Source of the DNA: Kineococcus sp. NBC_00420 | Lineage (GTDB): Bacteria; Actinomycetota; Actinomycetes; Actinomycetales; Kineococcaceae | Direction of reading: 5' to 3' | Assembly: GCF_036021035.1 (NCBI RefSeq) | Contig: NZ_CP107930.1 | Location: 3,286,001 to 3,350,000 of the forward strand | DNA: 64,000 nucleotides | Shown here: positions 1 through 64,000 of the stretch, in pieces | Position numbering within the stretch: the first letter of the stretch is position 1 | Layout of the letters: the number at the start of each line of letters is the position of its first letter | The notes under the pieces: generated by a model | What the model was told of the DNA's origin: nothing | What the model saw: the letters and a program-made list of their open reading frames with translations, nothing else | The model's database searches: none | Program-made: the position numbers and the translations under genes

Positions 1-180
1 AAGGCGCTCGTCCCCGACGCCGGTCCGCTGGGTCTGCCCGTCGTGTCGACGGCCAAGCCCCTGCACGGTTCCTCCGGTCGCCTCGCGGCGCGCCTGGACG
101 GGAACTGGCAGGGTCACTGGCTGACGTTCGAGGTGTGGCTCGCCGGCCCCGGCGAACAGTCCCAGTCTCAGGAAGGGTGA
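1..180 (+). CDS. C-terminal end of an unrecognised protein (partial)
   Basis: An open frame runs from the window edge to a TGA at 178-180 and encodes the last 59 residues of a protein. I do not recognise the family. The fragment has a Trp-rich stretch (DGNWQGHWLTFEVWLAG) and a Gln/Ser-rich tail. Its last codons contain the AGGAAGGG ribosome-binding site of the response regulator that starts 5 nt after its stop, so the two genes are probably translated from one message. The neighbour suggests a chemotaxis or signalling role; this is inference only. Confidence 0.6.
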   Translation, partial: KALVPDAGPLGLPVVSTAKPLHGSSGRLAARLDGNWQGHWLTFEVWLAGPGEQSQSQEG

Positions 181-184
181 TCCC

Positions 185-1078
185 GTGAAGGCCCTGGTTG
201 TCGACGACAGTCGCGTCATGCGACAGATCGTCATCCGCACGCTGCGGCAGGCGGGCTACGACTGGGTCGAGGTCGTCCAGGCCGAGAACGGCAAGGAGGG
301 GTTCGACCAGGTTCGCAAGGAGAACCCCGACATCGTCCTCTCGGACTGGAACATGCCCGAGGCGTCCGGTTACGAGATGCTGCAGAACCTGCGTGGTTCC
401 GGGATCGACGTGCCGTTCGGCTTCGTGACCTCGGAGGGTTCGGAGGAGATGCGGGAGAAGGCGGCCGCCGCCGGTGCCCTGTTCCTCATCGCCAAACCCT
501 TCACCCCGGAAGCCTTCGCGGCCGCCCTGGCGCCCGTGCTGGGGGGCGACGGTGGTTCCGCCGCCGAGGCCTCGATCGTGCAGGGTGAGGTGAAGTTCGA
601 GGTCAACCCGTTGCCCTCGAACCTCGCGATCCGCAACCTGCTCTCGGACCTGCTCAACCGTGACGTCGAGCTCTCCGACGGCCGGCCCCTGCCGGTCGGC
701 GGGAAGCCCGGCTCGCTCGTCGGTCTGTACGTCGACGACCACCTGAAGTCCAAGGCCGTCGTCGTGTTCGACTTCGCCCTCGCCGCGCACGCCGGGGCGT
801 CGATCGGTCTGCTGCCCCCCGGGGCCAGCGAGGCTGCGATCGAGGACAAGGAACTGCCGGACAACCTCGCGGTGAACTCCCGCGAGGTGCTCAACATCAT
901 GGCGTCGCTGTTCAACGTCGAAGGTGCCGCGCACCTGAAGCTGTACGCGTCCTACGTGCCCGGCGAGGTCCTGCGCCCCGACGTGGCCGACTGGGCCACG
1001 CGGACCGGCAGCCGCCTCGACCTCGTGGTCGAGGTGGCGCGCTACGGCAAGGGCGGGCTCAGCATCGTCACGTTCTGA
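185..1078 (+). CDS. Response regulator: CheY-like receiver fused to a CheX/CheC-like domain
   Basis: The protein has 297 residues and starts at a GTG 7 nt after AGGAAGGG. Residues 1-120 are a complete receiver domain: acidic pair D7/D8, phosphoacceptor D54 in LSDWNMPE, T82 and K104 followed by P105. After a short linker, residues ~135-297 look like the CheX/CheC fold, including an ExxN signature (E234-V-L-N237), which in CheC/CheX/FliY supplies the residues that dephosphorylate CheY-P. The predicted role is cytoplasmic phospho-signalling for chemotaxis or motility. The second-domain call rests on the motif and general pattern and is less certain than the receiver. It is the last gene of its operon and ends just before a long hairpin. 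Confidence 0.85.
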   Translation: MKALVVDDSRVMRQIVIRTLRQAGYDWVEVVQAENGKEGFDQVRKENPDIVLSDWNMPEASGYEMLQNLRGSGIDVPFGFVTSEGSEEMREKAAAAGALFLIAKPFTPEAFAAALAPVLGGDGGSAAEASIVQGEVKFEVNPLPSNLAIRNLLSDLLNRDVELSDGRPLPVGGKPGSLVGLYVDDHLKSKAVVVFDFALAAHAGASIGLLPPGASEAAIEDKELPDNLAVNSREVLNIMASLFNVEGAAHLKLYASYVPGEVLRPDVADWATRTGSRLDLVVEVARYGKGGLSIVTF

Positions 1079-1092
1079 GCTTCGCCGCACCA

Positions 1093-1152
1093 ACTTCTGG
1101 GGGTCTTTCCACCCTTCCCGACCTCGGGAAGGGTGGGAAGATCCCCAGAAGT
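1093..1152. terminator. Long bidirectional hairpin between convergent genes
   Basis: A near-perfect inverted repeat of about 27 bp per arm (ACTTCTGGGG...CCCCAGAAGT) with a short loop near 1122. It sits between the stops of the response regulator (+) and the EAL gene (-), so it can terminate both transcripts. There is no long T-tract, as is common in actinobacteria. Confidence 0.8.
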
Positions 1153-1165
1153 CGTTGTGCGGGGG

Positions 1166-2284
1166 TCAGAGGAGGACGATGCCCGTGGTGTCGTCCGGCC
1201 CGACGTCCCAGGTGGGGTTCGGGGTGGGCCGTCCCAGCAGGTACCCCTGGCCGCAGTCGACCCCGAGGTCGCGCAGCGCGGCGAGTTCGCCGGCGCGTTC
1301 GACGCCCTCGGCGACCATCGTCGAACCCAGCTCCGAGGCGAAACCCACGAGCGCGCGGGCGACGGCGCGGCGCGCGGGATCGGCGTCGATGCCGCGGACG
1401 AAGGCGATGTCGAGCTTCACGATGTCGGGGGTCAGGTGCAGGACGTGCTGCAGGCTCGCGAACCCCGACCCGGCGTCGTCGACGGCGATGCGGACCCCGT
1501 GCGAGCGCAAGGACGTCGTCGCGTCGTTGAGGGCGTCGTAGTCGGCGACGGGGTCGTGCTCGGTGATCTCGACGACGAGACGATCGGGCCGGTCGGAGAG
1601 CAGCAGGTCGTGGGTCCGCTCGTCCAGCAGCGCCTCCGCGGAGGCGTTGACGCTGAGGTAGGTGCCCCACGGCATCGCGTGCAGCAGCGGCAGCGCCGAG
1701 GCGATCGCGGCCTGTTCCAGCCGCACCCCGATGCCCGACGAGCGCGCGTCCGTGAAGACCTGCTCGGGTCGGCGGGCCGCCCCCTCGGAACTGGTGAACC
1801 GGCTCAGGGCCTCGGCGCCCACGACCGTCCCGGTACGCAGGTCGACGATCGGCTGGACGACGGTCTGGCGGCCCTGGCCGGCCAGCAGGGCGTCGAGGGA
1901 GGCCATCCGGTCGTCGTGCGCGACCCGGCGTCGCTCGCGGTGGTGCAGCACGCCGGCGACGAGCGCGGCCACCACGTGCAGGGCCTCGAGCTGGCGCGAG
2001 CCCAGCGCCTGCACGGGCTCGTGGTCGACCCCGACGATGCGCCCGTCGGGTTCGCCGTCGGGCCGCACGACGTCGACGGCGAGGACGCAGCTGTCGAGGT
2101 CGGTGTCGGCGAGCAGGCGGACCGTGGCGTGCGGGTCCAGGGTGGACGCCGTCTGCTCGACGTGGTTCCGCTCGGTGTCGGTGACCCGGGTCAGCGCGGC
2201 CGCGGGCGTCCCGAAGATGTCCCGGGCGAGTTCCAGGAGTTGGGCGACGGCGTCGGCGTCGTCGTCCCGCACGTGCCCCTGCAC
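1166..2284 (-). CDS. GAF-EAL cyclic-di-GMP phosphodiesterase
   Basis: 372 residues, GTG start preceded by GGGAGGTCGACAG. Residues ~5-115 resemble a GAF sensory domain and residues ~135-365 are an EAL domain. All the residues expected for c-di-GMP hydrolysis can be seen: E in EALSRF, N in LSVNAS, E in VEITEH, the DD pair in VDDAGSGF (a DDAG variant of DDFG), K in VKLD, E in AEGVE and Q in GQGYLLGRP. No GGDEF domain and no membrane segment are present, so it is probably a soluble phosphodiesterase tuned by a small ligand or redox signal at the GAF domain. Confidence 0.9.
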   Translation of the reverse strand: MQGHVRDDDADAVAQLLELARDIFGTPAAALTRVTDTERNHVEQTASTLDPHATVRLLADTDLDSCVLAVDVVRPDGEPDGRIVGVDHEPVQALGSRQLEALHVVAALVAGVLHHRERRRVAHDDRMASLDALLAGQGRQTVVQPIVDLRTGTVVGAEALSRFTSSEGAARRPEQVFTDARSSGIGVRLEQAAIASALPLLHAMPWGTYLSVNASAEALLDERTHDLLLSDRPDRLVVEITEHDPVADYDALNDATTSLRSHGVRIAVDDAGSGFASLQHVLHLTPDIVKLDIAFVRGIDADPARRAVARALVGFASELGSTMVAEGVERAGELAALRDLGVDCGQGYLLGRPTPNPTWDVGPDDTTGIVLL

Positions 2285-2553
2285 CTGTCGACCTCCCGCG
2301 GACGTGCGTGTGGGCAGTCGGCACCGCGGTCCCGTCGGGGACGCACCGCGCGGGGACGGTACGGCCTCACCGTGACACTGCCGACTCCTCGACCCTCCCA
2401 GATGAGCGGGGTCGAGGCAATCACGGGTCGGCCCCGGTCACCACCCGGGGTTCGCCCGGTGCTGCCGCGCCGGCGAACCGCAGGTCGGAGGGGGTCCGCG
2501 GACGCACCCGGCGCGGTAGCTTCGGGGAACCGGTCCACTCCCTGGAGGTTCCC

Positions 2554-2967
2554 GTGGCATCCCGTCTGACCCCGTACGTCACCTTCCCCGGCACGGCCCG
2601 CGAGGCGCTGACGTTCTACCGCTCCGTGCTCGGCGGCGAGCTGACCACCACGACGTTCGGCGAGTTCGGCGGCGGTGAGGGCGTCGACCCCGAGGGCGTC
2701 ATGCACGGCATGGTCGACGGCCCCGCCGGGTTCGCGCTGATGGCGTCCGACGCGCCCCCGGGGAGGCCCGTCGAGGTGGGGAACAACGTCACGATCAGCC
2801 TGTTCGGTGACGACGTCGAGGAGCTGCGCGGCTTCTTCGCCGGCCTCGCCGAGGGCGGGACCGTCACGACCCCGCTGGAGGAGCAGGTGTGGGGCGACGA
2901 GTACGGCTCCTTCACCGACCGGTTCGGGATCAACTGGCTCGTCAACATCACCCTCCCCACCGACTGA
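2554..2967 (+). CDS. VOC/PhnB-like (glyoxalase-fold) protein
   Basis: 137 residues from GTG 2554, which has GGAGG 5 nt upstream. The opening (LTPYVTFPGTAREALTFYRSVLGG) and the closing segment with FTDRFGINWLVNI are typical of the PhnB-like branch of the vicinal-oxygen-chelate superfamily, whose members are ~135-160 residues. Substrate is unknown; many relatives are annotated only as glyoxalase/bleomycin-resistance-like. The open frame extends upstream to 2308, but that part has no similarity to the family, and the ribosome-binding site supports 2554. Confidence 0.88.
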   Translation: MASRLTPYVTFPGTAREALTFYRSVLGGELTTTTFGEFGGGEGVDPEGVMHGMVDGPAGFALMASDAPPGRPVEVGNNVTISLFGDDVEELRGFFAGLAEGGTVTTPLEEQVWGDEYGSFTDRFGINWLVNITLPTD

Positions 2968-2968
2968 C

Positions 2969-3002
2969 CCGTGATCTTGCGGGAATCCCCGCGAGATCAC
3001 GG
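2969..3002. terminator. Bidirectional terminator hairpin
   Basis: A 15-bp stem with one mismatch and a 4-nt loop (CCGTGATCTTGCGGG / CCCGCGAGATCACGG). It lies between the convergent VOC and mannosyltransferase genes. Confidence 0.8.
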
Positions 3003-3013
3003 AGCGGAGAGGG

Positions 3014-3754
3014 TCAGCGGCGGCCGGTGGGACCGAAGCGGCGCATCCGGACGACGGCGAGCATCGCCTCGCCGATGATCTCCTTCGACATCTTCGACGT
3101 CCCGTGGGTGCGCTCGGTGAAGAGGATCGGCACCTCGCGCACCGTCGCGCCCTGCTGGAGCGCGGCGAGGGTCGTCTGGATCTGGAAGGCGTAGCCCGCC
3201 GCGGTGAGCTGCGAGAGGTCCAGCCCGCGCAGGAAGTCGGCGCGCCAGGCCTTGAAGCCGCCGGTGAGGTCGGCGACGGGTGCGCTCAGCAGCACCCGCG
3301 CGTAGACGTTCGCCCCGCGCGACAACGCCTTCCGGTACCAGGGCCACGCGTCGTCCAGCGCACCGCCGGGGACGTAGCGCGCGCCCAGGACGAGGTCGGC
3401 CCCGCCGGCGATCTCGGCGAGCATCCGGGGCAGGGTGTCGACGGGGTGGGAGCCGTCGGCGTCCATCTGCACGACGACGTCGTGGTCGCCGGTGGCGAGG
3501 GCGTGCGCGAACCCGGCGCGGTAGGCGGCACCGAGGCCGTCCTTCGTGGTGCGGGTCAGCAACCGCACCCTGCCCTCCGGGTGCCGGGCCGCGATCCGTT
3601 CCACGAGCGCGCCGGTGCCGTCGGGGGAGGAGTCGTCGACGACCAGGACGTCCGGGGCGATCGGGCAGGCGAGCACTCGCTCGATCATCCCGGTGATGTT
3701 GTCGGCCTCGTCGTAGGTGGGCAGGACGACGACGCAGCGCAGGGCTTCGGCCAA
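3014..3754 (-). CDS. Polyprenol-phosphate mannosyltransferase (DPM1/Ppm1-type GT2)
   Basis: 246 residues. Seen: VVVLPTYDEADNI at the start, VVDDSSPDGT for nucleotide binding, QMDADGSHP with the metal-binding D-x-D, GSRxVPGG-like GARYVPGG, and the C-terminal FTERTHGTSKMS block. This matches dolichol/polyprenol-phosphate mannose synthases, which transfer mannose from GDP-mannose to polyprenyl phosphate at the inner membrane face for lipoglycan and glycoprotein synthesis. No acyltransferase (Lnt) domain is fused. The start is uncertain: TTG 3754 gives the normal length and lies ~30 nt downstream of a TAGCGT -10-like box (3793-3798, minus strand). GTG 3829 is an alternative. Confidence 0.85.
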   Translation of the reverse strand: MAEALRCVVVLPTYDEADNITGMIERVLACPIAPDVLVVDDSSPDGTGALVERIAARHPEGRVRLLTRTTKDGLGAAYRAGFAHALATGDHDVVVQMDADGSHPVDTLPRMLAEIAGGADLVLGARYVPGGALDDAWPWYRKALSRGANVYARVLLSAPVADLTGGFKAWRADFLRGLDLSQLTAAGYAFQIQTTLAALQQGATVREVPILFTERTHGTSKMSKEIIGEAMLAVVRMRRFGPTGRR

Positions 3755-3883
3755 CGTGGACTCACTCGTGATCGGGGACGGACGGGCGCCCGACGCTACC
3801 CCAGTCCGCCCCGCGCACCGGCCGCTCACCCACCTGTGACTCCCCGTGCTGCGCCGGACGCGGAGTGCGAGGAGGATCCGTGA

Positions 3884-6097
3884 GTGGCCAACGGAGCGCG
3901 ACGCGAGAGTCCCGCCGACGCGCCCGTCGCGACGGTGTCCGGGCCGCCTGTCGTCGACTTCACCTCGGCCGCCACCGCGACCCTCGAGCACCTGCACCGC
4001 CACGTCGGGATGGACACCTGGGCGATCGCCCGTCGCGACGGGGACGACTACGTGGTCCTCTCCGCGCTGGACGGGGGCGAGGTCGGTCTGGCCGACGGCA
4101 GCGTCCTGGCCTGGGCCGACACCTTCTGCGCCTCCAGCGTGGCCGGCGACGCGCCCCGGTTCAGCAACCGGGTCGACGAGGTCGCGGCCTGGGCCCACGC
4201 CCGCGAGGCGACCGGTTTCCCCTGGATCAGCTACCTCTCCGTCCCGCTCCGCGCCCCCGACGGCAGGGTGCTCGGCAGCCTCTGCGCCGGGGCCCGCGAG
4301 ACCCAGCCCGACCCGGGGCTGCTGCTGGGCGAGGTGGAGCTCGCCGCGAGCCTGCTGGGCACCCTGCTGGCCTACGAGGTGCGGCTGCAGGCCGAGGCCC
4401 GGCGCGCGGAGCACGCCGAGGCCACCGCGGACCACGACGCCCTGACCGGCCTCGGCAACCGCCGGGCCTGGGACGCGGCGCTGGCCCTCGAGGAGGCCCG
4501 GGCCCGGCGGCTCGGCACCACCGCCTCCGTCCTGGTCCTCGACCTCGACGCGCTCAAGGAGACCAACGACACCCAGGGTCACGAGGCCGGTGACGAACTG
4601 CTGGTGCGCACCGCGCGGGCGCTGCGTGACCTGCTGCGTCCGGAGGACCTGGTGGTGCGCCTGGGCGGGGACGAGTTCGCGGCCCTGCTCCCCGACGTCG
4701 ACGCGGGGGCCGTGGCCGACCTGGTCGCCCGGCTGCGGGCCGGTCTGCGCGTCGACCAGGTCCGGGCCTCCCTGGGGGTGGCGACCCGTCGAGCGGCCGA
4801 GGGTCTGCACACCGCCTGGCACGCAGCCGATTCCGCCATGTACGCGGACAAGGCCGCCCGGGCCGGGACGGCTGAACTGGCGACGGGGTCCGCCGCCCTC
4901 GACCTGACCTCCCCCGGGCCGGGACGCGTGGTGGGCGGCGCGGCGACCGGGCCGCACGCCCCGACCGTGCCCGAACGCATCGAGCACCTGCTGGACGCCG
5001 TCCGCCGGCAGCTGGGGATGGACGCGGCGGTGCTCGTCCACCTCGAGGGCGACGCCTGGCGGCTGCAGTACACCGCCACCGGACCGGGAGTGCGCGACCC
5101 GCGAGGTTTCGCCTGCCCCCGCGAGGAGTCCTACTGCCAGCGGCTGCTGGACGGGCACCTGGACTCCGTGATCCCCGACGCCCGGGCCCATCCCGCGACC
5201 GCGTCGCTGGGGCTGACCGAGGCCCTGGACATCGGGGCCTACCTGGCGGCCCCGGTCCACCTCCGGGACGGGTCGCTGTACGGAACCCTCTGCGCGATCT
5301 CGAGCCGGCCCCAACCCGACCTGCGTCAGCGCGACGCCGGGGTCCTCGAGGTGCTCGCGGAAGCCATGAGCGACCTGCTCACCCAGGAGGAGGCGCGCAA
5401 CGGGCGACGTCGCCGGGTGCTGGCCCGCCTTGACCAGCTGCACCGCGACGGCGGCCCGCGACCCGTGTTCCAGCCCGTCGTCGACCTGCGGACCCTGCGC
5501 CCCGTCGGGGTCGAGGCGCTGAGCCGGTTCCCCGAGGGGGAACCCGCGGCCTGGTTCGGGCAGGCGGCCGACGTCGGTGCCGGTGTGCAGCTGGAACTGG
5601 CGGCGCTGACGGCCGCGCTGCGCGAGGCGCCGGAGGCGGGTTTCCTCGCCCTCAACGTGAGTCCCGAGGTGGCGTCGTCGCCGGCCCTCGCGCGGCTGCT
5701 GCAGGGACGACGTCTCGACGCGATCGTCCTGGAGATCACCGAGCACGAGCAGGTGGAGGACTACGCCACGCTGCTGCGCCACCTCGACCCGCTGCGGCGC
5801 GACGGGGTCCGCATCGCCGTCGACGACGCCGGTGCCGGCTTCGCCAGCATGCGCCACGTCCTGGCCCTGGACCCGGAGTTCGTGAAGCTCGACATGAGCC
5901 TCGTCCAGGGCATCGACCGTGACGGGACCCGGCAGGCGCTGACCGCGTCGCTGGCCACCTTCGCCCAGCGCACCGGGGCGACGCTCATCGCCGAGGGGAT
6001 CGAGACCCAGGCGGAACTCGACTGCGTCCTCGGCCTCGGGGTCCTGCACGGGCAGGGTTTCCACCTGGGCCGACCACGCGCCGCCGGCGGGGGCTGA
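3884..6097 (+). CDS. GAF-GGDEF-GAF-EAL dual c-di-GMP enzyme
   Basis: 737 residues from GTG 3884 with GGAGG upstream. Order: GAF (~25-165), GGDEF (~185-325), second GAF (~360-505), EAL (~515-735). The cyclase half has an intact GGDEF signature (RLGGDEF) and an inhibitory I-site RPED five residues before it. The EAL half keeps E, N, E, DD (VDDAGAGF), K, E and Q. Both activities could work, with two separate GAF sensors. No membrane segment. The coding region ends 70 nt before a tRNA gene. Confidence 0.92.
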   Translation: MANGARRESPADAPVATVSGPPVVDFTSAATATLEHLHRHVGMDTWAIARRDGDDYVVLSALDGGEVGLADGSVLAWADTFCASSVAGDAPRFSNRVDEVAAWAHAREATGFPWISYLSVPLRAPDGRVLGSLCAGARETQPDPGLLLGEVELAASLLGTLLAYEVRLQAEARRAEHAEATADHDALTGLGNRRAWDAALALEEARARRLGTTASVLVLDLDALKETNDTQGHEAGDELLVRTARALRDLLRPEDLVVRLGGDEFAALLPDVDAGAVADLVARLRAGLRVDQVRASLGVATRRAAEGLHTAWHAADSAMYADKAARAGTAELATGSAALDLTSPGPGRVVGGAATGPHAPTVPERIEHLLDAVRRQLGMDAAVLVHLEGDAWRLQYTATGPGVRDPRGFACPREESYCQRLLDGHLDSVIPDARAHPATASLGLTEALDIGAYLAAPVHLRDGSLYGTLCAISSRPQPDLRQRDAGVLEVLAEAMSDLLTQEEARNGRRRRVLARLDQLHRDGGPRPVFQPVVDLRTLRPVGVEALSRFPEGEPAAWFGQAADVGAGVQLELAALTAALREAPEAGFLALNVSPEVASSPALARLLQGRRLDAIVLEITEHEQVEDYATLLRHLDPLRRDGVRIAVDDAGAGFASMRHVLALDPEFVKLDMSLVQGIDRDGTRQALTASLATFAQRTGATLIAEGIETQAELDCVLGLGVLHGQGFHLGRPRAAGGG

Positions 6098-6167
6098 GGC
6101 TCCGTCCCGCAGGCCGACGCCCCTACGATGGTCCCCGTCCGGCGGACCGTGCCAACGGTGCGCCGGG

Positions 6168-6260
6168 GGAGGGCTGGCAGAGCGGCCGAATGCGGCGGTC
6201 TTGAAAACCGCTGGGGAGGTAACCACCCCTTCCTCATGGGTTCGAATCCCATGCCCTCCG
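6168..6260 (+). tRNA. tRNA-Ser(UGA)
   Basis: 93 nt with a 7-bp acceptor stem (GGAGGGC/GCCCTCC), discriminator G6260, anticodon stem GCGGT/ACCGC around loop CTTGAAA (anticodon TGA, 6202-6204), a long variable arm typical of class II tRNAs, and a TTCGAAT T-loop. The 3' CCA is not encoded. Confidence 0.97.
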
Positions 6261-6309
6261 CACCAGCACGACCGGCGCCACCCGTCGCGGGGACCCGGCG
6301 CCACGCGCC

Positions 6310-6315
6310 TACGAT
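6310..6315 (+). promoter_or_regulatory. -10 box TACGAT for a leaderless start
   Basis: TACGAT is followed by 6 nt and then GTG at 6322, the spacing seen at leaderless actinobacterial starts. The same CCTACGATGG sequence also occurs at 6121-6131, upstream of the tRNA gene. Confidence 0.5.
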
Positions 6316-6321
6316 GGGGCC

Positions 6322-6342
6322 GTGCACGAGGTAGGACGATGA
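6322..6342 (+). CDS. Possible six-codon leader ORF (MHEVGR)
   Basis: GTG 6322 lies 6 nt after the TACGAT box and opens a frame of six codons ending in TGA, which overlaps the ATG of the next gene as ATGA. The middle of the mini-ORF (GAGGTAGG) is also the ribosome-binding site of that gene. It may be a translated leader that couples to the membrane protein gene, or the GTG may simply mark the transcript start. Confidence 0.35.
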   Translation: MHEVGR

Positions 6343-6716
6343 GCGCGGTCGTGGGGCCCGAACTGCCCCCGCAGCGGCGGGTCAACGCCGTCCGGGCCTT
6401 CGAGGCCCTCCCGGTCGAGGACCGCAAGGACGTCCTGGCCCTGGCCCGTCAGGGCCGCCGCCACCCCGACGAACGCGTCGCCGCCGTGGCCTGGTGGTAC
6501 GCCGCGGCCGTGCTGCAGCCCCGCTGGTACAACCGCATGCCCGTCGCGGTCCCCCTCGTGGTCGCGCTGGTGCTGCTGGCGCTGGCGGTCGCGCTGAACT
6601 TCTGGCCGCCGGCGTTCCTGGGCCTGGTCGTCGTGCTCGTCGGTGCCGCCCTCACCCGGCAGCGGCTGACGACGGCGCCCGTGCTGCGGCTGATGCGCCC
6701 GGCCGACGGGGAGTAG
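6339..6716 (+). CDS. Small membrane protein of unknown function
   Basis: 125 residues from ATG 6339 with GAGGTAGG upstream. The first ~65 residues are charged and probably cytoplasmic. Two hydrophobic segments follow (~70-90 and ~92-108), then a short basic tail. No family is recognised. It has its own promoter-like box and sits between the tRNA gene and a GGDEF gene. Confidence 0.75.
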   Translation: MSAVVGPELPPQRRVNAVRAFEALPVEDRKDVLALARQGRRHPDERVAAVAWWYAAAVLQPRWYNRMPVAVPLVVALVLLALAVALNFWPPAFLGLVVVLVGAALTRQRLTTAPVLRLMRPADGE

Positions 6717-6814
6717 CGCCCGCAGTTCGCAGGGTGCTGCCGGACGGGTGACCCCACCCGGCTGACGGGTGAACGGGCGTCCAGTCGCCGCCCGTCCGGA
6801 CCGATCGACCCCAG

Positions 6815-8365
6815 GTGCGGGACCGCTCGAGCAGGGGACGGGACGCGCTGGGCGCCTCGGGCCGCCTCGGCGTGGACTCCGTCGTCCTCGCCGCCCTCCT
6901 GGTGACGCTGGCGGTCCTCCAGCAGGTGCTCGGCCGCGGGAGCACGGGAACCCTGCTCGTCTTCGGCCTCGTCGAGGCGCTCGCCGCCCTGGTCGCCGGC
7001 GTCACCTACGCCTGGGTCTCCCGGAACGTGACCGCGGGGTGGACGCGGCGTCCGCGTCTGCTGTTCTCCGCGGCCTGCCTCTGCTGGGGCTCCGGGCAGG
7101 GGATCTTCGCGGTGCAGGACGTGCTGCACCTGCGGGTCGGCACCACCAACTGGGCCGACGTGCCCTTCCTGGCCTTCTCCGCGCTCTCGGTGGGCTCGGC
7201 CCTGGTGCACCTGCGCGGTCGCGTCCGTTCGCGCGCGGGGATCCGGGCGGCGATCGACGGGAGCCTCGTCGGCCTCTCGCTGCTCACCGTGCTCTGGGTG
7301 CTGTGGCTGGGGTCGGCCGTCCGCGGGTCGGGTCAGTCCCTGCACGAACTCGCCGTCCCCCTGGCCTACCCGGTGTTCGACGTCGTGTTCGTCACCGTGA
7401 CCCTGATCTCGATCCTCCGCGCGGGTCTGACGCTCCCCGGGGTCCTCCTGCTGGTGGGGGGAGGGGTCTTCGCGTTCGCCGACGCGACGTACTTCTACGG
7501 GCTGCTGCGGGGTGGTTTCGAGACGGGCGGGCCGGCCGACGTCGGCTGGATCGTCGGGTTCGGGTTGTTCACCCTGGCCGCCCGCTACCGGCGCACCACC
7601 CGGGACCCGGGGCGTCCGCCGTCCGCGGGGTCCTGGGGGTGGCTCGTCCCGTACTTCGCCCTCGTCCCGGCGACGGCCTTCGCGGCGATCAGGTTGTGGA
7701 GTTCCACCGACCGGTTCGTCCTCGCCCTCCTGCTGACCATCGCCGTCCTCGTCGTGGTCCGGCAGTTCCTGGCCCTGCAGGACCACCGGGTCCTGCTCGC
7801 CACCGCCGAACGACAACGCCGCCAGCTCGACCTGATGGCCCACGTCGACCCCCTGACGGGACTGGAGAACCGTCGCCGGTTCTCCGACCGGATCGGCGAG
7901 GCGGTCCGGGAGTCCCTGGTGACCGGGGTTCCCGTCGTCGTGGCCTTCGTGGACCTCGACGGGTTCAAGGCCGTCAACGACACCTTCGGCCACGCCGCGG
8001 GGGACGAGTTGCTGCGCGGGGTGGCCGAACGCCTGCGCGGTTGCGTCCGTGAGGGCGACTGCGCGGCGCGCTGGGGTGGTGACGAGTTCGCCGTCCTGGT
8101 GACCGAGCCGGGTCTGGAGGCGGGCGACGTGAGCGAACGGCTGCGCCGGGCGCTGCTGGAACCCTTCCTCCTCGCGGGACGCCCGCTCACCGCGACCGCG
8201 AGCATCGGGGCCGTCCGCGAGGACCCGTTCCGGTTGGCCGCCGCGCTGCCCGCCTCGTGCACCGACGAGGTCGGCGGGCTCGTCGAGACGTTGCTGGCGG
8301 CCGCCGACGCCCAGATGTACCGGGTCAAGAAGGCCCGCCGGGGGTCGGTGCGCGTCGAGAGCTAG
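6815..8365 (+). CDS. Membrane-bound GGDEF diguanylate cyclase
   Basis: 516 residues. Residues ~20-330 contain about nine hydrophobic segments forming a membrane sensor region that I cannot assign to a named MASE type. Residues ~345-510 are a GGDEF domain with intact RWGGDEF and an I-site REGD five residues before it, so feedback-inhibited synthesis of c-di-GMP from GTP is expected. There is no EAL domain. GTG 6815 is the chosen start; the upstream ribosome-binding site is weak. The stop lies 10 nt before the next start, and that next gene has its own -10 box inside this gene's end. Confidence 0.9.
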   Translation: MRDRSSRGRDALGASGRLGVDSVVLAALLVTLAVLQQVLGRGSTGTLLVFGLVEALAALVAGVTYAWVSRNVTAGWTRRPRLLFSAACLCWGSGQGIFAVQDVLHLRVGTTNWADVPFLAFSALSVGSALVHLRGRVRSRAGIRAAIDGSLVGLSLLTVLWVLWLGSAVRGSGQSLHELAVPLAYPVFDVVFVTVTLISILRAGLTLPGVLLLVGGGVFAFADATYFYGLLRGGFETGGPADVGWIVGFGLFTLAARYRRTTRDPGRPPSAGSWGWLVPYFALVPATAFAAIRLWSSTDRFVLALLLTIAVLVVVRQFLALQDHRVLLATAERQRRQLDLMAHVDPLTGLENRRRFSDRIGEAVRESLVTGVPVVVAFVDLDGFKAVNDTFGHAAGDELLRGVAERLRGCVREGDCAARWGGDEFAVLVTEPGLEAGDVSERLRRALLEPFLLAGRPLTATASIGAVREDPFRLAAALPASCTDEVGGLVETLLAAADAQMYRVKKARRGSVRVES

Positions 8366-8368
8366 CCT
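8363..8368 (+). promoter_or_regulatory. -10 box TAGCCT for a leaderless start
   Basis: TAGCCT overlaps the stop of the cyclase gene and is 7 nt before GTG 8376. No ribosome-binding site is visible, so a leaderless transcript is likely. Confidence 0.6.
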
Positions 8369-8375
8369 GCTCGGC

Positions 8376-9164
8376 GTGGAGTTCGAGGAGCGGACGATCC
8401 CGGTCGACGGTGGGACCCTCGGGTTCGACGTGGGCGGCGGTTCGACGCCGGTCCTGCTGCTCGCCGGGCAGTCGCTGGGGCCGGAGGTGTTCCTGGGGTT
8501 GCGCTCCGACCTCGCCGCGGCCGGTCTCCGGGTCGTCGTCGTGCACACCCGCGGGACGGGGGCGGGACGGGTCGCCCCGGGGGAGTGGAGCACGTCGACC
8601 TTCGCCGACGACGCCGTCGCCGTGCTCGACCACCTGGGCCTCGACCATGCCCACGTGTACGGGTTCTCGATGGGGGGCCGGGTCGCGGCGGTCCTCGCCG
8701 CGCGCCATCCCGATCGCGTCGACCGCCTCGTGCTGGGGGCGAGCGGACCCGGTGGTGCGCAGGAGGTCCCGCGCGACCCGGAGGTCACCCGCTCGATGCG
8801 GCACACGGCCACCCCGGAGGGTTTGCGGGGGTTGCAGGAACTGTTCTTCACCCCCGGCTGGATCGACGCGAACCCCGGCGTCGCGCAGCGGTTCACCCCG
8901 CGCGGGACCCCGCGTATCCGTCGCGCGCACCACGCGGCCAGCACCACCCACGGCGGCGGCGAACTCCTGCCGGCGATCTCCGCACCGACGCTGGTCCTGC
9001 ACGGCGCCGACGACGCGATGACGCCCGTCGCCAACGCGGAACTCCTCGCCCGGGCCGTTCCCGGCGCCCGGCTCACGGTGTTCCCGGGGGCCCGGCACGG
9101 TTACCTGGAGGAGTTCCGGGCCCTCGCCACCCCCGCCACCCTCGCCTTCCTCACCCCGCCCTGA
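8376..9164 (+). CDS. Alpha/beta hydrolase
   Basis: 262 residues. Nucleophile elbow GFSMGG, acid in HGADDAMTP and histidine in GARHGY give a complete Ser-Asp-His triad; the oxyanion region is near LLLAGQSLG. The size fits soluble esterase/lactonase-type hydrolases of the 3-oxoadipate enol-lactonase-like group, but the substrate cannot be inferred. GTG 8376 is chosen because of the -10 box just before it. Confidence 0.85.
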   Translation: MEFEERTIPVDGGTLGFDVGGGSTPVLLLAGQSLGPEVFLGLRSDLAAAGLRVVVVHTRGTGAGRVAPGEWSTSTFADDAVAVLDHLGLDHAHVYGFSMGGRVAAVLAARHPDRVDRLVLGASGPGGAQEVPRDPEVTRSMRHTATPEGLRGLQELFFTPGWIDANPGVAQRFTPRGTPRIRRAHHAASTTHGGGELLPAISAPTLVLHGADDAMTPVANAELLARAVPGARLTVFPGARHGYLEEFRALATPATLAFLTPP

Positions 9165-9215
9165 CGCCGGGAAACCACTGGACGCCGCGGGGGGACGGTG
9201 CGAGATGCTCACCCC

Positions 9216-10046
9216 GTGGAACCGGAACCCGTCGCCGCCCGGCTCGTCGGGATCACCGGGGTCGTGGGCGTCACCCTGGGCGGGTCGCGGGCCCGCGGTG
9301 AGCACACCCCGGACTCCGACGTCGACCTCGGCGTCCACTACCGACCGCCCCTGGACGTCGCCGCGCTCCAGCGCCTCGCGGACGAGTTCTCGCAGACGCC
9401 CACGGGGGTGACGGAACCTGGTGGCTGGGGTGTCTGGGTGGACGGCGGGGCGTGGTTGCGGGTCGATGGCACGGCCGTCGACTGGATCTACCGCGACGTC
9501 GACCGGGTCGCGCGGAGTTGCCGCGATGCGGTGGCGGGACGCTACGACTGGCACTTCCAGGTCGGGCACCCGTTGGGGTTCCCGGGCACGACGTACGCCG
9601 GGGAACTCGCCCACGGGGTGCTCCTGGCCGACCCGACCGGGGAACTGGCAGCGTTGAAGGAGACCGTCGCCGCCTTCCCGCCGGCGTTGCGGACGGCGGT
9701 CGCGCAGCGCCTCGACGAGGCGGAGTTCCTGCTGGGCGGCGTCGCGAAGGCGGTTCCCCGCGGGGACGCCGCCTACGTCGCGGCGATCCTCTTCCGGGTT
9801 CTGCTGCTGTGCGCGCACGCCCTGCACGCCGACGCGGGGCGCTACGTCCTCAACGAGAAGGGGGCACTCGCGGCCACCGGCCGGTTGCCGCGCGCGCCCG
9901 GGGGATTCGCCGCGCGGGCCCAGTCGGTGTTCTCCGACGGCGGGGAACTCGCCTGCCGCGTCGATACCGCCCGGGAACTCCTGCAGGAGACGGTCGCCGT
10001 GGTCAGACGACGGTCTGCAGGGCCAGGGGCAGGCACCGCACGGTGA
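9216..10046 (+). CDS. Nucleotidyltransferase-domain protein
   Basis: 276 residues from GTG 9216 (GTG 9198 is also possible). The N-terminus has the minimal nucleotidyltransferase signature: G-S-R-A-R-G...SDVDLGV, with the two catalytic aspartates spaced D-x-D, as in kanamycin-nucleotidyltransferase-like and MNT-type enzymes. The remainder is helical (DUF4037-like in layout, not certain). No partner HEPN gene is adjacent. Its last 44 bp overlap the convergent lipid kinase gene. Confidence 0.8.
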   Translation: MEPEPVAARLVGITGVVGVTLGGSRARGEHTPDSDVDLGVHYRPPLDVAALQRLADEFSQTPTGVTEPGGWGVWVDGGAWLRVDGTAVDWIYRDVDRVARSCRDAVAGRYDWHFQVGHPLGFPGTTYAGELAHGVLLADPTGELAALKETVAAFPPALRTAVAQRLDEAEFLLGGVAKAVPRGDAAYVAAILFRVLLLCAHALHADAGRYVLNEKGALAATGRLPRAPGGFAARAQSVFSDGGELACRVDTARELLQETVAVVRRRSAGPGAGTAR

Positions 10047-10881
10047 CGCTCGACCCGGCGTCGACGTGGAACACCTCGCCGTCGAGCTGCAACGGCATCG
10101 GGGTGTGCGTGCGGAACTCGTAGGGCGTCGAGCGCGACCGGTACTCGTGCCGCCCGCTCAGGACGCGGGCGAACTCGGCGATGAGGCGGAGCTTGCCGCG
10201 GTGCGGGATGAGCAGGGTCTCGAACTTGCCGTCGTCGGGGGCGGAGCCCTCGGAGAGCTGGGCGTACTTGCCCATCCGGTCGATGTTGGCGAACACCAGG
10301 CTGTCGATGTCGATGTCGGTGCCGTCGTGGGTGATCGTCAGGGGCCGGTAGCGCCAGAAGGCCTTGGCCACCAGGAGCGACTCCTTGACGGCGTCGAGGT
10401 CGTGCTCGTTGAGCGCCGCGGCCGCGACCGGGGTGATCCCGACGCCGACGTAGGAGTGCGCCACCCGGGTCCGCCCGGAACCGGAGACCTCGAGCAGGTC
10501 GATCCTCGTGTTCACCCCGGCGGTGGCGGCGTCCCGGATCGCTTCGGCGAGAGGCCGTTCCTGGGTCGCGGTGGCGTGGTCGTTGGCGTTGCCGGACGGC
10601 AGCACGGCGGCGGCGCCCCGGCCCGCGGTGATCACACCGTTGACGACCTCGTGGTAGCCACCGTCCCCGCTGGCGGACACGACGAGGGTTCCCGCCTCGG
10701 CCCGGACCGCGTCCCGGGCGAGTTCCTCCGCGTGGCCGGCGCGCTCCGTCTCGACGAGTTCAACGGGCAGCTCCGGCGCCGTCGCGGCGAGTTCGTCGCG
10801 CAGGCCACGGGCGTTGTCGGGGCCGTCACCGGTGCTGTTCGGGTTCAGGACGACGACGACACGACGCAGTGGTTCACTCAC
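10003..10881 (-). CDS. Diacylglycerol kinase-family lipid kinase
   Basis: 292 residues. VVVLNPNSTG at the start, SGDGGYHEVVNG (the GDGT motif of the family appears as GDGG) and LPSGNANDHA identify the DAGK catalytic fold that phosphorylates diacylglycerol or a related lipid at the membrane. GTG 10881 overlaps the stop of the upstream dehydrogenase as GTGA, so it is translationally coupled. It also has its own TACGGT box 6 nt upstream. The 3' end overlaps the convergent nucleotidyltransferase by 44 bp. Confidence 0.88.
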   Translation of the reverse strand: MSEPLRRVVVVLNPNSTGDGPDNARGLRDELAATAPELPVELVETERAGHAEELARDAVRAEAGTLVVSASGDGGYHEVVNGVITAGRGAAAVLPSGNANDHATATQERPLAEAIRDAATAGVNTRIDLLEVSGSGRTRVAHSYVGVGITPVAAAALNEHDLDAVKESLLVAKAFWRYRPLTITHDGTDIDIDSLVFANIDRMGKYAQLSEGSAPDDGKFETLLIPHRGKLRLIAEFARVLSGRHEYRSRSTPYEFRTHTPMPLQLDGEVFHVDAGSSVTVRCLPLALQTVV

Positions 10882-11867
10882 GACGCCACCGTAGGGGCTG
10901 TGACGTACCCGTGCTCCTTGTCGACGACGTGGCGCAGCGGTTCACCGGCGACGAAGCGGGCGACCTGGTCCCGCAGCAGCAGTTCGAGCCGCGCGGTGAA
11001 CCCCACCGTGTCGCCGGCCAGGTGCGGGGAGACGAGGGCGCCGGGGACGTCCCACCAGGGACTGTCGGCGGCCAGCGGTTCGCGGGTCCAGACGTCGAGG
11101 GCGACACCGCCGATCCGGCGCTCCTGCAACGCTTCCAACAGCGCGTCTTCGTCCACGACCGGCCCCCGGCCGACGTTGACGACGATCGTCCCCGGCCGCA
11201 TCCGCCGCACGACCTCCCGCCCGAGGAGACCGCGGGTGCTCTCGGAGAGGGGGGCCGTGACGAGGACGAGATCGTGATCACCGACCACGTCGGCCAGGGT
11301 CTCCGGGCCGGAGAACGACCCGAACGGAGCAACGGCCGGCCGGGCGCTGCGCACGATCCCGTCGACGCGGACCCCGAGCGCGGAGAACAACCGGGCAACC
11401 TCGGTGCCGATCGACCCCGCCCCGACGACCAGCGCGCGGCGCCCGGCGAGGCTACGGGTCTCGCGGTGCTGCCAGCGGTGCTCGCCCTGGAGCCGCACCG
11501 TCGCGGGGAGGTCCTTGAGGAAGCCCAGGACGCAGGCCAGCACGTACTCCGCGATATCGGTGTCCAGGACGCCGCGGCTGCAGGTCAGCGTCGAGGGGTG
11601 CCGGCGCAACGCGGGGAACAGCAGCCGGTCCGGACCCGCGCTGCTCGTGTGCACCCAGCGGAGCCGCTGCGGTGCAGCGGCTTCCCAGGCCTGCGCGATC
11701 CGCGCGTCGAACCCGTCCCAGACGACGAGCCCGTCGGCGTCCGAGAGGGCCTGGGCCAGTAGGGGATCCTCCGGCCGCACGAGGCGGACGGTGGTGAGCT
11801 CCCGCAGCGGCGTGAGGTCCGGGGACGAACCGGCCGGGACGACGAGGAGGGCGTGGGTGGTGGTCAC
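10878..11867 (-). CDS. D-2-hydroxyacid dehydrogenase, NAD-binding
   Basis: 329 residues. The Rossmann motif GAGSIGTEV, the catalytic arginine in VNVGRGPVVDE, glutamate in WTREPL and histidine in SPHLAGD match the glyoxylate/hydroxypyruvate-reductase-like branch, which reduces 2-keto acids to D-2-hydroxyacids. GTG 11867 overlaps the upstream GGDEF-EAL stop (GTGA), and its own stop overlaps the lipid kinase start, so it is the middle gene of a three-gene coupled operon. Exact substrate unknown. Confidence 0.88.
   Translation of the reverse strand: MTTTHALLVVPAGSSPDLTPLRELTTVRLVRPEDPLLAQALSDADGLVVWDGFDARIAQAWEAAAPQRLRWVHTSSAGPDRLLFPALRRHPSTLTCSRGVLDTDIAEYVLACVLGFLKDLPATVRLQGEHRWQHRETRSLAGRRALVVGAGSIGTEVARLFSALGVRVDGIVRSARPAVAPFGSFSGPETLADVVGDHDLVLVTAPLSESTRGLLGREVVRRMRPGTIVVNVGRGPVVDEDALLEALQERRIGGVALDVWTREPLAADSPWWDVPGALVSPHLAGDTVGFTARLELLLRDQVARFVAGEPLRHVVDKEHGYVTAPTVAS
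10888..10893 (-). promoter_or_regulatory. -10 box TACGGT before the lipid kinase
   Basis: On the minus strand TACGGT is 6 nt upstream of GTG 10881. It would allow the kinase to be made from a leaderless transcript independently of the operon. Confidence 0.5.
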
Positions 11868-14137
11868 CGGACCATCCTGGCGATCCGGTCCTGCCCTCCG
11901 GCGGCGGGGACGGGGGAGTGCCCGGCCAGCCAGCCGAGGACGGCGGAGCCGGGCATCGGTCGTGCGTGGAGGTAGCCCTGCGTCTCGTCGACGCCGAGTT
12001 CGGCCAGGCGGCGCAGGGTCTCCGCGTCCTCGACCCCTTCGACGAGCATCCGCAGCCCGAGGCTGTGCGCGAGGTCGGCGGTGCTCGCGATGATCGCCGC
12101 CGTGCGGGGATCTCCCGTCAGGCGCACGGTGAAGGCGCGGTCCAGCTTGAGCTCGGCGGCGGGCAGGTCCTGCAGGTAGGCGAGGGAGGAGTACCCCGTC
12201 CCGTAGTCGTCGATGCTCACCGAGGTGCCGAGCAGCAGGAGGTCCTCGATCGTCTCCCGGCTGCGCTCGGGGTCGTCCATCAACGTCGTCTCGGTGATCT
12301 CGAGGACCAGCGCGGCGGGGTCGAGGCCGGACTCCTGGAGCACCGTCGCGACCAGGTCGGGCAGCGCGGGGTTCAGCAGGCAGCTCGTCGCCAGGTTCAC
12401 CGAGATGCGCAACGGACGGCCGTGCCGGGCCCAGGTGGTGGCGTCGGCCGCGGCCTGACGCAGGACGGTCGCCGTGATCTCGGCCATCAGCCCGTGGCTC
12501 TCGGCGAGGTCCAGGAAGGCGGCCGGGGCGAGGGTCCCCAACCGCGGGTGCTGCCAGCGGACGAGGGCCTCCATGCCCACGGTCCGGCCGGTCCGCACGT
12601 CCACCTGGGGCTGGTAGTACGGCACGAGCTGGCCGGCCGTCATCCCGTGCGCGAGTTCCTCGGCCAGGAACCGTTGCGCCCGCGCGGCCCGGTCGGCCTC
12701 GTCGTCGTAGACCGCGAACCCTCCGCCGGCGCGTTTGGCGACGTACATCGACGCGTCCGCGCGGCGCAGCAGTTCCCCCGCGGGGTCGGCGACGGGTCCG
12801 TGACCGCTCAGGGGCCACGACGCGATGCCGGTGCTCGAGGCGAGGGAGGTCCAGCGCGAGCCCACGAGGACGGGGTCACCGAGGACCTCCCCGATCCGGA
12901 CGGCGACCGCGCTCGCCTCCGCCGCGCCGCGTCCGGGCAGCAGGACGGCGAACTCGTCACCGCCGACCCGGGTCAGCAGGCCGCCGACGGGGACGACGCC
13001 GCGGACCCGCTGGGCCGTCAGCTGCAGCAGGAGGTCTCCCTGGGCGTGCCCGTGGGTGTCGTTGACCTCCTTGAACCCGTCGAGGTCGAGCAGCAGCAGA
13101 GCGACGGGGGTGTCGTCCTCCTGGGTCCGCCGCAGCGCCGCCGCCAGGGCTCGGCGGTTGGGCAGACCGGTGAGGTCGTCGGTGAGGGCGAGTCGTCGGC
13201 TGTCGGCGAGGCGGAGCACCTCGCGGAAGACGACCGCACCCTTGAACCCCACTCCGACCAGGCCCAGCAGGGCGAGCTGGGCGGTGGGGGCGGGCAGCCG
13301 GTCGACGTGGTCGACGGCCAGCAGCGAGCAGCTGATGACCAGCACGACGAGCGGGGTGAGCATGGTCGACCACCCGGCGACGACCCGCTCCGCCACGTGC
13401 TCGGTGCCGCGCGCCCAGGAGGCCAGGCAGACCAGGGCGAGCGCCACGAGACGGCCGGCGTCGACCGCCGGGCTCAGGGCGGGCCCGGCGAACGTGCCGC
13501 ACAGGCGGAACACGCCGGCGACGTCGGACAGCGTGAGCACCCCGAACGCCACGACCAGCAGCACCGTTCCGCGCTCGGTCCGTCGGCGCAGGATGGCGCA
13601 GGTCGCCAGGGCCACGGAGAACAGCAGCAGGTCGAACGCGGGTCGGCCGACGAGGGCGAGGGCCGCGAGGTGACCGACCCCGGTCGCCTCGGCGACGGGC
13701 TCGACGAGCACCGCCGAGGCGAACGCCGCGAGGGCGATCATGGTGAGCGCGCCGTCCAGCCAGGCGCTCGGGAGGAGGTCCTGCACGCGCCGGCGCAGCA
13801 GGCCCATCTGGGCGCTGTAGAAGACGGGGTAGGCCAGCAGTGCGAGCGAGGCGAGGACCTGGTGCTCGGTCAGGGCCGCCGCGGTGACGTCGCTCGCGCC
13901 GTGCGAGGACAGCAGGAGGACCAGGTGGGTCACGGCGAGCAGCGCGGCACCGGCCGCGAAACCGGCCCAGACCCACCGGCTCTCCGCCCGGACGAGGGGA
14001 CGGACGACGAGGGCCAGGAGCAGCAGGACGAGGAGCACGACGTAGCCGGCCCTGGCCGACGGCGACGCGAGCCCGGCTGCGCCGAGGGCACACAGCAGCG
14101 CCAGCCCGGTCACCCTGCGTCGAGGAATCGTCTTCAC
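11864..14137 (-). CDS. Membrane GGDEF-EAL protein
   Basis: 757 residues from GTG 14137 (AAGGTGG upstream; the open frame continues to 14230 without family-like sequence). About ten hydrophobic segments occupy residues ~10-310. GGDEF (~320-480) is intact (RVGGDEF) but has no RxxD inhibitory site. EAL (~500-745) is intact: EALVRW, NLATS, EITET, IDDYGTGYSSL, LKLD, VEGVE. Either or both activities are possible. First gene of a coupled operon with a dehydrogenase and a lipid kinase. Confidence 0.92.
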   Translation of the reverse strand: MKTIPRRRVTGLALLCALGAAGLASPSARAGYVVLLVLLLLALVVRPLVRAESRWVWAGFAAGAALLAVTHLVLLLSSHGASDVTAAALTEHQVLASLALLAYPVFYSAQMGLLRRRVQDLLPSAWLDGALTMIALAAFASAVLVEPVAEATGVGHLAALALVGRPAFDLLLFSVALATCAILRRRTERGTVLLVVAFGVLTLSDVAGVFRLCGTFAGPALSPAVDAGRLVALALVCLASWARGTEHVAERVVAGWSTMLTPLVVLVISCSLLAVDHVDRLPAPTAQLALLGLVGVGFKGAVVFREVLRLADSRRLALTDDLTGLPNRRALAAALRRTQEDDTPVALLLLDLDGFKEVNDTHGHAQGDLLLQLTAQRVRGVVPVGGLLTRVGGDEFAVLLPGRGAAEASAVAVRIGEVLGDPVLVGSRWTSLASSTGIASWPLSGHGPVADPAGELLRRADASMYVAKRAGGGFAVYDDEADRAARAQRFLAEELAHGMTAGQLVPYYQPQVDVRTGRTVGMEALVRWQHPRLGTLAPAAFLDLAESHGLMAEITATVLRQAAADATTWARHGRPLRISVNLATSCLLNPALPDLVATVLQESGLDPAALVLEITETTLMDDPERSRETIEDLLLLGTSVSIDDYGTGYSSLAYLQDLPAAELKLDRAFTVRLTGDPRTAAIIASTADLAHSLGLRMLVEGVEDAETLRRLAELGVDETQGYLHARPMPGSAVLGWLAGHSPVPAAGGQDRIARMVR

Positions 14138-14170
14138 AACGCCACCTTCGGCGCTGAACGGGTGCCGGAA

Positions 14171-14194
14171 GGGTGGTTTGACGTTCAACCACCC
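14171..14194. promoter_or_regulatory. Inverted repeat in the promoter region of the GGDEF-EAL operon
   Basis: GGGTGGTT and AACCACCC form an 8-bp dyad around an 8-nt spacer, 34 nt upstream of GTG 14137. Position and symmetry suggest an operator or an mRNA leader hairpin; no regulator can be named. Confidence 0.4.
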
Positions 14195-14217
14195 GGATGG
14201 CCCCGGGACGTAGGAGA

Positions 14218-14247
14218 GGCCCACCCCCACGACAGCGGGGGTGGGCC
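14218..14247 (-). terminator. Terminator hairpin of the NADP oxidoreductase gene
   Basis: An 11-bp perfect GC stem (GGCCCACCCCC / GGGGGTGGGCC) with an 8-nt loop, 20 nt past the stop of the 14267-14938 gene. Confidence 0.75.
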
Positions 14248-14266
14248 TCCTCGACCTCCGGGAAGG

Positions 14267-14938
14267 TCAGGCGCGGAAGTCCGTGGGCCGCTCGCGCGGC
14301 GCGGCGGCGAGGGCCGCCGTGATCGTCTCGGCGCTGCCCTCGGCCCCGTAGACGGGGGTGCCGGGCTGTTGGCGCCAGGAGTCGGCCAGCGATCCGCCGT
14401 CGACGCCGTCGAAGCCCATCTCGTCCAGCAGGGCGATGACGGTGGCCTTGGCCTCCTCGTCGTCGGCGGCGACGGGCAGGGCCCGGCGTTCCATGTCGCC
14501 CACGGGACGGGTCGCGCTCAGCAGGTGCTCGGCCTGGATGCCGTTGAACGCCTTCACCCACCGCAGCCGCCCGGCCGGGTCGAGGTGCTGCGCGGCCCAC
14601 ACGGTCTCCGGGGTGCCGGCCTCGATCTCGGCGATCAGGCCGTCACGTTCACGGGGGTAGTAGTTGCCGGTGTCGATCACGACGGTGCCGTCGGGGAGGG
14701 CGTCGAGCAGGCCCGCGGGCAGGTCCGGCACCTTCTTCTGCGGCACGGTCACGACCACGAGGTCAGCGCCCTGCGCCGCCTCGCCCGCCGGCACGGCGAC
14801 CGCGCCGGTCTCTTCCGCGAGGTCCGCGAGCGTCTCCGGTCCGCGGGAGTTGGCGATCCGGACCCGGTGACCGAGACCGGTGAAGGAGCGTGCGAGGTTT
14901 CCGCCGATGTTGCCGGCGCCGATGATGCCGATGTCCAT
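14267..14938 (-). CDS. NADPH-dependent F420-reductase-like oxidoreductase
   Basis: 223 residues beginning MDIGIIGAGNIGGNLARSF, a Rossmann GxGxxG motif with an NADP-type fold, followed by the helical region of the 'F420-dependent NADP reductase' (YdgJ/NADP_oxidoreductase coenzyme F420) family. It probably moves reducing equivalents between NADP(H) and a cofactor such as F420; many relatives have unassigned substrates. The ATG is 6 nt after a TACGGT box. Own terminator downstream. Confidence 0.85.
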   Translation of the reverse strand: MDIGIIGAGNIGGNLARSFTGLGHRVRIANSRGPETLADLAEETGAVAVPAGEAAQGADLVVVTVPQKKVPDLPAGLLDALPDGTVVIDTGNYYPRERDGLIAEIEAGTPETVWAAQHLDPAGRLRWVKAFNGIQAEHLLSATRPVGDMERRALPVAADDEEAKATVIALLDEMGFDGVDGGSLADSWRQQPGTPVYGAEGSAETITAALAAAPRERPTDFRA

Positions 14939-14944
14939 GTCCGC

Positions 14945-14950
14945 ACCGTA
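14945..14950 (-). promoter_or_regulatory. -10 box TACGGT for a leaderless start
   Basis: On the minus strand TACGGT-GCGGAC-ATG places the -10 box 6 nt before the start at 14938. Confidence 0.6.
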
Positions 14951-15035
14951 GGTCGCCCCCCGCCGGTGCGCTCCCCCGGGGGTCGAGGGCCGGGGACGTC
15001 CCGGCGCGCGAGGTCGCGCGCCGGGACGCAGCGGG

Positions 15036-16079
15036 TCAGAGGGTGGCGGTGTCGATCACGAAGCGGTAGCGCACGTCGGAGGCGAGCACGCGTTCGTAGG
15101 CCTCGTTGATCTTCTCGGCCGGGATCGTCTCGATCTCGGACCCGAGGTGGTGCTCGGCGCAGAAGTCGAGCATCTCCTGGGTCTCGCGGATCCCGCCGAT
15201 GTTGGAGCCGGCGAAGCTGCGGTTGCCCATGACGACGGAGAACATGTGCAGCGAGATCGGCTTCTCGGGCAGGCCGACGTTGACCATCGCGCCGTTGACC
15301 TCGAGCAGCGAGAGGAACTTGTCGAAGTCCAGCTGCGCGCTGACGGTGTTGACGATGATGTCGAAGGAGCCCTTGAGGTCCTCGAAGGTCGACTCGTCGG
15401 AGGTCGCGTAGTAGTGCGCGGCGCCCAGGCGCAGCCCGTCCTCCTGCTTCTTCAGCGACTGCGACAGGACGGTGACCTCCGCGCCCATGGCGGCGGCGAT
15501 CTTGACGGCCATGTGCCCGAGCCCACCGAGGCCGACGACGGCGACCTTCTTGCCGGGGCCGGCGCCCCAGTGGCGCAGCGGGGAGTAGGTGGTGATCCCC
15601 GCGCACAGCAGCGGCGCGGCCTCGTCGAGCTCGATGCCGTCGGGGATGTTCAGGACGAAGGCCTCGGTCACGACGATGGCCTGGGAGTAGCCGCCCTGGG
15701 TGGGCTGGCCGTCCTTGCCGACGCTGTTGTAGGTGCCGATGTTGCCCTTGAGGCAGAACTGCTCGTTGCCGGCGGTGCAGTTCTTGCACTCCCCGCAGGA
15801 GTCGACCATGCAGCCGACGCCGACGCGGTCGCCGACGGAGAACTTGGTGACCTCGGAGCCGACCTCGGTGACGATCCCGGCGATCTCGTGGCCGACGACG
15901 ACCGGGTAGTTCGCGGGGCCCCACTCGCTGCGGGCGGTGTGGATGTCGGAGTGGCAGATGCCGGCGAACTTGATGTCGATCGCGACGTCCTTGGGGCCGA
16001 CGTCGCGGCGTTCGACCTCGAACGGCGTCAGGGGCTCGGTCGCGGACGTGGCGGCGTACGCCTTGACTGTGGTGGGCAC
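15036..16079 (-). CDS. NADP-dependent zinc alcohol dehydrogenase (AdhC/YahK type)
   Basis: 347 residues from GTG 16079 with GGAGAAG upstream. Catalytic-zinc ligands are in GICHSD and GHE. Four structural-zinc cysteines are in the [12 protein letters not shown]-(x7)-C region. Cofactor loop [11 protein letters not shown]. The order and length match the cinnamyl-alcohol-dehydrogenase-like, NADP(H)-dependent aldehyde reductases that act on broad primary alcohols/aldehydes. Monocistronic by spacing. Confidence 0.92.
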
Positions 16080-16225
16080 GACTTCTCCAGTGCTTGTTGC
16101 CGGGGGGTTCGGACACGCGTCGTTGCGCCGTGGCCGACGGTATCCCGACACCGGCGGAGGCGCAGCTCAGGTAGTTGCACCTTCTACCAGACGCGGCCCA
16201 CCCGTACCGGCAGCACCATGGTCCT

Positions 16226-16606
16226 GTGTGCGAGGCGATGCCCGAAGCCGAGCTCGACCTGCCGGCGGACCTGTCCGCGGCCCGTCGGGCCCGAGTGTTC
16301 GTGCGCTCGCGCATGTGCCCGGACCACGCAGGCGACGTCCTGGACCGGGCTCTGCTGGTCATCTCCGAGCTGATCGTCAACGCCGTCGAGCACGGTCAGC
16401 CCCCCGTCCGCGCCTGCGTGGACTGCCGCTCGGGGGTCCTGCACCTCGAGGTCAGCGACGGCAGCGAGGCCACGCCGCAGCTGTCCACCCCCGGCGCCGA
16501 CGCCGAGTCCGGACGCGGGGTCGGGCTCGTCGCCGTCCTGAGCTCCGCCTGGGGTGTGCGCCCCGAGGTGGGCGGCAAGACCGTCTGGTGCGACCTCTCC
16601 GCCTGA
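16226..16606 (+). CDS. RsbW-like ATP-binding (anti-sigma type) protein
   Basis: 126 residues from GTG 16226 (ATG 16238 is an alternative). A HATPase_c_2 domain fills the protein: N-box ELIVNAVEHG, a short G1 region (VSDGSE) and G2 loop GRGVGLVAV. The family comprises serine kinases/anti-sigma factors that bind a sigma factor or an anti-sigma antagonist. It converges tail-to-tail on a PP2C phosphatase gene with a shared hairpin over both stops, so it is a plausible partner of that phosphatase. No STAS or sigma gene is in the window. Confidence 0.85.
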   Translation: MCEAMPEAELDLPADLSAARRARVFVRSRMCPDHAGDVLDRALLVISELIVNAVEHGQPPVRACVDCRSGVLHLEVSDGSEATPQLSTPGADAESGRGVGLVAVLSSAWGVRPEVGGKTVWCDLSA

Positions 16607-16621
16607 CCCCGCCGGGTCAGG
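16602..16621. terminator. Hairpin spanning both convergent stop codons
   Basis: CCTGACCC-cgcc-GGGTCAGG contains the TGA of the ATP-binding protein gene on one arm and, on the other strand, the TGA of the PP2C gene. Confidence 0.65.
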
Positions 16622-19109
16622 GCGTGGGGTGCACGCGGAGCAGAAGGAGCGCGATGTCGTCCTCACTGCCCGGTGACATCCGCTCCAGCAGCGTGTCGCA
16701 GAACCGGTCCGCGGGCAGTCCGGCGAGCTCGACGGCGTTGCGCCGCAACCGGTCGAGCCCCTCGTCGAGGTCCTCATCGCGGCGTTCCACCAGCCCGTCG
16801 GTGTAGAGCAGCAGCGTATCGCCCTCGAGCAGGGCGACGGTGTGGTCGTGCCGTGGCAGGCCGGAGTCGAGACCCAGCAGCAGGTCGTGCGGGCGGTCCA
16901 GGAGTTCTGCCCCCCCGTCGGCGTGCACCACCAACGGGGGGAGGTGGCCCGCGCTGGACCAGCGCAGCACGCGCGTGGCGTCGGTGGGGCCCTGTTCGAC
17001 CCGGGCCAGGACGGCCGTCCCGAGGGTGTCGACGGCGAGGTCGCGCATCGCCCGTTCCAGGGCCTCGAGGATGCGGGCGGGGGAGTCGCGGAGGGCGTGG
17101 GCCACCCCGCGCAGGACGTTGCGCACCTGCGCCATCGCGACGGCCGCACCCCGGTCGTGGCCGGTGACGTCGCCGATCACCAGGAAGGTGCTGCCGTCGG
17201 CGACGGTGAAGCCGTCGTACCAGTCACCACCGATCTGGGCGCCGTCGGCGGCGGCGACGTAGCGCGCGACGAGTTGCAGGTCGTCGAAGCGGGGGAGTTC
17301 CGTGAGGAGGCTCAACTGCAGTTCCTCGGCCAGACCGCGCTGCGCGGCGGAGAGTTGCGCGTTGTCCAGGCCGAGTCCGATCTGACGGCTGACCTCCTCC
17401 AGCGTGGCGGTGTCCTCGGCGGAGAACGGTTCGCGGTCCCCGGTACGGGCCACGGTCAGCAGTCCCCGGGTCCGGCCCCGCCCGCGCAACGGCAGGACGA
17501 CGGTGGTGGCGGGAGCCAGGTCGAGCAGGAGTTCGTGCGCGCGCCCGGGCTCCAGGAGGTGACCGGGGGGCAGGGCCGCCGAGTTCTCCAGGACGAGGGT
17601 CCCGTGGGTCAGCGCGTCGCGGACCGGGGAGTCGTCGGCGAACGCCTCGACCCGCAGTCCGCGGTACTCCTCGAGGACCCCCCGCAGCAGGGGGTCGTGG
17701 TGCCAGGCCCCCACGTCGCGGAGGCGTTTCCTCCAGGGCGCCGTGCCCCCGTCGAGGGTGGACACGATGGTCCAGTCGGCGAACCGCGGCACCAGCGCAC
17801 GGACGGCGTCCAGCAGGGCCTGTTCGGCGTCGAGGGTCTCGGCGAAGGCGCCGGCGACCTCGGCCAGGGCGGCGGCCCGTTCCGCGTTGCGTTCCGCTTC
17901 CTGTTGCGCCGCACGTCGTCCGCTGATGTCCAGGAAGTAGATCCCGACCCCGTCGTCGACGGGTACGACCCGGACCTCGAACCACGCGTCGAGAGGAGGT
18001 GGGTAGTAGGCGTCGAAGGAGACGTTCGCGCCGCCGTCCGCGACGCGGCGGTACTCCTGGAGCACCGGCGAGTCCTCGATCCCCGGGAACGCCTCGTGGG
18101 CCGTGCTGCCGAGGAACTCCGCCCGGGGGGTGGCGAGGACCCGTTCGGCCTCGGTGTTGGCGTAGGAGAAGCGTCCGTCCCGGTCGAGGGCGACGTACCC
18201 GACGGCCATGGTGTCGAGGACGGTCCCGAGGCGCGCCTCCCCCCGGCGCAACGCCGTCAGGTCGGTCACCGCACCCACGAACCGGTCTATCCGGCCGTCC
18301 GGGCCGGGGGCGGGTTTCCCGCGGGCGGCGATCCAGCGCAGTCCGCCGTCGGGGCGCAGGATCCGGAACTGCGCCTCGTAGATCCCGCTGGAGGCGATGG
18401 CCTCGGTCAGCGCGCGGGTGACCTCGGGGAGGTCGTCGGGGTGGACGGCGGCGTTGAAGCTGTCGATGCGACCGCCGAACGTCTCCGGGGTGAGCCCGAA
18501 CAACTCCAGCAGGACGTCGTCCCAGACGAGGGAATCGTCGGCGAAGTTCCACTCCCAGGTGCCGATCCCCGCCGCCGTGGCGGCCGTTCCGAGTTCCGCG
18601 GCCCGCTGCCGCCCCCGGTAGTCGTCGGTGAGGGCGGAGATCTCGAGGTGCCCGGTGGCGGCGTTCGCGAGCTCGGTGAGGATCTCCTGGTCGTGGGCCG
18701 TCCAGCCGCGGGGTTCGTGCTGGTGCACGCAGAGCGACCCCACGACGTGGCCGTCGTCGGCGACCATCGGGACCCCGAGGTAGGACCCGAGGAACCCCGT
18801 CACCACGGGCCGGCGGTCGCGCACCCGGACGTCGTGGACGGCGTCGGCGACGACGAGGGCCTGCCCCTCCTCCACGACGATGGCGCAGAAGGAGTCGATG
18901 CGGGAGGTGCTCGAGCCGGCGTTCTGCGCCGTCTCGCCGGCCGCGGTGACGGTGTGGCGCACGTCGGTGACCAGCGAGACCTCGGCGGAGGTGGTGTGCA
19001 GCATCTGCGCCGCCAACGACGTCACGATGTCGAGGGCGCCGAGCGGGGCGGCACCCAGCAGGCGCTCGGTCGCGGCGATGCGGGCGTCCTCGCCGGTCTG
19101 TTCCGTCAC
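16617..19109 (-). CDS. GAF-PAS-PAS-GAF-PP2C (SpoIIE/RsbU-type) serine phosphatase
   Basis: 830 residues from GTG 19109, preceded by GAGGGGAG; an in-frame GTG at 19154 has no ribosome-binding site. Order: GAF (~10-160), PAS (~175-300), PAS (~300-410), GAF (~430-595), PP2C-type SpoIIE domain (~615-830). Metal aspartates are visible in IGGDWYD, IGDVTGHD and SEDDIALL. Such phosphatases dephosphorylate STAS anti-anti-sigma proteins in partner-switching stress pathways. Several sensory inputs precede one catalytic output. No membrane segments. Confidence 0.9.
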   Translation of the reverse strand: MTEQTGEDARIAATERLLGAAPLGALDIVTSLAAQMLHTTSAEVSLVTDVRHTVTAAGETAQNAGSSTSRIDSFCAIVVEEGQALVVADAVHDVRVRDRRPVVTGFLGSYLGVPMVADDGHVVGSLCVHQHEPRGWTAHDQEILTELANAATGHLEISALTDDYRGRQRAAELGTAATAAGIGTWEWNFADDSLVWDDVLLELFGLTPETFGGRIDSFNAAVHPDDLPEVTRALTEAIASSGIYEAQFRILRPDGGLRWIAARGKPAPGPDGRIDRFVGAVTDLTALRRGEARLGTVLDTMAVGYVALDRDGRFSYANTEAERVLATPRAEFLGSTAHEAFPGIEDSPVLQEYRRVADGGANVSFDAYYPPPLDAWFEVRVVPVDDGVGIYFLDISGRRAAQQEAERNAERAAALAEVAGAFAETLDAEQALLDAVRALVPRFADWTIVSTLDGGTAPWRKRLRDVGAWHHDPLLRGVLEEYRGLRVEAFADDSPVRDALTHGTLVLENSAALPPGHLLEPGRAHELLLDLAPATTVVLPLRGRGRTRGLLTVARTGDREPFSAEDTATLEEVSRQIGLGLDNAQLSAAQRGLAEELQLSLLTELPRFDDLQLVARYVAAADGAQIGGDWYDGFTVADGSTFLVIGDVTGHDRGAAVAMAQVRNVLRGVAHALRDSPARILEALERAMRDLAVDTLGTAVLARVEQGPTDATRVLRWSSAGHLPPLVVHADGGAELLDRPHDLLLGLDSGLPRHDHTVALLEGDTLLLYTDGLVERRDEDLDEGLDRLRRNAVELAGLPADRFCDTLLERMSPGSEDDIALLLLRVHPTP

Positions 19110-19221
19110 CCGTCGTCTCCCCTCGAAGGGGCGGCGTCGAATGCTCCCCGTCACACATCATGACGCAGAGTGGCCGATCTTGTGGGCCCGAGCGTCTAGA
19201 AGAGTCTAGAAGATGTGTGGG

Positions 19222-21339
19222 TCAGGTTCCGGTGACGCGGACCGCGACGATCGCCACGTCGTCGTCGCTGCCGTCGGGCAGCATCCGCAGCAGCAGCTGG
19301 TCGCAGAGCGTCTCCACGTCCGCCCCCTCCACCCCGGCCACGGCGTGCACGACGTCGCGCAGTTCACCCAGACGGACGTCCATCGGACGGTCGCGCCGTT
19401 CCACCAGACCGTCGGTGTAGAGCAGCAGCGTCGACCCCCGCTCGAGGCGAGCCTCCTGCTGCACGCGCTGCTGACCGGCGCCGAGGCCCAGGACGATCCC
19501 CTCCCCGGCCAGGAAGCGCACCGACCCGTCCGGGTCGGCGACCACCGGGGGCAGGTGACCGGCCGTGCACCAGCGGATCACCCGACTGCCGTCGGCGGAC
19601 TCGGGGTCGAGCTGCAGGACGACGGCCGTGGCCAGCGTCGTCAGGCCGAGGCCGGCGAGCACCTCGTCCAGACGCCGCAGCACCTCGTCGGGCTGCGCGC
19701 AGCGGTCGTAGGCCAGCGCCCGCACCAGGGTCCGCAGCTGGCCCATCGCGGCCGCCGCCGACACGTCGTGACCCATGACGTCACCGATGACGACGACGGT
19801 CCGTCCGTCGGGCTGGGTGAACGCGTCGTACCAGTCCCCACCGACCTGCGCCGCCTCCGCCGCCGGGTGGTAACGGGTGGCGATGCACAGCCCGGCCGAC
19901 TGGGTCGGCGGGCTCAACATGCTGCGCTGCAACGTCTCCGATGACGTCCGCTGCTGGGCGTAGAGCCGGGCGTTCTCCAGCGCCACCCCGGCCCGGGCCC
20001 CCAGGTCGCTCGCCGTCGCCAGGTCGTCCTCGGTGAAGGCGGCCCGGTCGGGACCGGAGAGCAGCGTCAGCGACCCCGTCACCAGACCCCGTGCGCGCAA
20101 CGGGACGACGATCGCGCTGCCCAGCCCGAGGCGGCGCAGGACCTGCGCGGTCTCGGTCGTCGCGACGGCGTCGACGAGGTCGTCGGTGACGGTCACCAGC
20201 GTCGGCCCGAGCTCCCCGTGCAGCACCCGCATCGAGATCGAGCCGTCGCCCAGACCGTCGTGCAGCTCCTGGAACCGGTCGGTCTCGGCGGTCATCACCG
20301 GGTTCGCGTGCGACGCGCGCACGTGGCGCGTCCGGCCGCTGCCGTCGAGGAGGGTCGCGAACGCCCACTCGGCGAACTCCGGGACGACCAGCGAGGGCAG
20401 GAGGTCCTGCGCGGCATCGGGATCCAGGACCTCCGACAACTGCTCGGTCACCGCGGAGAGGAACTCCAGCCGGTGCCGGGCGTCGCGGGCGTAGGCCAGT
20501 GCCGCGTCGCGTTCGCGTTCGGCCTGCACCCGCAACGTCACGTCGGACTGCACGCCGACGAAGTGGGTGACCCGACCCTCGGCGTTGCGGACGGGTGAGA
20601 TCACCACCTCGTTCCAGAACGCCGTGCCGTCCTTGCGGTAGTTCAGCAGCAGTTCCGTGATCGTCTCGCCCGTCGCCAGGGCGCTCCGGATCCGTTGGAC
20701 CGCGTCGTGGTCGGTCTCCGGTCCCTGCAGGAACCGGCAGTTCGTCCCCAGCACCTCCCGGCCGTACCCGGTCACCCGCTCGAAGGCGGGGTTCACCCAC
20801 ACCAGCGGGTTGTCCGGCTGCGTCGGGTCGGAGATCGTGAACGACAGGTCGCTGGCCAGGACCGCGCGGCTGTGCAGGCGCTCCGCGGACTCCTTCGCGT
20901 CGCGGACCAGCTCTTCCTCGCGCAGCGGCAGCAACGCCACCAGGGCCAGCCCGCTGAGCTCGTCGACGGGCGCGTCCGACAGCGGAAGGCCGATGACCCA
21001 CAACGCCTCACGGGCGCCCGACATGTCCGAGGAACGGGCCGCGGTGACGCGTTCGCCGTGCACGGGCTCACCACGGGCGATGCGCGACAACGGCGACGAA
21101 CCCGTCGCCGGGTCCGAGATGTCGATGCCGTCGGCAGCCTGCAGACCCGCCGCCCGCGACCAGTCGTCCACCGCGCAGGGCAGCGACACCCCGGGGGCGA
21201 GCTGGTCGGCGAGGGGGTTGGCGAACAGGACCACGCCGTCGGCCACCCGCACCAGCAGCACCGCACCGGGCTGGCCGTGCAGGACCTGAGGCAACTGCGC
21301 GGCGGTCCCGGCGAACGCCGTCGAGTTCGTCCCGTCCAT
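19222..21339 (-). CDS. PAS-LOV-GAF-PP2C blue-light-regulated serine phosphatase
   Basis: 705 residues from ATG 21339. Residues ~15-140 look PAS-like. Residues ~155-275 form a LOV domain: NPAFERVTGYGREVLG leads into GTNCRFLQGPETD, whose Cys201 is the residue that forms the flavin adduct in LOV photoreceptors. Flavin-contacting Asn and Gln positions follow (LNYRKDGTAFWNE and FVGVQSDVT). A GAF-like domain (~300-460) and a SpoIIE/RsbU PP2C domain (~480-705; VGGDWYDAF, IGDVMGHD, SDDDVAIV) complete it. Blue light is therefore expected to control dephosphorylation of a STAS-type substrate. The ATG is 7 nt after a TAACCT box; no ribosome-binding site is seen. Confidence 0.93.
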   Translation of the reverse strand: MDGTNSTAFAGTAAQLPQVLHGQPGAVLLVRVADGVVLFANPLADQLAPGVSLPCAVDDWSRAAGLQAADGIDISDPATGSSPLSRIARGEPVHGERVTAARSSDMSGAREALWVIGLPLSDAPVDELSGLALVALLPLREEELVRDAKESAERLHSRAVLASDLSFTISDPTQPDNPLVWVNPAFERVTGYGREVLGTNCRFLQGPETDHDAVQRIRSALATGETITELLLNYRKDGTAFWNEVVISPVRNAEGRVTHFVGVQSDVTLRVQAERERDAALAYARDARHRLEFLSAVTEQLSEVLDPDAAQDLLPSLVVPEFAEWAFATLLDGSGRTRHVRASHANPVMTAETDRFQELHDGLGDGSISMRVLHGELGPTLVTVTDDLVDAVATTETAQVLRRLGLGSAIVVPLRARGLVTGSLTLLSGPDRAAFTEDDLATASDLGARAGVALENARLYAQQRTSSETLQRSMLSPPTQSAGLCIATRYHPAAEAAQVGGDWYDAFTQPDGRTVVVIGDVMGHDVSAAAAMGQLRTLVRALAYDRCAQPDEVLRRLDEVLAGLGLTTLATAVVLQLDPESADGSRVIRWCTAGHLPPVVADPDGSVRFLAGEGIVLGLGAGQQRVQQEARLERGSTLLLYTDGLVERRDRPMDVRLGELRDVVHAVAGVEGADVETLCDQLLLRMLPDGSDDDVAIVAVRVTGT

Positions 21340-21346
21340 CGGAATG

Positions 21347-21352
21347 AGGTTA
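21347..21352 (-). promoter_or_regulatory. -10 box TAACCT before the LOV phosphatase
   Basis: On the minus strand TAACCT-CATTCCG-ATG fits a leaderless start and decides in favour of ATG 21339 over the in-frame GTG 21360. Confidence 0.55.
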
Positions 21353-21406
21353 AGCCCCACTCCGGGGTGGCGCGAGCCTGGCGCGTGGGGCCCGGTGACC
21401 GTCCCC

Positions 21407-23560
21407 TCACACCACGGCGACCGCCGCGGCGCGACGCCGCTCCAGGACCCAGTGCAGCAGCTCCGCCGCCGGGACGGGACGCGAGTGCAGGTACCCCTGC
21501 GACTCGTCGCACCCCGTGCGCCGCAGCAGCTCCAGCGTCGCCTCGTCCTCGACCCCCTCCGCCACGGTCCGCAGACCCAGGTGGTGGGCCAGCTCCACCG
21601 TCCCCGCGACGATCGCCGCGATCCGCTCGTCGCTCAGCGCACGCATCGTGAACGAGCGGTCGATCTTCAGCTCCGTGGCCGGCAGGTTCGCCAGGTAGGC
21701 CAACGAGGAGTACCCCGTCCCGAAGTCGTCGATGCTCAGCGCGCAACCGCGCGCGGTGATCTCGTGGCACATCGCCAGCGCCCGCTCCGGGTCCCGCATC
21801 AGGGTGGTCTCGGTGACCTCGACGACCAGGCGGGAGGGGGCCGTGCCGCTGCGGACGACCTCGTCGAGGACTTCCAGCAGCTGCGGGTCCGACAGGTACG
21901 TCGTGGAGGTGTTGATCGACAACCGCAGGTCGAGCCCCGCCGCGCGCCACCGGGCCAGGTCGGCGCCCGCGGTCCGGGCGACGTGGGAGGTGAGGGCCGG
22001 CATCAGCCCGCGCTCCTCGACGATCGAGAGGAACGCGGCGGGGGCGAGCAGCCCGTGCCGGGGGTGCTGCCAGCGCACCAGGGCCTCGACGCCGACGACC
22101 TCGCCGCTGCGCAGGCAGAGCTGGGGTTGGTAGTGCACCTCGAACGGCAGGGCCTGCGGGCACTCGAAGGCGGCGTGCAGGTCCTCGGTCAGGTCGGCGC
22201 GCCCCCGCCAGAGCCGGTCGATCTCGTCGTCGTGCAGCGTGACGCCGCCCCCGCCGCCCTTCGCCACGTACATCGCGGCGTCCGCCCGGCGCAGCAGCTC
22301 CAGCCCGTCGAGGTCGTCGAGACCGGTGGAGGTGGCGACGCCGACGCTGGCGCCGACGTCGAAGGAGCGGCCCTCGACGATCAGGCCGCCGCCGATCGCC
22401 GCGGCGAAGGTCCGCGCGGTGCGCAGTGCGGCGGCCGCGTCGGCGCCGGTGAGGACGACGGCGAACTCGTCGCCGCCGAGCCGCGTCAGCCGTCCCCGCG
22501 GCGGGGTGAGTTCCTGCAGCCGGACGGCCGCGACCTGCAGCAGCCGGTCCCCGACGCTGTGACCGTGGTGGTCGTTGACCTCCTTGAAGCGGTCCAGGTC
22601 GAGCAGGGCGACGGCGACCGGAGTCTCTCCCGCGCAGGCCTCCTCGACGGCCGCGGTGAAGGCCCGGCGGTTGCCCAGCCCGGTCAGCTCGTCGGTGCGG
22701 GCGTCGCGGCGGTCGCGGTCCTGCGCGGTGATCTCGCCGACGAAGCGGAACAACCGCACGCAGGCCAGCAGCATCGCGAGCCCCGCCCAGACCAGCGCGG
22801 CGCGGGCCCCGGGGACGCTGAGGGCGGCGAACGCCGTCACCAGACCCAGCCCGAGCGCCCCGAACGCGCTGAGCGCCAGCGAGAGCGGTGACGGCACCGA
22901 GGGGGCCCCGCGCGAGGGGCGCAGCAGCGCGCACCCGCCGAGGGTGGCGGCGAGCCCGGCCCAGGACAGCGAGGCCAGGACCTGAGCCGTCTCCGAGGGG
23001 TGCACCGCGAGGTGCGCCTGTCCCACCAGCACCACGGCGACGCTCACCACGACCACCCAGCAGCGGGCGTTGCGCACGGCCTGGGCCGAGATCATCACGA
23101 CGAGGTAGGAGGCCAGGAGCACCAGCAGGGCGCCGAGGTGGAAGGCGTGCAGCTGCGTCACGAAGGTGCCCGCCCGGTGGCCGGTGGACGCGACCGCCGT
23201 CAGCAGGATCCCGGTGAACGCGGCCGTGCTCCCGACGCCGAGCAGCCAGTCCGCCCGGCCGGTGCCCGACGTCGAGGTGCGCTGGCGGTTCCAGTGCAGC
23301 AGGGCGCGGTAGAGGAAGAAGCACGTCGTCTGCGCGCAGGCGACGAACGCGACGCCCGTGACGGGGGACCGGATCCCGCCGGCCCGGACGACGGTGTCGA
23401 GCGCGGAGCCGAGGAGCAGCGTCCCGATGCCGAACTGGTAGGAGCGCCACACCGACCCCTCGCCGGCGGGGCGGCGCACCCGGAAGGTCAGGGCCGCGAA
23501 CGAGGCGGCGATGACCGTCGTGCGGACGAGCGCGACCGCGGTGGCGACCGTGTCTCCCAT
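21407..23560 (-). CDS. Membrane GGDEF-EAL protein
   Basis: 717 residues, ATG preceded by GAGGGGG. About eight hydrophobic segments in residues ~5-275. GGDEF (~280-440) has RLGGDEF and no RxxD site. EAL (~460-710) has EALVRW, NTSTT, EVTET, IDDFGTGYSSL, LKIDRS and AEGVE, all consistent with phosphodiesterase activity. The layout closely parallels the 11864-14137 protein, so the two are probably paralogues. The LOV phosphatase starts only 67 nt downstream of its stop and may be partly co-transcribed. Confidence 0.92.
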   Translation of the reverse strand: MGDTVATAVALVRTTVIAASFAALTFRVRRPAGEGSVWRSYQFGIGTLLLGSALDTVVRAGGIRSPVTGVAFVACAQTTCFFLYRALLHWNRQRTSTSGTGRADWLLGVGSTAAFTGILLTAVASTGHRAGTFVTQLHAFHLGALLVLLASYLVVMISAQAVRNARCWVVVVSVAVVLVGQAHLAVHPSETAQVLASLSWAGLAATLGGCALLRPSRGAPSVPSPLSLALSAFGALGLGLVTAFAALSVPGARAALVWAGLAMLLACVRLFRFVGEITAQDRDRRDARTDELTGLGNRRAFTAAVEEACAGETPVAVALLDLDRFKEVNDHHGHSVGDRLLQVAAVRLQELTPPRGRLTRLGGDEFAVVLTGADAAAALRTARTFAAAIGGGLIVEGRSFDVGASVGVATSTGLDDLDGLELLRRADAAMYVAKGGGGGVTLHDDEIDRLWRGRADLTEDLHAAFECPQALPFEVHYQPQLCLRSGEVVGVEALVRWQHPRHGLLAPAAFLSIVEERGLMPALTSHVARTAGADLARWRAAGLDLRLSINTSTTYLSDPQLLEVLDEVVRSGTAPSRLVVEVTETTLMRDPERALAMCHEITARGCALSIDDFGTGYSSLAYLANLPATELKIDRSFTMRALSDERIAAIVAGTVELAHHLGLRTVAEGVEDEATLELLRRTGCDESQGYLHSRPVPAAELLHWVLERRRAAAVAVV

Positions 23561-23795
23561 GACTGCCCCCTCGGTGCTCGTGGCCCCTCCCGTCCGCCAT
23601 CCTGGTCATCGACGCGGGTGATGACCAGATAGATCGGTCGAATGGATGAGCTGCAGGCCGGAACCGGTGTGCGGGACGGCCCGTCTCGTGGCGCGTGACC
23701 CCACCCTGGTGACGTAGGGAGATCGTGTGGTGACCGTCCGAGGTGGGTCCTGTCGGGTGATCCGGAGGTGGACGACCGGGGTGCACACTGACCGC

Positions 23796-24083
23796 GTGAT
23801 CGCCTCCTTCGACGACTGGTTGGACGGGCTCGACCTGACTCTCCGCGCCGAGGCCGGGCACTGTCTGCTCGCGGGGACGTACTCCCGTCGCCTCCTCCTG
23901 TCGCTGCGCGCCACCGGCCCTCGGGTCTCCCGCCGCGAACGGGGCCTGGACGATCCCGAGAAGGCCCAACCCGGCGACCCGCTCGGCGCGAACCTCCAGA
24001 CCTTCCTGCGGGAGCGGCTGATGAGCCGCGCGCCCGAGCCGTCCCGGCTGATCTCCGTTGGCGCTTCCCCCCGGCGACCGTAG
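23796..24083 (+). CDS. Small protein of unknown function
   Basis: 95 residues from GTG 23796, which is 6 nt after a CACACT -10-like box. Sequence begins MIASFDDWLDGLDLTLRAEAG and ends in a basic, Pro-rich tail; no membrane segment and no recognised family. Codon position GC is typical of the neighbours, which supports coding, but the evidence is modest. Confidence 0.5.
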   Translation: MIASFDDWLDGLDLTLRAEAGHCLLAGTYSRRLLLSLRATGPRVSRRERGLDDPEKAQPGDPLGANLQTFLRERLMSRAPEPSRLISVGASPRRP

Positions 24084-24130
24084 GTTTCGTCGTGCGTTCC
24101 CGACCGCCGGGCGCAGCGCAGGAGGAACCC

Positions 24131-24595
24131 GTGGCCAAGCAGACCGTCCCGTTCGTCGTCGAGGCCGAGGGGACCGGGGTCGCCCAGACCCTCACCGCCC
24201 TCGGTGACGACCCGCACCAGTTCCGGGCCGACACCCTGCCCGCCTTCGGCGGCGCCGACGCCGAACCCAGCCCGCTCAGCTACGCCCTCGGGGCCCTGAC
24301 CTCCTGCCACCAGGTCACCGGCAGCCTCGTCGCCAAGAGCCTCGGGCTCACCCTCGGCCGCTGGCAGTTGCGGGCCCAGGGCGACCTCGACCCGTCGGTC
24401 ATCTCCACCGGCGCCGAGGGCAACGCCAACTTCGACGCCGTCACCGTCGAGGTGACCCTCGAGACCGACGCGACCCCCGAGCAGTTCGCGCGGCTGCAGG
24501 CCGAGACCGAGCGCCGCTGCCCCGTCACCCAGCTCTTCCAGCGCAGCGGCCTCGCCTTCACCAGCACCTGGAGCGCGGTCCCGCTGAGCGCCTGA
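24131..24595 (+). CDS. OsmC/Ohr-family peroxide-detoxification-like protein
   Basis: 154 residues from GTG 24131 with GGAGG 6 nt upstream. Two cysteines are placed as in the family: one in LTSCHQVTG and one in ERRCPVTQLF. OsmC-type proteins reduce organic hydroperoxides or act on other thiol-reactive substrates in the cytoplasm. The spacing of the two Cys and the preceding S-P-L-S-Y region favour the OsmC over the Ohr branch. Followed by a strong hairpin. Confidence 0.88.
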   Translation: MAKQTVPFVVEAEGTGVAQTLTALGDDPHQFRADTLPAFGGADAEPSPLSYALGALTSCHQVTGSLVAKSLGLTLGRWQLRAQGDLDPSVISTGAEGNANFDAVTVEVTLETDATPEQFARLQAETERRCPVTQLFQRSGLAFTSTWSAVPLSA

Positions 24596-24603
24596 CGAGA
24601 TGA

Positions 24604-24648
24604 GGAACGTTCGGCGGCTTCCCGGACGGCGGAAGCCGCCGAACGTCC
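24604..24648 (+). terminator. Terminator hairpin of the GAACGTTCGGCGGC family
   Basis: An ~18-bp near-perfect stem (GGAACGTTCGGCGGCTTCC / GGAAGCCGCCGAACGTCC) with a short loop, directly after the OsmC stop. Its arm matches those of hairpins at 25666 and 32522. Confidence 0.8.
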
Positions 24649-24744
24649 CCCTCCCGTCGCGTCCCGCCGTGCACAGGGGTGCTCTGGACCGGTGCCTGTG
24701 GACGGTCCGGACCGTGGGCTCGACCGGATGTCCACCCTCGGTGG

Positions 24745-25779
24745 ATGGACCTCCCCGAGCGCACCGCCGACCTCACCGCGGCAGGGATCAGCAAGGACGT
24801 CCTCGCCGGGCGCCGGTTCCGTCGGGTGCACCGTGGGATCCACGTCGCCGCGGACGTTCCCGACTCCCCGGACCTGCGCATCCAGGCCGCCTCCCGGTTG
24901 ATGCGCCCCGGCGACGTGCTGGGTGGCTGGGCCGCGGCCAGGCTCCTCGGCGCGCGACACCTCGACGGCACCGGCCCCGACGGGCCCCAGGACGTCCTCA
25001 TCCACCTGCCCAGGACGTCGAAGCTGCGCCCGAGGCCGGGCATCCGCTACCTGCGCTCGGGCGTCGAGGACGTCCGTGACGGCGCCGATCTGCCCGTGAC
25101 CAGCCCCGAGCAGACGGTCGTCGACCTCATCCGGTGGGCGCAGGACCCGAGGGAGGGGATCGCGGCCGCGGAGTGCCTGCTGGCGACGCCGCTGGTCTCC
25201 GTCGCGGACGTCCGGGCCTTCGCGACGGCTCACCCGGGGATGCGGGGGCTGCCGTCACTGCGCAAGCTCCTCGAGCTGCTGAGCGAGCACTCGTGGTCCC
25301 CGGGGGAGACCCGGCTGCGACTGGTGTGGCAGTGCGACGCGGGTCTTCTCCGCCCCCTGGCCAACGTCGAGGTGTTCACCGCCGACGGGCACCGGCTGGG
25401 TGTGGTCGACCTGCTCGACCCCGTGACTGGTCTCGTCGCCGAGTACGACGGTCGGACGTGGCACGAGCGGCGGGCCCGCGAGGACCACCTGCGGGAGGCG
25501 CGTCTCGAGATCGTCGGGCTACGGGTGTTGCGCTTCTTCGAGCCCGACGTCACCATCCGCCGACCCCGCACCGTCCACCGCCTCCACGAGGCTCAGCGGC
25601 TCGGGCTCGCCGGCGCCGGGTGGTTCGCGCGACTCTCCGACGGTCGAATCGTCCGACCGGGCGGAGGAGTGGAACCTTCGGCGGCTCCTCAGGCGAGAAC
25701 GGCCGCCGAACGTTCCACTCCCTGGCGAGACCTCGGCGGTGCTGCCGCCGCGTTCACCTCGCCGGGCTCCTGGTGGTGA
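24745..25779 (+). CDS. AbiEi-antitoxin-like N-terminus with DUF559/Vsr-like nuclease fold
   Basis: 344 residues from ATG 24745. The N-terminus (LTAAGISKDVLAG..FRRVHRGIHV) resembles the winged-helix/AbiEi_4 start of actinobacterial 'type IV TA AbiEi family' proteins. The C-terminal part (LVAEYDGRTWHERRAREDHL...GLRVLRFF) has the E-x-D-G..H...D...R pattern of DUF559 endonuclease-like domains. Function is unproved; such genes are common and often single. The last ~40 residues read through a transcription-terminator-like palindrome, and the frame overlaps the convergent cyclase gene by 26 bp. This suggests the ancestral stop lay upstream. Start codon uncertain. Confidence 0.75.
   Translation: MDLPERTADLTAAGISKDVLAGRRFRRVHRGIHVAADVPDSPDLRIQAASRLMRPGDVLGGWAAARLLGARHLDGTGPDGPQDVLIHLPRTSKLRPRPGIRYLRSGVEDVRDGADLPVTSPEQTVVDLIRWAQDPREGIAAAECLLATPLVSVADVRAFATAHPGMRGLPSLRKLLELLSEHSWSPGETRLRLVWQCDAGLLRPLANVEVFTADGHRLGVVDLLDPVTGLVAEYDGRTWHERRAREDHLREARLEIVGLRVLRFFEPDVTIRRPRTVHRLHEAQRLGLAGAGWFARLSDGRIVRPGGGVEPSAAPQARTAAERSTPWRDLGGAAAAFTSPGSWW
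25666..25721. terminator. Palindrome inside the 3' end of the AbiEi-like gene
   Basis: A 20-bp stem with one mismatch (GGAGTGGAACCTTCGGCGGC / GCCGCCGAACGTTCCACTCC) and a 16-nt loop. It belongs to the recurrent GAGTGGAACGTTC hairpin family and would terminate the convergent pair. Confidence 0.7.
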
Positions 25780-28114
25780 CGTCGGCGCAGGACCCGACGA
25801 CGGTGACGTTGCGGGTGTCCTTGCCCCGGTACAGCGCCCGGTCCGCGCCGGCCATGACCTCCTCGGCGTCCATCCCCGGCAGCCACTCGCAGACCCCGAC
25901 CGTGCAGGTCTGGCCGTCGGGCACGGCGGCGCGGATGCGGTCCAGCACGTCGACGGCGTCGGCGGCGGCGCAGCCGGGCAGCAGCACGGCGAACTCCTCC
26001 CCGCCCCAGCGCGAGAGCGTGTCCAGCTCGCGCAGCTGCTCGCCCGCCGCCGCGGCGAAGGCCCGCAGCAGCTCGTCGCCCGCGAGGTGGCCACGGGTGT
26101 CGTTGTAGCGCTTGAAGTGGTCGAGGTCGAGCAGCGCGAACGTCAGCGGTGCGCGCTGCCGGGTCGCGCGGGCGATCTCCTGGCGGGCCACGTCGTCCCA
26201 GCGGCGGCGGTTGACCAGGCCGGTGAGGGCGTCGTGCTGGGCGGCGCGGGCGAGCTGGGTGTGCAGGTCGGCGCGGGCGAAGGCGTGCGCGGCCTCCGCG
26301 GCCAGGCCTTCGAGGACGGCGGTGGTCGTCGGGTCCAGCACCGCGACCCGGTGGCGCCAGATGATCCCGAGGACCCCCACGACACGTCCGTCGGCGTCGA
26401 CGACGGGCTGCCAGGCGCCCGACACCGTGCCGCAGGCCTCCGTGAGGGCCGGGCTGGCGTGCGGGTGGGTCTCGACGTCGGCCACGAACACCGGTTCGCA
26501 GAACAGGTAGCTGGTCAGGACCAGGCTGACGTCGTGGCGGACGTCGACGCTCAGCACCAGGTCCTCGGGCAGGCCGACGGTCGACGTCGTCACCAGCCGC
26601 CCCTGCCCGTCGGGCTGCATGAGGTAGGCGGCGTCGGCACCGGCGATCTCGGCGGCGGCGGCGCAGACGGCCTGGCGCGGGTCCTCGGCCCTCAGCACCG
26701 TCCGGGACGCCGCGGCCAGCTGCTCGACCTTGGTGGCGTGCGTCGCCAGCCGGGCGTTCGCCTCCGCGAGGGCGGTCTCGCGGGCCCGGAGGTCGCTGAG
26801 GTCGTGCATGGCGACGACGGCTCCGAGGACCTCGCCGTCGACGCCGACGACGGTGCGCCCGCTGCAGACCACGGGGACCGGGGGGCCGTCCGGGCGGGCG
26901 ATGACGATCTCGGCGTTGCTCACCGTGCCCTCCGCGAGCGTCCGCAGCAACGGGACGTCGGCGGGGGCCAGCGGGGTCGAGCCGTCGGGGCCGTAGAGGT
27001 GGTAGCGCTCGGCGTGCTCGGCGGGGTCGAGGCTGTCGTCGGCGTCGAGACCGTGCCAGGCGCGCGCGGTGTCGTTGAAGAGCAGCAGCCGCCCGTCCCG
27101 GTCGGAGACGACGATGCCGGAGCCGGCGCCGGCCAGGACGGCGTCGGTGAAGCGGCCGTGGCGCTCGGCCGCGGCGCGGGCCTCGACGGCTTCGGTGGTC
27201 GCGGCGGAGAGCCGGCCCATCAGCGAGGTGCGTTCGTCGCGTCCGATCGCCAGGGCGAGGCCCAGCACGGACAGGAAGGCGACGTGGACCTGGACGACCA
27301 GGACCTGGGTGAGGGCGTCGTCGATGGCGGCGAACGGGCCGTGGCCGGTGAGGGTCCCGACGATGGTGATCGCCGCCATCACCAGGTCGGTGACGACGAC
27401 GATCGTGGTGTCGAAGCGCAGGGCCAGCCAGATCGTCGTGGCCAGCGGCAGGAACGACAGGGGCAGTCCCGCGACGCCCCAGAACACCCCGACGTAGGCC
27501 AGCAGGGACAGGCCCAGGGCGCCGACGAGTTCCGCGCCGCCACCGGCGCCGCGCGGGCGGTGGAGCGGGACGCGGTGGATCGCGCGCAGCAGCACCGGGG
27601 TGACCAGGAGGATCCCGGCCCAGTTCCGGGTGAACCAGACGGCGATCCGGATCCAGGTCACGGGTGACCCGTTCAGCAGCATCGTCACGATCCCGCCGAG
27701 GGTCCCCACGGCGCAGGCGGCGGTGGCCACGGCGAGCAGCACCGCGAGCTGGCGGCTGCCGAAGGAGGTCGCGGCGGGGGAGAAGAAGCGTCGACGCAGC
27801 ACCGCGAACAGTTCCGCCTGCACCACGTTGGTCACGACGAAACCCGCGAGGAGGACGGGCCCGGCGCCGGTCGCCGCGTTCACGGCGACGGTGACCGCGG
27901 TGAGGAGGCCGAGGTCGAGCCAGCGCGTCCCGGCTCCGTGCTGAACGCTCAGCCACGCGGCGGCGACGCCGGCGGCGGGCCACACGACGCTCAGGCTGGT
28001 CCCGTCCATGACGGTGAGCCGCCCGAGGTAGACGGCGCCGAGGAACAGGGCGGCGAAGCAGACGCTCCGGGCCGACGCGGGCACGTCGACCCGCGGGAGG
28101 GGCCGGAGGGTCAC
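25754..28114 (-). CDS. MASE1-PAS-GAF-GGEEF diguanylate cyclase
   Basis: 786 residues from GTG 28114. Residues ~10-300 are an eight-or-so-segment membrane region of the MASE1 type (ends in VHVAFLSVLGLALAIGRDER). A PAS domain (~325-450), a GAF domain (~470-610) and a GGDEF domain (~620-775) follow. The signature is RWGGEEF, fully compatible with catalysis, and an I-site RELD lies five residues before it. Predicted c-di-GMP synthesis under membrane, PAS and GAF control. A TAGAAT -10-like box lies at 28149-28154. Confidence 0.9.
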   Translation of the reverse strand: MTLRPLPRVDVPASARSVCFAALFLGAVYLGRLTVMDGTSLSVVWPAAGVAAAWLSVQHGAGTRWLDLGLLTAVTVAVNAATGAGPVLLAGFVVTNVVQAELFAVLRRRFFSPAATSFGSRQLAVLLAVATAACAVGTLGGIVTMLLNGSPVTWIRIAVWFTRNWAGILLVTPVLLRAIHRVPLHRPRGAGGGAELVGALGLSLLAYVGVFWGVAGLPLSFLPLATTIWLALRFDTTIVVVTDLVMAAITIVGTLTGHGPFAAIDDALTQVLVVQVHVAFLSVLGLALAIGRDERTSLMGRLSAATTEAVEARAAAERHGRFTDAVLAGAGSGIVVSDRDGRLLLFNDTARAWHGLDADDSLDPAEHAERYHLYGPDGSTPLAPADVPLLRTLAEGTVSNAEIVIARPDGPPVPVVCSGRTVVGVDGEVLGAVVAMHDLSDLRARETALAEANARLATHATKVEQLAAASRTVLRAEDPRQAVCAAAAEIAGADAAYLMQPDGQGRLVTTSTVGLPEDLVLSVDVRHDVSLVLTSYLFCEPVFVADVETHPHASPALTEACGTVSGAWQPVVDADGRVVGVLGIIWRHRVAVLDPTTTAVLEGLAAEAAHAFARADLHTQLARAAQHDALTGLVNRRRWDDVARQEIARATRQRAPLTFALLDLDHFKRYNDTRGHLAGDELLRAFAAAAGEQLRELDTLSRWGGEEFAVLLPGCAAADAVDVLDRIRAAVPDGQTCTVGVCEWLPGMDAEEVMAGADRALYRGKDTRNVTVVGSCADVTTRSPAR

Positions 28115-28148
28115 CGTCCAGGCATCGGCACCTGGAGCGGCCGGGCGT

Positions 28149-28154
28149 ATTCTA
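28149..28154 (-). promoter_or_regulatory. -10-like box TAGAAT upstream of the MASE1 cyclase
   Basis: Minus-strand CTAGAAT, with TGGACG 16 nt further upstream as a possible -35. TCTAGA-type sequences also occur upstream of other minus-strand signalling genes here (19195-19208, 31923-31928, 63374-63379). Confidence 0.35.
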
Positions 28155-28165
28155 GATGCACCCGT

Positions 28166-28336
28166 TCAGGCGTCCACGACGGCTCGACGGACCTGGGCGA
28201 CGAGTTCGACGGGAACGTCGACGAGGCCGTGGTCGGTGCGGGCGTGGGCGGACACGGCGACGAGGATCTCGTCGAGGGAGCCCTCGAACGCGTGGGTGCA
28301 ACCGGGGACGACGTCACCGCAGCGGAACTTCTTCAC
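28166..28336 (-). CDS. DUF1059 small protein
   Basis: 56 residues from GTG 28336 with a near-ideal AAGGAG 6 nt upstream. The sequence MKKFRCGDVVPGCTH with two cysteines, then a His-containing AHARTDHGL stretch and a VPVELVAQVR end, matches the DUF1059 family of predicted small metal-binding proteins, and the full length is normal. Located between the EAL gene and the MASE1 cyclase; role unknown. Confidence 0.85.
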   Translation of the reverse strand: MKKFRCGDVVPGCTHAFEGSLDEILVAVSAHARTDHGLVDVPVELVAQVRRAVVDA

Positions 28337-28361
28337 CAGGAACTCCTTGTTCCTCGAGGAA

Positions 28362-28381
28362 CCGGTGCGGGTCCGCACCGG
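28362..28381 (-). terminator. Short terminator hairpin after the EAL gene
   Basis: A 9-bp perfect stem with a 2-nt loop (CCGGTGCGG / CCGCACCGG), 6 nt past the stop of the 28388-29566 gene. Confidence 0.6.
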
Positions 28382-28387
28382 GGTGAC

Positions 28388-29566
28388 TCAGCGCGCGAGC
28401 GCCAGGAGCAGGTCGGAGTGCAGGACGATGCCCACCACCCGACCCTGGCCGTCCGTGCAGACCAGGGGAGCTCCCAGGTCCGCCGGATGGCGGTTCGCGG
28501 CCCGCCGGGCGACCTCCGCGAGGCTCGCCGACGGGGCGACGAGCAGCGGGCGGACCCACCGGAGGGGGAGGTCGTCCGTCGTGCCGCCCGTCCGGACCGC
28601 GCGGATCCGGGCGTCGGCGTCGAGCAGGACGTCGCACGTGGCGGGGTCGGTCCCGACCCGCGCGCTGCGCACGATGCTCAGCACGTGCTCGTCGAACTGC
28701 GTCCGGCCGGCCACGGTGCGGATGCGCTGGACGACGTCGTCGGTGAGCTGGGGCAGGAGGCCGACCGCAGGCCGGGCGAGGGCGAAACCCTGCCCCAGGG
28801 CCACCCCGAGGCCGACCACGGTGTCGAGCTCCTCGGGGGTCTCGATGCCCTCCGCGAGGAGCCAGCCGTCCATCCGGCCCACGAGGTCACCGAGGACCTC
28901 CATGAGCGAACGCTTCACGGGGTCGGTGTCGATGCCGTGGACGAGTTCCCGGTCGATCTTGACGATGTCCGGGGTCAGGTGCAGCAGCTGGCTGAGGCCC
29001 GCGTACCCCGTTCCGGCGTCGTCCATGGCGACGAGGCCGCCGCGTTCGCGGAGTCGGTCCAGCACGCGCCTCAGGGCGCGCGGATCCCCGGCACGGGTGT
29101 GCTCGGTGAGTTCCACGACGAGGCGGGAGAGGTCGGCGTGCTCGAAGAGCGTCCCGTTGACCCGGTCGTCCAGCAGCAGGTGGGGTTCGATGTTCACGGT
29201 GAGGAAGGTGTTGGGCGGCAGTACGTCCCGCATGTCGACGGCCGTCGCGAGGACCCGGGACTGCAGTTCGGCGTTGTGGCCGAAGTGGTCGGCGGCGGCG
29301 AACCAGACGTCCGGCGGGGCGACGATCCGTGATGCGTCGAAGCGGGACAGGACCTCGAACCCGGCGATCTGCCCGGTGCTCAGTTCGGCGATCGGCTGCG
29401 GGTGCAGGGTCAGGAGTTCCGGCCGCGCCAGGACCCGGCGGAGTTCGGCGTCCCAGCGCACGTCGTCGACCGCTGGTACCGGGGGGTCGACGACGGTCGT
29501 GCCCGCGTGCGTCCGCGGATCGGGGAGGACCGTCATGAGGGTTTCTTCGGCGGTTTCGGGACGCAT
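28388..29566 (-). CDS. EAL-domain protein (EVL variant) with C-terminal CBS-like region
   Basis: 392 residues from ATG 29566, preceded by GGAG at 7-8 nt; ATG 29536 is an alternative and the open frame beyond has no similarity. EAL domain ~45-285: the signature reads FEVLSRF, so Ala is replaced by Val but Glu is kept; NIEPH, ELTEH, MDDAGTGYAGL, VKID, AEGIE and GQGFAL retain the other catalytic positions. Residues ~290-392 contain two hydrophobic/charged repeats ending VVGIVLHSDLLLAL that look like a CBS pair, a usual nucleotide sensor. Activity may be reduced or regulated by adenine nucleotides. Confidence 0.85.
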   Translation of the reverse strand: MRPETAEETLMTVLPDPRTHAGTTVVDPPVPAVDDVRWDAELRRVLARPELLTLHPQPIAELSTGQIAGFEVLSRFDASRIVAPPDVWFAAADHFGHNAELQSRVLATAVDMRDVLPPNTFLTVNIEPHLLLDDRVNGTLFEHADLSRLVVELTEHTRAGDPRALRRVLDRLRERGGLVAMDDAGTGYAGLSQLLHLTPDIVKIDRELVHGIDTDPVKRSLMEVLGDLVGRMDGWLLAEGIETPEELDTVVGLGVALGQGFALARPAVGLLPQLTDDVVQRIRTVAGRTQFDEHVLSIVRSARVGTDPATCDVLLDADARIRAVRTGGTTDDLPLRWVRPLLVAPSASLAEVARRAANRHPADLGAPLVCTDGQGRVVGIVLHSDLLLALAR

Positions 29567-29615
29567 CCGCAGACTCCGACCGGGTGAGAACTCCGCGAGC
29601 CCCGGGGGGCGTCGC

Positions 29616-31877
29616 TCAGACGCGGGTCTCGTCCTCGAGACCCAGCACGCCGGGCACGGGGTAGACGTGGGCGAGCTGTTCCCCGAGCAGTTCCCGCGGC
29701 ACGGCGGGGGAGTACAACCACCCCTGCCCGAGCGGCGCGGAGATGAAGCGGCAGATGTCGGCCTGCTGCTGGGTCTCGACACCCTCGACGACGACGCTCA
29801 GCCCGAGGCGGTTCGCGAGGTCGACGACGCACGTCACGACGGACTGGCCGTTGACGTCGTCGGTGAGGGACTGCGTCAGCGAGCGGTCGATCTTGAGCAC
29901 GTGGACGGGCAGCCGGCCGAGGTAGCCGAAGGCGGAGTACCCGGTGCCGAAGTCGTCGATCGCGATCTGGCAGCCCAGGCCCGCGAGTTCGGTGACGACG
30001 CGTTCGGCGGGGGAGTCCTCGTCCAGGAACACCGACTCGGTGAGTTCCAGGGTCAGCAGGTGCGGGGCGATCCGGTACTGGTCGAGGATCTCGCGGACGA
30101 TGTCGGCGAAACCCGGGGACTGCAGCTGCACGACGGAGACGTTGACGGCCAGGCCGACGCCGACGGAGAACACCCCGGCCTCGTAGGCCCACTGCACGGC
30201 GTGGCGCAGGACGTGCTCGCCGAGCGCGACGACGAGGTTGGACTCCTCGGCGATCGCGATGAACTCCACGGGGGAGATCCGGCCCAGCACCGGGTCCTCC
30301 CAGCGGGCGAGCGCCTCGAACTTGTCGACGCGCCCGGTCGTGAACGACACCACCGGTTGGTAGTGGACGTCGACGCCGCCCTCGGCGACGGCCAGGGCGA
30401 GGCGTTCGCGCATGAGGCTGCGGCGGGCGTGCTCGACCGCGACCGTCCCGGAGTACACCGACACGGCGCCGCCGCCGAGGTGCTTGGCGTCGCGCAGGGC
30501 GATGTCGGCCTGGACGAAGGACGCCATCACGTCGCCGACCGCGTCGGGGTCGGTGCCGTCGGGCGCGCGGCCGGCGATGCCGGCGACCGCGGTCAGCGGG
30601 AAGCGTCCGGCCCCGGCGACCTTCGCCGGTGCGGTGGTGATCGCGGCGATGAGGCTCTCGGCGTGGCGCAGGCAGTGCGCGGGGTCTCCGCGCAGGACGA
30701 CGGCGATCTGGTCACCGCCGGTGCGGTAGGCGCTGCCCTCGAGGCCTCCGACGACGAGCAGGACCTCCTCGGCGGCGGCCCGGATGAGGGCGTCGCCGGC
30801 GCTGACGCCGAGGACGTCGTTGACGTCGTCGAGCCCGAGGAGTTCCAGCAGCACGAGCGACTGGTCGTGGTCGGGTCCGGTGAGGGCGCGCTCCAGCAGG
30901 GTGCGGTTGCTGAGGCCGGTGAGGGCGTCGTGCAGGGCCAGGAACTTCAGGTGCGCGGTGGTGCGGTCGATCGAGCGCGCCGTCGCGGCGTGCCGGATGG
31001 TGAACGTGACGAGCACGGTGATGAACGTCGCGAACAGCACGGGGTCGGCGCGCGGGAACACGACGAGCAGCAGGATGTCGACGAGCAGGATCGGGCCGGG
31101 GATCAGCGAGGCGACTTCGAGGCGGCGGGCGGCGCGTTCGGCGTCGGCCCCGCCGTGGCGGACGACCCCGTCGCGCGGCAGCGTCAGCAGCCCGACGATC
31201 CCGCCGGCCATCGCGAGGGCGGCGGCGACGCCGGCGACCACGGGCTCGTGCGGGAGGCAGACGGCGACCACCGCGGTGGCGACCCCGTTGACGGTGAGGC
31301 CGGTGGCCGAGACCCGCAGGCGGGGCTGTTCGACGCCGAGCGCGACGGCGGAACCCGCGACGAGGGAGGCCGCGACGACGACGAGCAGCGTCGCGGCGTT
31401 CTCGCCGCCCGTCCCGCTGTGCCCGGTGCGGGCGAACGCGTCCCAGCCGAGGGTGATCAGGGCGCTGCCGAGCATCAGCGCGTCGACGACGAGGGGCGGG
31501 TCGTCGCTGCCCGCGCGGGCCCGGACGAGGAGCTGCAGGAGGACGGCCAGCGCACCGAGCTCACCGAGGGCGAACACGACGTGGGACAACGGGAACGGGC
31601 CTAGGTCGAGGTCCGGGAGGAGCCCGGCGACGACCGCACCCAGACCCCACAGGACCCCGGCCGCGAGGTACTTGGCGGAGTTGCGCCCGCGGTGCAGCAC
31701 GATCAACGAGACCGCCGTCGCGGCGATGGACGCGACCCCGACGACGACGACCGCTGTGCGCGGCGTCCCGGGGACCACGGTCGTCAGGTGGGCGAGGACC
31801 GCGGCCAGCGCCAGCAACGCGAGGCCACCGACGACGCGGCCCGCGGTGGGGCGCGTCGGAGCGAGAGGTGCGGCCAT
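29616..31877 (-). CDS. Membrane protein with degenerate GGDEF and intact EAL
   Basis: 753 residues. About nine hydrophobic segments (~15-300). The GGDEF domain (~310-470) reads RTGGDQI, so the EF of the signature is lost and cyclase activity is unlikely. The EAL domain (~480-735) is intact: FEALARW, NVSVV, ELTES, IDDFGTGYSAF, LKIDRS, VEGVE and GQGWLY. Expected to hydrolyse c-di-GMP, perhaps with the dead GGDEF domain binding GTP as a regulator. It is a clear paralogue of 32654-34882 with long identical blocks in the EAL half. Confidence 0.9.
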   Translation of the reverse strand: MAAPLAPTRPTAGRVVGGLALLALAAVLAHLTTVVPGTPRTAVVVVGVASIAATAVSLIVLHRGRNSAKYLAAGVLWGLGAVVAGLLPDLDLGPFPLSHVVFALGELGALAVLLQLLVRARAGSDDPPLVVDALMLGSALITLGWDAFARTGHSGTGGENAATLLVVVAASLVAGSAVALGVEQPRLRVSATGLTVNGVATAVVAVCLPHEPVVAGVAAALAMAGGIVGLLTLPRDGVVRHGGADAERAARRLEVASLIPGPILLVDILLLVVFPRADPVLFATFITVLVTFTIRHAATARSIDRTTAHLKFLALHDALTGLSNRTLLERALTGPDHDQSLVLLELLGLDDVNDVLGVSAGDALIRAAAEEVLLVVGGLEGSAYRTGGDQIAVVLRGDPAHCLRHAESLIAAITTAPAKVAGAGRFPLTAVAGIAGRAPDGTDPDAVGDVMASFVQADIALRDAKHLGGGAVSVYSGTVAVEHARRSLMRERLALAVAEGGVDVHYQPVVSFTTGRVDKFEALARWEDPVLGRISPVEFIAIAEESNLVVALGEHVLRHAVQWAYEAGVFSVGVGLAVNVSVVQLQSPGFADIVREILDQYRIAPHLLTLELTESVFLDEDSPAERVVTELAGLGCQIAIDDFGTGYSAFGYLGRLPVHVLKIDRSLTQSLTDDVNGQSVVTCVVDLANRLGLSVVVEGVETQQQADICRFISAPLGQGWLYSPAVPRELLGEQLAHVYPVPGVLGLEDETRV

Positions 31878-32005
31878 GCTCGTGGTCTCGGACTGTTGAT
31901 CTTCGGACTTGACGGTACGGGGTTCTAGAAGGTCGGTCCGACGTCCCGGAGTGCGAGACCATGGGGGCCGGCCCGTCGCGCAGCGGCGGGTGAGTCGAGG
32001 CAGCA

Positions 32006-32461
32006 GTGGAAGTGGTGGGTGGCGTGGCCAAGGGCAAGATCCGGTCGTTCGACGACGAGCGGGGGTTCGGCTTCATCAAGAGCTCGGACGCTCCCGACGA
32101 CGTGTTCTTCCACATCAAGGACGTCGCGGGCGCCGAGAACGAGGACCTGTCCGAGGGCGTCTGGGTGGACTTCACCCTCACCGAGGGCGACCGCGGCCTG
32201 AAGGCGACCCAGGTGCGCCTGCAGTCCCCGTCGCGCACCGCCGGTGCCAGCACCGGTCGCGCCCCGGCCGCCTCCTCGGAGCGGCCCCGGACCTCCGCCC
32301 CCCGCAGTGGCGGGGTGCTGCCGATGGACCAGTACCGCCGCGAGATCACCGAGATCCTGCTCAGCGCCGTCGACGACCTCGAGGGCCGTCAGATCGTCGC
32401 GCTGCGCGACGTGCTGACCGACTACGGCATCGACCGCGGGTTCGTCTCCGAGGGTCGCTGA
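32006..32461 (+). CDS. Cold-shock-domain protein with C-terminal extension
   Basis: 151 residues from GTG 32006 (GAGG upstream; GTG 32024, giving MAKGKIRSFD, is equally plausible). Residues ~8-75 are a cold-shock domain with RNP1 GFGFI and RNP2 VFFHI, which bind single-stranded nucleic acid. A low-complexity Ser/Pro/Arg linker follows, then a ~45-residue helical tail (MDQYRREITEILLSAVDD). The extension sets it apart from the ~67-residue CspA class. It lies between two paralogous EAL genes that are both on the opposite strand. Confidence 0.88.
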   Translation: MEVVGGVAKGKIRSFDDERGFGFIKSSDAPDDVFFHIKDVAGAENEDLSEGVWVDFTLTEGDRGLKATQVRLQSPSRTAGASTGRAPAASSERPRTSAPRSGGVLPMDQYRREITEILLSAVDDLEGRQIVALRDVLTDYGIDRGFVSEGR

Positions 32462-32521
32462 CCGTCCGGCGTCGGGAGGGTGCTGCGGCCGGTGCCGCAG
32501 CCCCGTCCCCGGGGGGCTCGA

Positions 32522-32576
32522 GAGTGGAACGTTCCGCGTCGTTCCGAGCCCCGGTGGGCCGCTGAACGTTCCACTC
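32522..32576. terminator. Hairpin 1 of a tandem pair (GAGTGGAACGTTC)
   Basis: Perfect 13-bp arms GAGTGGAACGTTC / GAACGTTCCACTC around 29 nt, after the cold-shock gene. Confidence 0.7.
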
Positions 32577-32589
32577 CTCGGCGGTGTGG

Positions 32590-32649
32590 GTCGAGTGGAG
32601 CGTTCCGCGTCTCCAGGCGCTCGCCGAGCCGCCGAACGCTCCACTCGAC
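32590..32649. terminator. Hairpin 2 of a tandem pair (GTCGAGTGGAGCGTTC)
   Basis: Perfect 16-bp arms around 28 nt, ending 4 nt before the stop of the convergent EAL gene. The arm is a variant of hairpin 1. Confidence 0.75.
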
Positions 32650-32653
32650 GACC

Positions 32654-34882
32654 TCAGCGCACCGGCTCCGCCGACACGGGGTACTCCCGCCCCAGCTCCG
32701 CGGAGATCCTGTCCGCGGTGACCGCCGCCGAGTACAGCCAGCCCTGCCCGAGCCCGGCGGAGATCTGCCGGCAGATCGCGGCCTCCTCGTCGGTCTCGAC
32801 GCCTTCGACGACGACGGTCAGCCCGAGGCGGTTGGCGAGGTCGACGACGGCGGTCACGACGGACAGGCCGTTGCCGGCGCCGGTCATCGACTGCGTCAGC
32901 GACCGGTCGACCTTCAGGACGTGGACGGGCAGCCGGTCGAGGTAGCCGAACGCGGAGTAGCCGGTGCCGAAGTCGTCGATGGCGATCTGGCAGCCGAGCG
33001 CCGCGAGTTCGGTGACGACGCGTTCGGCGGGGGAGTCGGAGTCCAGGAACACGGACTCGGTGAGCTCCAGGGTCAGCAGGTGCGGCGGGATCCGGTACTG
33101 CCCGAGGATCTCGCGCACGACGTCCGCGAAGCCCGGCGCCTGCAGCTGCACGACGGACACGTTGACCGCCAGCCGCGCACCGGAGGCGAAGACCCCCGCG
33201 GCGTGCGCGCAGGCGACGGCCCGGCGCAGGACGTGCTCGCCGAGGGCCACGACGAGGTTGGACTCCTCCGCGACGGCGATGAACTCGACGGGTGAGATGC
33301 GTCCGAGCTGCACGTCGTCCCAGCGGGCGAGGGCCTCGAACTTCTCGACGCGACCCGTCGTGAAGCTCACGATCGGCTGGTAGTGGACGTCGACCCCGCC
33401 CTCGGCGACGGCCAGCGCGAGGCGTTCGCGCAGCAGCAGGCGACGAGCGTGGGCGCTGGCGACCTCACCGGAGTAGACCGACCACCCGGGGGCACCCTCG
33501 GCGCGCGCGGCGCGCAGGGCCAGGTCGGCGTGGACGAGGGGGACCATCGCGGCGGCCTCCTGGCCGCCCGTGCCGGCTTCGACGCACGCGACCCCGGCGA
33601 CGGCCTCGACGGGGAAGCGGCCCGCGCCGGTGACCTGCAGCGGCGCGGCGCTGATCGCGGCGAGCGCGGCGGGCAGGTGGGCGAGGACCTCCTCGGGGCG
33701 GCCCGGCAGCAGCACGGCGAACTCGTCGTGGCGGACGCGGAACGTGGTGCCGCCGTGGGCGGTGACGTGCTCGCGCAGGTTCGCCCCCGCGGCGGTCAGG
33801 ACCTCTTCGCCCACGGCCACCCCGAGGACGTCGGTGACGTCGTCGAGTCCGCCGAGTTCGAGGATCACCAGCGACTGCGCGGAGTCGGGGGCCGTGAGCG
33901 CCTCCGCCAGGGCGGCGCGGTTGCCGAGGCCGGTGAGGGAGTCGTGCAGCGCCTGGAACGACAGCCGCGCGTGGGTGCGGTCGATGGCGCGGGCGCTCGC
34001 GGCCTGACGGACGGCGGCCGTCACGATGACGACGGCGATGAAGACGAACTGGACCCCGTCAGCGCGGGGGGAGACCGCGAAGGCGACGGTGTCGGCCAGC
34101 AGCAGAGCCACCAGGGGCAGGCTCGCGAGTCGCAGCCGGCGCACGGCCTGCGTCGCGGCGGTCCCCCCGTGGCGGACCATCCCGCCGCGCGGCTGGAACG
34201 CGACGAGCATGGCCGCGGCGACGACCCCCATGACCGCGCCCACGTTGCCGGCCGCGGGGTCGCGCGTGGAGGTGATCGCGGTGAGGACGGTGCCGGCCGC
34301 ACCGATGGCGATGCCCAGGTGGGCCAGGCGCAACCGCGGGTGCTCGACCGCGAGGACCGCGGTCGCCGCCGCGACGAACGCGCCGACCGCGATGACGAGC
34401 GCGGCGCTCGCGTTCCACCACCCGTCGCCCCGGTACCCGCACCGGGCGAACACGTCCCAGGAGACGGACGCGGTGATGGCCCCGAACAGCAGGGCCTCCA
34501 CGAGCAGCGACTCGTCGTCCCGCACGACCCGGGCGACCCGCAACTGCTGGACGGTGAGGGCCAGCATCCCCAGCAGCGACACCGCGTGCAGCAGGTGCGG
34601 CGCGGGGAACGGGCCGATCAGCAGCGCCGGGTAGGCCGCCGCGACGATCGTCCCCACCGAGAACACCGACGCCGCGAGCACCCACCGGGAGGTGCTCGAC
34701 CGTGTGCCCCCCCGGACGACGAGGGGGAGGGCGACGCAGACGGCCAGGCAGGCGAGCCCCAGCAGGAGCTTGAGCTGCACCGCCTCGTCCCACCGGCGCT
34801 CGCCGACGTAGGCCAACGGCACGAAGACGGCCAGGACGGCGGTCGAGAGCGCCGCCCGCCAGGCGAGCCGTAGGAACGTCAT
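32654..34882 (-). CDS. Membrane protein with degenerate GGDEF and intact EAL (paralogue of 29616-31877)
   Basis: 742 residues. About nine hydrophobic segments (~10-290). The GGDEF region (~305-460) reads RVRHDEF: both glycines are replaced, so cyclase activity is unlikely. EAL (~475-730) is intact (FEALARW, NVSVVQLQ, ELTES, IDDFGTGYSAF, LKVDRS, VEGVE, GQGWLY). Long stretches of the EAL half are identical or nearly so to the neighbour at 29616-31877, whereas the two GGDEF domains decayed differently. The pair arose by duplication and now brackets the cold-shock gene. Confidence 0.9.
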   Translation of the reverse strand: MTFLRLAWRAALSTAVLAVFVPLAYVGERRWDEAVQLKLLLGLACLAVCVALPLVVRGGTRSSTSRWVLAASVFSVGTIVAAAYPALLIGPFPAPHLLHAVSLLGMLALTVQQLRVARVVRDDESLLVEALLFGAITASVSWDVFARCGYRGDGWWNASAALVIAVGAFVAAATAVLAVEHPRLRLAHLGIAIGAAGTVLTAITSTRDPAAGNVGAVMGVVAAAMLVAFQPRGGMVRHGGTAATQAVRRLRLASLPLVALLLADTVAFAVSPRADGVQFVFIAVVIVTAAVRQAASARAIDRTHARLSFQALHDSLTGLGNRAALAEALTAPDSAQSLVILELGGLDDVTDVLGVAVGEEVLTAAGANLREHVTAHGGTTFRVRHDEFAVLLPGRPEEVLAHLPAALAAISAAPLQVTGAGRFPVEAVAGVACVEAGTGGQEAAAMVPLVHADLALRAARAEGAPGWSVYSGEVASAHARRLLLRERLALAVAEGGVDVHYQPIVSFTTGRVEKFEALARWDDVQLGRISPVEFIAVAEESNLVVALGEHVLRRAVACAHAAGVFASGARLAVNVSVVQLQAPGFADVVREILGQYRIPPHLLTLELTESVFLDSDSPAERVVTELAALGCQIAIDDFGTGYSAFGYLDRLPVHVLKVDRSLTQSMTGAGNGLSVVTAVVDLANRLGLTVVVEGVETDEEAAICRQISAGLGQGWLYSAAVTADRISAELGREYPVSAEPVR

Positions 34883-35119
34883 GCATGGGGTTCGGTACGG
34901 CGAGGCGACGGCTGGATGGGCCGAGTGCGTGACGTCGAGCCTAGACCGGGCCTGGAGTAGGCCCGTCGTGCCCGGAGATGTCCGTCGGATGGCGACCCTC
35001 AGTCACCGCGCTTCGTGAGTTCTTCGGTGCGTCCCCTGCAGGAGGGATCCGCAGCGTGATCCTTCTCGTCACACTCTGCGACGACGGTCCAGATGAACCA
35101 GGAGGGGATGGCCCAGAAG

Positions 35120-35178
35120 GGGTCACCCACTTGAGCCACTGCGTGTGATCATCCGTGCGTGGCTGGTGACTCCACCCG
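35120..35178. promoter_or_regulatory. Extended imperfect dyad upstream of the cell-wall protein gene
   Basis: Left arm GGGGTCACC..AGCCACTGC and right arm GCGTGGCTGGTGACTCC face each other across a TGATCA palindrome at 35148-35153. The right arm includes GGTGACTCCACCC, also found with variation at 6747-6759 and 23695-23706. Confidence 0.45.
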
Positions 35179-35231
35179 ATGTGACTACTCCAGATGGGTT
35201 GCTGGGACCAGTGGTACGGGTGATGCTGCCC

Positions 35232-35247
35232 GTTACCAAACTGTAAC
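35232..35247. promoter_or_regulatory. GTTAC-N6-GTAAC palindrome
   Basis: Perfect 5-bp dyad in an AT-rich patch (ccGTTACcaaactGTAACttttac), about 230 nt before the CWB2 gene. GTTAC-type half-sites resemble those reported for the actinobacterial regulator MtrA, which controls cell-wall genes; this link is a suggestion only. Confidence 0.4.
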
Positions 35248-35478
35248 TTTTACTTGCCGGACACAAACCCGCAGGTCACAGGCAGTGCACGGGTCGCGAC
35301 ACGCCGTGCCAGCTCTGGATCTTTCATTACTCCTCGTGTTGCTGGTGTGACTCTCGTGTACGTTCGGTTCTGTCACCGAGTCACTCCGCTGAGTAGCGGG
35401 GAGGGCGGGGTGGCGAGGCCCGAACTGGGCCGGCCCCTCACGGGGGGGAACTCACTTTCACATGCCTTGGAGGCAATC

Positions 35479-37950
35479 GTGACCGCAGCAACCTCCCGGT
35501 TGCGCCGGCGTGGTATCGGGGCCGGCGTCGCGGCTCTCGTTGGACTGTCCGGCCTTGGCTTCGCCGCCATGCCCGCTCAGGCCGCAGCTGGTTTCAACCC
35601 CGCCGCTACCCAGGTTTCTGGCGTTGACCGCTTCGACACCGCCGCGCAGATCGCCACCAAGGCGTTCACGACGGCCACCACCGTCGTCGTCGCCAACGGC
35701 GACCGCGCCATCGACGCTCAGGCCGGCGCCTACGTCGCCGGTCTGAACAACGCGCCGATCCTGCTGACGCAGAAGAGCAACGTCCCGACCTACACCGTGG
35801 ACGCCATCAAGAAGCTCGGCGCCACCAAGGCGATCGTGCTCGGTGACTCGAACTCCGTCGACGCCACTGCCCTCGCGCAGATGACCGCCGCCGGCCTCAC
35901 TGTCACCGTCGTTGCCGGTGCCGACCGCTTCGAGACCGCGGCCGACATCTACAACCTCGGCACCACGAAGTCCTCCACGGTCTTCTTGGCCCGTGCGGAC
36001 CTCCTCGCCGGCCAGGTCTCCCCGGACGCGCTGGCCGCCAGCCCGCTGTCCTACGACGGCACCCCGGTGCTGCTGACGAACGCGGCCTCGCTGCCGCAGG
36101 CGACCGCTGACGCCATCAAGAACGGTGGCGTGAAGAACGTCGTCGTCCTCGGCAACGCGATCACCGACGCCGTGAAGACCGCCGTCACCGCCCTCGGCGC
36201 GACCGTCACCACCATCGCCGGTGACGACCGCTCGCTGACCGCGCAGAAGATCGCGGACTACGGCATCGCGCAGGGCAAGTACATGAAGACCACGGCGACC
36301 ATCGCCAACGGTGACAAGATCGACGCCCTCGCGGCCGGCCCCTGGGCTGCCAAGAACATGGCGCCGATCCTGCTGACGCTGGGCACCAACTCCCTCGGGA
36401 CTGGTACCACCAACTACCTGACGGCCAACGCTTCGACGCTGACGACGGGTGTTGCTTTCGGTGACACCAACTCTGTTCCCGTCTCTCTGAGCGCGGCCGC
36501 GAAGACTGCTGGTGGCGGCGACGTGGTCAGCAACCAGTCTCTGGTGGTTGGCCCTGCCGCAGCAGTGACGAACCTCGTTTCCACGACGGACGCGGCGAAC
36601 ACCAACCGTGGAGCTCGCACCTACACGGCGACTGGCCTGGACAACGCCAAGACGTACTCGGTGGCGCTCGTTCCGACCGCGAATGTCGTCGTGGGCTCCA
36701 CTGGTGCCGTGTCCTTCAAGTCGGGCAGCGCGTTGGCGGGCTCGCTGGGCACGTCGATCGAAACGGTCAACGGTGTCGCGAACGTTGTTGCCGCCACTGG
36801 GGCTGGTAGCACCACCGCGGCCAACGTGACCCCGCAGAACGGTCAGATCGCGGTGTCCGTGGACTCTGTGACTGCCACCTCGGTTGTCCCGGTTGTCTTT
36901 GTCGACGCGAACAGCAATGGCCTGCTCGACTTCACGACTGCGCCCACTAGTGCATCCCCGCAGGTTCCTTCGGAAGCCTTTGGTGTTGGTGGGGCTATCA
37001 CTTGGAACCCCAGCGAAGCCTCGGCTGGCGTCCTTGCTGCTGACGCCCCGATCACGTCCGTGGACAAGACCGCGAAGCAGATCGTCACGGGGACCGCGAC
37101 CTACAACTACGACTCGAATGACGTTTTCTACGTCGGTGGGGTCGCTGCGAGCAACCAGGTGACTCTGGCTCAGTTTGAGGCCGTCCTCAGCGCTGGCGAC
37201 AAGCTTCTCAAGCCCGCTGCGTCCGGGGCAGTCGGAACTTCGTACACCACGAACCCGGCCTTCACCTCGACGTTTGTTCTTCAGAACCTCAGCCCGGGTG
37301 CGCCTACCCTGAACACCACTCCGAGCCCGGCTGACACCTCTGCGGTTCTCACGGTCGACCCTGCTTCCATCGTTGATGGCGCCACCATCAACGTGTACCG
37401 CGTGGCGGGGTCTCTGGCGGGTACGTTCGCGAACGCCACCAAGGTGACGAGCGCTTCGGTCGATGCCGACTCGGCAACGTCCGGTTTCCAGGTCAATGTG
37501 ACTGGACTTACCGCACAGACTGCCTACACGTTCTTCGTCACCCAGACCGTTGGCGGCGAGGAATCTGCGCAGAGCGCGGCCGCGCCCACCACGACCACGC
37601 AGTCGGTGGACGCTAGTCAGACACTGACGGCGGTCAGCCCTGGTGACATCAATAATGGTGTCGGCAGCACGACGACCGTCCTGGTCACGTACGCGAAGGC
37701 GCTGCAGTACACCAGCCTGACTGACTTGGGTGGCATCTCCGTTGCGCCGACGAACCAGTCTGGTTTCAGCCTGACGGCGACGGCTTCTGCGGTCTCGGCT
37801 GACAAGAAGACCGTCACGTACGAGCTCGATAACAATGCGACGCTCGATGACGCCACGACGGACATCCCGTACACCGTGACGGTGGCGGCGGCTGCTGCTC
37901 CCTCTGCCGTTGGACCGAATGGGCGTCTGACTGGCACCTTCAGCTACTGA
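35479..37950 (+). CDS. Secreted cell-wall-binding (CWB2) repeat protein, S-layer-like
   Basis: 823 residues from GTG 35479 with GGAGG 7 nt upstream. A signal peptide (basic start, hydrophobic core, MPAQA-A at ~31-36) is followed by three ~95-residue cell-wall-binding type 2 repeats (~41-340; each with a G-x-DR(F)-x-TA start, e.g. SGVDRFDTAAQIA and AGADRFETAADIY, and an APILLT-type strand). The rest (~345-823) is Thr/Ser/Val-rich, beta-like, with an FN3-like segment near 630-710. Such repeats bind cell-wall polymers in S-layer and surface proteins. The 3' half uses more T-ending codons than the neighbours. A very strong terminator and a long leader suggest high expression. Confidence 0.88.
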   Translation: MTAATSRLRRRGIGAGVAALVGLSGLGFAAMPAQAAAGFNPAATQVSGVDRFDTAAQIATKAFTTATTVVVANGDRAIDAQAGAYVAGLNNAPILLTQKSNVPTYTVDAIKKLGATKAIVLGDSNSVDATALAQMTAAGLTVTVVAGADRFETAADIYNLGTTKSSTVFLARADLLAGQVSPDALAASPLSYDGTPVLLTNAASLPQATADAIKNGGVKNVVVLGNAITDAVKTAVTALGATVTTIAGDDRSLTAQKIADYGIAQGKYMKTTATIANGDKIDALAAGPWAAKNMAPILLTLGTNSLGTGTTNYLTANASTLTTGVAFGDTNSVPVSLSAAAKTAGGGDVVSNQSLVVGPAAAVTNLVSTTDAANTNRGARTYTATGLDNAKTYSVALVPTANVVVGSTGAVSFKSGSALAGSLGTSIETVNGVANVVAATGAGSTTAANVTPQNGQIAVSVDSVTATSVVPVVFVDANSNGLLDFTTAPTSASPQVPSEAFGVGGAITWNPSEASAGVLAADAPITSVDKTAKQIVTGTATYNYDSNDVFYVGGVAASNQVTLAQFEAVLSAGDKLLKPAASGAVGTSYTTNPAFTSTFVLQNLSPGAPTLNTTPSPADTSAVLTVDPASIVDGATINVYRVAGSLAGTFANATKVTSASVDADSATSGFQVNVTGLTAQTAYTFFVTQTVGGEESAQSAAAPTTTTQSVDASQTLTAVSPGDINNGVGSTTTVLVTYAKALQYTSLTDLGGISVAPTNQSGFSLTATASAVSADKKTVTYELDNNATLDDATTDIPYTVTVAAAAAPSAVGPNGRLTGTFSY

Positions 37951-37990
37951 TTGGTGGGTTTACTCTTAGGAGTACCCGCGTAGGTCGCTG

Positions 37991-38031
37991 AGCAGAAAGC
38001 CCCGAGCCATCCTGGCTCGGGGCTTTCTGCT
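37991..38031 (+). terminator. Very strong terminator of the CWB2 gene
   Basis: A perfect 19-bp stem with a 3-nt loop (AGCAGAAAGCCCCGAGCCA / TGGCTCGGGGCTTTCTGCT), 40 nt past the stop. The most stable simple hairpin in the window. Confidence 0.92.
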
Positions 38032-38033
38032 TT

Positions 38034-38328
38034 AGTCGTTGCCTGGACCCAAGAATCCACCTCGGTCAAGCTGGGATTGTTCGCTCTCCTCGCGCATGGC
38101 GGCCACGGTCGCCGTCGAATGACCCAAGGTGCCGCACTCCTACAGCTGGTAGCAGCACCAGATCGTGCTTCAGTCGGAGGGGCAATCAGCCTTTTTGGCC
38201 AGGTTGACGAGAAGGATCTTGGCAACCCCAACCCCCAAGCTCCCGCGGGCTAGTTGGCAACGCCAACGCTTCCCCACTTCGGGCCGCTCCTCGGGCCTGT
38301 CACCCGCAGCCACCGCCGGTCTGCCGCC
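38034..38328. other. Intergenic region, possible recombinase remnant
   Basis: No intact gene is visible. On the minus strand one frame (about 38042-38140) encodes GTLGHSTATVAAMREESEQS, bounded by stops. LGHST recalls the C-terminal box of tyrosine recombinases, but the catalytic Tyr and Arg are absent, so this is at most a fragment. Composition is less GC-rich than typical here. Confidence 0.3.
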
Positions 38329-38334
38329 TACTCT
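38329..38334 (+). promoter_or_regulatory. -10 box TACTCT for a leaderless start
   Basis: TACTCT is 7 nt before GTG 38342 and selects this start for the glycosyltransferase over the longer open frame from 38165. Confidence 0.6.
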
Positions 38335-38341
38335 CGACGCT

Positions 38342-39349
38342 GTGCAACCGCCCTGCAATAGCTACCCGCACGTCGCGGTGATCCTCCCGTGCCTGAATGA
38401 GGCGGCCTCGGTCGGCCACGTCATCGACGAGGTCCGGGCGGCGCTGCCCGAGGCCACGGTCTACGTCTACGACAACCGCAGCACCGACGACACCGCGGCC
38501 GTGGCGCGCGCCCACGGCGCCCAGGTCCGCCACGAACCGCGGCCGGGGAAGGGCAACGTCATCCGTCGGGCCTTCGCCGACGTCGAGGCCGACGTGTACG
38601 TGATGCTCGACGGGGACGACACCTACGACGCGGCGGTGGCGGGGGAGCTCGTCGAGAAGCTCATCACCGAAGGCCTGGACCACGTCGTCGGGACGCGGCG
38701 AGCCAGCAGCCTCACCGCGTACCGCCGGGGTCACGCGGCCGGCAACCGGGCCCTGAACCGCGTCGTGTCCACGGTCTTCGGGGAGCCGGTCACGGACATG
38801 CTCAGCGGGTACCGGGTGATGTCGCGCCGCTTCGTGAAGTCCTTCCCGGCGATCTCGCGCGGGTTCGAGGTCGAGACGGAGCTGACGGTGCACGCGGTGA
38901 ACCTGCGTGTCCCGCAGGCCGAGGTGCCCGTCGGGTTCAAGGACCGGGCCGAGGGGTCGGCGAGCAAGCTCCGCACCTACCGCGACGGGTGGGCCATCCT
39001 CCGTTGGATCGTCCGCCTCGCCCGCTACGAACGGCCGACGCTCGTGCACTCCACGCTCGGCGGTCTCATCGCCGTCGTCGCGCTGATCCTCGGCATCCCC
39101 GTCGTCGTCGAGTTCTTCCGGATCGGGCTCGTCCCCAAGTTCCCGACGGCCATCCTCGCATCGGCGCTCATGATGATCGCCGTCGTCGTCACCGCGGTCG
39201 GCGTCATCCTCGAGGCCGTCCGGCACGCTTCGGACGAGGCCTCCCGGCTGATCTACCTCCAGTACCCGAGCCCGCACGGCTTGCTCGACGAACGAGCACC
39301 CGTAGAGCCCTCCGTCGACGTGCGTCGCGACAACGTGGCCCAGCGGTGA
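38342..39349 (+). CDS. GT2 glycosyltransferase with two C-terminal membrane segments
   Basis: 335 residues from GTG 38342. HVAVILPCLNEAASVG, YVYDNRSTDDT and MLDGDDTYD (metal-binding D-x-D region) are the conserved GT-A blocks of the DPM/DPG-synthase-like branch. RGFEVETELTVHA and FKDRAEGSASKL follow. Two hydrophobic helices at ~235-260 and ~270-295 anchor it. Such enzymes load a sugar onto polyprenyl phosphate or carry out a membrane glycosylation step. The stop overlaps the next start as GTGA, so the membrane protein is a likely functional partner. Confidence 0.88.
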   Translation: MQPPCNSYPHVAVILPCLNEAASVGHVIDEVRAALPEATVYVYDNRSTDDTAAVARAHGAQVRHEPRPGKGNVIRRAFADVEADVYVMLDGDDTYDAAVAGELVEKLITEGLDHVVGTRRASSLTAYRRGHAAGNRALNRVVSTVFGEPVTDMLSGYRVMSRRFVKSFPAISRGFEVETELTVHAVNLRVPQAEVPVGFKDRAEGSASKLRTYRDGWAILRWIVRLARYERPTLVHSTLGGLIAVVALILGIPVVVEFFRIGLVPKFPTAILASALMMIAVVVTAVGVILEAVRHASDEASRLIYLQYPSPHGLLDERAPVEPSVDVRRDNVAQR

Positions 39350-40653
39350 GCGGCGTCGTCCGGTTCGCGGCGAAGGCCTTCGCGGGGCTCGTCGCCCTGC
39401 AGGTCGTGTTCTTCGTCCTGCTGGTGGGTGCGCAGGCCGTGCCGAACCAGCCGATCATCGACCACCTCGCCCAGGCCATCCAGACGGGCGACTACGGCGA
39501 TCCCTACGGTCCCGACGGGGTCGGGGGAACCGCCGACCGGTTCACCGAGTGCGCGGAACTCGGGTACGGGGTCACGACCCCGAACGACCCTCGCAGCCTG
39601 TGGGACCTCACCACCGGTGGGCCGCGGTTGTCCTCCTGCGACGACGGCAAGGGTGAGATCCAGCAGCTCGCCGCCGGTGACGACTTCCAGACGCCGGCCA
39701 CCTACTTCCGCTACTGGAGCGGGTACTCGATCCTCACCCGCCCGGTGCTCGCGCTCACCGACGTCCCCGGACTGCGGCTCATCGTCACCGGGGTGTTCGC
39801 CGCCGCCGTCCTCGCGGCGTTCCTGGCCGTTGCCCGGAGGGCCGGGACGGCAGCGGGTTTCGCGCTGCTCCTGCCGATCGCCGCGACGACGAACGCGCTC
39901 GCGATGCCCGACCGCGCCTTCACCCACGGCATCGCGCTTGCGAGCGTCGCGGCCGGGGTCGCGATCACCGCGGTCGCGGCGTCCCGCGGGTGGCGTGCGG
40001 CGGTCCTCGGGGCGGGGTTCTCCGCCGCGCTGTTCTGCTACGTGGACCTGCTCACCGTCCCGCCGATGAGCTGGGCGCTGTGCGCGGGGGTCGCCGCCGC
40101 CGTCACCCAGGTGCGGACGCGCGACGCGCGGGAGACGTGGCGCACGGTCCTCGCCGTCGGCGCCGCGTGGCCCGTGGCCTTCGGCTTCACCTGGGTGTTC
40201 CGCTGGTTCATCGGGGCCCTCGGGCAGGGGCTGTCGGTGTTCTCCCGGGTGCAGGAGGTCAGCCAGTTCCGCCTCGACGGGGGCGACGTGTCCCACGCCT
40301 TCGGGGCCGGGGTCGCCGCGAACTGGAACTACTGGACGGAGCACTCGGTGACGGCTGTGCCGGTGGCCGTCGCGGCGGCCGTCGTGGTGCTCGTCCTCCT
40401 CGTGCTGACGGTCGCCCGCCACGGCGTCGCCGGTCTGTCGGTGTTCGCCGCCGTGGCGCTGCCCGCCCTCGTCGTGCCCGCCTGGTACTGCGTGCTGAGC
40501 AACCACTCCCAGATCCACGCGTTCTTCGTCTACCGCAGCCTCCCCGCCGCGGTGGGGGTGGTGCTGCTCGCGGCGGTCGTCGCCGCCCGCCGGCGTGTCC
40601 AGCGGGCGGACGTCCTAGCCCCGCACGAGGCGGAGAGTTCCCCGGTCCACTGA
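39346..40653 (+). CDS. Polytopic membrane protein, GT-C-like, unknown substrate
   Basis: 435 residues from GTG 39346, coupled to the upstream glycosyltransferase. About ten hydrophobic helices, with a ~110-residue polar loop after the first (residues ~30-135) that would be extracellular and includes FRYWSGYSILTRP. Near the C-terminus, WYCVLSNHSQIHAFFVYRSLP resembles the end of lipid-linked-sugar GT-C transferases, though no D/E-x-D motif stands out in the first loop. It may transfer or flip the product of the coupled GT2. Confidence 0.75.
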   Translation: MSGVVRFAAKAFAGLVALQVVFFVLLVGAQAVPNQPIIDHLAQAIQTGDYGDPYGPDGVGGTADRFTECAELGYGVTTPNDPRSLWDLTTGGPRLSSCDDGKGEIQQLAAGDDFQTPATYFRYWSGYSILTRPVLALTDVPGLRLIVTGVFAAAVLAAFLAVARRAGTAAGFALLLPIAATTNALAMPDRAFTHGIALASVAAGVAITAVAASRGWRAAVLGAGFSAALFCYVDLLTVPPMSWALCAGVAAAVTQVRTRDARETWRTVLAVGAAWPVAFGFTWVFRWFIGALGQGLSVFSRVQEVSQFRLDGGDVSHAFGAGVAANWNYWTEHSVTAVPVAVAAAVVVLVLLVLTVARHGVAGLSVFAAVALPALVVPAWYCVLSNHSQIHAFFVYRSLPAAVGVVLLAAVVAARRRVQRADVLAPHEAESSPVH

Positions 40654-40735
40654 CGTCGGGCCCGTCCGGCACGAAGAGCCCTTGTGCACCGAGGGGGCCT
40701 CGAAAGTGTTGCGTGGACGCAGCAGGAGCTGGGAT

Positions 40736-40761
40736 CATACTTTTTCGCGCAAAAAAGTATG
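40736..40761. promoter_or_regulatory. AT-rich 26-bp palindrome, probable operator
   Basis: CATACTTTTT..AAAAAAGTATG: 12 of 13 base pairs are symmetric, with a GCGC centre. It stands out sharply in DNA of ~72% GC and lies 25 nt before the start of the AlbA_2 protein (and overlaps the alternative ATG 40759), an ideal place for autoregulation. Confidence 0.7.
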
Positions 40762-40785
40762 CCGACCGGCGTCAGGGGCAGCACG

Positions 40786-42555
40786 GTGACACTTTCCTTC
40801 GGTCCAGACCCGATCGGTGACGAGGTGCGGCACGTCCTGGAGGTCCTGGAGTCCGCGACCGGCCCTGTCGGCGGCCTGGAATCGCTGCACGTCGACCTCA
40901 AGGAGGAAGCGGGGAGACGCGCCGGGCGCACCATCCTTCCCGGGAGCACCGAGAACGACCGGGCGGCTCGCGTGCTGGCCGGCGAGGCGGCCTGCGTGGC
41001 GAACACCCCAGGAGGGGGCGTGCTCATCGTCGGTGTCGCGGACGACGGAACGTTGATCGGCACGGAGCTCGATGCTCAGCTCCTGCGACGCAGGATCTAC
41101 GACCTGACCGACCGGCTCCTCACCGTGGACGTCACACCCGTCACGTGCCGGGGCGTGCGCCTGCTGCTCGTCCGCAGTCCGGAAGCAGTCCACCCGGTCA
41201 TGTTCGACCACAAGTACCACCACCGCGTCGCGGACAGCTGCGTCGAGGTGGACGCGACCAGCTGGGAGGAGCGACGTCGCCGTCACGCCGGTTGGGACTG
41301 GTCGGCTCAGGATTCCGGGGTCGCCGTCGACGCCGCACGGAGCACAGCGCTGCAGCGGGCCCGCGACTTCCTCACCGCGGCCGGCGAGGACAGGAACCTC
41401 GACCTCGCAGCCGCACCCGTCGGTGACCTGCTACGACGGCTGAACGTGGTCACACCGTCGGGAACCCTCACCAACGCCGGCGTCATCGCCTTCGTCGGCC
41501 GCGGCGCCCCCGCCATCGACTACGTCCGACGTGAGGTCACCGGTGGGGACAGCGTGCAGCGCATCCGGGACGCAGGGCGGGGGCTGCTCGAAGAGCTGTA
41601 CGAGGTCGACCGTGCCATCGAGGCGTCGAACCCGGTCCGACACCTGCCCCGGGGGCTCGTCAGCCGGCAGGTCCGTTCGCTCCCGCCGCGTGCGGCCCGC
41701 GAAGCCCTCGTCAACGGTGTCGCCCACCGGGACTGGTCCAGTGCCGACCCCGTCCACGTCGAGCACATCGGTTCCCGACTGGTGGTCACCTCACCCGGAG
41801 GTTTCATCGGCGGAATCACCACCAGCAACATCATCACCCACTCCTCGCAACCGCGGAACCGGGCGTTGGCGGACCTGCTGGCGCGCTTGCGCGTCGCGGA
41901 ACTCGAAGGCATCGGTGTCGACCGGATGGTCGGTGACATGGTTCGTCTGGGGTATCCCGCACCCTCCATCGAGGAGGTCGCCGGACCCCTGGTCCGCGCC
42001 GTCCTCGTGGGTACCCGCTTGGACGAGGGGTGGATGGCGTTCCTCCACGACCTGGAACCGGCCCGGACCGCGGACGACCTCAACGCCCTCCTCGTCATCC
42101 GGCACCTCATCGACCACTGGTGGATCGACGCGCGCATCGCGGCCCCCCTCATCCAGCGGTCCGGTGCCGAGGCGGCCGACGTCCTGCACCAGTTGGGCGA
42201 CGTCCAGGTGGCTGACGTCCCCCTCGTCACCGAGGTCGAGGGATCCCCCGCGAACGAACCTCCCGCCTGGACGATCACCACCGCTGCCCTCGACCTGCTC
42301 GCCGCGTGCGACGAACGTGTGGGCGCTCCGAGACGCAGGCAACCGAGCCGCTCGGCCATCGCGAGGGCGTGGGCCGAGCACCGTGGTCGCATCAGTTCCA
42401 GCGAGCTGGCCGGAATCGTGGGTGCTCACCCGACCAACCTGCAACGGGTGTTGAAGGACCTGGAGGCCGAAGGGGTCTTGGCGCCAGGTCGCGAGGTCCG
42501 CCGCGGGGCCGGGTTCTTCTACGTCCCCACCGGCGGACCTCACCACTCGGTCTGA
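40786..42555 (+). CDS. Schlafen-like AlbA_2 / RecG-C-like ATP-binding protein
   Basis: 589 residues from GTG 40786 (AGGGG upstream; ATG 40759 is an alternative). Residues ~20-170 form an AlbA_2 (Schlafen) domain: LHVDLKEEAG, then ACVANTPGGGVLIVGVADDG. The middle (~290-410) is the RecG-C/HATPase_c_4-like region: PPRAAREALVNGVAHRDW and GGITTSNIITHSSQPRNRALADLL. The end (~520-580) is a winged helix (ISSSELAGIVGAHPTNLQRVLKDLEAEGV). Relatives are annotated as ATP-binding regulators or putative DNA-binding proteins, and some Schlafen-like proteins act in phage defence; the role here is unknown. Confidence 0.82.
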   Translation: MTLSFGPDPIGDEVRHVLEVLESATGPVGGLESLHVDLKEEAGRRAGRTILPGSTENDRAARVLAGEAACVANTPGGGVLIVGVADDGTLIGTELDAQLLRRRIYDLTDRLLTVDVTPVTCRGVRLLLVRSPEAVHPVMFDHKYHHRVADSCVEVDATSWEERRRRHAGWDWSAQDSGVAVDAARSTALQRARDFLTAAGEDRNLDLAAAPVGDLLRRLNVVTPSGTLTNAGVIAFVGRGAPAIDYVRREVTGGDSVQRIRDAGRGLLEELYEVDRAIEASNPVRHLPRGLVSRQVRSLPPRAAREALVNGVAHRDWSSADPVHVEHIGSRLVVTSPGGFIGGITTSNIITHSSQPRNRALADLLARLRVAELEGIGVDRMVGDMVRLGYPAPSIEEVAGPLVRAVLVGTRLDEGWMAFLHDLEPARTADDLNALLVIRHLIDHWWIDARIAAPLIQRSGAEAADVLHQLGDVQVADVPLVTEVEGSPANEPPAWTITTAALDLLAACDERVGAPRRRQPSRSAIARAWAEHRGRISSSELAGIVGAHPTNLQRVLKDLEAEGVLAPGREVRRGAGFFYVPTGGPHHSV

Positions 42556-42744
42556 CATGGGAGCCGGTTCCTCGGTCCCGAACGGCCGTGGGCATCGGGC
42601 TCGTCGGGCCCTCGAACCGGCTCCGACCCGGCACGCCCCCTCACCCCGACCGCGTCGCCCGCCCGGCCGATCACGGTCACCCCCCGCACCGCCGAAACCT
42701 CTCGTACCGGGCCGCCACCGCAGCCCCGACGAGGGTGAGGCGCT

Positions 42745-45033
42745 GTGCGTTTCCGACGGACGATGGCCATGACGTGCGTGCTGGCCGGGGTGGCGGTGGT
42801 GTCCGCCACGCCGGCGTTCGCGCAGTCGGGTCACCCCACGACGCGTCACACCGCGGCCCGACCGGCGGTGGCTCGACCCACCGCGGGCGTGGGGGCCGAG
42901 GCCGGCGTGCCCGCGACGGGCACGGCGTCGCAGCGGGTCGTGGCTCCGGGCCGGACCGCGGACGTCACCGGGACCGTGCTGCGCCTGGACGAGGAGGACT
43001 CCGGTGCTGCGGGAACGCTCCTCAGGACCGCTACCGGTTTCGTCCCCCTGACCGGCGACGTGGCGAGCCGGCTGACGAACGGCGCCAAGGTCACCCTGCG
43101 GGTCTCCGCGTCGATCGCGAACCCCGCTGCGGTGCAGGTCGAGGAGGTGCTCGGCTCCGCCGCCCGCACCCTGGCGGCCCCCACCGGCGGCAGCCGGGTC
43201 CAGCACCTCAAGGTGGCCCTCGTCGCGCCGAAGGGCACGAGTCCCGGTGACTACTCGGTGGCCGACGTGCGGGCCGCGATCGGCAAGGCCTCCACCTACT
43301 GGTCGTCGGTGACGAACGGGCAGGTGAGCTTCGTCGTCGACACCGTCGCCGACTGGACGAGTTCCCCCTACGGGTGCGGGGACTTCACGTCGATCTGGTC
43401 CGCGGCGGCGAACGCCACCGGCTACACGGGGGCCCCGGCCGAGCACGTCCTCACCGTGTTCCCCCGCTCGGCCGGGTCCGCGGCGAACGGGTGCGCCTAC
43501 GGCAAGGGGACCATCGGGGCCGACGCCTCCAGCAGCGGTGCCGCCTACGTCGCCGACATCTCCCAGTCGGTCATCGCCCACGAACTCGGTCACAACATGG
43601 GCTTCGACCACGCCAACGCCCGCTACGGCACGGCGAGCGCCCCTGACCCGGGCACCACCGGGGGCACGTACGTCCCCTACGGGGACGTCTTCGACGTCAT
43701 GGGGTGGTCCGACGCCCAGGACGCCATCGGCACCGGGGCGCTCGACGTCGTCCACCGCGACCAGCAGCCGGCCCTCTTCCCCGGGCAGGTGCAGACCGTG
43801 ACCGCGGCCGGGAACGTGACCCTGCAGGCCGTGGGATCCACCGCGACCCCGGCGGTCAAGGGGGTCAAGGTCGTCGACGGCTCCGACGTCTACTACCTGG
43901 AGTACCGCGCGAACGTCGGGACCGACGCCCGGGTCTTCGCCAGCCCCTACGCTCCCGCCGCGGGGGTTCGCGTGCTGCGCAAGGACACCACCTCCCCCTA
44001 CAACGCCTCCGTCGTCCTCGACCCCACCCCCACCGGGTCGACCCGCGACTGGAACCAGGTGATCCCCGTGGGCGCCACGTTCACCACCGCTTCCGGGCGG
44101 CTGCGTTTCACCGTCGGTTCCGCGGTGGGGGAGAACGCCACCGTGTCGGTGGCCTTCGGCGCCACCACCCCCACGCCTGCCCCCACCGCCGCTGCCCCCG
44201 CCGCCCCGACGGGGCTCACCGCCACCCTCGACGGCGGTTCCGCCGCCCTGACGTGGACGGCTCCCGTCGGTGGTCCCGCCGTGACGGGGTACCGGGTCAA
44301 CGTCACGTCGGGGACGACGGTGGTGTGGACGGGGACGAGCACGACCACGAGCACCCGGACTCCTGCCCTGCCGGCCGGTTCCTACACGTACACGGTGACC
44401 GCGTCGAACGGTGCCGGGACGTCGGCGGCCTCCGCACCCAAGGCGTTCACCGTCGCCCCCGCGCCGGTCGCGCCGGGTGCCGTGACCCTGACCGGCAGCG
44501 GTACCGGCGACCGTTCGCTCTGGGTGAGCTTCACCCCGCCCCCGGCCGTCGCCGGTGTTCCCGTCACCGGGTACCAGGTGACGATCTCCTCCGGTGGGAC
44601 CGTGCTGCAGACCGGCACGATGGCCGCCAACGTCGGCAAGGTCACCGTCGACGGGCTGGTCAACGGCCGCAGCTACACGGTGGGGGTGAAGGCGCGCAAC
44701 CAGTACGGGTTCGGCACCGAGACCACCAGCGCCGCCCTCGTCCCGCGGACCGTTCCCGGCCAGGTCGCCGGCGTCACCGCCGTCCGCACCGGGCAGAACG
44801 TCGCCCTGGCGTGGAAGGCGCCCGTCGACGGTGGGGCGCCCATCACCGGCTACACCGTCGCCGTCCAGCGCGACGGGGTGGTGCAGCGCAGCGTCTCGGT
44901 CACCGCGACGTCGGCGAACTACCCCGTCGAGGCCAAGCACCAGTACCTGTTCACGGTGACCGCGACGTCGGCCGCCGGGACGGGGAAGGCGTCGGCGGCG
45001 GTCACTGTCGTCGTCCCCGCCACCGCGCGCTGA
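42745..45033 (+). CDS. Secreted zinc metalloprotease with three FN3 domains
   Basis: 762 residues from GTG 42745 with GAGGGTGAGG upstream. Signal peptide ~1-26 (cleavage after AFA). A ~110-residue prodomain-like region precedes the catalytic part, whose HELGHNMGFDH (H-E-x-x-H-x-x-G-x-x-H, residues ~275-285) and later DVMGWS Met-turn identify a metzincin, closest to the gametolysin (M11) type. Three fibronectin type III modules (~490-575, ~580-665, ~670-755) form the C-terminus, typical of exoenzymes that bind polymers. Followed by a strong hairpin. Confidence 0.9.
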   Translation: MRFRRTMAMTCVLAGVAVVSATPAFAQSGHPTTRHTAARPAVARPTAGVGAEAGVPATGTASQRVVAPGRTADVTGTVLRLDEEDSGAAGTLLRTATGFVPLTGDVASRLTNGAKVTLRVSASIANPAAVQVEEVLGSAARTLAAPTGGSRVQHLKVALVAPKGTSPGDYSVADVRAAIGKASTYWSSVTNGQVSFVVDTVADWTSSPYGCGDFTSIWSAAANATGYTGAPAEHVLTVFPRSAGSAANGCAYGKGTIGADASSSGAAYVADISQSVIAHELGHNMGFDHANARYGTASAPDPGTTGGTYVPYGDVFDVMGWSDAQDAIGTGALDVVHRDQQPALFPGQVQTVTAAGNVTLQAVGSTATPAVKGVKVVDGSDVYYLEYRANVGTDARVFASPYAPAAGVRVLRKDTTSPYNASVVLDPTPTGSTRDWNQVIPVGATFTTASGRLRFTVGSAVGENATVSVAFGATTPTPAPTAAAPAAPTGLTATLDGGSAALTWTAPVGGPAVTGYRVNVTSGTTVVWTGTSTTTSTRTPALPAGSYTYTVTASNGAGTSAASAPKAFTVAPAPVAPGAVTLTGSGTGDRSLWVSFTPPPAVAGVPVTGYQVTISSGGTVLQTGTMAANVGKVTVDGLVNGRSYTVGVKARNQYGFGTETTSAALVPRTVPGQVAGVTAVRTGQNVALAWKAPVDGGAPITGYTVAVQRDGVVQRSVSVTATSANYPVEAKHQYLFTVTATSAAGTGKASAAVTVVVPATAR

Positions 45034-45103
45034 GCACACCCCGGACGACGAGGACCAGACCACGGCCGGGGCCACCCACCCCGCCGCCACCGCAGGAGAA
45101 CGG

Positions 45104-45143
45104 CTCCGGCGACCGACCACGTCCTCGTGGCCGGTCGCCGGAG
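45104..45143 (+). terminator. Strong terminator of the metalloprotease gene
   Basis: A long stem (CTCCGGCGACCG-A-CCACG / CGTGG-CCGGTCGCCGGAG) with one bulge and a TCCT loop, 70 nt after the stop. Confidence 0.8.
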
Positions 45144-45170
45144 TCGGATCACCTCAGGGGCTGAACGGTG

Positions 45171-45279
45171 CCAGCCCCTGCTCGAAGTGGTCGGTGTCGG
45201 CGCAGGCGTGGAGTTCCTCGGCGAGGAGGGCCTTGTCGGCGTCGCTGACGTGGTTGATGCCGACCGCTTCGCTGAGCCC
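45171..45279 (-). pseudogene. Fragment of the LicC-like nucleotidyltransferase gene (left copy of a direct repeat)
   Basis: By eye, 101 of 109 bases match 49609-49717 in the nucleotidyltransferase gene, in the same orientation and without gaps. It would encode about 36 residues (compare VSAADKAVLVEELRACADTD), with seven of eight changes altering the amino acid. Stops bound it on both sides, so it is not a functional gene. It lies just downstream of hipA. Confidence 0.85.
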
Positions 45280-45330
45280 AGCTCATGCCGGCTGACGCGA
45301 ACGCGGGTGTGGGGGATGTGCGTGACGACG

Positions 45331-46626
45331 TCACGTCGAGGCGACCGTAGCCCGCGCTGCCTCCACCTCATCGTGCTCGAACGCCGGCGCCATGCGGCGC
45401 ACTTCTGCCTCCCGCAACCCGTGGGAGCGCCCCACCGTCCGCCAGCGACCGGTGGCGGCCAGCACCTCGGACAGCACGCCCCTCGCCTGCTCCGGGGCCA
45501 GGCGGAACTCCCCGGCGATCTGGAGGAGGACGTCCACGCGGGCCCTGGGGTCGGAGACGTCGGCCAGTGCGGTGGCGAGTTGCTTCGGCCCAGGTGCAGG
45601 GTCGGGGTTGAGGTCGAAGGCGGGGGAGAGGGACCACGATCCCGCGGAGCGGTGCAGGAAACCGTGGTTTCGCAGGTGGTCGTCGGTGTTGGAGACGAGG
45701 ACCCCGAAGGCCGCGCGACGCCAGAGCTGGTGCAGGTCCCGGGTCGCGTGGGGTGAGTTCTCCTCGATGGCGGCGCCGATGTCGAGGTAGGTTCCGCGCT
45801 CACCATCGCGGGTCTCGAGCAGCGTCATGGCGCTCGCGTAACCCACCCGGCCGTGGTCGTTCCTGTCGAAACGATCCACGACGAGGACGGAACGTCCGGT
45901 GATGTTCAGCAGCTGACTCCCCGGCACGTCGATTCCCGCGGATCCAGCCAGGTCCAGAGTGGTCTTCTCCCAGGCCATCACGTCGTGGGTGTCGCTGTTG
46001 GCGCTGGGGAACTTGGCGATCGCGATGCGACCGTCCAGTGTTCTGACGTGGGTCTTCGGGCGCGCGCCACCCAGGGAACTACCGGCCCGCAACAGCACGC
46101 GGAGGTCGCTCAGTGTCGTCTCCTCGTCCTCGATCCCGTCGGCCAGCGCGAGCAGGTCTCCGAGGTCGGTCAGGGCGGGGACGCCGGTCGACTCCTCGGC
46201 GAGGAACCGTCCCGTCGTGGGGTCTGCGAACCGCAGCGCTCCTTGACGCAGGTCGTCACGGACTCCCAGGAGGAGGGTCAGTTCCGTGAGTCGTCTGGAG
46301 GCGGAGCCGTCGGCTGCCGCGCGTCGGCGTTCGGCGCGCTCGACGAGTCGGCGGCCCCACCGATCGGGAGACGTGTCGCCGAAGGACCGGAACATCGCCA
46401 GACCGGCTGGTGTCTGCTGCGGGCCGGCCGTCAAGGGGAGGGCGGGTTCCAGTGCGTAGGCGCGGGGATCTGCGAGGTAGGTGTCGGCGTAGGTGAACGT
46501 CGCGGACTCGGCTCCGCGCCCGGCGTGTCCGTGGAGGCGGCCGGCCCGCAGATCGGCACTGTCGACGGCTACGTGGACGTCCACCGTCCGCGGCACGGGG
46601 CTGGTCGCGGCGTCGCCGTCAGGCAT
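45331..46626 (-). CDS. hipA: HipA-type serine/threonine kinase toxin
   Basis: 431 residues, ATG 46626. The HipA N-terminal subdomain (GRLHGHAGRG, SFGDTSPDRWGRRL) and kinase core are visible: SSLGGARPK glycine-rich loop, IAKFPS lysine, catalytic NTDDHLRNHGF and metal-binding SPAFDLNP. HipA toxins phosphorylate glutamyl-tRNA synthetase (classical HipA) or related targets, arresting growth. Its start overlaps the hipB stop by 8 nt, the usual HipBA coupling. Full length and no disabling change seen. Confidence 0.92.
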   Translation of the reverse strand: MPDGDAATSPVPRTVDVHVAVDSADLRAGRLHGHAGRGAESATFTYADTYLADPRAYALEPALPLTAGPQQTPAGLAMFRSFGDTSPDRWGRRLVERAERRRAAADGSASRRLTELTLLLGVRDDLRQGALRFADPTTGRFLAEESTGVPALTDLGDLLALADGIEDEETTLSDLRVLLRAGSSLGGARPKTHVRTLDGRIAIAKFPSANSDTHDVMAWEKTTLDLAGSAGIDVPGSQLLNITGRSVLVVDRFDRNDHGRVGYASAMTLLETRDGERGTYLDIGAAIEENSPHATRDLHQLWRRAAFGVLVSNTDDHLRNHGFLHRSAGSWSLSPAFDLNPDPAPGPKQLATALADVSDPRARVDVLLQIAGEFRLAPEQARGVLSEVLAATGRWRTVGRSHGLREAEVRRMAPAFEHDEVEAARATVAST

Positions 46627-46945
46627 CGGTGACCGGCGGGGTGCGTGGCGTGCGGACCCGCTGCGGGAGCCGCTCGTCGGCGCGGGCGCGTCCGAGGTCC
46701 GTCTCGTAGGGATCGGCGGCCCCGACGATCAGGTCGAGCACGCCGACAGCGCGTGCGACGCGCAAGGTGTTCTCCAGGCTGGCTCCGCGGCCGTTCTCGA
46801 GAGCGCTGACCGTTCCGCGGGAGAGACCGGCCCGGTCTGCGACCTGCTCGACGGTGAGGTTGCGCAAGCGACGCCACGTCGCGAGCTGGGTGCCGACGGT
46901 CGTGAGCGCCCTGGCGACGGGCAGAGGGGTGCGTGTGCGTGCCAC
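46619..46945 (-). CDS. hipB: HipB-type XRE antitoxin
   Basis: 108 residues from GTG 46945, which has GAGGAGGAG upstream; the open frame extends to 47134 without similarity. The helix-turn-helix is LTVEQVADRAGLSRGTVSALENG (first 20 residues define it). It would neutralise HipA and repress its own operon. The C-terminus is extended by ~45 residues past the HTH. No clear palindromic operator is visible in the short upstream region. Confidence 0.9.
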   Translation of the reverse strand: MARTRTPLPVARALTTVGTQLATWRRLRNLTVEQVADRAGLSRGTVSALENGRGASLENTLRVARAVGVLDLIVGAADPYETDLGRARADERLPQRVRTPRTPPVTDA

Positions 46946-47155
46946 GGCTCCTCCTCGTGCTGGTTTTCGTGGTTCTTCGCGGCGTTGCTGACCAGATTGT
47001 TGCACGTAAGGTCTCGCGGTGCGTCTGGTGTTGGATCTCTTCCGCGACAGGAACTCGGTGGCCTGACCGTTCGGCGTGGTGTCGGCGCAGGAGTCGTATG
47101 ACGGCGCCGCTGTGAGTACTGCCCCCACGATCATGCAGATCGTATTCTCTCGAGG

Positions 47156-47161
47156 TACGTT
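47156..47161 (+). promoter_or_regulatory. -10 box TACGTT for a leaderless start
   Basis: TACGTT-TTGCGT-GTG places it 6 nt before GTG 47168; another TATTCT lies 12 nt further upstream. Confidence 0.5.
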
Positions 47162-47167
47162 TTGCGT

Positions 47168-47833
47168 GTGCCGAGAACCACCGGATCAGAGCGCAACCGC
47201 GCGGTGGGCTTGCCGATCGCCATCTCCCGCCGCTCGCCGCGTGTCCTGACCACGCGGGACGCTGCCGCCGTCTACAGCGCGCCCCGGCCCCAGCTGAAGC
47301 GCCTCACCGACGCCGGACTGCTGCTGCGCCTCACCGGCGGCGTCTACGCGGTACCGCCGTCGGGGCGTGAGGCGAGCGGGTGGACACCGGATCTCGAAGT
47401 GCTCGCCGGCGGGATCGGCGCGGCGGTCTTCGGCGCGGACCAGGCCGTGGTCGTCGGGATGAGCGCGGCCCGCCTGCACGGTGCCGTCCCACGCGCGCTC
47501 GGCGAAGCCTTCGTCGCGGTGCCCCGCCAGCACCGTGCCGTGGTCGTCGAGGGTGGGCGAACGGTTCGCTTCCTGATGCGCCGCACCGACCTCCTCGACG
47601 CGGAAGCCGTTCCCACCGAGATCGGGCCGCTGCTCGTCGGCACGGTCGAGCAGACCGTTCTCGACCTGGGCCACGGCCCGTTGCACGCCCCGGAGTTCTC
47701 GGCGGAACGGGAGGCCGTCTCGGCGCTCGCCCCTCGCCTCGACTGGACGGTGGCCCGGCAGTTGGCGACGGCACAGCGGCGGGCGGCAGCCCTCCGTCGG
47801 GTCGAGACTCTCCTCCGGGAGGTCGCCCGGTGA
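47168..47833 (+). CDS. AbiEi-family antitoxin-like protein
   Basis: 221 residues from GTG 47168. The start (VLTTRDAAAVYSAPRPQLKRLTDAGLLLRLTGGVYAVPP) is the winged-helix AbiEi_4 domain, followed by the AbiEi_3-like half (AAVFGADQAVVVGMSAARLHG, LLVGTVEQTVLDLG). In complete systems it represses and counteracts an AbiEii nucleotidyltransferase encoded just downstream. Here the downstream frame overlaps as GTGA but stops after 19 codons, so the antitoxin is apparently orphaned. Confidence 0.85.
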   Translation: MPRTTGSERNRAVGLPIAISRRSPRVLTTRDAAAVYSAPRPQLKRLTDAGLLLRLTGGVYAVPPSGREASGWTPDLEVLAGGIGAAVFGADQAVVVGMSAARLHGAVPRALGEAFVAVPRQHRAVVVEGGRTVRFLMRRTDLLDAEAVPTEIGPLLVGTVEQTVLDLGHGPLHAPEFSAEREAVSALAPRLDWTVARQLATAQRRAAALRRVETLLREVAR

Positions 47834-47889
47834 CGTTGTCGGATGACGACCTGCGGCGGGTGGCGTCGCTCGAGTGCGCGAACAGCTGA
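47830..47889 (+). pseudogene. Truncated partner ORF (19 codons) of the AbiEi gene
   Basis: GTG 47830 overlaps the antitoxin stop as GTGA. The frame reads MTLSDDDLRRVASLECANS and ends. A translationally coupled start followed by an early stop is what a deleted AbiEii-type toxin gene would leave; the remaining residues are too few to prove the family. The break lies ~50 nt before the chemoreceptor pseudogene. Confidence 0.6.
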
Positions 47890-47936
47890 CGGTTCCGACG
47901 AGCTGGATCGCGGCCTCCGCCGGCCGATGGAGGACG

Positions 47937-49406
47937 GTGAGTCTCCCCGGTACCACCGCCCGTCCCGCCCAGCCCGGCACCGCCCGCACCGGAAACCCCC
48001 TCTCGGCCTCGGTCGGCCGACGCCTCGCTCTGGGCTTCGGGGCCGTCGCCGCGTGCGTGGCGGTCGCCGGGGGTCTGGGCACCTGGGCGCTGGACCAGCA
48101 GGGGAACACCACCGACGACCTGCAGCGCCTCGACGCGGTCTCCCGCCAGGTGCAGTAGCTGCGCTACTACGACGCCGACGTCAGCGGCTGGCAGGGCTGG
48201 CTGTACGCGCAGGCGGAGGCCGAGAGCCCCGCTGCGGCCGTCGACCCGGCGGGCGCCAACGTCACGGGTCTCAAGACCGACCGCGAGGCGGGGACCGCCC
48301 TGCTCGACGGTTTCGACGAGGAGGCGTTGACGGCGTCGGAGCGCACGGTGCTGGACCAGGCCCGGACGGAGTGGAAGGACTTCTTCGCGGTCCAGGACAC
48401 CTTCGTGAGCCAGGTGGCCCAGGGCACCCCGGAGTCGATGGCGACCGCTTGGGCCACCCTCAACGGGCCCCTCGACGCGTCGTGGAAGGCGCTGCTCAAG
48501 AGCACGGAGGCGCTGGCCGGGAGCGTCGACGCCCGCACCGAGGACGCCCAGGCGGCGGCGGCCACCCGCGAGACGCGGCTCAAGGTCGTCCTGCTCGCGG
48601 CGACGGTCCTGGCCCTCGCGCTGGCCGCGGTCACCGCGCCCCTGGTGGCGCGTTCCATCACCCGCCCCCTGGCCCGCACCCTCGCGGTCGTGCAGGGTCT
48701 CGCCGCCGGTCGTCTCGACCAGCGCGTCGCCCTGACCGGGCAGGACGAGGTGGCCCGCCTCGCCGTCGCCCTCGACGCCACCATGGACCGTCTCACCGAC
48801 ACCGTGCGCCGCATCTCGGCGAACGCCGGCACCCTCGCCGGGTCCAGCGAGGAACTCACGACCGTCGCCACCCAGCTCTCCTCCGGCGCCGAGAAGGCCG
48901 CCGCGCAGGCCCAGGTCGTCTCCGCCGCCACCGAGGAGATCTCGGCCAACATCGGCACGGTCGCCGCGGCCGGGGACGAGATGTCGGCCGCCATCCGCGA
49001 GATCGCGACCTCCACCGCTGAGGCGTCCATGACCGCGGCCGGTGCCGTCGCGGCGGCGGGTGCGGCCGGGGACACCCTGGACCGTCTCTCCGCCTCCTCC
49101 CGCGAGATCGGGGAGGTCGTGAAGCTCATCACCTCCATCGCGGAGCAGACGAACCTGCTGGCCCTCAACGCGACGATCGAGGCCGCCCGTGCCGGGGAGA
49201 TGGGCAAGGGGTTCGCCGTCGTCGCCGGCGAGGTCAAGGAACTCGCCCAGCAGACCGCCCGCGCGACGGAGGAGATCGTGGCCAAGGTCGGTTCCACCCA
49301 GTCCGACGCGGCCGCGGCGGCCGGGGACACGGTCGCCCGCGGGCCCGGCGGTGGGCGCGCTGCGCACTTCGTGCGGCTGGAACCGCGGGAGGGCGACGGG
49401 ACGTGA
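47937..49406 (+). pseudogene. Methyl-accepting chemotaxis protein, broken by amber codon and 3' loss
   Basis: From GTG 47937 (GGAGG upstream) one frame runs to 49406 with a single TAG at 48156-48158, in the ligand-binding region (...VSRQVQ[14 protein letters not shown]). The context suggests CAG or a similar codon mutated. Before it lies TM1; after it, TM2, HAMP and the signalling domain including the tip [20 protein letters not shown]. After [12 protein letters not shown] the frame diverges into Gly/Arg-rich sequence. Compared with the intact receptor at 61607-63244, about 90 C-terminal residues are missing. Most likely non-functional. Confidence 0.88.
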
Positions 49407-49462
49407 GTCCGGACCGGGGCCCGGCCGGGGGCTCACCCCGACCGGTCCCCGCTACCGCAGCC

Positions 49463-50200
49463 TCAGCCGACGAACGGCTCCAGCCACAGGTGTTCGGCCT
49501 CGATGCGGTCCGCGCGGCGCAGGTCGTCCTCGAAGTCGACCTCGACGATGTCGTAGCGCGACACGTCGACGGGGACGACGTGCAGGCCCCGGCGGGCGAT
49601 GGCCGTCTCCAGCCCCCGCTCGAAGTAGTCGGTGTCGGCGCAGGCGCGGAGTTCCTCGACGAGGACGGCCTTGTCGGCGGCGCTGACGTAGTTGATGCCG
49701 ACCGCTTCGCCGAGCCCGCCGGTGACGGTCTTGGACAGTTCCCGCACGAAACCCTCGGGGTCGACGGTGTACTTGACCTCCTCCTCGCCCACGGCTTCCG
49801 TGTTGACGCAGACGAAGGTCTCGTCGCGGTCCAGCCACGGCTGCACGTGGCGCAGGACGCGCGGGTCGAACACGACGTCGCCGTTCATCCACAGGACGCC
49901 GCCCGGGTGGGAGGTCTCCAGCGCGCGGAGCAGGCTCTTCGAGGTGTTGGTGGAGTCGAAGAGCTCGTTGTAGGCGAAGCGCAGTTCCGGGTGCGCCTCC
50001 ATGATCACGTTGGCCTTGAACCCGACGACGACGGCGACGCGCGCACCGTCACCGAGCGCGGTCCGGACGTTGTCCAGCTGCTGCTGCATGATCGTGCGTC
50101 CGTCGCGGAGCACGGTCTGCGACTTCGGCAGGGGACGGCCCAGGCGGGTCCCGAGACCCGCGGCGAGGACGACGGCCTGCACGTTCTGGGAGCGGCTCAC
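49463..50200 (-). CDS. LicC-like nucleotidyltransferase
   Basis: 245 residues from GTG 50200, which has AAGGAGG at ideal distance and overlaps the stop of the upstream gene as GTGA. VVLAAGLGTRLGRPLPKSQT is the NTP-binding loop of the GT-A-like nucleotidyltransferase family; WMNGDVVFDP carries the metal aspartate. Members activate sugars or alcohols (for example phosphocholine) as NDP derivatives. Coupled to a CDP-glycerol-transferase-family gene, it probably supplies an activated precursor for a cell-wall polymer. A 109-bp part is duplicated at 45171-45279. Confidence 0.87.
   Translation of the reverse strand: MSRSQNVQAVVLAAGLGTRLGRPLPKSQTVLRDGRTIMQQQLDNVRTALGDGARVAVVVGFKANVIMEAHPELRFAYNELFDSTNTSKSLLRALETSHPGGVLWMNGDVVFDPRVLRHVQPWLDRDETFVCVNTEAVGEEEVKYTVDPEGFVRELSKTVTGGLGEAVGINYVSAADKAVLVEELRACADTDYFERGLETAIARRGLHVVPVDVSRYDIVEVDFEDDLRRADRIEAEHLWLEPFVG
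49609..49717 (-). repeat. Right copy of the 109-bp direct repeat
   Basis: The intact sequence inside the nucleotidyltransferase gene that matches 45171-45279 in the same orientation at 101/109 positions. Confidence 0.85.
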
Positions 50201-51282
50201 GCACCCACCTCCTTGCGTCGGTACACGAGATCGAGGACGCGGTCGGCGGCGTGGCCGTCCTCCGCGTGGCTGAACATCTCCTGGAACGCCTCGTAGCGCT
50301 CCTTCGAGGCGGTGCTCACGGCGTCGAGGTCCGCGAGCGCGTCGAGGACCTCCTCCGAGGACCGCAGGACCGGACCGGGAGCGATCCCGGTCAGGTCGAA
50401 GTAGAACCCCCGCAGCACGTCGCGGTAGTGCTCCAGGTCGTAGGCGAAGACCAGGATCGGCTTGCCGGTCAGGGCGAAGTCGAACATGGCGGAGGAGTAG
50501 TCCGTCACCAGCACGTCGGCGGCCAGGTAGAGGTCGTTGATGTCGGGGTGGGTGGAGACGTCCACCACCCCGGGCACCTCCCCGCCGCGCAGCGCCTCCG
50601 GCACGAGGTGGTGCAGGCGCAGCAGCAGCGTCTGGTCGGCGCCCAGGCGCTCCGCGAAGCGGTCGGGGTCCAGGGGGAGGCGGTAGGCCTCGGCGCCCTC
50701 GAGACGGTCGTCGTCGCGCCAGGTGGGCGCGTAGAGGACGGCGGTGCGTCCCTCGGGCAGGCCCAGCTCGGCGCGCACGGCGGCGCGGCGGGCGGCCGCG
50801 TCCGGGGCGAGCAGCGCGTCGTTGCGCGGGTAGCCGGTGACCGGCACGGCACCCGTGTGGCCGAACGCGGCGCGCAGCGCGACGGCGCCGGCCTCGCTCG
50901 GACCGACGAGGACGTCCCAGCGGGTCACGTCCTCGTCGAGCAGGTCCATCAGGGCCGTGTCGTCGGTCTGGAAGTGCGCGTCGCGGTGGATGCGCTTGAG
51001 CGGCGTCCCGTGCCAGGTCTGCACGTAGGTGGTTCCCGGGCCCTTGCGCCACCGCGGGAGGTGGTTGTCGGCGAACACGACGTCGGCGGACTCCAGCGCG
51101 GCCACGGCCTCGGGGGTGCCCACGGGGACGGTGCGGGTGCCGGTGGGGAACGAGTCCGCGTGGCGGGCGTGGGCCAGCCAGACGTGCTCGACGTCGAGCT
51201 CGTCCCGGGTCAGTGCGCGCTGGTGCAGGGCTCGCGGGTTGTCGGAGTAGCGCCCTCCGAAGCTGTAGTAGACGATCTTCAC
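50197..51282 (-). CDS. CDP-glycerol glycerophosphotransferase-family protein (TagB/TagF-like)
   Basis: 361 residues from GTG 51282 with GAGAGAAG upstream. Conserved blocks: QTWHGTPLKRI, GYPRND, LYAPTWRDD and VTDYSSAMFDFALTGKPI, the signature of the family that transfers glycerol-phosphate or ribitol-phosphate units from CDP-alditols when teichoic-acid-type polymers are made at the inner membrane face. Length corresponds to the catalytic domain alone, without the N-terminal extension of TagF. Coupled (GTGA) to the nucleotidyltransferase downstream. Confidence 0.9.
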   Translation of the reverse strand: MKIVYYSFGGRYSDNPRALHQRALTRDELDVEHVWLAHARHADSFPTGTRTVPVGTPEAVAALESADVVFADNHLPRWRKGPGTTYVQTWHGTPLKRIHRDAHFQTDDTALMDLLDEDVTRWDVLVGPSEAGAVALRAAFGHTGAVPVTGYPRNDALLAPDAAARRAAVRAELGLPEGRTAVLYAPTWRDDDRLEGAEAYRLPLDPDRFAERLGADQTLLLRLHHLVPEALRGGEVPGVVDVSTHPDINDLYLAADVLVTDYSSAMFDFALTGKPILVFAYDLEHYRDVLRGFYFDLTGIAPGPVLRSSEEVLDALADLDAVSTASKERYEAFQEMFSHAEDGHAADRVLDLVYRRKEVGA

Positions 51283-51445
51283 GTTCTTCTCTCTGTCGAC
51301 GGGTCAGGCGGGCGCATCCCTGCGTCCCCTCTGCAGTGTGCGGCCTGTACGGCGCGAGGACGACACTCCGTGTCCGGGGGCCCGAGGTGCGGGACGGCCG
51401 TGGATCTGGTTGAATCTTGTACTACCTGACCAGCGGAGGACCGAC

Positions 51446-52486
51446 GTGAGCTCGACCAGCACCGACGACGGCAACACGGGTTACGTGAACCCCACCGGCG
51501 ACTTCCGCCGCGACCAGCGCTACATCGAGACCCGCATCACCGCGGACGGTCGTGACGGCTACCCGGTCGAGGCGGGCCGCTACCGCCTGATCGTGAGCCG
51601 GGCCTGCCCGTGGGCGAACCGGGCGATCATCGTCCGGCGCCTGCTGGGCCTCGAAGGCGCCCTGTCGATGGGCATCGCGGGACCGACGCACGACGAGCGC
51701 AGCTGGACGTTCGACCTCGACCCCGGCGGGCGCGACCCGGTGCTGGGCATCGAGCGCCTCCAGGAGGCGTTCTTCGCCCGCATCCCCAGCTACGACCGGG
51801 GGATCACCGTCCCCGCGATCGTCGATGTCACCACGGGGCAGGTCGTCACCAACGACTTCCCGCAGATGACGATCGACCTGTCGCTGGAGTGGAGCGAGTT
51901 CCACCGCGAGGGCGCCCCGCAGTTGTACCCGGAACACCTGCGCGACGAGATCGACGCGGTGAACAAGGACGTGTTCCGCGACGTCAACAACGGCGTGTAC
52001 CGGGCGGGTTTCGCGGGCACCCAGGACGCCTACGACCGTGCCTACGACCGGCTCTTCACACGGTTGGACGCGCTGTCCGAGCGTCTGGAGACCCAGCGCT
52101 ACCTGGTCGGCGACACCATCACCGAGGCCGACGTCCGGTTGTTCACGACGCTGGCGCGCTTCGATCCCGTCTACCACGGGCACTTCAAGTGCAACCGCTC
52201 GAAGCTGTCCGAGATGCCGGTGCTCTCGGCCTACTTCCGCGACCTGTACCAGACGCCCGGTTTCGGGGACACGACCGACGTGACCCACATCAAGGCCCAC
52301 TACTACCGCGTCCACCGCGACATCAACCCGACCGGCGTCGTGCCCGCCGGCCCCGACCTGTCGGGGTGGTGGGAACCCCACGGTCGTGAGGCGCTGGGCG
52401 GTCGCCCGTTCGGGGACGGGACCCCGCCCCCGCCGCCTGTGGAGTCCGAGGTCGTCCCCCGCGACCACGCACCGCAACCCCGCTGA
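51446..52486 (+). CDS. Glutathionyl-hydroquinone-reductase-like protein (GST Xi/ECM4 type)
   Basis: 346 residues from GTG 51446 with GGAGG 6 nt upstream. SRACPWANR contains the catalytic Cys of the CPWA motif. The order N-terminal thioredoxin-like part, NDFPQMT and the long C-terminal helical domain with a conserved YHGHFKCN loop matches the GS-hydroquinone reductases. In organisms with mycothiol rather than glutathione, the thiol partner is uncertain. It would reduce conjugated quinones or hydroquinones. Divergent from the teichoic-acid pair. Confidence 0.88.
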   Translation: MSSTSTDDGNTGYVNPTGDFRRDQRYIETRITADGRDGYPVEAGRYRLIVSRACPWANRAIIVRRLLGLEGALSMGIAGPTHDERSWTFDLDPGGRDPVLGIERLQEAFFARIPSYDRGITVPAIVDVTTGQVVTNDFPQMTIDLSLEWSEFHREGAPQLYPEHLRDEIDAVNKDVFRDVNNGVYRAGFAGTQDAYDRAYDRLFTRLDALSERLETQRYLVGDTITEADVRLFTTLARFDPVYHGHFKCNRSKLSEMPVLSAYFRDLYQTPGFGDTTDVTHIKAHYYRVHRDINPTGVVPAGPDLSGWWEPHGREALGGRPFGDGTPPPPPVESEVVPRDHAPQPR

Positions 52487-52495
52487 GACAACGGT

Positions 52496-52735
52496 TCAGA
52501 GGTCGCGGGTCGTCCGGTACGTCGTGACGCCCGCGGCCGGGTCGGTGCTGGTCACGCTGGTCGAGCGCAGGGTGCGGGGCCGGAACAGGGCGAACTCGAG
52601 GACGACGCCGAGGACGCCGACGACCATGAGGATGACCCCGACCGTGGAAAGGTCGAGGCCCGAGACGGAGAACGTCACGGCGAAGCTGAGGACCGCTCCG
52701 AGGGCGATGAGGAAGATGCTGGTTCCGAGGCGCAT
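52496..52735 (-). CDS. DUF6458 small membrane protein
   Basis: 79 residues with two hydrophobic segments (~5-27 and ~30-51), a short basic stretch, and a Thr-rich tail. The pattern with AVTFSVSGLDLSTVGVILM is characteristic of the DUF6458 family widespread in actinobacteria. Function unknown. Starts at ATG 52735. Confidence 0.8.
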   Translation of the reverse strand: MRLGTSIFLIALGAVLSFAVTFSVSGLDLSTVGVILMVVGVLGVVLEFALFRPRTLRSTSVTSTDPAAGVTTYRTTRDL

Positions 52736-52819
52736 GGAACCAGCGTCCCGTCATCTCGCACGCACTGCGTCGCCGAAACCCGTCGGGTCACGCGGACGGC
52801 GCAACGCCACGGTCCGGGG

Positions 52820-53878
52820 TCAGGGTTGCACCAGGATCCGAACCGGGTTCCCCTGCCGTTCGTGCAGCCGACGGACCCCGTCGGCGACGTCCTCCAGGGG
52901 GACGACGGCGCTGACCGAGCGCGAGAGGTCGAGGCGCCCCCCGGCCAGCAACCGGACGAGCGTCCCGATGTCGGAGTTCCGGTAACCCAGGTGCCCCAGG
53001 GCCTTCTTGCGGGACAGGTTGAACTCCATCGACGTGCCCAGCGACAGGGGCTGCCCGCTGAGCCCCACCCCCACGACCCGCCCGCGCGGCGCCAGCATCG
53101 CCAGCCCCTGCTCGAAGGTGGAGGCGAGGCCCACGGCGTCGAAGGCGACGTCCAGCAGGTGGCCGCCGGTGGCCTCGGCGATGCGCTCGCGCAGGTCCGG
53201 GTCGTTCGGGTCCAGGGCGACGTCGGCGCCGACGGTCAGGGAGCGTTCGCGCACCTCGGGGTCGAGGTCGACGGCGACGACGGGCACCGCACCGACGAGT
53301 CGTGCGAGCTGCACCAGGTGGGTCCCCACCCCACCGACGCCCCAGACGCCGACGGCTTCCCCGGGACGGACGTCCGCGGTGTGCACGACGGCGCCGAACG
53401 GCGTGGAGACCGCGTCGGCGAGCAGCGCGGCCTGGTCGAGGGACACCCCGTCGGGAACGCGGGTCAGGCCGCCCGCCTCGGCGAGGGTGTACTGCGCCCA
53501 GGCGCCGTCGTAGGCGAACGCCATCAGCAGCAGCCGGTCGCAGTTCACGAGGTCTCCCCGGCGGCAGCGGTCGCACCGGCGACACGGCCGCCCGGCGGCC
53601 GGCACCACGCGGTCACCGACCTCCCACCCGGTGACGCCCTCGCCGAGGGCGGCGACGGTGCCCGAGGCCTCGTGGCCCTGGGTGATGGTCTCGGGCCCGC
53701 GAGGATCGGTGAACGAGCCGTCGAGCAGGGCGAGGTCGGAGTGGCAGATGCCACAGAACGCGACCTCGATCAGCACCTGGCCCGGACCCGGGTGGGGGAC
53801 GGGGACGTCCTCGACCGACATCGTGCGGGTCGGGACGTGCAGTCGCTGGGCGCGCATGGTGGTGGGCAGTTCGTTCAT
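52820..53878 (-). CDS. Zinc-dependent alcohol dehydrogenase (MDR)
   Basis: 352 residues from ATG 53878 (GGAGGACGACG upstream), overlapping the hydrolase stop as ATGA. Catalytic zinc: GICHSD and GHE. Structural zinc: four Cys in GRPCRRCDRCRRGDLVNC. Cofactor loop GVGGVGTHLVQLA with a following D in VAVDLD suggests NAD. It would interconvert an alcohol and aldehyde/ketone. Third gene of an operon with a Baeyer-Villiger monooxygenase and a hydrolase, so a secondary alcohol is a plausible substrate. Confidence 0.9.
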   Translation of the reverse strand: MNELPTTMRAQRLHVPTRTMSVEDVPVPHPGPGQVLIEVAFCGICHSDLALLDGSFTDPRGPETITQGHEASGTVAALGEGVTGWEVGDRVVPAAGRPCRRCDRCRRGDLVNCDRLLLMAFAYDGAWAQYTLAEAGGLTRVPDGVSLDQAALLADAVSTPFGAVVHTADVRPGEAVGVWGVGGVGTHLVQLARLVGAVPVVAVDLDPEVRERSLTVGADVALDPNDPDLRERIAEATGGHLLDVAFDAVGLASTFEQGLAMLAPRGRVVGVGLSGQPLSLGTSMEFNLSRKKALGHLGYRNSDIGTLVRLLAGGRLDLSRSVSAVVPLEDVADGVRRLHERQGNPVRILVQP

Positions 53879-54747
53879 CGTCGTCCTCCGAGGGGGTTCG
53901 GTTCCGGCCAGAACTCCGCGAGCAGCGCCGCGAACTCCTCGGCCCGTTCGATCTGCGGCATGTGCCCGGTGCCGGGGAACACGTGGGTCCGGGCGTGGGG
54001 GAGTGCGGTGCGGGCGGCGTCGAGCTGTTCCACCGGCAGGACCCGGTCCTCGCCGCCCCAGACGACGAGCGTCGGGACGGGGTGGCGGGCGGCCGCGCGC
54101 AGCAGGTCCCGGCGCCAGCGGGACCGCACCCCGAGGACCGTCCCGAGGGACCGGGCGGTCTCGTGCATGACCCGCACCCCGTGCGGGCGTCGGCTCAGTG
54201 CGTCGGCACGTTCCACCCGGTCGGCGGTGACGAGCGCCGCGTCGTGGAAGACGCCGCGCAGGGTGCGGCGGGAGGCGCCGGGACGGGGCGCCAGCAGCCG
54301 TGGACCGAGCCACGGCACCGTGATGACCCGCAGGGCCGCGGTGACGCGGCGGCCGAAACCCGCGGGGTCGGCCAGGACGAGGCTGCGGACCCGTTCCGGA
54401 GCGTCCGCCGCGAACTGCAGGGCGACGGCCCCGCCGAGGGAGTTCCCGACGACGTGGAGGGGTTCCCGCAGACCGACCGCGTCGCAGAACGCGGCGACGA
54501 ACGCCGCCAACCGCGGCACCGACCCCGGGACGGGCAACGGGTCGCTGCCGCCGAAACCCGCGAGGTCCACGGCCCAGCAGCGGTACCGCGGGCTGAGCAG
54601 TGCCACCTGCTCGTCGAAGTCCTCCAGGCTGCACCCGATCCCGTGCAGCAGCAGGACGGGCGCACCGCTGCCCTGCACGCGGTAGCGCGCGCGGATCCCG
54701 TGGGCCAGGGTGACGTGACGCGCGGGTTCGAGGCCCGACGTGCTCAC
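53875..54747 (-). CDS. Alpha/beta hydrolase (esterase/lactonase type)
   Basis: 290 residues from GTG 54747, overlapping the monooxygenase stop (GTGA). Oxyanion-hole HGIGCS, nucleophile elbow GNSLGG, acid in WGGEDRVLP and histidine in GTGHMPQ. In this operon the natural role would be cleavage of the ester or lactone made by the Baeyer-Villiger monooxygenase. No signal peptide. Confidence 0.88.
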   Translation of the reverse strand: MSTSGLEPARHVTLAHGIRARYRVQGSGAPVLLLHGIGCSLEDFDEQVALLSPRYRCWAVDLAGFGGSDPLPVPGSVPRLAAFVAAFCDAVGLREPLHVVGNSLGGAVALQFAADAPERVRSLVLADPAGFGRRVTAALRVITVPWLGPRLLAPRPGASRRTLRGVFHDAALVTADRVERADALSRRPHGVRVMHETARSLGTVLGVRSRWRRDLLRAAARHPVPTLVVWGGEDRVLPVEQLDAARTALPHARTHVFPGTGHMPQIERAEEFAALLAEFWPEPNPLGGRR

Positions 54748-56213
54748 GAGAACTCCAGGGCGGGGTCGTCGACGCGGCGGTGGCGCAGCCCGACGACGTC
54801 GAGCGGGTAGTTCTGGTGCAGCCGCCACGGCGTCGCCCCACCCTGGGAGGGGAGGAGACCGGCGGCCCGGCGCACGTAGCCGGAATCGAGGTCGATGAGC
54901 GGTTCCCGCTGCCCCGCAGCCGGTTCCCGGGGGACGACGACGCGGTGCGAACGCCGCTGCATCAGGTCCAGCAACCGGCAGACGTGCTCGGTGACGAGGT
55001 CGATCTTCAGGGTCCACGACGCGTTCGTGTAGCCCAGGGCGAAGGCCAGGTTCGGCACCCCCGACAGCATCATCCCCTTGTAGGTGACGCGGTCGGCCGG
55101 GTCGACGGGTTCGCCGTCGACCGACAGCGCCATCCCGCCGAGGAACAGCAGGTTGAGGCCGGTGGCGGTCACGACGACGTCGGCGGAGAGTTCCGCACCG
55201 GAGGTCAGGCGGATCCCCGTGGGGGTGAAAGTCTCGATCCCGTCGGTCACCACCGACGCCCGTCCCGACCGCAGCGCCCGGAACAGGTCCCCGTCGGGGA
55301 CGAAGCAGACGCGCTGGTCCCACGGGTCGTAGTCGGGGGTGAAGTGGCGCTCCACGTCGAAACCCTCGGGGAGGCGGGCCGCGACGCGTTCGCGCAGCAC
55401 CTCGCGGGCCCGGCGCGGCCACCGTCGGGTGAACTGGTACGTCGCGGTGGCCAGGGCGATGTGCTTCGTCCGCACGAGGGCGTAGGCCAGACCCTCCGGA
55501 ACCCGACCGCGCAACCGGTCCGCGAGGTGGTCGCGGGAGGACAGGGCCAGGACCCAGCTCGGGGAACGCTGCAGCATGGTCACGTGCTCGGCGTCCCGGG
55601 CGAGGTTCGGGACCAGGGTGACGGCCGTGGCGCCGCTGCCGATGACGACGACGCGCCGGCCCGTCGTGTCCAGGTCGGTCGGCCAGTGCTGCGGGTGGAC
55701 GATCCGTCCGCCGAACTCACCGGCTCCCGGGAACTCGGGGGTGTACCCCTCGTCGTAGCGGTAGTAGCCGGTGCAGCTGAGCAGGAAGCTGCACGTCAGG
55801 CGCACCGTCTCGGAACCTCCGCCGGCGCGGGGCCGCTCCACGACGACGGTCCAGCGCGCGGTCGCGCGGGAGAAGTCGGCGGCCAGCACGCGGTGGTGGA
55901 AGCGGACGCGTTCCTCGACGTGGAACTCCCGCGCGGTCTCGGTCACGTACTCGCGGATGTCGGCGCCCTGCGCGATGGCCTTGCCGCCGCGCCAGGGACG
56001 GAAGGAGTACCCCAGGGTGTACATGTCGGAGTCCGACCGGACGCCGGGGTAGCGGAACAGGTCCCAGGTCCCGCCGATCGCGCCGCGGGACTCGAGGACG
56101 GCGAACGTGTGGTGGGGCAGCTTCTGCCGCAGCCGGCAGGCCGCGCCGATCCCGGAGAGGCCGGCCCCCACGACGAGGACGTCGAGGTGTTCGAGCGGTT
56201 CGCCGTTGTCCAC
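54744..56213 (-). CDS. Flavin-dependent Baeyer-Villiger-type monooxygenase
   Basis: 489 residues from GTG 56213. Two dinucleotide-binding motifs, GAGLSGIGAACRL (FAD) and GSGATAVTL (NADPH), and between them FGGRIVHPQHWP, which fits the BVMO fingerprint F-x-G-x-x-x-H-x-x-x-W. The enzyme inserts oxygen into a ketone to give an ester, or oxygenates S/N atoms. The closest architectural analogue known to me is EthA, which like this gene is divergent from a TetR gene. The promoter overlaps a palindromic operator. Confidence 0.92.
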   Translation of the reverse strand: MDNGEPLEHLDVLVVGAGLSGIGAACRLRQKLPHHTFAVLESRGAIGGTWDLFRYPGVRSDSDMYTLGYSFRPWRGGKAIAQGADIREYVTETAREFHVEERVRFHHRVLAADFSRATARWTVVVERPRAGGGSETVRLTCSFLLSCTGYYRYDEGYTPEFPGAGEFGGRIVHPQHWPTDLDTTGRRVVVIGSGATAVTLVPNLARDAEHVTMLQRSPSWVLALSSRDHLADRLRGRVPEGLAYALVRTKHIALATATYQFTRRWPRRAREVLRERVAARLPEGFDVERHFTPDYDPWDQRVCFVPDGDLFRALRSGRASVVTDGIETFTPTGIRLTSGAELSADVVVTATGLNLLFLGGMALSVDGEPVDPADRVTYKGMMLSGVPNLAFALGYTNASWTLKIDLVTEHVCRLLDLMQRRSHRVVVPREPAAGQREPLIDLDSGYVRRAAGLLPSQGGATPWRLHQNYPLDVVGLRHRRVDDPALEFS

Positions 56214-56228
56214 GGCGACTACCTTTCA

Positions 56229-56257
56229 ACACCCTGTCGACTCTGTCAACAGGGTGT
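56229..56257. promoter_or_regulatory. Palindromic operator between the monooxygenase and TetR genes
   Basis: Nine-bp perfect arms ACACCCTGT / ACAGGGTGT with an 11-nt spacer. On the minus strand TTGACA (56249-56244) lies inside it as a -35 of the monooxygenase promoter, so a bound TetR would block that promoter. Confidence 0.75.
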
Positions 56258-56290
56258 CGACGACGACGTCCGGGAGCGGTCGTCGCGGGT

Positions 56291-56296
56291 TAGGGT
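56291..56296 (+). promoter_or_regulatory. -10 box TAGGGT for the TetR gene
   Basis: TAGGGT is 7 nt before GTG 56304 (leaderless type), about 35 nt past the operator. Confidence 0.55.
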
Positions 56297-56303
56297 CGAG
56301 CGC

Positions 56304-56948
56304 GTGAGCACACCACCGACCGCCGTCGCGCGGGGACGTCGCGCCCCCCGTCCGCGCAGCGAGGACCGGGAGACCGCGATCCTCGACACGGCGGAACGGC
56401 TGTTCGGCGAACGTCCCTACGCCACCGTCTCCGTCGACGACCTCGCGCGGGGGGCCGGGTTGTCCCGGCCGACGTTCTACTTCTACTTCCCCTCCAAGGA
56501 GGCGGTGCTGCTCGCGCTGCTCGACGGGGTCGTCGCCGAGGCCCGGGCCCGTCGGGACGAGGCGCTGCGCGTTCCCGCGGCGGGCACCGCCGACCGCTGG
56601 CGCCAGATCATCCACGCGATCCAGGACCCGTTCCGCACCCACCGCGCGGTCACCCTCGCCGCCGCGGAGGCCCGGGCCACCAGCGGCGCGGTCCGCGACG
56701 TCTGGAACGGTGTGATGGAACGCTTCGTGGCGGAGACCGCGGCGGAGATCGACGCCGAACGCGCCCGCGGTGCCGCGCCGGCGGGTCCACCCGCCCGCGA
56801 CCTCGCCATCGCCCTGAACTGGATGAACGAGCGGGTCCTGCACTCCTCGTTCACTGCCCAGCAGCCCGCGCTGGAACCCGGGGACGCCGTCGAGGTGCTG
56901 CTGACGGTGTGGTTGCGCACCATCTACGGACGTGCCGACCCGCAGTAG
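56304..56948 (+). CDS. TetR-family repressor (EthR-like position)
   Basis: 214 residues from GTG 56304. HTH at ~30-75: ILDTAERLFGERPYATVSVDDLARGAGLSRPTFYFYFPSKE is the classical TetR DNA-binding pattern (T-F-Y-x-Y-F). The ligand domain begins near residue 80, and WMNERVLHSSF is reminiscent of EthR-type regulators. It probably represses the divergent monooxygenase operon and itself through the palindrome at 56229-56257. Confidence 0.9.
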   Translation: MSTPPTAVARGRRAPRPRSEDRETAILDTAERLFGERPYATVSVDDLARGAGLSRPTFYFYFPSKEAVLLALLDGVVAEARARRDEALRVPAAGTADRWRQIIHAIQDPFRTHRAVTLAAAEARATSGAVRDVWNGVMERFVAETAAEIDAERARGAAPAGPPARDLAIALNWMNERVLHSSFTAQQPALEPGDAVEVLLTVWLRTIYGRADPQ

Positions 56949-56962
56949 AGCGGGACGTCGAA

Positions 56963-56990
56963 CGGCCCGGCACCCACGGGTACCGGGCCG
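56963..56990. terminator. Bidirectional terminator hairpin
   Basis: CGGCCCGG-c-ACCC / GGGT-a-CCGGGCCG, a 12-bp stem with one mismatched pair and a 2-nt loop between convergent genes. Confidence 0.75.
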
Positions 56991-57006
56991 AACGGCGGAA
57001 CTGGTG

Positions 57007-57984
57007 TCAGTGCGCGTCGGAGGCGCGGATGTCACCGTGGACACCGTCGGGGAAGAACCCACCACGGTCGGTCTTGCCGGGGTTGAGGAAGACCACGTTC
57101 AGCACCTGGCCGAAGGTGCGGGAGTAGGCCACACCGTTGACGTCGCCCGGGGCGACGATGATCGAGCCCTTGGAGCCGTTGACGCCCTGGTCGAGGTCGG
57201 TCGGCCCGTCGAGGGAGTCGCGGGCGTTGGAGATCGCGTCGGCGGCAGCGCCCTGTCCGCGCGCCACGAGCGTGGTGCGGATGGTGGCCGCGTGGTACGC
57301 CTCGAAGGCGAGGATGCCGGCGGCGGCGTCCAGGTAGGTCTTGTTCGTGATGAGCGGGGCGGCACCCTTGTAGGCGGTGACCCCGACGTCCTCGAAGAGG
57401 AACGCGCCGAGCAGGAAGCTGGCCTCGTCGGCGAACGGGTTGAAGGACTGACCGGCCTTGATCAGCCCGGCGGCCTGGGCGGCGGCGGTGAAGGAGCCGA
57501 CGAGGTCGATGGTGGGACGGGCGACCTTGACGGTACCCAGCGCCGAACGCAGGAACTTGACGTGGGCGACCTCGTCGTGGGCGATGTCTTCCGCGATCTT
57601 GCGGACGGAGGACGACTTGAAGGGAACCTTCGAGCCACCGGTGACGGCACCGATGTTGTAGTTGCCGTCGATGTCGCTGTTCGAGAGGCCGTGGCCGAAC
57701 GCGGCGTAGGAGTAGAACTCCGCCTCGAGGTACTCCAGGTTCAGGGCGAAGTTCAGGATGGTGGCGTCGGAGATGAGTTCACCGTTGGCCGTCTGACCGT
57801 TGGGCTGGGCGGAGCTGGGCGGGTTGCTGTCGGCGAAGGCGGACGAGGCGCCTCCGGTGCCCACCGCAGCCGCGCCGGCGACGCCCAGGCCGGCCAGACC
57901 TGCGGTGCGCAGGAAGTTGCGTCGGTCGGCGCCGGTCTCGGCACTGCGGTCGATCATGGTCTTGACGAGCTTGTTTCCGAACAC
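57007..57984 (-). CDS. Tat-exported ferritin-like (Ferritin_2) protein
   Basis: 325 residues from GTG 57984 with GGAGGAACC just before it; the open frame to 58047 has no similarity. The N-terminus has a twin-arginine signal (DRRNFLRTAGLAGLGVAGAA), so the folded protein is exported. Residues ~75-270 form the four-helix Ferritin_2 domain, with metal-ligand candidates in NLEYLEAEFYSY, DEVAHVKFL, GAFLFEDVGVTAY and FEAYHAATIR. This family includes the plant desiccation-related protein PCC13-62. Likely functions are iron/oxygen handling or stress protection outside the membrane. Confidence 0.88.
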   Translation of the reverse strand: MFGNKLVKTMIDRSAETGADRRNFLRTAGLAGLGVAGAAAVGTGGASSAFADSNPPSSAQPNGQTANGELISDATILNFALNLEYLEAEFYSYAAFGHGLSNSDIDGNYNIGAVTGGSKVPFKSSSVRKIAEDIAHDEVAHVKFLRSALGTVKVARPTIDLVGSFTAAAQAAGLIKAGQSFNPFADEASFLLGAFLFEDVGVTAYKGAAPLITNKTYLDAAAGILAFEAYHAATIRTTLVARGQGAAADAISNARDSLDGPTDLDQGVNGSKGSIIVAPGDVNGVAYSRTFGQVLNVVFLNPGKTDRGGFFPDGVHGDIRASDAH

Positions 57985-58166
57985 GGTTCCTCCGGTGAAT
58001 CGGGTGGGTCGCGCGAGCTCGGTCACGGTGTCTCGTCGTGACAGCACCGGACCGTCGTGTCGGCCGGCCTCGTGCGCCGGTCACCCGTCCTTCGGGGCAC
58101 TGGGCCGAACGGATTGCTCTCCGGTGGAAGTTCATGCGTCAGAGCGGAAAACAATACTCTCCGTGT

Positions 58167-59963
58167 TCAGATGTCACGGATGGGCGTCAGCACGTGGTGG
58201 GCGGGAACGGGGGGCGCGTCCCGGAGCAGGATCTGCAGCAGTTCCCCGACCGGGAGGGGCCGGTGGAACAGGTACCCCTGGGCCAGCGGGCAGCCCAGCG
58301 CGACGATTTCCGCCTCCTGCTCCGCGGTCTCCACACCCTCGGCGATGACCAGCAGACCCAGTTCGTGCGACATGCGCATCAGCCCGCCGAGCACGGCCCG
58401 GCGTCGGGGACTGACGGTGATCTGGGAGGTGAAGTCCCGGTCGAGCTTGAGGAAGTCCGCCGGCAGGGCGTCGAGCTGGCTGAACGCGGAGTAGCCCGTG
58501 CCGAAGTCGTCGATGGCGGTCCGCACGCCGATGGCGCGGAGTTCCTCCAGGGTCTCCCGGGTCGCCACGGACGCGGCCTCGACCGTGCTCTCGGTCACCT
58601 CGACGACGAGGTCGTGCGCGGACCAGCCCGTCTCGGCGAGGATCCGCAGCAGTTCCGCGACGAAGTCCGGGTCCACCAGGTGCTGCCCGGAGGCGTTCAC
58701 CGTCAGCAGCAGGTCCCGGCCGAGGGCCTCCCGCATCCGGACGGCGTCCGCACAGGCGAGGGCCGTCACCGCCAGGTCCAGCTCCTTCACCAGCCCGTTC
58801 GCCTCGGCGAGCGGGATGAACTGCGTCGGTGGGACCGGACCGCGGGTCGGGTGGTTCCACCGGGCCAGGGCTTCGACCCCGACCACCTCGCCCGTCCCGG
58901 GGACGACGACGGGTTGCAGGGCGACGGACAACCCACCGGACAGGAGGGCGGCCCGGAGGTCCTCCACGAGACCGTCGTCGCCGCTGGCGGGCACGGCCAC
59001 GCGGCCCCGTCCCGCCGCCTTGGCGTCGTAGAGGGCCGCGTCGGCACGGCGCATCAGGCTGCCGGCGTCCTCGTGGGCCCGTCGCTGGGCGACGCCGACC
59101 GAGAGCCCGGCGGGGAGCGCGGCGCGTCGCAGCGACTCGGCCACCGCCGCCGCGGCCTCCTGGTCGCACCCGGGGAGGACCAGCGCGAACTCGTCCCCGC
59201 CGTGCCGCGCGAGCACGGCTCCCGGGGGACCGTGGTCCGCGAGGCTCTGCGTGAGGACCTCGGCGAGGGAGACCAGCAGGGCGTCGCCGGCGGCGTGCCC
59301 ACCGGAGTCGTTGACCTCCTTGAAGTGGTCGACGTCGACGACGGCGAGCGCCAGGGAGGTGCCGTTGCGGTGGGCCTTCGCCACCGCCTCTTCGAAGCGC
59401 TCGTCGAGACCCCGGCGGTTGAGGAGTTCGGTGAGGCTGTCGCGGGTGCCGTGCGAGGCCCGCTGGACCAGGCGCCCGATGACGGTGACGACCGCCACCT
59501 GGACGAGCACCATGGCCGCCACGACGCCCGGGTCGATCCCGCGCCAGAGCAGGCTGCCGGCGACCGCGACGAGCAGCAGGGCCGTGTGGGCCACGGCGTG
59601 GTTGCGGGAGAAGAAGTACAGGTTGTCGATCGCGCAGAACACGAAGACCCCGGCGACGCCGAGCGCGGTGGTGTCGTCGGAGCTGAGGACCACCCCGGAG
59701 GCGAGCATGAGGGCCGCCTGCCCCACCACGACGTGGAAGGCCCAACGGGGTAGCCGGAGTCCACGGGTCAGGAGCATCGTCCCGACGACCACCGCGATCG
59801 TGGCCAGGCCGAGGATGGCTCCGCCCCGGGTACCGGGGTGCGGCCAGGTGCTCGTCGTGGTGAGGACGACCGCGGAGCCGCCGGCGACGTAGAAGGCGCC
59901 CGTGGTGAACGCCATGAGCCGGGGGGTCGCGACCTCGGGCACGGTCCCGGACGATGTGCTCAC
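58167..59963 (-). CDS. Membrane GGDEF-EAL protein
   Basis: 598 residues from GTG 59963 (GTG 59984 gives 605). Six or so hydrophobic segments (~20-175). GGDEF (~180-340) carries RHGGDEF with no RxxD site. EAL (~350-590) has EALARW, NASGQ, EVTEST, IDDFGTGYSAF, LKLDRD and AEGVE. Smaller membrane part than the other dual proteins here. A GATGAT box is 6 nt before GTG 59963. Convergent with the small ferritin-like gene's promoter region; no operon partner. Confidence 0.9.
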   Translation of the reverse strand: MSTSSGTVPEVATPRLMAFTTGAFYVAGGSAVVLTTTSTWPHPGTRGGAILGLATIAVVVGTMLLTRGLRLPRWAFHVVVGQAALMLASGVVLSSDDTTALGVAGVFVFCAIDNLYFFSRNHAVAHTALLLVAVAGSLLWRGIDPGVVAAMVLVQVAVVTVIGRLVQRASHGTRDSLTELLNRRGLDERFEEAVAKAHRNGTSLALAVVDVDHFKEVNDSGGHAAGDALLVSLAEVLTQSLADHGPPGAVLARHGGDEFALVLPGCDQEAAAAVAESLRRAALPAGLSVGVAQRRAHEDAGSLMRRADAALYDAKAAGRGRVAVPASGDDGLVEDLRAALLSGGLSVALQPVVVPGTGEVVGVEALARWNHPTRGPVPPTQFIPLAEANGLVKELDLAVTALACADAVRMREALGRDLLLTVNASGQHLVDPDFVAELLRILAETGWSAHDLVVEVTESTVEAASVATRETLEELRAIGVRTAIDDFGTGYSAFSQLDALPADFLKLDRDFTSQITVSPRRRAVLGGLMRMSHELGLLVIAEGVETAEQEAEIVALGCPLAQGYLFHRPLPVGELLQILLRDAPPVPAHHVLTPIRDI

Positions 59964-60086
59964 CGATCGATCATCGGAAGGCACCGGTTCCGACTTGACC
60001 TCACCCGGCGGTGGCCGCCGGCGGGTCCGTGCTCCGTCCGGCGGAGCCGGTGAGCAGCTGACAGGTCACGGCGGGCGGGACCCGAC

Positions 60087-60092
60087 TATCGT
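60087..60092 (+). promoter_or_regulatory. -10 box TATCGT for a leaderless start
   Basis: TATCGT-GGCTGC-ATG puts it 6 nt before the antitoxin start at 60099. Confidence 0.6.
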
Positions 60093-60098
60093 GGCTGC

Positions 60099-60404
60099 AT
60101 GGATCTGGAGCTCCAGGCTGACCAGGAGAAGCGTTCACTGGAAGGAAGCGCTTACTCAGAGGCTCGAGAGCGGGCGGACGACTTCCGCCGGGACGCGCTC
60201 GAAGACCCCGCCGCCGCGATCTACCCGCACGCCGACGTCTCCGACGTCGAGCTGACCGCGGCGATCGACGGCATCGTGCAGAAGCCCGTCGTGATCACCC
60301 GGCAGGGAGCTGAGGCGGCCGTGCTGGTGTCCGTCGACTTCTTCAACCGGGCGCACGCCGCGGTGGAGCTGCTCGAGGACGACGCGACCTTCGAGGACGC
60401 CTAG
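60099..60404 (+). CDS. Phd/YefM-type antitoxin, apparently orphan
   Basis: 101 residues. The second half (KPVVITRQGAEAAVLVSVDF) is the Phd/YefM DNA-binding and dimerisation core; the C-terminus (HAAVELLEDDATFEDA) is acidic as expected for a toxin-binding tail. The first ~40 residues are an unusual, charged N-terminal extension. No toxin gene follows: a strong terminator comes 8 nt after the stop and the next gene is on the other strand. Confidence 0.8.
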   Translation: MDLELQADQEKRSLEGSAYSEARERADDFRRDALEDPAAAIYPHADVSDVELTAAIDGIVQKPVVITRQGAEAAVLVSVDFFNRAHAAVELLEDDATFEDA

Positions 60405-60412
60405 GCCCCCAC

Positions 60413-60459
60413 GCGCGACGTCCGGCGGCTCCCGGGTGACCGGTGAGCCGCCGGACGTC
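60413..60459. terminator. Bidirectional terminator, perfect 17-bp stem
   Basis: GCGACGTCCGGCGGCTC / GAGCCGCCGGACGTCGC around 13 nt, between the antitoxin and the binding-protein gene. Shares the CGGCGGCTC half with the 24604 and 25666 hairpins. Confidence 0.85.
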
Positions 60460-60480
60460 GCACGTCCACGGAGTTCCGTC

Positions 60481-61581
60481 TCAGGACCGCAGTCCCGCGG
60501 TCACGCACGCCTGGCTCGCCGACCCGGCGCAGAGCGCCTCGACCGTCGTGAACTTGTCCGCGATGACGGTGGTGGCCAGGTTCGACGCGGTGACGGCGGT
60601 GGGCTGCAGCAGCGTCGTCGGCACCGCGCCGGCGCCGTTGTCGGTGGTCGTCGTGGTGGTGACGGCCTCCCCGCGTCCCAACGCCAGGGCCATGTCGGCC
60701 GCGGCCGCGGCGAGCTGCGGCATCGGCTTGTAGGCCGTGACGGCCTGCTCGCCGGTGAGGAGGCGCTGCATGGCCGCGACGTCGGCGTCCTGGCCGCTGA
60801 TGGGTGGCAGGGTTCCCGTCCAGCCGGCCTCGCGCAGGGCCTTCGCGGCTCCCTTGGCGATGCTGTCGTTGGCGCCGACGACGCCCGCGATCGGCGTGCC
60901 GTGCAGCTGCTGGATGGCCTGCTTCATCGCGATCTCGGCGTTGTCCGCGGACCACTCCGGGACCCAGGCCTGGAACCCCGTGGTGATCTTGCCGTCGAGC
61001 ACCGACTTCGCCCCCGAGGCCACCCAGGCCGCGTTGCTGTTGCCGGCGTCGCCGTCGAGCTCGACGACGACCGCCCCCGGGGCGGGCTTGGCGTCGAGGA
61101 CGGCCTGGGCGCCGATCGCCCCGACCTTGCCGCTGTCGAAGGTGACGAACGCGTCGATCGCCGACCCCTTGATGAGGCTGTCGTAGGAGATCACCTTGGC
61201 CCCGCCGGACGTCGCCTGCTGGGCGATGGTCGCCGCACCCGCGGAGTCCTTGGGTGCGACGACGAGGACGGTCGCGCCGTCGCTCAGCGCCTTCGACGCC
61301 TGCTGGTTCTGCTCGTCCTGGGTCGAGGCGAAGTAGACGTCGACCGTGCAGCCGGGGCACGACTTCGCGACGTCGATCTGGAAGTTCGGGACGTCGGACG
61401 CCTCGTAGCGCAGCGAGGTCTTCTCCGCGAGGAACGCGATGTGAGGGGACGCCGTCGAGGCGGAGCCGGCGGTCGAGGCCGTCGCCGGACCGTCCGAACA
61501 GGCCGTCAGCGTGCCGGTGGCCGCGAGGAGGACGAGGGCGGTGAGGGTGCGCGTGCGGCGCCGGCCGAGAACCTTGACCAT
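60481..61581 (-). CDS. Sugar-type periplasmic-binding lipoprotein
   Basis: 366 residues from ATG 61581 with AGGAG 6 nt upstream. Lipobox L-T-A-C at ~27 after a signal sequence. The mature part is a type I periplasmic-binding fold (IAFLAEKTSLRYEASDVPNF, VLVVAPKD, GVVGANDSIAKGAAKAL, SGQDADVAAMQRLLTGEQ), most like xylose/ribose-binding proteins. It follows a chemoreceptor gene by 25 nt with no ABC permease or ATPase nearby, so it may serve chemotaxis rather than uptake. Confidence 0.88.
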   Translation of the reverse strand: MVKVLGRRRTRTLTALVLLAATGTLTACSDGPATASTAGSASTASPHIAFLAEKTSLRYEASDVPNFQIDVAKSCPGCTVDVYFASTQDEQNQQASKALSDGATVLVVAPKDSAGAATIAQQATSGGAKVISYDSLIKGSAIDAFVTFDSGKVGAIGAQAVLDAKPAPGAVVVELDGDAGNSNAAWVASGAKSVLDGKITTGFQAWVPEWSADNAEIAMKQAIQQLHGTPIAGVVGANDSIAKGAAKALREAGWTGTLPPISGQDADVAAMQRLLTGEQAVTAYKPMPQLAAAAADMALALGRGEAVTTTTTTDNGAGAVPTTLLQPTAVTASNLATTVIADKFTTVEALCAGSASQACVTAGLRS

Positions 61582-61606
61582 GGGCTTCTCCTGATCTCGG
61601 GGCGCG

Positions 61607-63244
61607 TCAGAACTGGAAGCGGCTGACGGCGGTGGACATGCGGGTGGCCATCTCGGCGAGTTCGCGGACGGCGCGGTCGGACTCCAGCGCCCCGTTCCCG
61701 GCGGTCGTCGCGGCACCGGCGACGGAACCGATGTTCCCCGCGATGTCCTCCGCGCCGTGGGCGGCGTCGGCGACGCTGCGGCTGAGTTCCTGGGTGGTCG
61801 CGGCCTGTTCCTCGACGGCGGCCGCGATGGTCGCCTGGTAGTCGCTGATCTCCGCGATCACCGAACCGATCGAGCCGATCGCGCCCATCGCGGAGGTGAC
61901 GTCGGACTGGATCGCCTCGACGCGGTGGGAGATGTCCTCCGTCGCCCGGGCGGTCTGCTGGGCGAGTTCCTTGACCTCGCCGGCGACGACGGCGAAACCC
62001 TTGCCGAGTTCCCCGGCGCGGGCGGCCTCGATCGTCGCGTTCAGGGCGAGCAGGTTCGTCTGTTCCGCGATCGCGGTGATCGTCTTGACGACCGTGCCGA
62101 TCTCACCGGAGGAGGTTCCCAGCGCGTCCATCGTCGCCCGGGTGGTCTCGGCGAGTTCCACGGCCCGTTCGGCCACCGCGGAGGCGTTCGAGGCGTTCGA
62201 GGAGATCTCCCGGATCGAGACCCCCATCTCCTCGGTACCCGCTGCGGCACCGGCGATGTGGGCACTGACCGCACCCGCGGTACCGGCGACCTCGGCGGCC
62301 CGCTGCGAGACGCTGCCGACGCCGTCGGCGATCCCCTGGCTGGTCGCCGTGAGGCGGTCGGCGGACGACGCGAGGGCCGAGGCCTCCGCGCTGAGGGCGG
62401 CGACGGTGCGGCGCATGCTGCTCGTCGCGGAGGTGAGGGCGCTCGCCATGGTGCCGACCTCGTCCCGCTGGTCGATCTCCGCGGTGGCGGTGAGGTCGCC
62501 GTTGGCGACCCGCTCCAGGACCTCGCTGACCTTGCGCAGCGGCCCGACGATGCGGCGGACGATGATCCGGGCGAGCACGGCGGTGAGCACGAGCCCGACC
62601 ACCATCGTGAGGATCATCGCGAGCCGCGCCCGGCGGTACGTGTCCTGCGCCGCGGCCGACGACGCCTCACCGGTCTTCGCGCCGAGCGACTCCAGGGTCG
62701 AGAGTTCCGACGACGCGTTCGCGGCCAGCACGGACAGGTTCCCCAGGTAGAGCGTCTGGAAGCTCTCCCGGTCACCGGACTCGGCGAAGGGCAGCAGGAA
62801 GTCGTCGCGGGTGTTGCGGTACGCGCTCCACCAGACGTCGAAGCGCTTCAGCGCCTGCCGCTGCGCGGTGGTGAGGGAACGTCCCTCGAAGCTCTTGACG
62901 CGGGCGTCGAGCTGCGTGTCGTCCTCGCCGATGCGGGTCTTCAGGTCGGCGTAGGCGACGTCGTCCGAGGCGAGCGCCAGGTTCGCGAGGTCGCGCTGGG
63001 TCTGCAGGCTCGCGGCGCGGACACCGGCCAGCTCGGCGTTGGGAACCGTCGACCGCTCGTAGGTGGCGCTCGCGCGGTCGCTGACGCTGTGCAGTCCCGT
63101 CAGCCCGACCCCCAGCACCGTCCCGGAGACGACCGTGCCCAGCACGACCACCGCAGTGATCTTCGTGCCGACGGACCGGTCGGCGAACCACGAACGCCGG
63201 CCGGGCTTCCCCGTACCGCTCTCGTGCTCGAGTCCTCGCGACAC
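61607..63244 (-). CDS. Methyl-accepting chemotaxis protein (4HB-HAMP-MA)
   Basis: 545 residues from GTG 63244 with GAAGGGG upstream. TM1 ~28-50, four-helix-bundle ligand domain ~52-200, TM2 ~205-227, HAMP ~228-282, signalling domain ~285-545 with the hairpin tip [20 protein letters not shown]. It is the first gene of a probable operon with the binding lipoprotein. An upstream CTCA-N17-GCCGAAGG sequence on the minus strand (about 63337-63309) loosely resembles promoters of the flagellar sigma factor. Confidence 0.92.
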
Positions 63245-63445
63245 CGCAATCCCCTTCGAACGGATCGGTCGACCAGGGTTGGACGACCGCGTTGCTGCCC
63301 TCTGGTTGGACCTTCGGCGTCGGCACCGTCGATGCTGAGTTCCGGGACCGCGCGAATTTGTGAGGGTTGAAGTATCTAGAAGTTTCGCCGGTGCGGTCCT
63401 GGGCCCTGCGCTTCACGTCCGCCCGGCCGCTGCCGATGGACCGGT

Positions 63446-64000
63446 GTGACCCCTGCCTCCACGCGCACCCCCGTCCCGCGTCGACTGCGCCGGACCGCCA
63501 CCTGGCTGCTCGCGATGTCGTTGCCCGCGGCGGCCGTGGCCGGTGGGGCGAGCGCGCAGGCCGCACCCGCCTTCGACTACGCGGTCGTGGGGATCCCGAC
63601 CCCGGGTCTGTCCGGGCCCCGGTCGGTGGTGGTCGACGCGAACGGCGTCGTCTTCGTCGCCGACGCGGGGCACCACGTCGTGCGCCGGATCACGCCCGGC
63701 GCAATGACGCCGGAGGTCGTGGCCGGTGTGGACGGGGCCGTTGGACTTCCCTCCGGCGGCAAGCTCGACACCCCGTCGGGCCTCGCGCTGTCGCCCGACG
63801 GGAAGACCCTCTACGTCGCCGACGAGGGCAACGACGTCGTCGTCAAGGTCGACGCGAAGGTGGTCCTGCCGACCACGCCGACCACGCCGACCACGCCGAC
63901 CACGCCACCTGCCCCGTTGCCGGTGTTCGCCGGGAAGGAGGGTGTCGAGGGGGCGCCGACGAACGTCGCGTCGGCCAAGGACTCCAAGCTCAAGAACCCG
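63446..64000 (+). CDS. Secreted NHL-repeat (beta-propeller) protein, N-terminal part
   Basis: GTG 63446 opens a frame that reaches the window edge (185 codons). Signal peptide ~1-40 (RRLRRTATWLL..., cleavage near AQA-AP). NHL-type repeats follow: GPRSVVVDANGVVFVADAGHHVVRRI and TPSGLALSPDGKTLYVADEGN. Between blades, a Thr-Thr-Pro run is encoded by four copies of ACCACGCCG. Likely an extracellular propeller protein; role unknown. The C-terminal part is outside the window. Confidence 0.8.
   Translation, partial: MTPASTRTPVPRRLRRTATWLLAMSLPAAAVAGGASAQAAPAFDYAVVGIPTPGLSGPRSVVVDANGVVFVADAGHHVVRRITPGAMTPEVVAGVDGAVGLPSGGKLDTPSGLALSPDGKTLYVADEGNDVVVKVDAKVVLPTTPTTPTTPTTPPAPLPVFAGKEGVEGAPTNVASAKDSKLKNP
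63872..63907 (+). repeat. 9-bp tandem repeat, four units
   Basis: ACCACGCCG occurs three times and is followed by ACCACGCCA, in frame, encoding Thr-Thr-Pro units in the propeller protein. Confidence 0.9.

Follow-up and report, generated by a model that had tools for sequence, protein, structure and literature searches.

The 64-kb stretch of DNA analysed (the window) belongs to a Kineococcus genome of 5.43 Mb assembled as a single contig; the genus is that of the named relatives, which match the protein described here (P0001) at 62-78% identity. The gene reads on the minus strand from an ATG at 21339 to a stop at 19222 and is open throughout, an alternative GTG start at 21360 giving a product of 712 residues. 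Its G+C content by codon position (0.76/0.49/0.94, in a window of 72% G+C) has the pattern expected of a coding frame. This pattern and the presence of orthologues in all 11 Kineococcus genomes compared (its own included; 67-82% identity in the other ten) ruled out a chance or false frame. Thus, the LOV-PP2C fusion that a preliminary description had placed here, leaving the strand unstated, was confirmed by the open frame, the coding G+C, the Pfam SpoIIE match and the LOV motif. The features of the locus are listed in Table 1. The second PP2C gene that follows on the same strand has a counterpart at the same place only in genome G001 (61% identity) among the Kineococcus stretches checked. Five GGDEF or GGDEF-EAL genes, all on the minus strand, occupy about 23 kb around the gene (11864-14230, 21407-23560, 25754-28114, 29616-31877 and 32654-34882). 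An operon logic uniting P0001 with the upstream GGDEF-EAL gene (21407-23560) was considered and set aside, because the best matches to the latter are scattered near the orthologues, varying in place and identity, whereas a HATPase gene recurs there (see below).

Table 1. Coordinates of the features of the LOV-PP2C locus within the window.
Feature	Position	Strand	Evidence
PAS-LOV-GAF-PP2C protein P0001, 705 aa	19222..21339	minus	Pfam, alignment of relatives, AlphaFold2 model
N-terminal PAS domain, about residues 25-138	20926..21267	minus	Pfam PAS_8 in relatives, model fold
LOV domain, about residues 164-268; Cys201 codon 20737-20739	20536..20850	minus	Pfam, NCBIfam, PDB matches, alignment
LOV-to-GAF linker helix, residues 268-302	20434..20538	minus	linker counts, AlphaFold2 model
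GAF domain, residues 310-455	19975..20412	minus	Pfam
GAF-to-PP2C helix, residues 437-474	19918..20031	minus	spacer counts, AlphaFold2 model
SpoIIE/RsbU-type PP2C domain, residues 510-702 (Pfam; structural matches from ~481)	19234..19812	minus	Asp 502, 520, 643, 693, 694
GAF-PAS-PAS-GAF-PP2C gene, next after P0001, 67 nt on	16617..19154	minus (same strand)	Pfam
HATPase_c_2 protein (RsbW/SpoIIAB-like kinase type)	16175..16606	plus, convergent	Pfam PF13581, synteny

Pfam models matched the protein as PAS_9 (residues 173-268, 9e-20), GAF (391-454, 2.6e-7), GAF_2 (310-455, 2.4e-6, slightly below the curated cut-off) and SpoIIE (PF07228, 510-702, 2.3e-43, above the cut-off), the last with the PPM fold; a Pfam search found neither a kinase nor a STAS domain. 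Two NCBIfam models recognized the LOV part only, and so stayed under their whole-protein cut-offs: YtvA_fam (NF052652; 1e-40, residues 158-279, 139.7 bits against 250) and BluLightHisKinLov (NF052306; 2e-37, 128.6 bits against 450). Among the best 60 of 158 PDB matches, headed by 6hmj (1.7e-36), 59 were obtained through residues 155-294 and one (3ke6) through the PP2C domain. Residues 198-205, GTNCRFLQ, fit the GxNCRFLQ motif. The preliminary description had named Cys201 as the photoactive residue, and the cysteine of GTNCRFLQG is indeed residue 201; the Asn and Gln flavin contacts that it invoked are likewise in place, as N233, N243 and Q264. Across 101 distinct relatives, own sequence included (112 ORFs less duplicates of identical 450-residue tails), the cysteine is kept in 92, N233 in 92, N243 in 94 and Q264 in 93; the three contacts are invariant in alignment A2, which was itself drawn from cysteine-containing rows. 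Nine relatives lack the cysteine: seven have no LOV signature and two (L122, L124) are derived. The metal-binding aspartates of PP2C, D502, D520, D643 and D693/D694, align with aspartates in 3ke6; the first two occur in 101/101 relatives and D643, D693 and D694 in 100/101, the remaining row having a gap. Thus, Pfam and the alignment bore out the order LOV, GAF, PP2C with all metal aspartates, and, judging from the sequence, this is a LOV-PP2C fusion in which both active sites are complete. The N-terminal PAS domain had been missed in the preliminary description. No Pfam model matched this region (~25-138) in P0001 itself; PAS_8 was matched in 15 of 52 members, and the region as modelled (with 52 of 92 sequences) resembles PAS folds with moderate Z.

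Strong matches to the protein (1e-105) were found in at least 7 of 197 genomes sampled from the class and in at least 5 of 91 genera, own included; five candidates were scored per genome, which makes 7/197 a lower bound. Relatives came from the 80 best of 292 matches, which leaves distant members under-sampled. Within this set, the named loci outside Kineococcus lie mostly in Geodermatophilaceae (Blastococcus, Modestobacter, Geodermatophilus, Klenkia), with others in Cellulomonas, Actinotalea, Quadrisphaera and Pseudonocardia. The own genome encodes three LOV-PP2C proteins, P0001 and two paralogues of the same layout that are 46 and 44% identical to it and carry NCRFLQG; in one of these, L002, the GAF part is unmatched by Pfam. 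Counting only the matches examined, at least five LOV proteins with the cysteine are encoded in this genome. Two of the five are EAL-DICT-LOV-GGDEF proteins (L016:4285-6687 and L017:3562-6480), with NCRFLQG and NCRLLQG, and through them blue light may feed c-di-GMP signalling in this strain as well.

In the 92 cysteine-containing relatives, the LOV-to-GAF linker was counted as the residues from D266 up to, but not including, the anchor L291, where the GAF part begins; the nine relatives without the cysteine did not enter this count. Linkers of 25, 32, 39, 46, 53, 60 and 67 residues occurred in 24, 12, 10, 15, 26, 2 and 1 rows, respectively. Thus, the difference from the P0001 linker is a multiple of seven in 90/92; the exceptions, L003 (35) and L121 (42), are sisters. 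Mapped on a tree for which the linker residues were not used (a quick tree, in which 50 of the 89 inner branches are starred), linker length changed at least 19 times and its class modulo 7 only once, compared with 17 changes modulo 3 and 18 each modulo 4 and modulo 5. Control spacers were scored on the same tree in rows carrying the P0001 residue at both anchors (83-92 of 92). The PAS-to-LOV spacer (W114-D171, 87 rows; a stricter anchor gave a count of 40/92) changed 25 times in length and 22 times in its class modulo 7; spacers within GAF (L301-N456, 83 rows) and within PP2C (G501-D643, 91 rows) each changed 24 times in length and 24 times in class modulo 7. The LOV interior (D171-D266) measures 95 or 96 residues and the GAF-to-PP2C spacer (N456-G501) 45 residues in 87/88. 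Apolar linker residues, Ala included, follow the heptad with a score of 0.552, compared with a mean of 0.056 and a maximum of 0.113 in 1000 shuffles; Ala makes up most of the core, and when only V, I, L, M, F, Y and W are counted, the fractions are no more than 0.05-0.28. An AlphaFold2 monomer model of P0001 (57 of 92 sequences given; pLDDT 91.2, pTM 0.74) showed a single helix at 268-302 and another at 437-474, a continuous helix being no proof of a coiled coil. Because the linker steps are sevens while most other spacers vary freely, these data suggest that the signalling path couples LOV to GAF through a register-locked coiled coil. In our reading, GAF is in turn coupled to PP2C through a rigid helix, and PAS is not in register with LOV.

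Steps of seven residues could also stem from slippage of 21-nt DNA repeats and owe nothing to a coiled coil selected for signalling. Linkers of at least 46 residues, 44 in all, are indeed repetitive, with a mean identity between adjacent 21-mers of 0.535 (0.350 for 18 and 0.397 for 24) and a median of 0.76 for the best adjacent pair, but a pair at 95% or above was seen in only 1 of the 44. Furthermore, non-seven steps survive in a single clade, whereas the PAS-LOV spacer takes many step sizes; slippage of 21-nt units alone leaves the absence of other steps unexplained. We consider this origin unlikely. Both processes may have operated, slippage supplying sevens and selection retaining only those.

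The clade just mentioned contains L003 and L121 in a group with L122 (Kineococcus G006) and L124 (Kineococcus G002), all four being 60-77% identical. In L122 and L124, RELLFW or RDLLFW replaces NCRFLQ and Ala replaces N233; L122 also has His in place of Q264. Their candidacy as register breakers was weakened by two facts: their linkers of 39 residues, set against 35 in L003 and 42 in L121, fall into the main family's class modulo 7, and all four proteins have Gly instead of Leu at the anchor. For these reasons no conclusion on register was drawn from L122 and L124. The shift could lie in either pair, and the +3 of L003 and L121 may be an effect of the anchor.

The convergent gene downstream of the locus encodes a HATPase that matches PF13581 with 43.1 bits (cut-off 27.4). 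HATPase kinases carry an N-box, ExxxN, here ELIVN, with E and N kept in 22 aligned rows; the classical DxGxG box of HATPases was not seen in this protein, and a sequence search of the PDB matched no solved chain at E 0.1. In a comparison of 12 Kineococcus loci (two from one genome), 11 other genomes were covered, the ten mentioned above plus K. xinjiangensis. Ten of these 11 have a convergent HATPase gene 3' of the LOV-PP2C orthologue, in nine of them as the immediate next gene; in G001 a further PP2C gene intervenes, just as it does in the window, and in G010 no HATPase stands beside the orthologue. Scanning 91 relatives returned a downstream HATPase in 16, of which nine are convergent and belong to the P0001 orthologue group; L003, L058 and L099 are convergent as well, while L111, L112, L115 and L117 have the gene on the same strand, in three of them with a frame overlapping the LOV-PP2C open frame. 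L055 has its HATPase upstream. By genus, the 22 Kineococcus rows divide into 9/11 orthologues and 5/11 other LOV-PP2C rows with the neighbour. The two orthologue rows lacking it in the scan are L106, whose HATPase is visible only in the longer stretch L133, and L022 (the G010 locus); the six non-orthologue rows lacking it include L002 of the own genome. Outside Kineococcus the neighbour is rare, at 2/69 rows downstream and one upstream, figures obtained with some short flanks and a search model built from Kineococcus.

In the own genome, a HATPase match lies within 1.5 kb of 9 of the 26 PP2C matches (5000 random draws gave 0.8 on average and at most 5) and within 3 kb of two of the three LOV-PP2C genes (at least two in 190 of 20,000 random draws), with the provisos that random placing ignores gene clustering and that some HATPase matches are probably histidine kinases. 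In five of the 26 PP2C places, the open frame is shared with a HATPase_c_2 match (one below the cut-off). The genome also contains 13 STAS matches, 40 HATPase_c_2 matches (31 above the cut-off, some of those probably histidine kinases) and a single sigma factor of the SigB/F/G type that passes the curated cut-off (4079236-4079886), close to HATPase matches at 4080279 and 4077721; the 64 kb of the window held no STAS match. By these domain matches, the parts of a partner-switching system are present, and we read the large SpoIIE-type set as an expanded partner-switching network.

We propose that P0001 is an RsbU/SpoIIE-type serine phosphatase under the control of blue light and that it probably acts, by way of the coiled coil, on a STAS protein in a partner switch; flavin binding, the dimer, the effect of light, the substrate and the sigma output are all points that we infer. 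Light would form an adduct between Cys201 and the flavin, and the LOV dimer would change the pitch or register of the exiting helix 268-302. The coiled coil would then rotate or order the GAF dimer, and the rigid helix 437-474 would either bring the phosphatase domains together as the active dimer or draw them apart. The presumed substrate is a STAS (anti-anti-sigma) protein phosphorylated by an RsbW-like kinase; in Kineococcus, this kinase is probably encoded by the convergent HATPase gene. As a net effect, the partner-switching circuit would shift with daylight. The preliminary description, which the evidence supports in part, had the protein turn light directly into dephosphorylation as a one-protein switch, and in these two respects it is not supported as worded. 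Since LOV is separated from PP2C by a GAF domain and preceded by a second PAS domain, further inputs are likely; to judge by the adjoining HATPase, a kinase and a STAS target, at the least, would be needed as well.

PAS and GAF may even carry the main signal. If so, LOV would bind flavin but mainly report redox or flavin state, or be uncoupled, and ligands of PAS or GAF would be the real inputs. Both domains are present, and L122 and L124 keep GAF and PP2C despite having lost the LOV cysteine and N233. Nevertheless, the cysteine is kept in 92/101 relatives, and it is LOV rather than the N-terminal PAS that the register-locked linker ties to the rest of the protein; we regard such an arrangement as quite improbable. 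A light-regulated phosphatase whose target lies outside a sigma circuit (a STAS protein that serves some other output, or a different phosphoprotein) is a stronger contender, though still on the unlikely side. STAS and HATPase matches are many with only one sigma factor above the SigBFG cut-off, the window holds no STAS match and the neighbouring HATPase is without the classical DxGxG box; in the available parts of PMC10950880, moreover, RsbW2 of M. smegmatis is a kinase without direct SigF binding. On the other hand, the accessible text of PMC12143880 and PMC10950880 gives RsbV, an anti-anti-sigma factor, as the target of RsbU and RsbP, and RsfB as that of RsfR, and the own genome does have a SigB/F/G-type sigma factor with a nearby HATPase match. 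As to the sign of the response, analogy with RsbU makes it more likely that light turns the phosphatase on rather than off, which is a guess. Inhibition by light is a possibility to be taken seriously, even if the less favoured one, and nothing in the sequence speaks against it.

More broadly, and tentatively, Kineococcus may possess a light-driven partner switch with photoreceptor and phosphatase in one chain and the kinase as convergent neighbour, in a wider actinobacterial family where LOV would drive the phosphatase through a strictly register-locked coiled coil whose length has changed by whole heptads at least about 18 times. With histidine kinases and diguanylate cyclases as the first two, these proteins would constitute a third major class of light-gated coiled-coil effectors, and they would offer a way to place sigma factors under light control. 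A 2022 review (PMC9614035), in the portion available, describes light-regulated orthogonal sigma factors as a possible but unrealised route to optogenetic transcription control. If the mechanism holds, it joins the coiled-coil control of general-stress phosphatases with the register switching of light-regulated cyclases, going by what is accessible of PMC12143880, PMC9587094 and PMC12805367. What makes the finding testable is the heptad rule, together with the kinase neighbour. The protein type as such is already known, since a 2014 review (PMC4844311), in its available part, lists SpoIIE phosphatases, with no detail, among the typical outputs of bacterial flavin blue-light receptors (LOV and BLUF). 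The literature searched, which covered few subscription papers, yielded no functional study of a bacterial LOV-PP2C protein and none of the names LOV-PP2C, LOV-SpoIIE, LOV-PPM or SpoIIE-LOV. The PAS-LOV-GAF-PP2C order, the heptad rule and the HATPase neighbour are our own observations, although heptad periodicity in LOV linkers may already have been reported in Glantz 2016 (PNAS), which the extracts of PMC9587094 cite for conserved linker lengths of LOV effectors.

The flavin receptors with SpoIIE/PP2C output listed in that 2014 review would, like P0001, combine a flavin blue-light sensor and a SpoIIE-type phosphatase in one chain. Rv1364c, RsbU, RsbP and SpoIIE share with it the PP2C fold, the metal aspartates and, going by the monomer model, a helix leading into PP2C, whereas the input of P0001 is LOV with PAS and GAF. 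For RsbU, a coiled-coil linker dimerises and activates the phosphatase, and the same has been proposed for other inputs, PAS and GAF included (PMC12143880, available sections). A sensor-effector coiled coil with sevens in its linker lengths also occurs in the phytochrome (PadC) and LOV (LadC) diguanylate cyclases: according to the accessible text of PMC9587094, linkers differ by multiples of seven in 54% of PadCs, and according to that of PMC12805367 the LOV cyclase MsLadC undergoes register switching. In the P0001 family, by contrast, the output is PP2C, reached via GAF, and 90/92 members obey the rule. In the B. abortus LOV-PAS-HK (6pps, 6ph4), LOV is wired by helices to the effector through a second sensor fold, as in P0001, the effector there being a histidine kinase. 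YF1 (4gcz) likewise has a LOV domain helix-wired to its effector, again a histidine kinase. YtvA of the B. subtilis stressosome is a LOV-STAS protein; its output is thus the STAS domain, whereas that of P0001 is the phosphatase itself.
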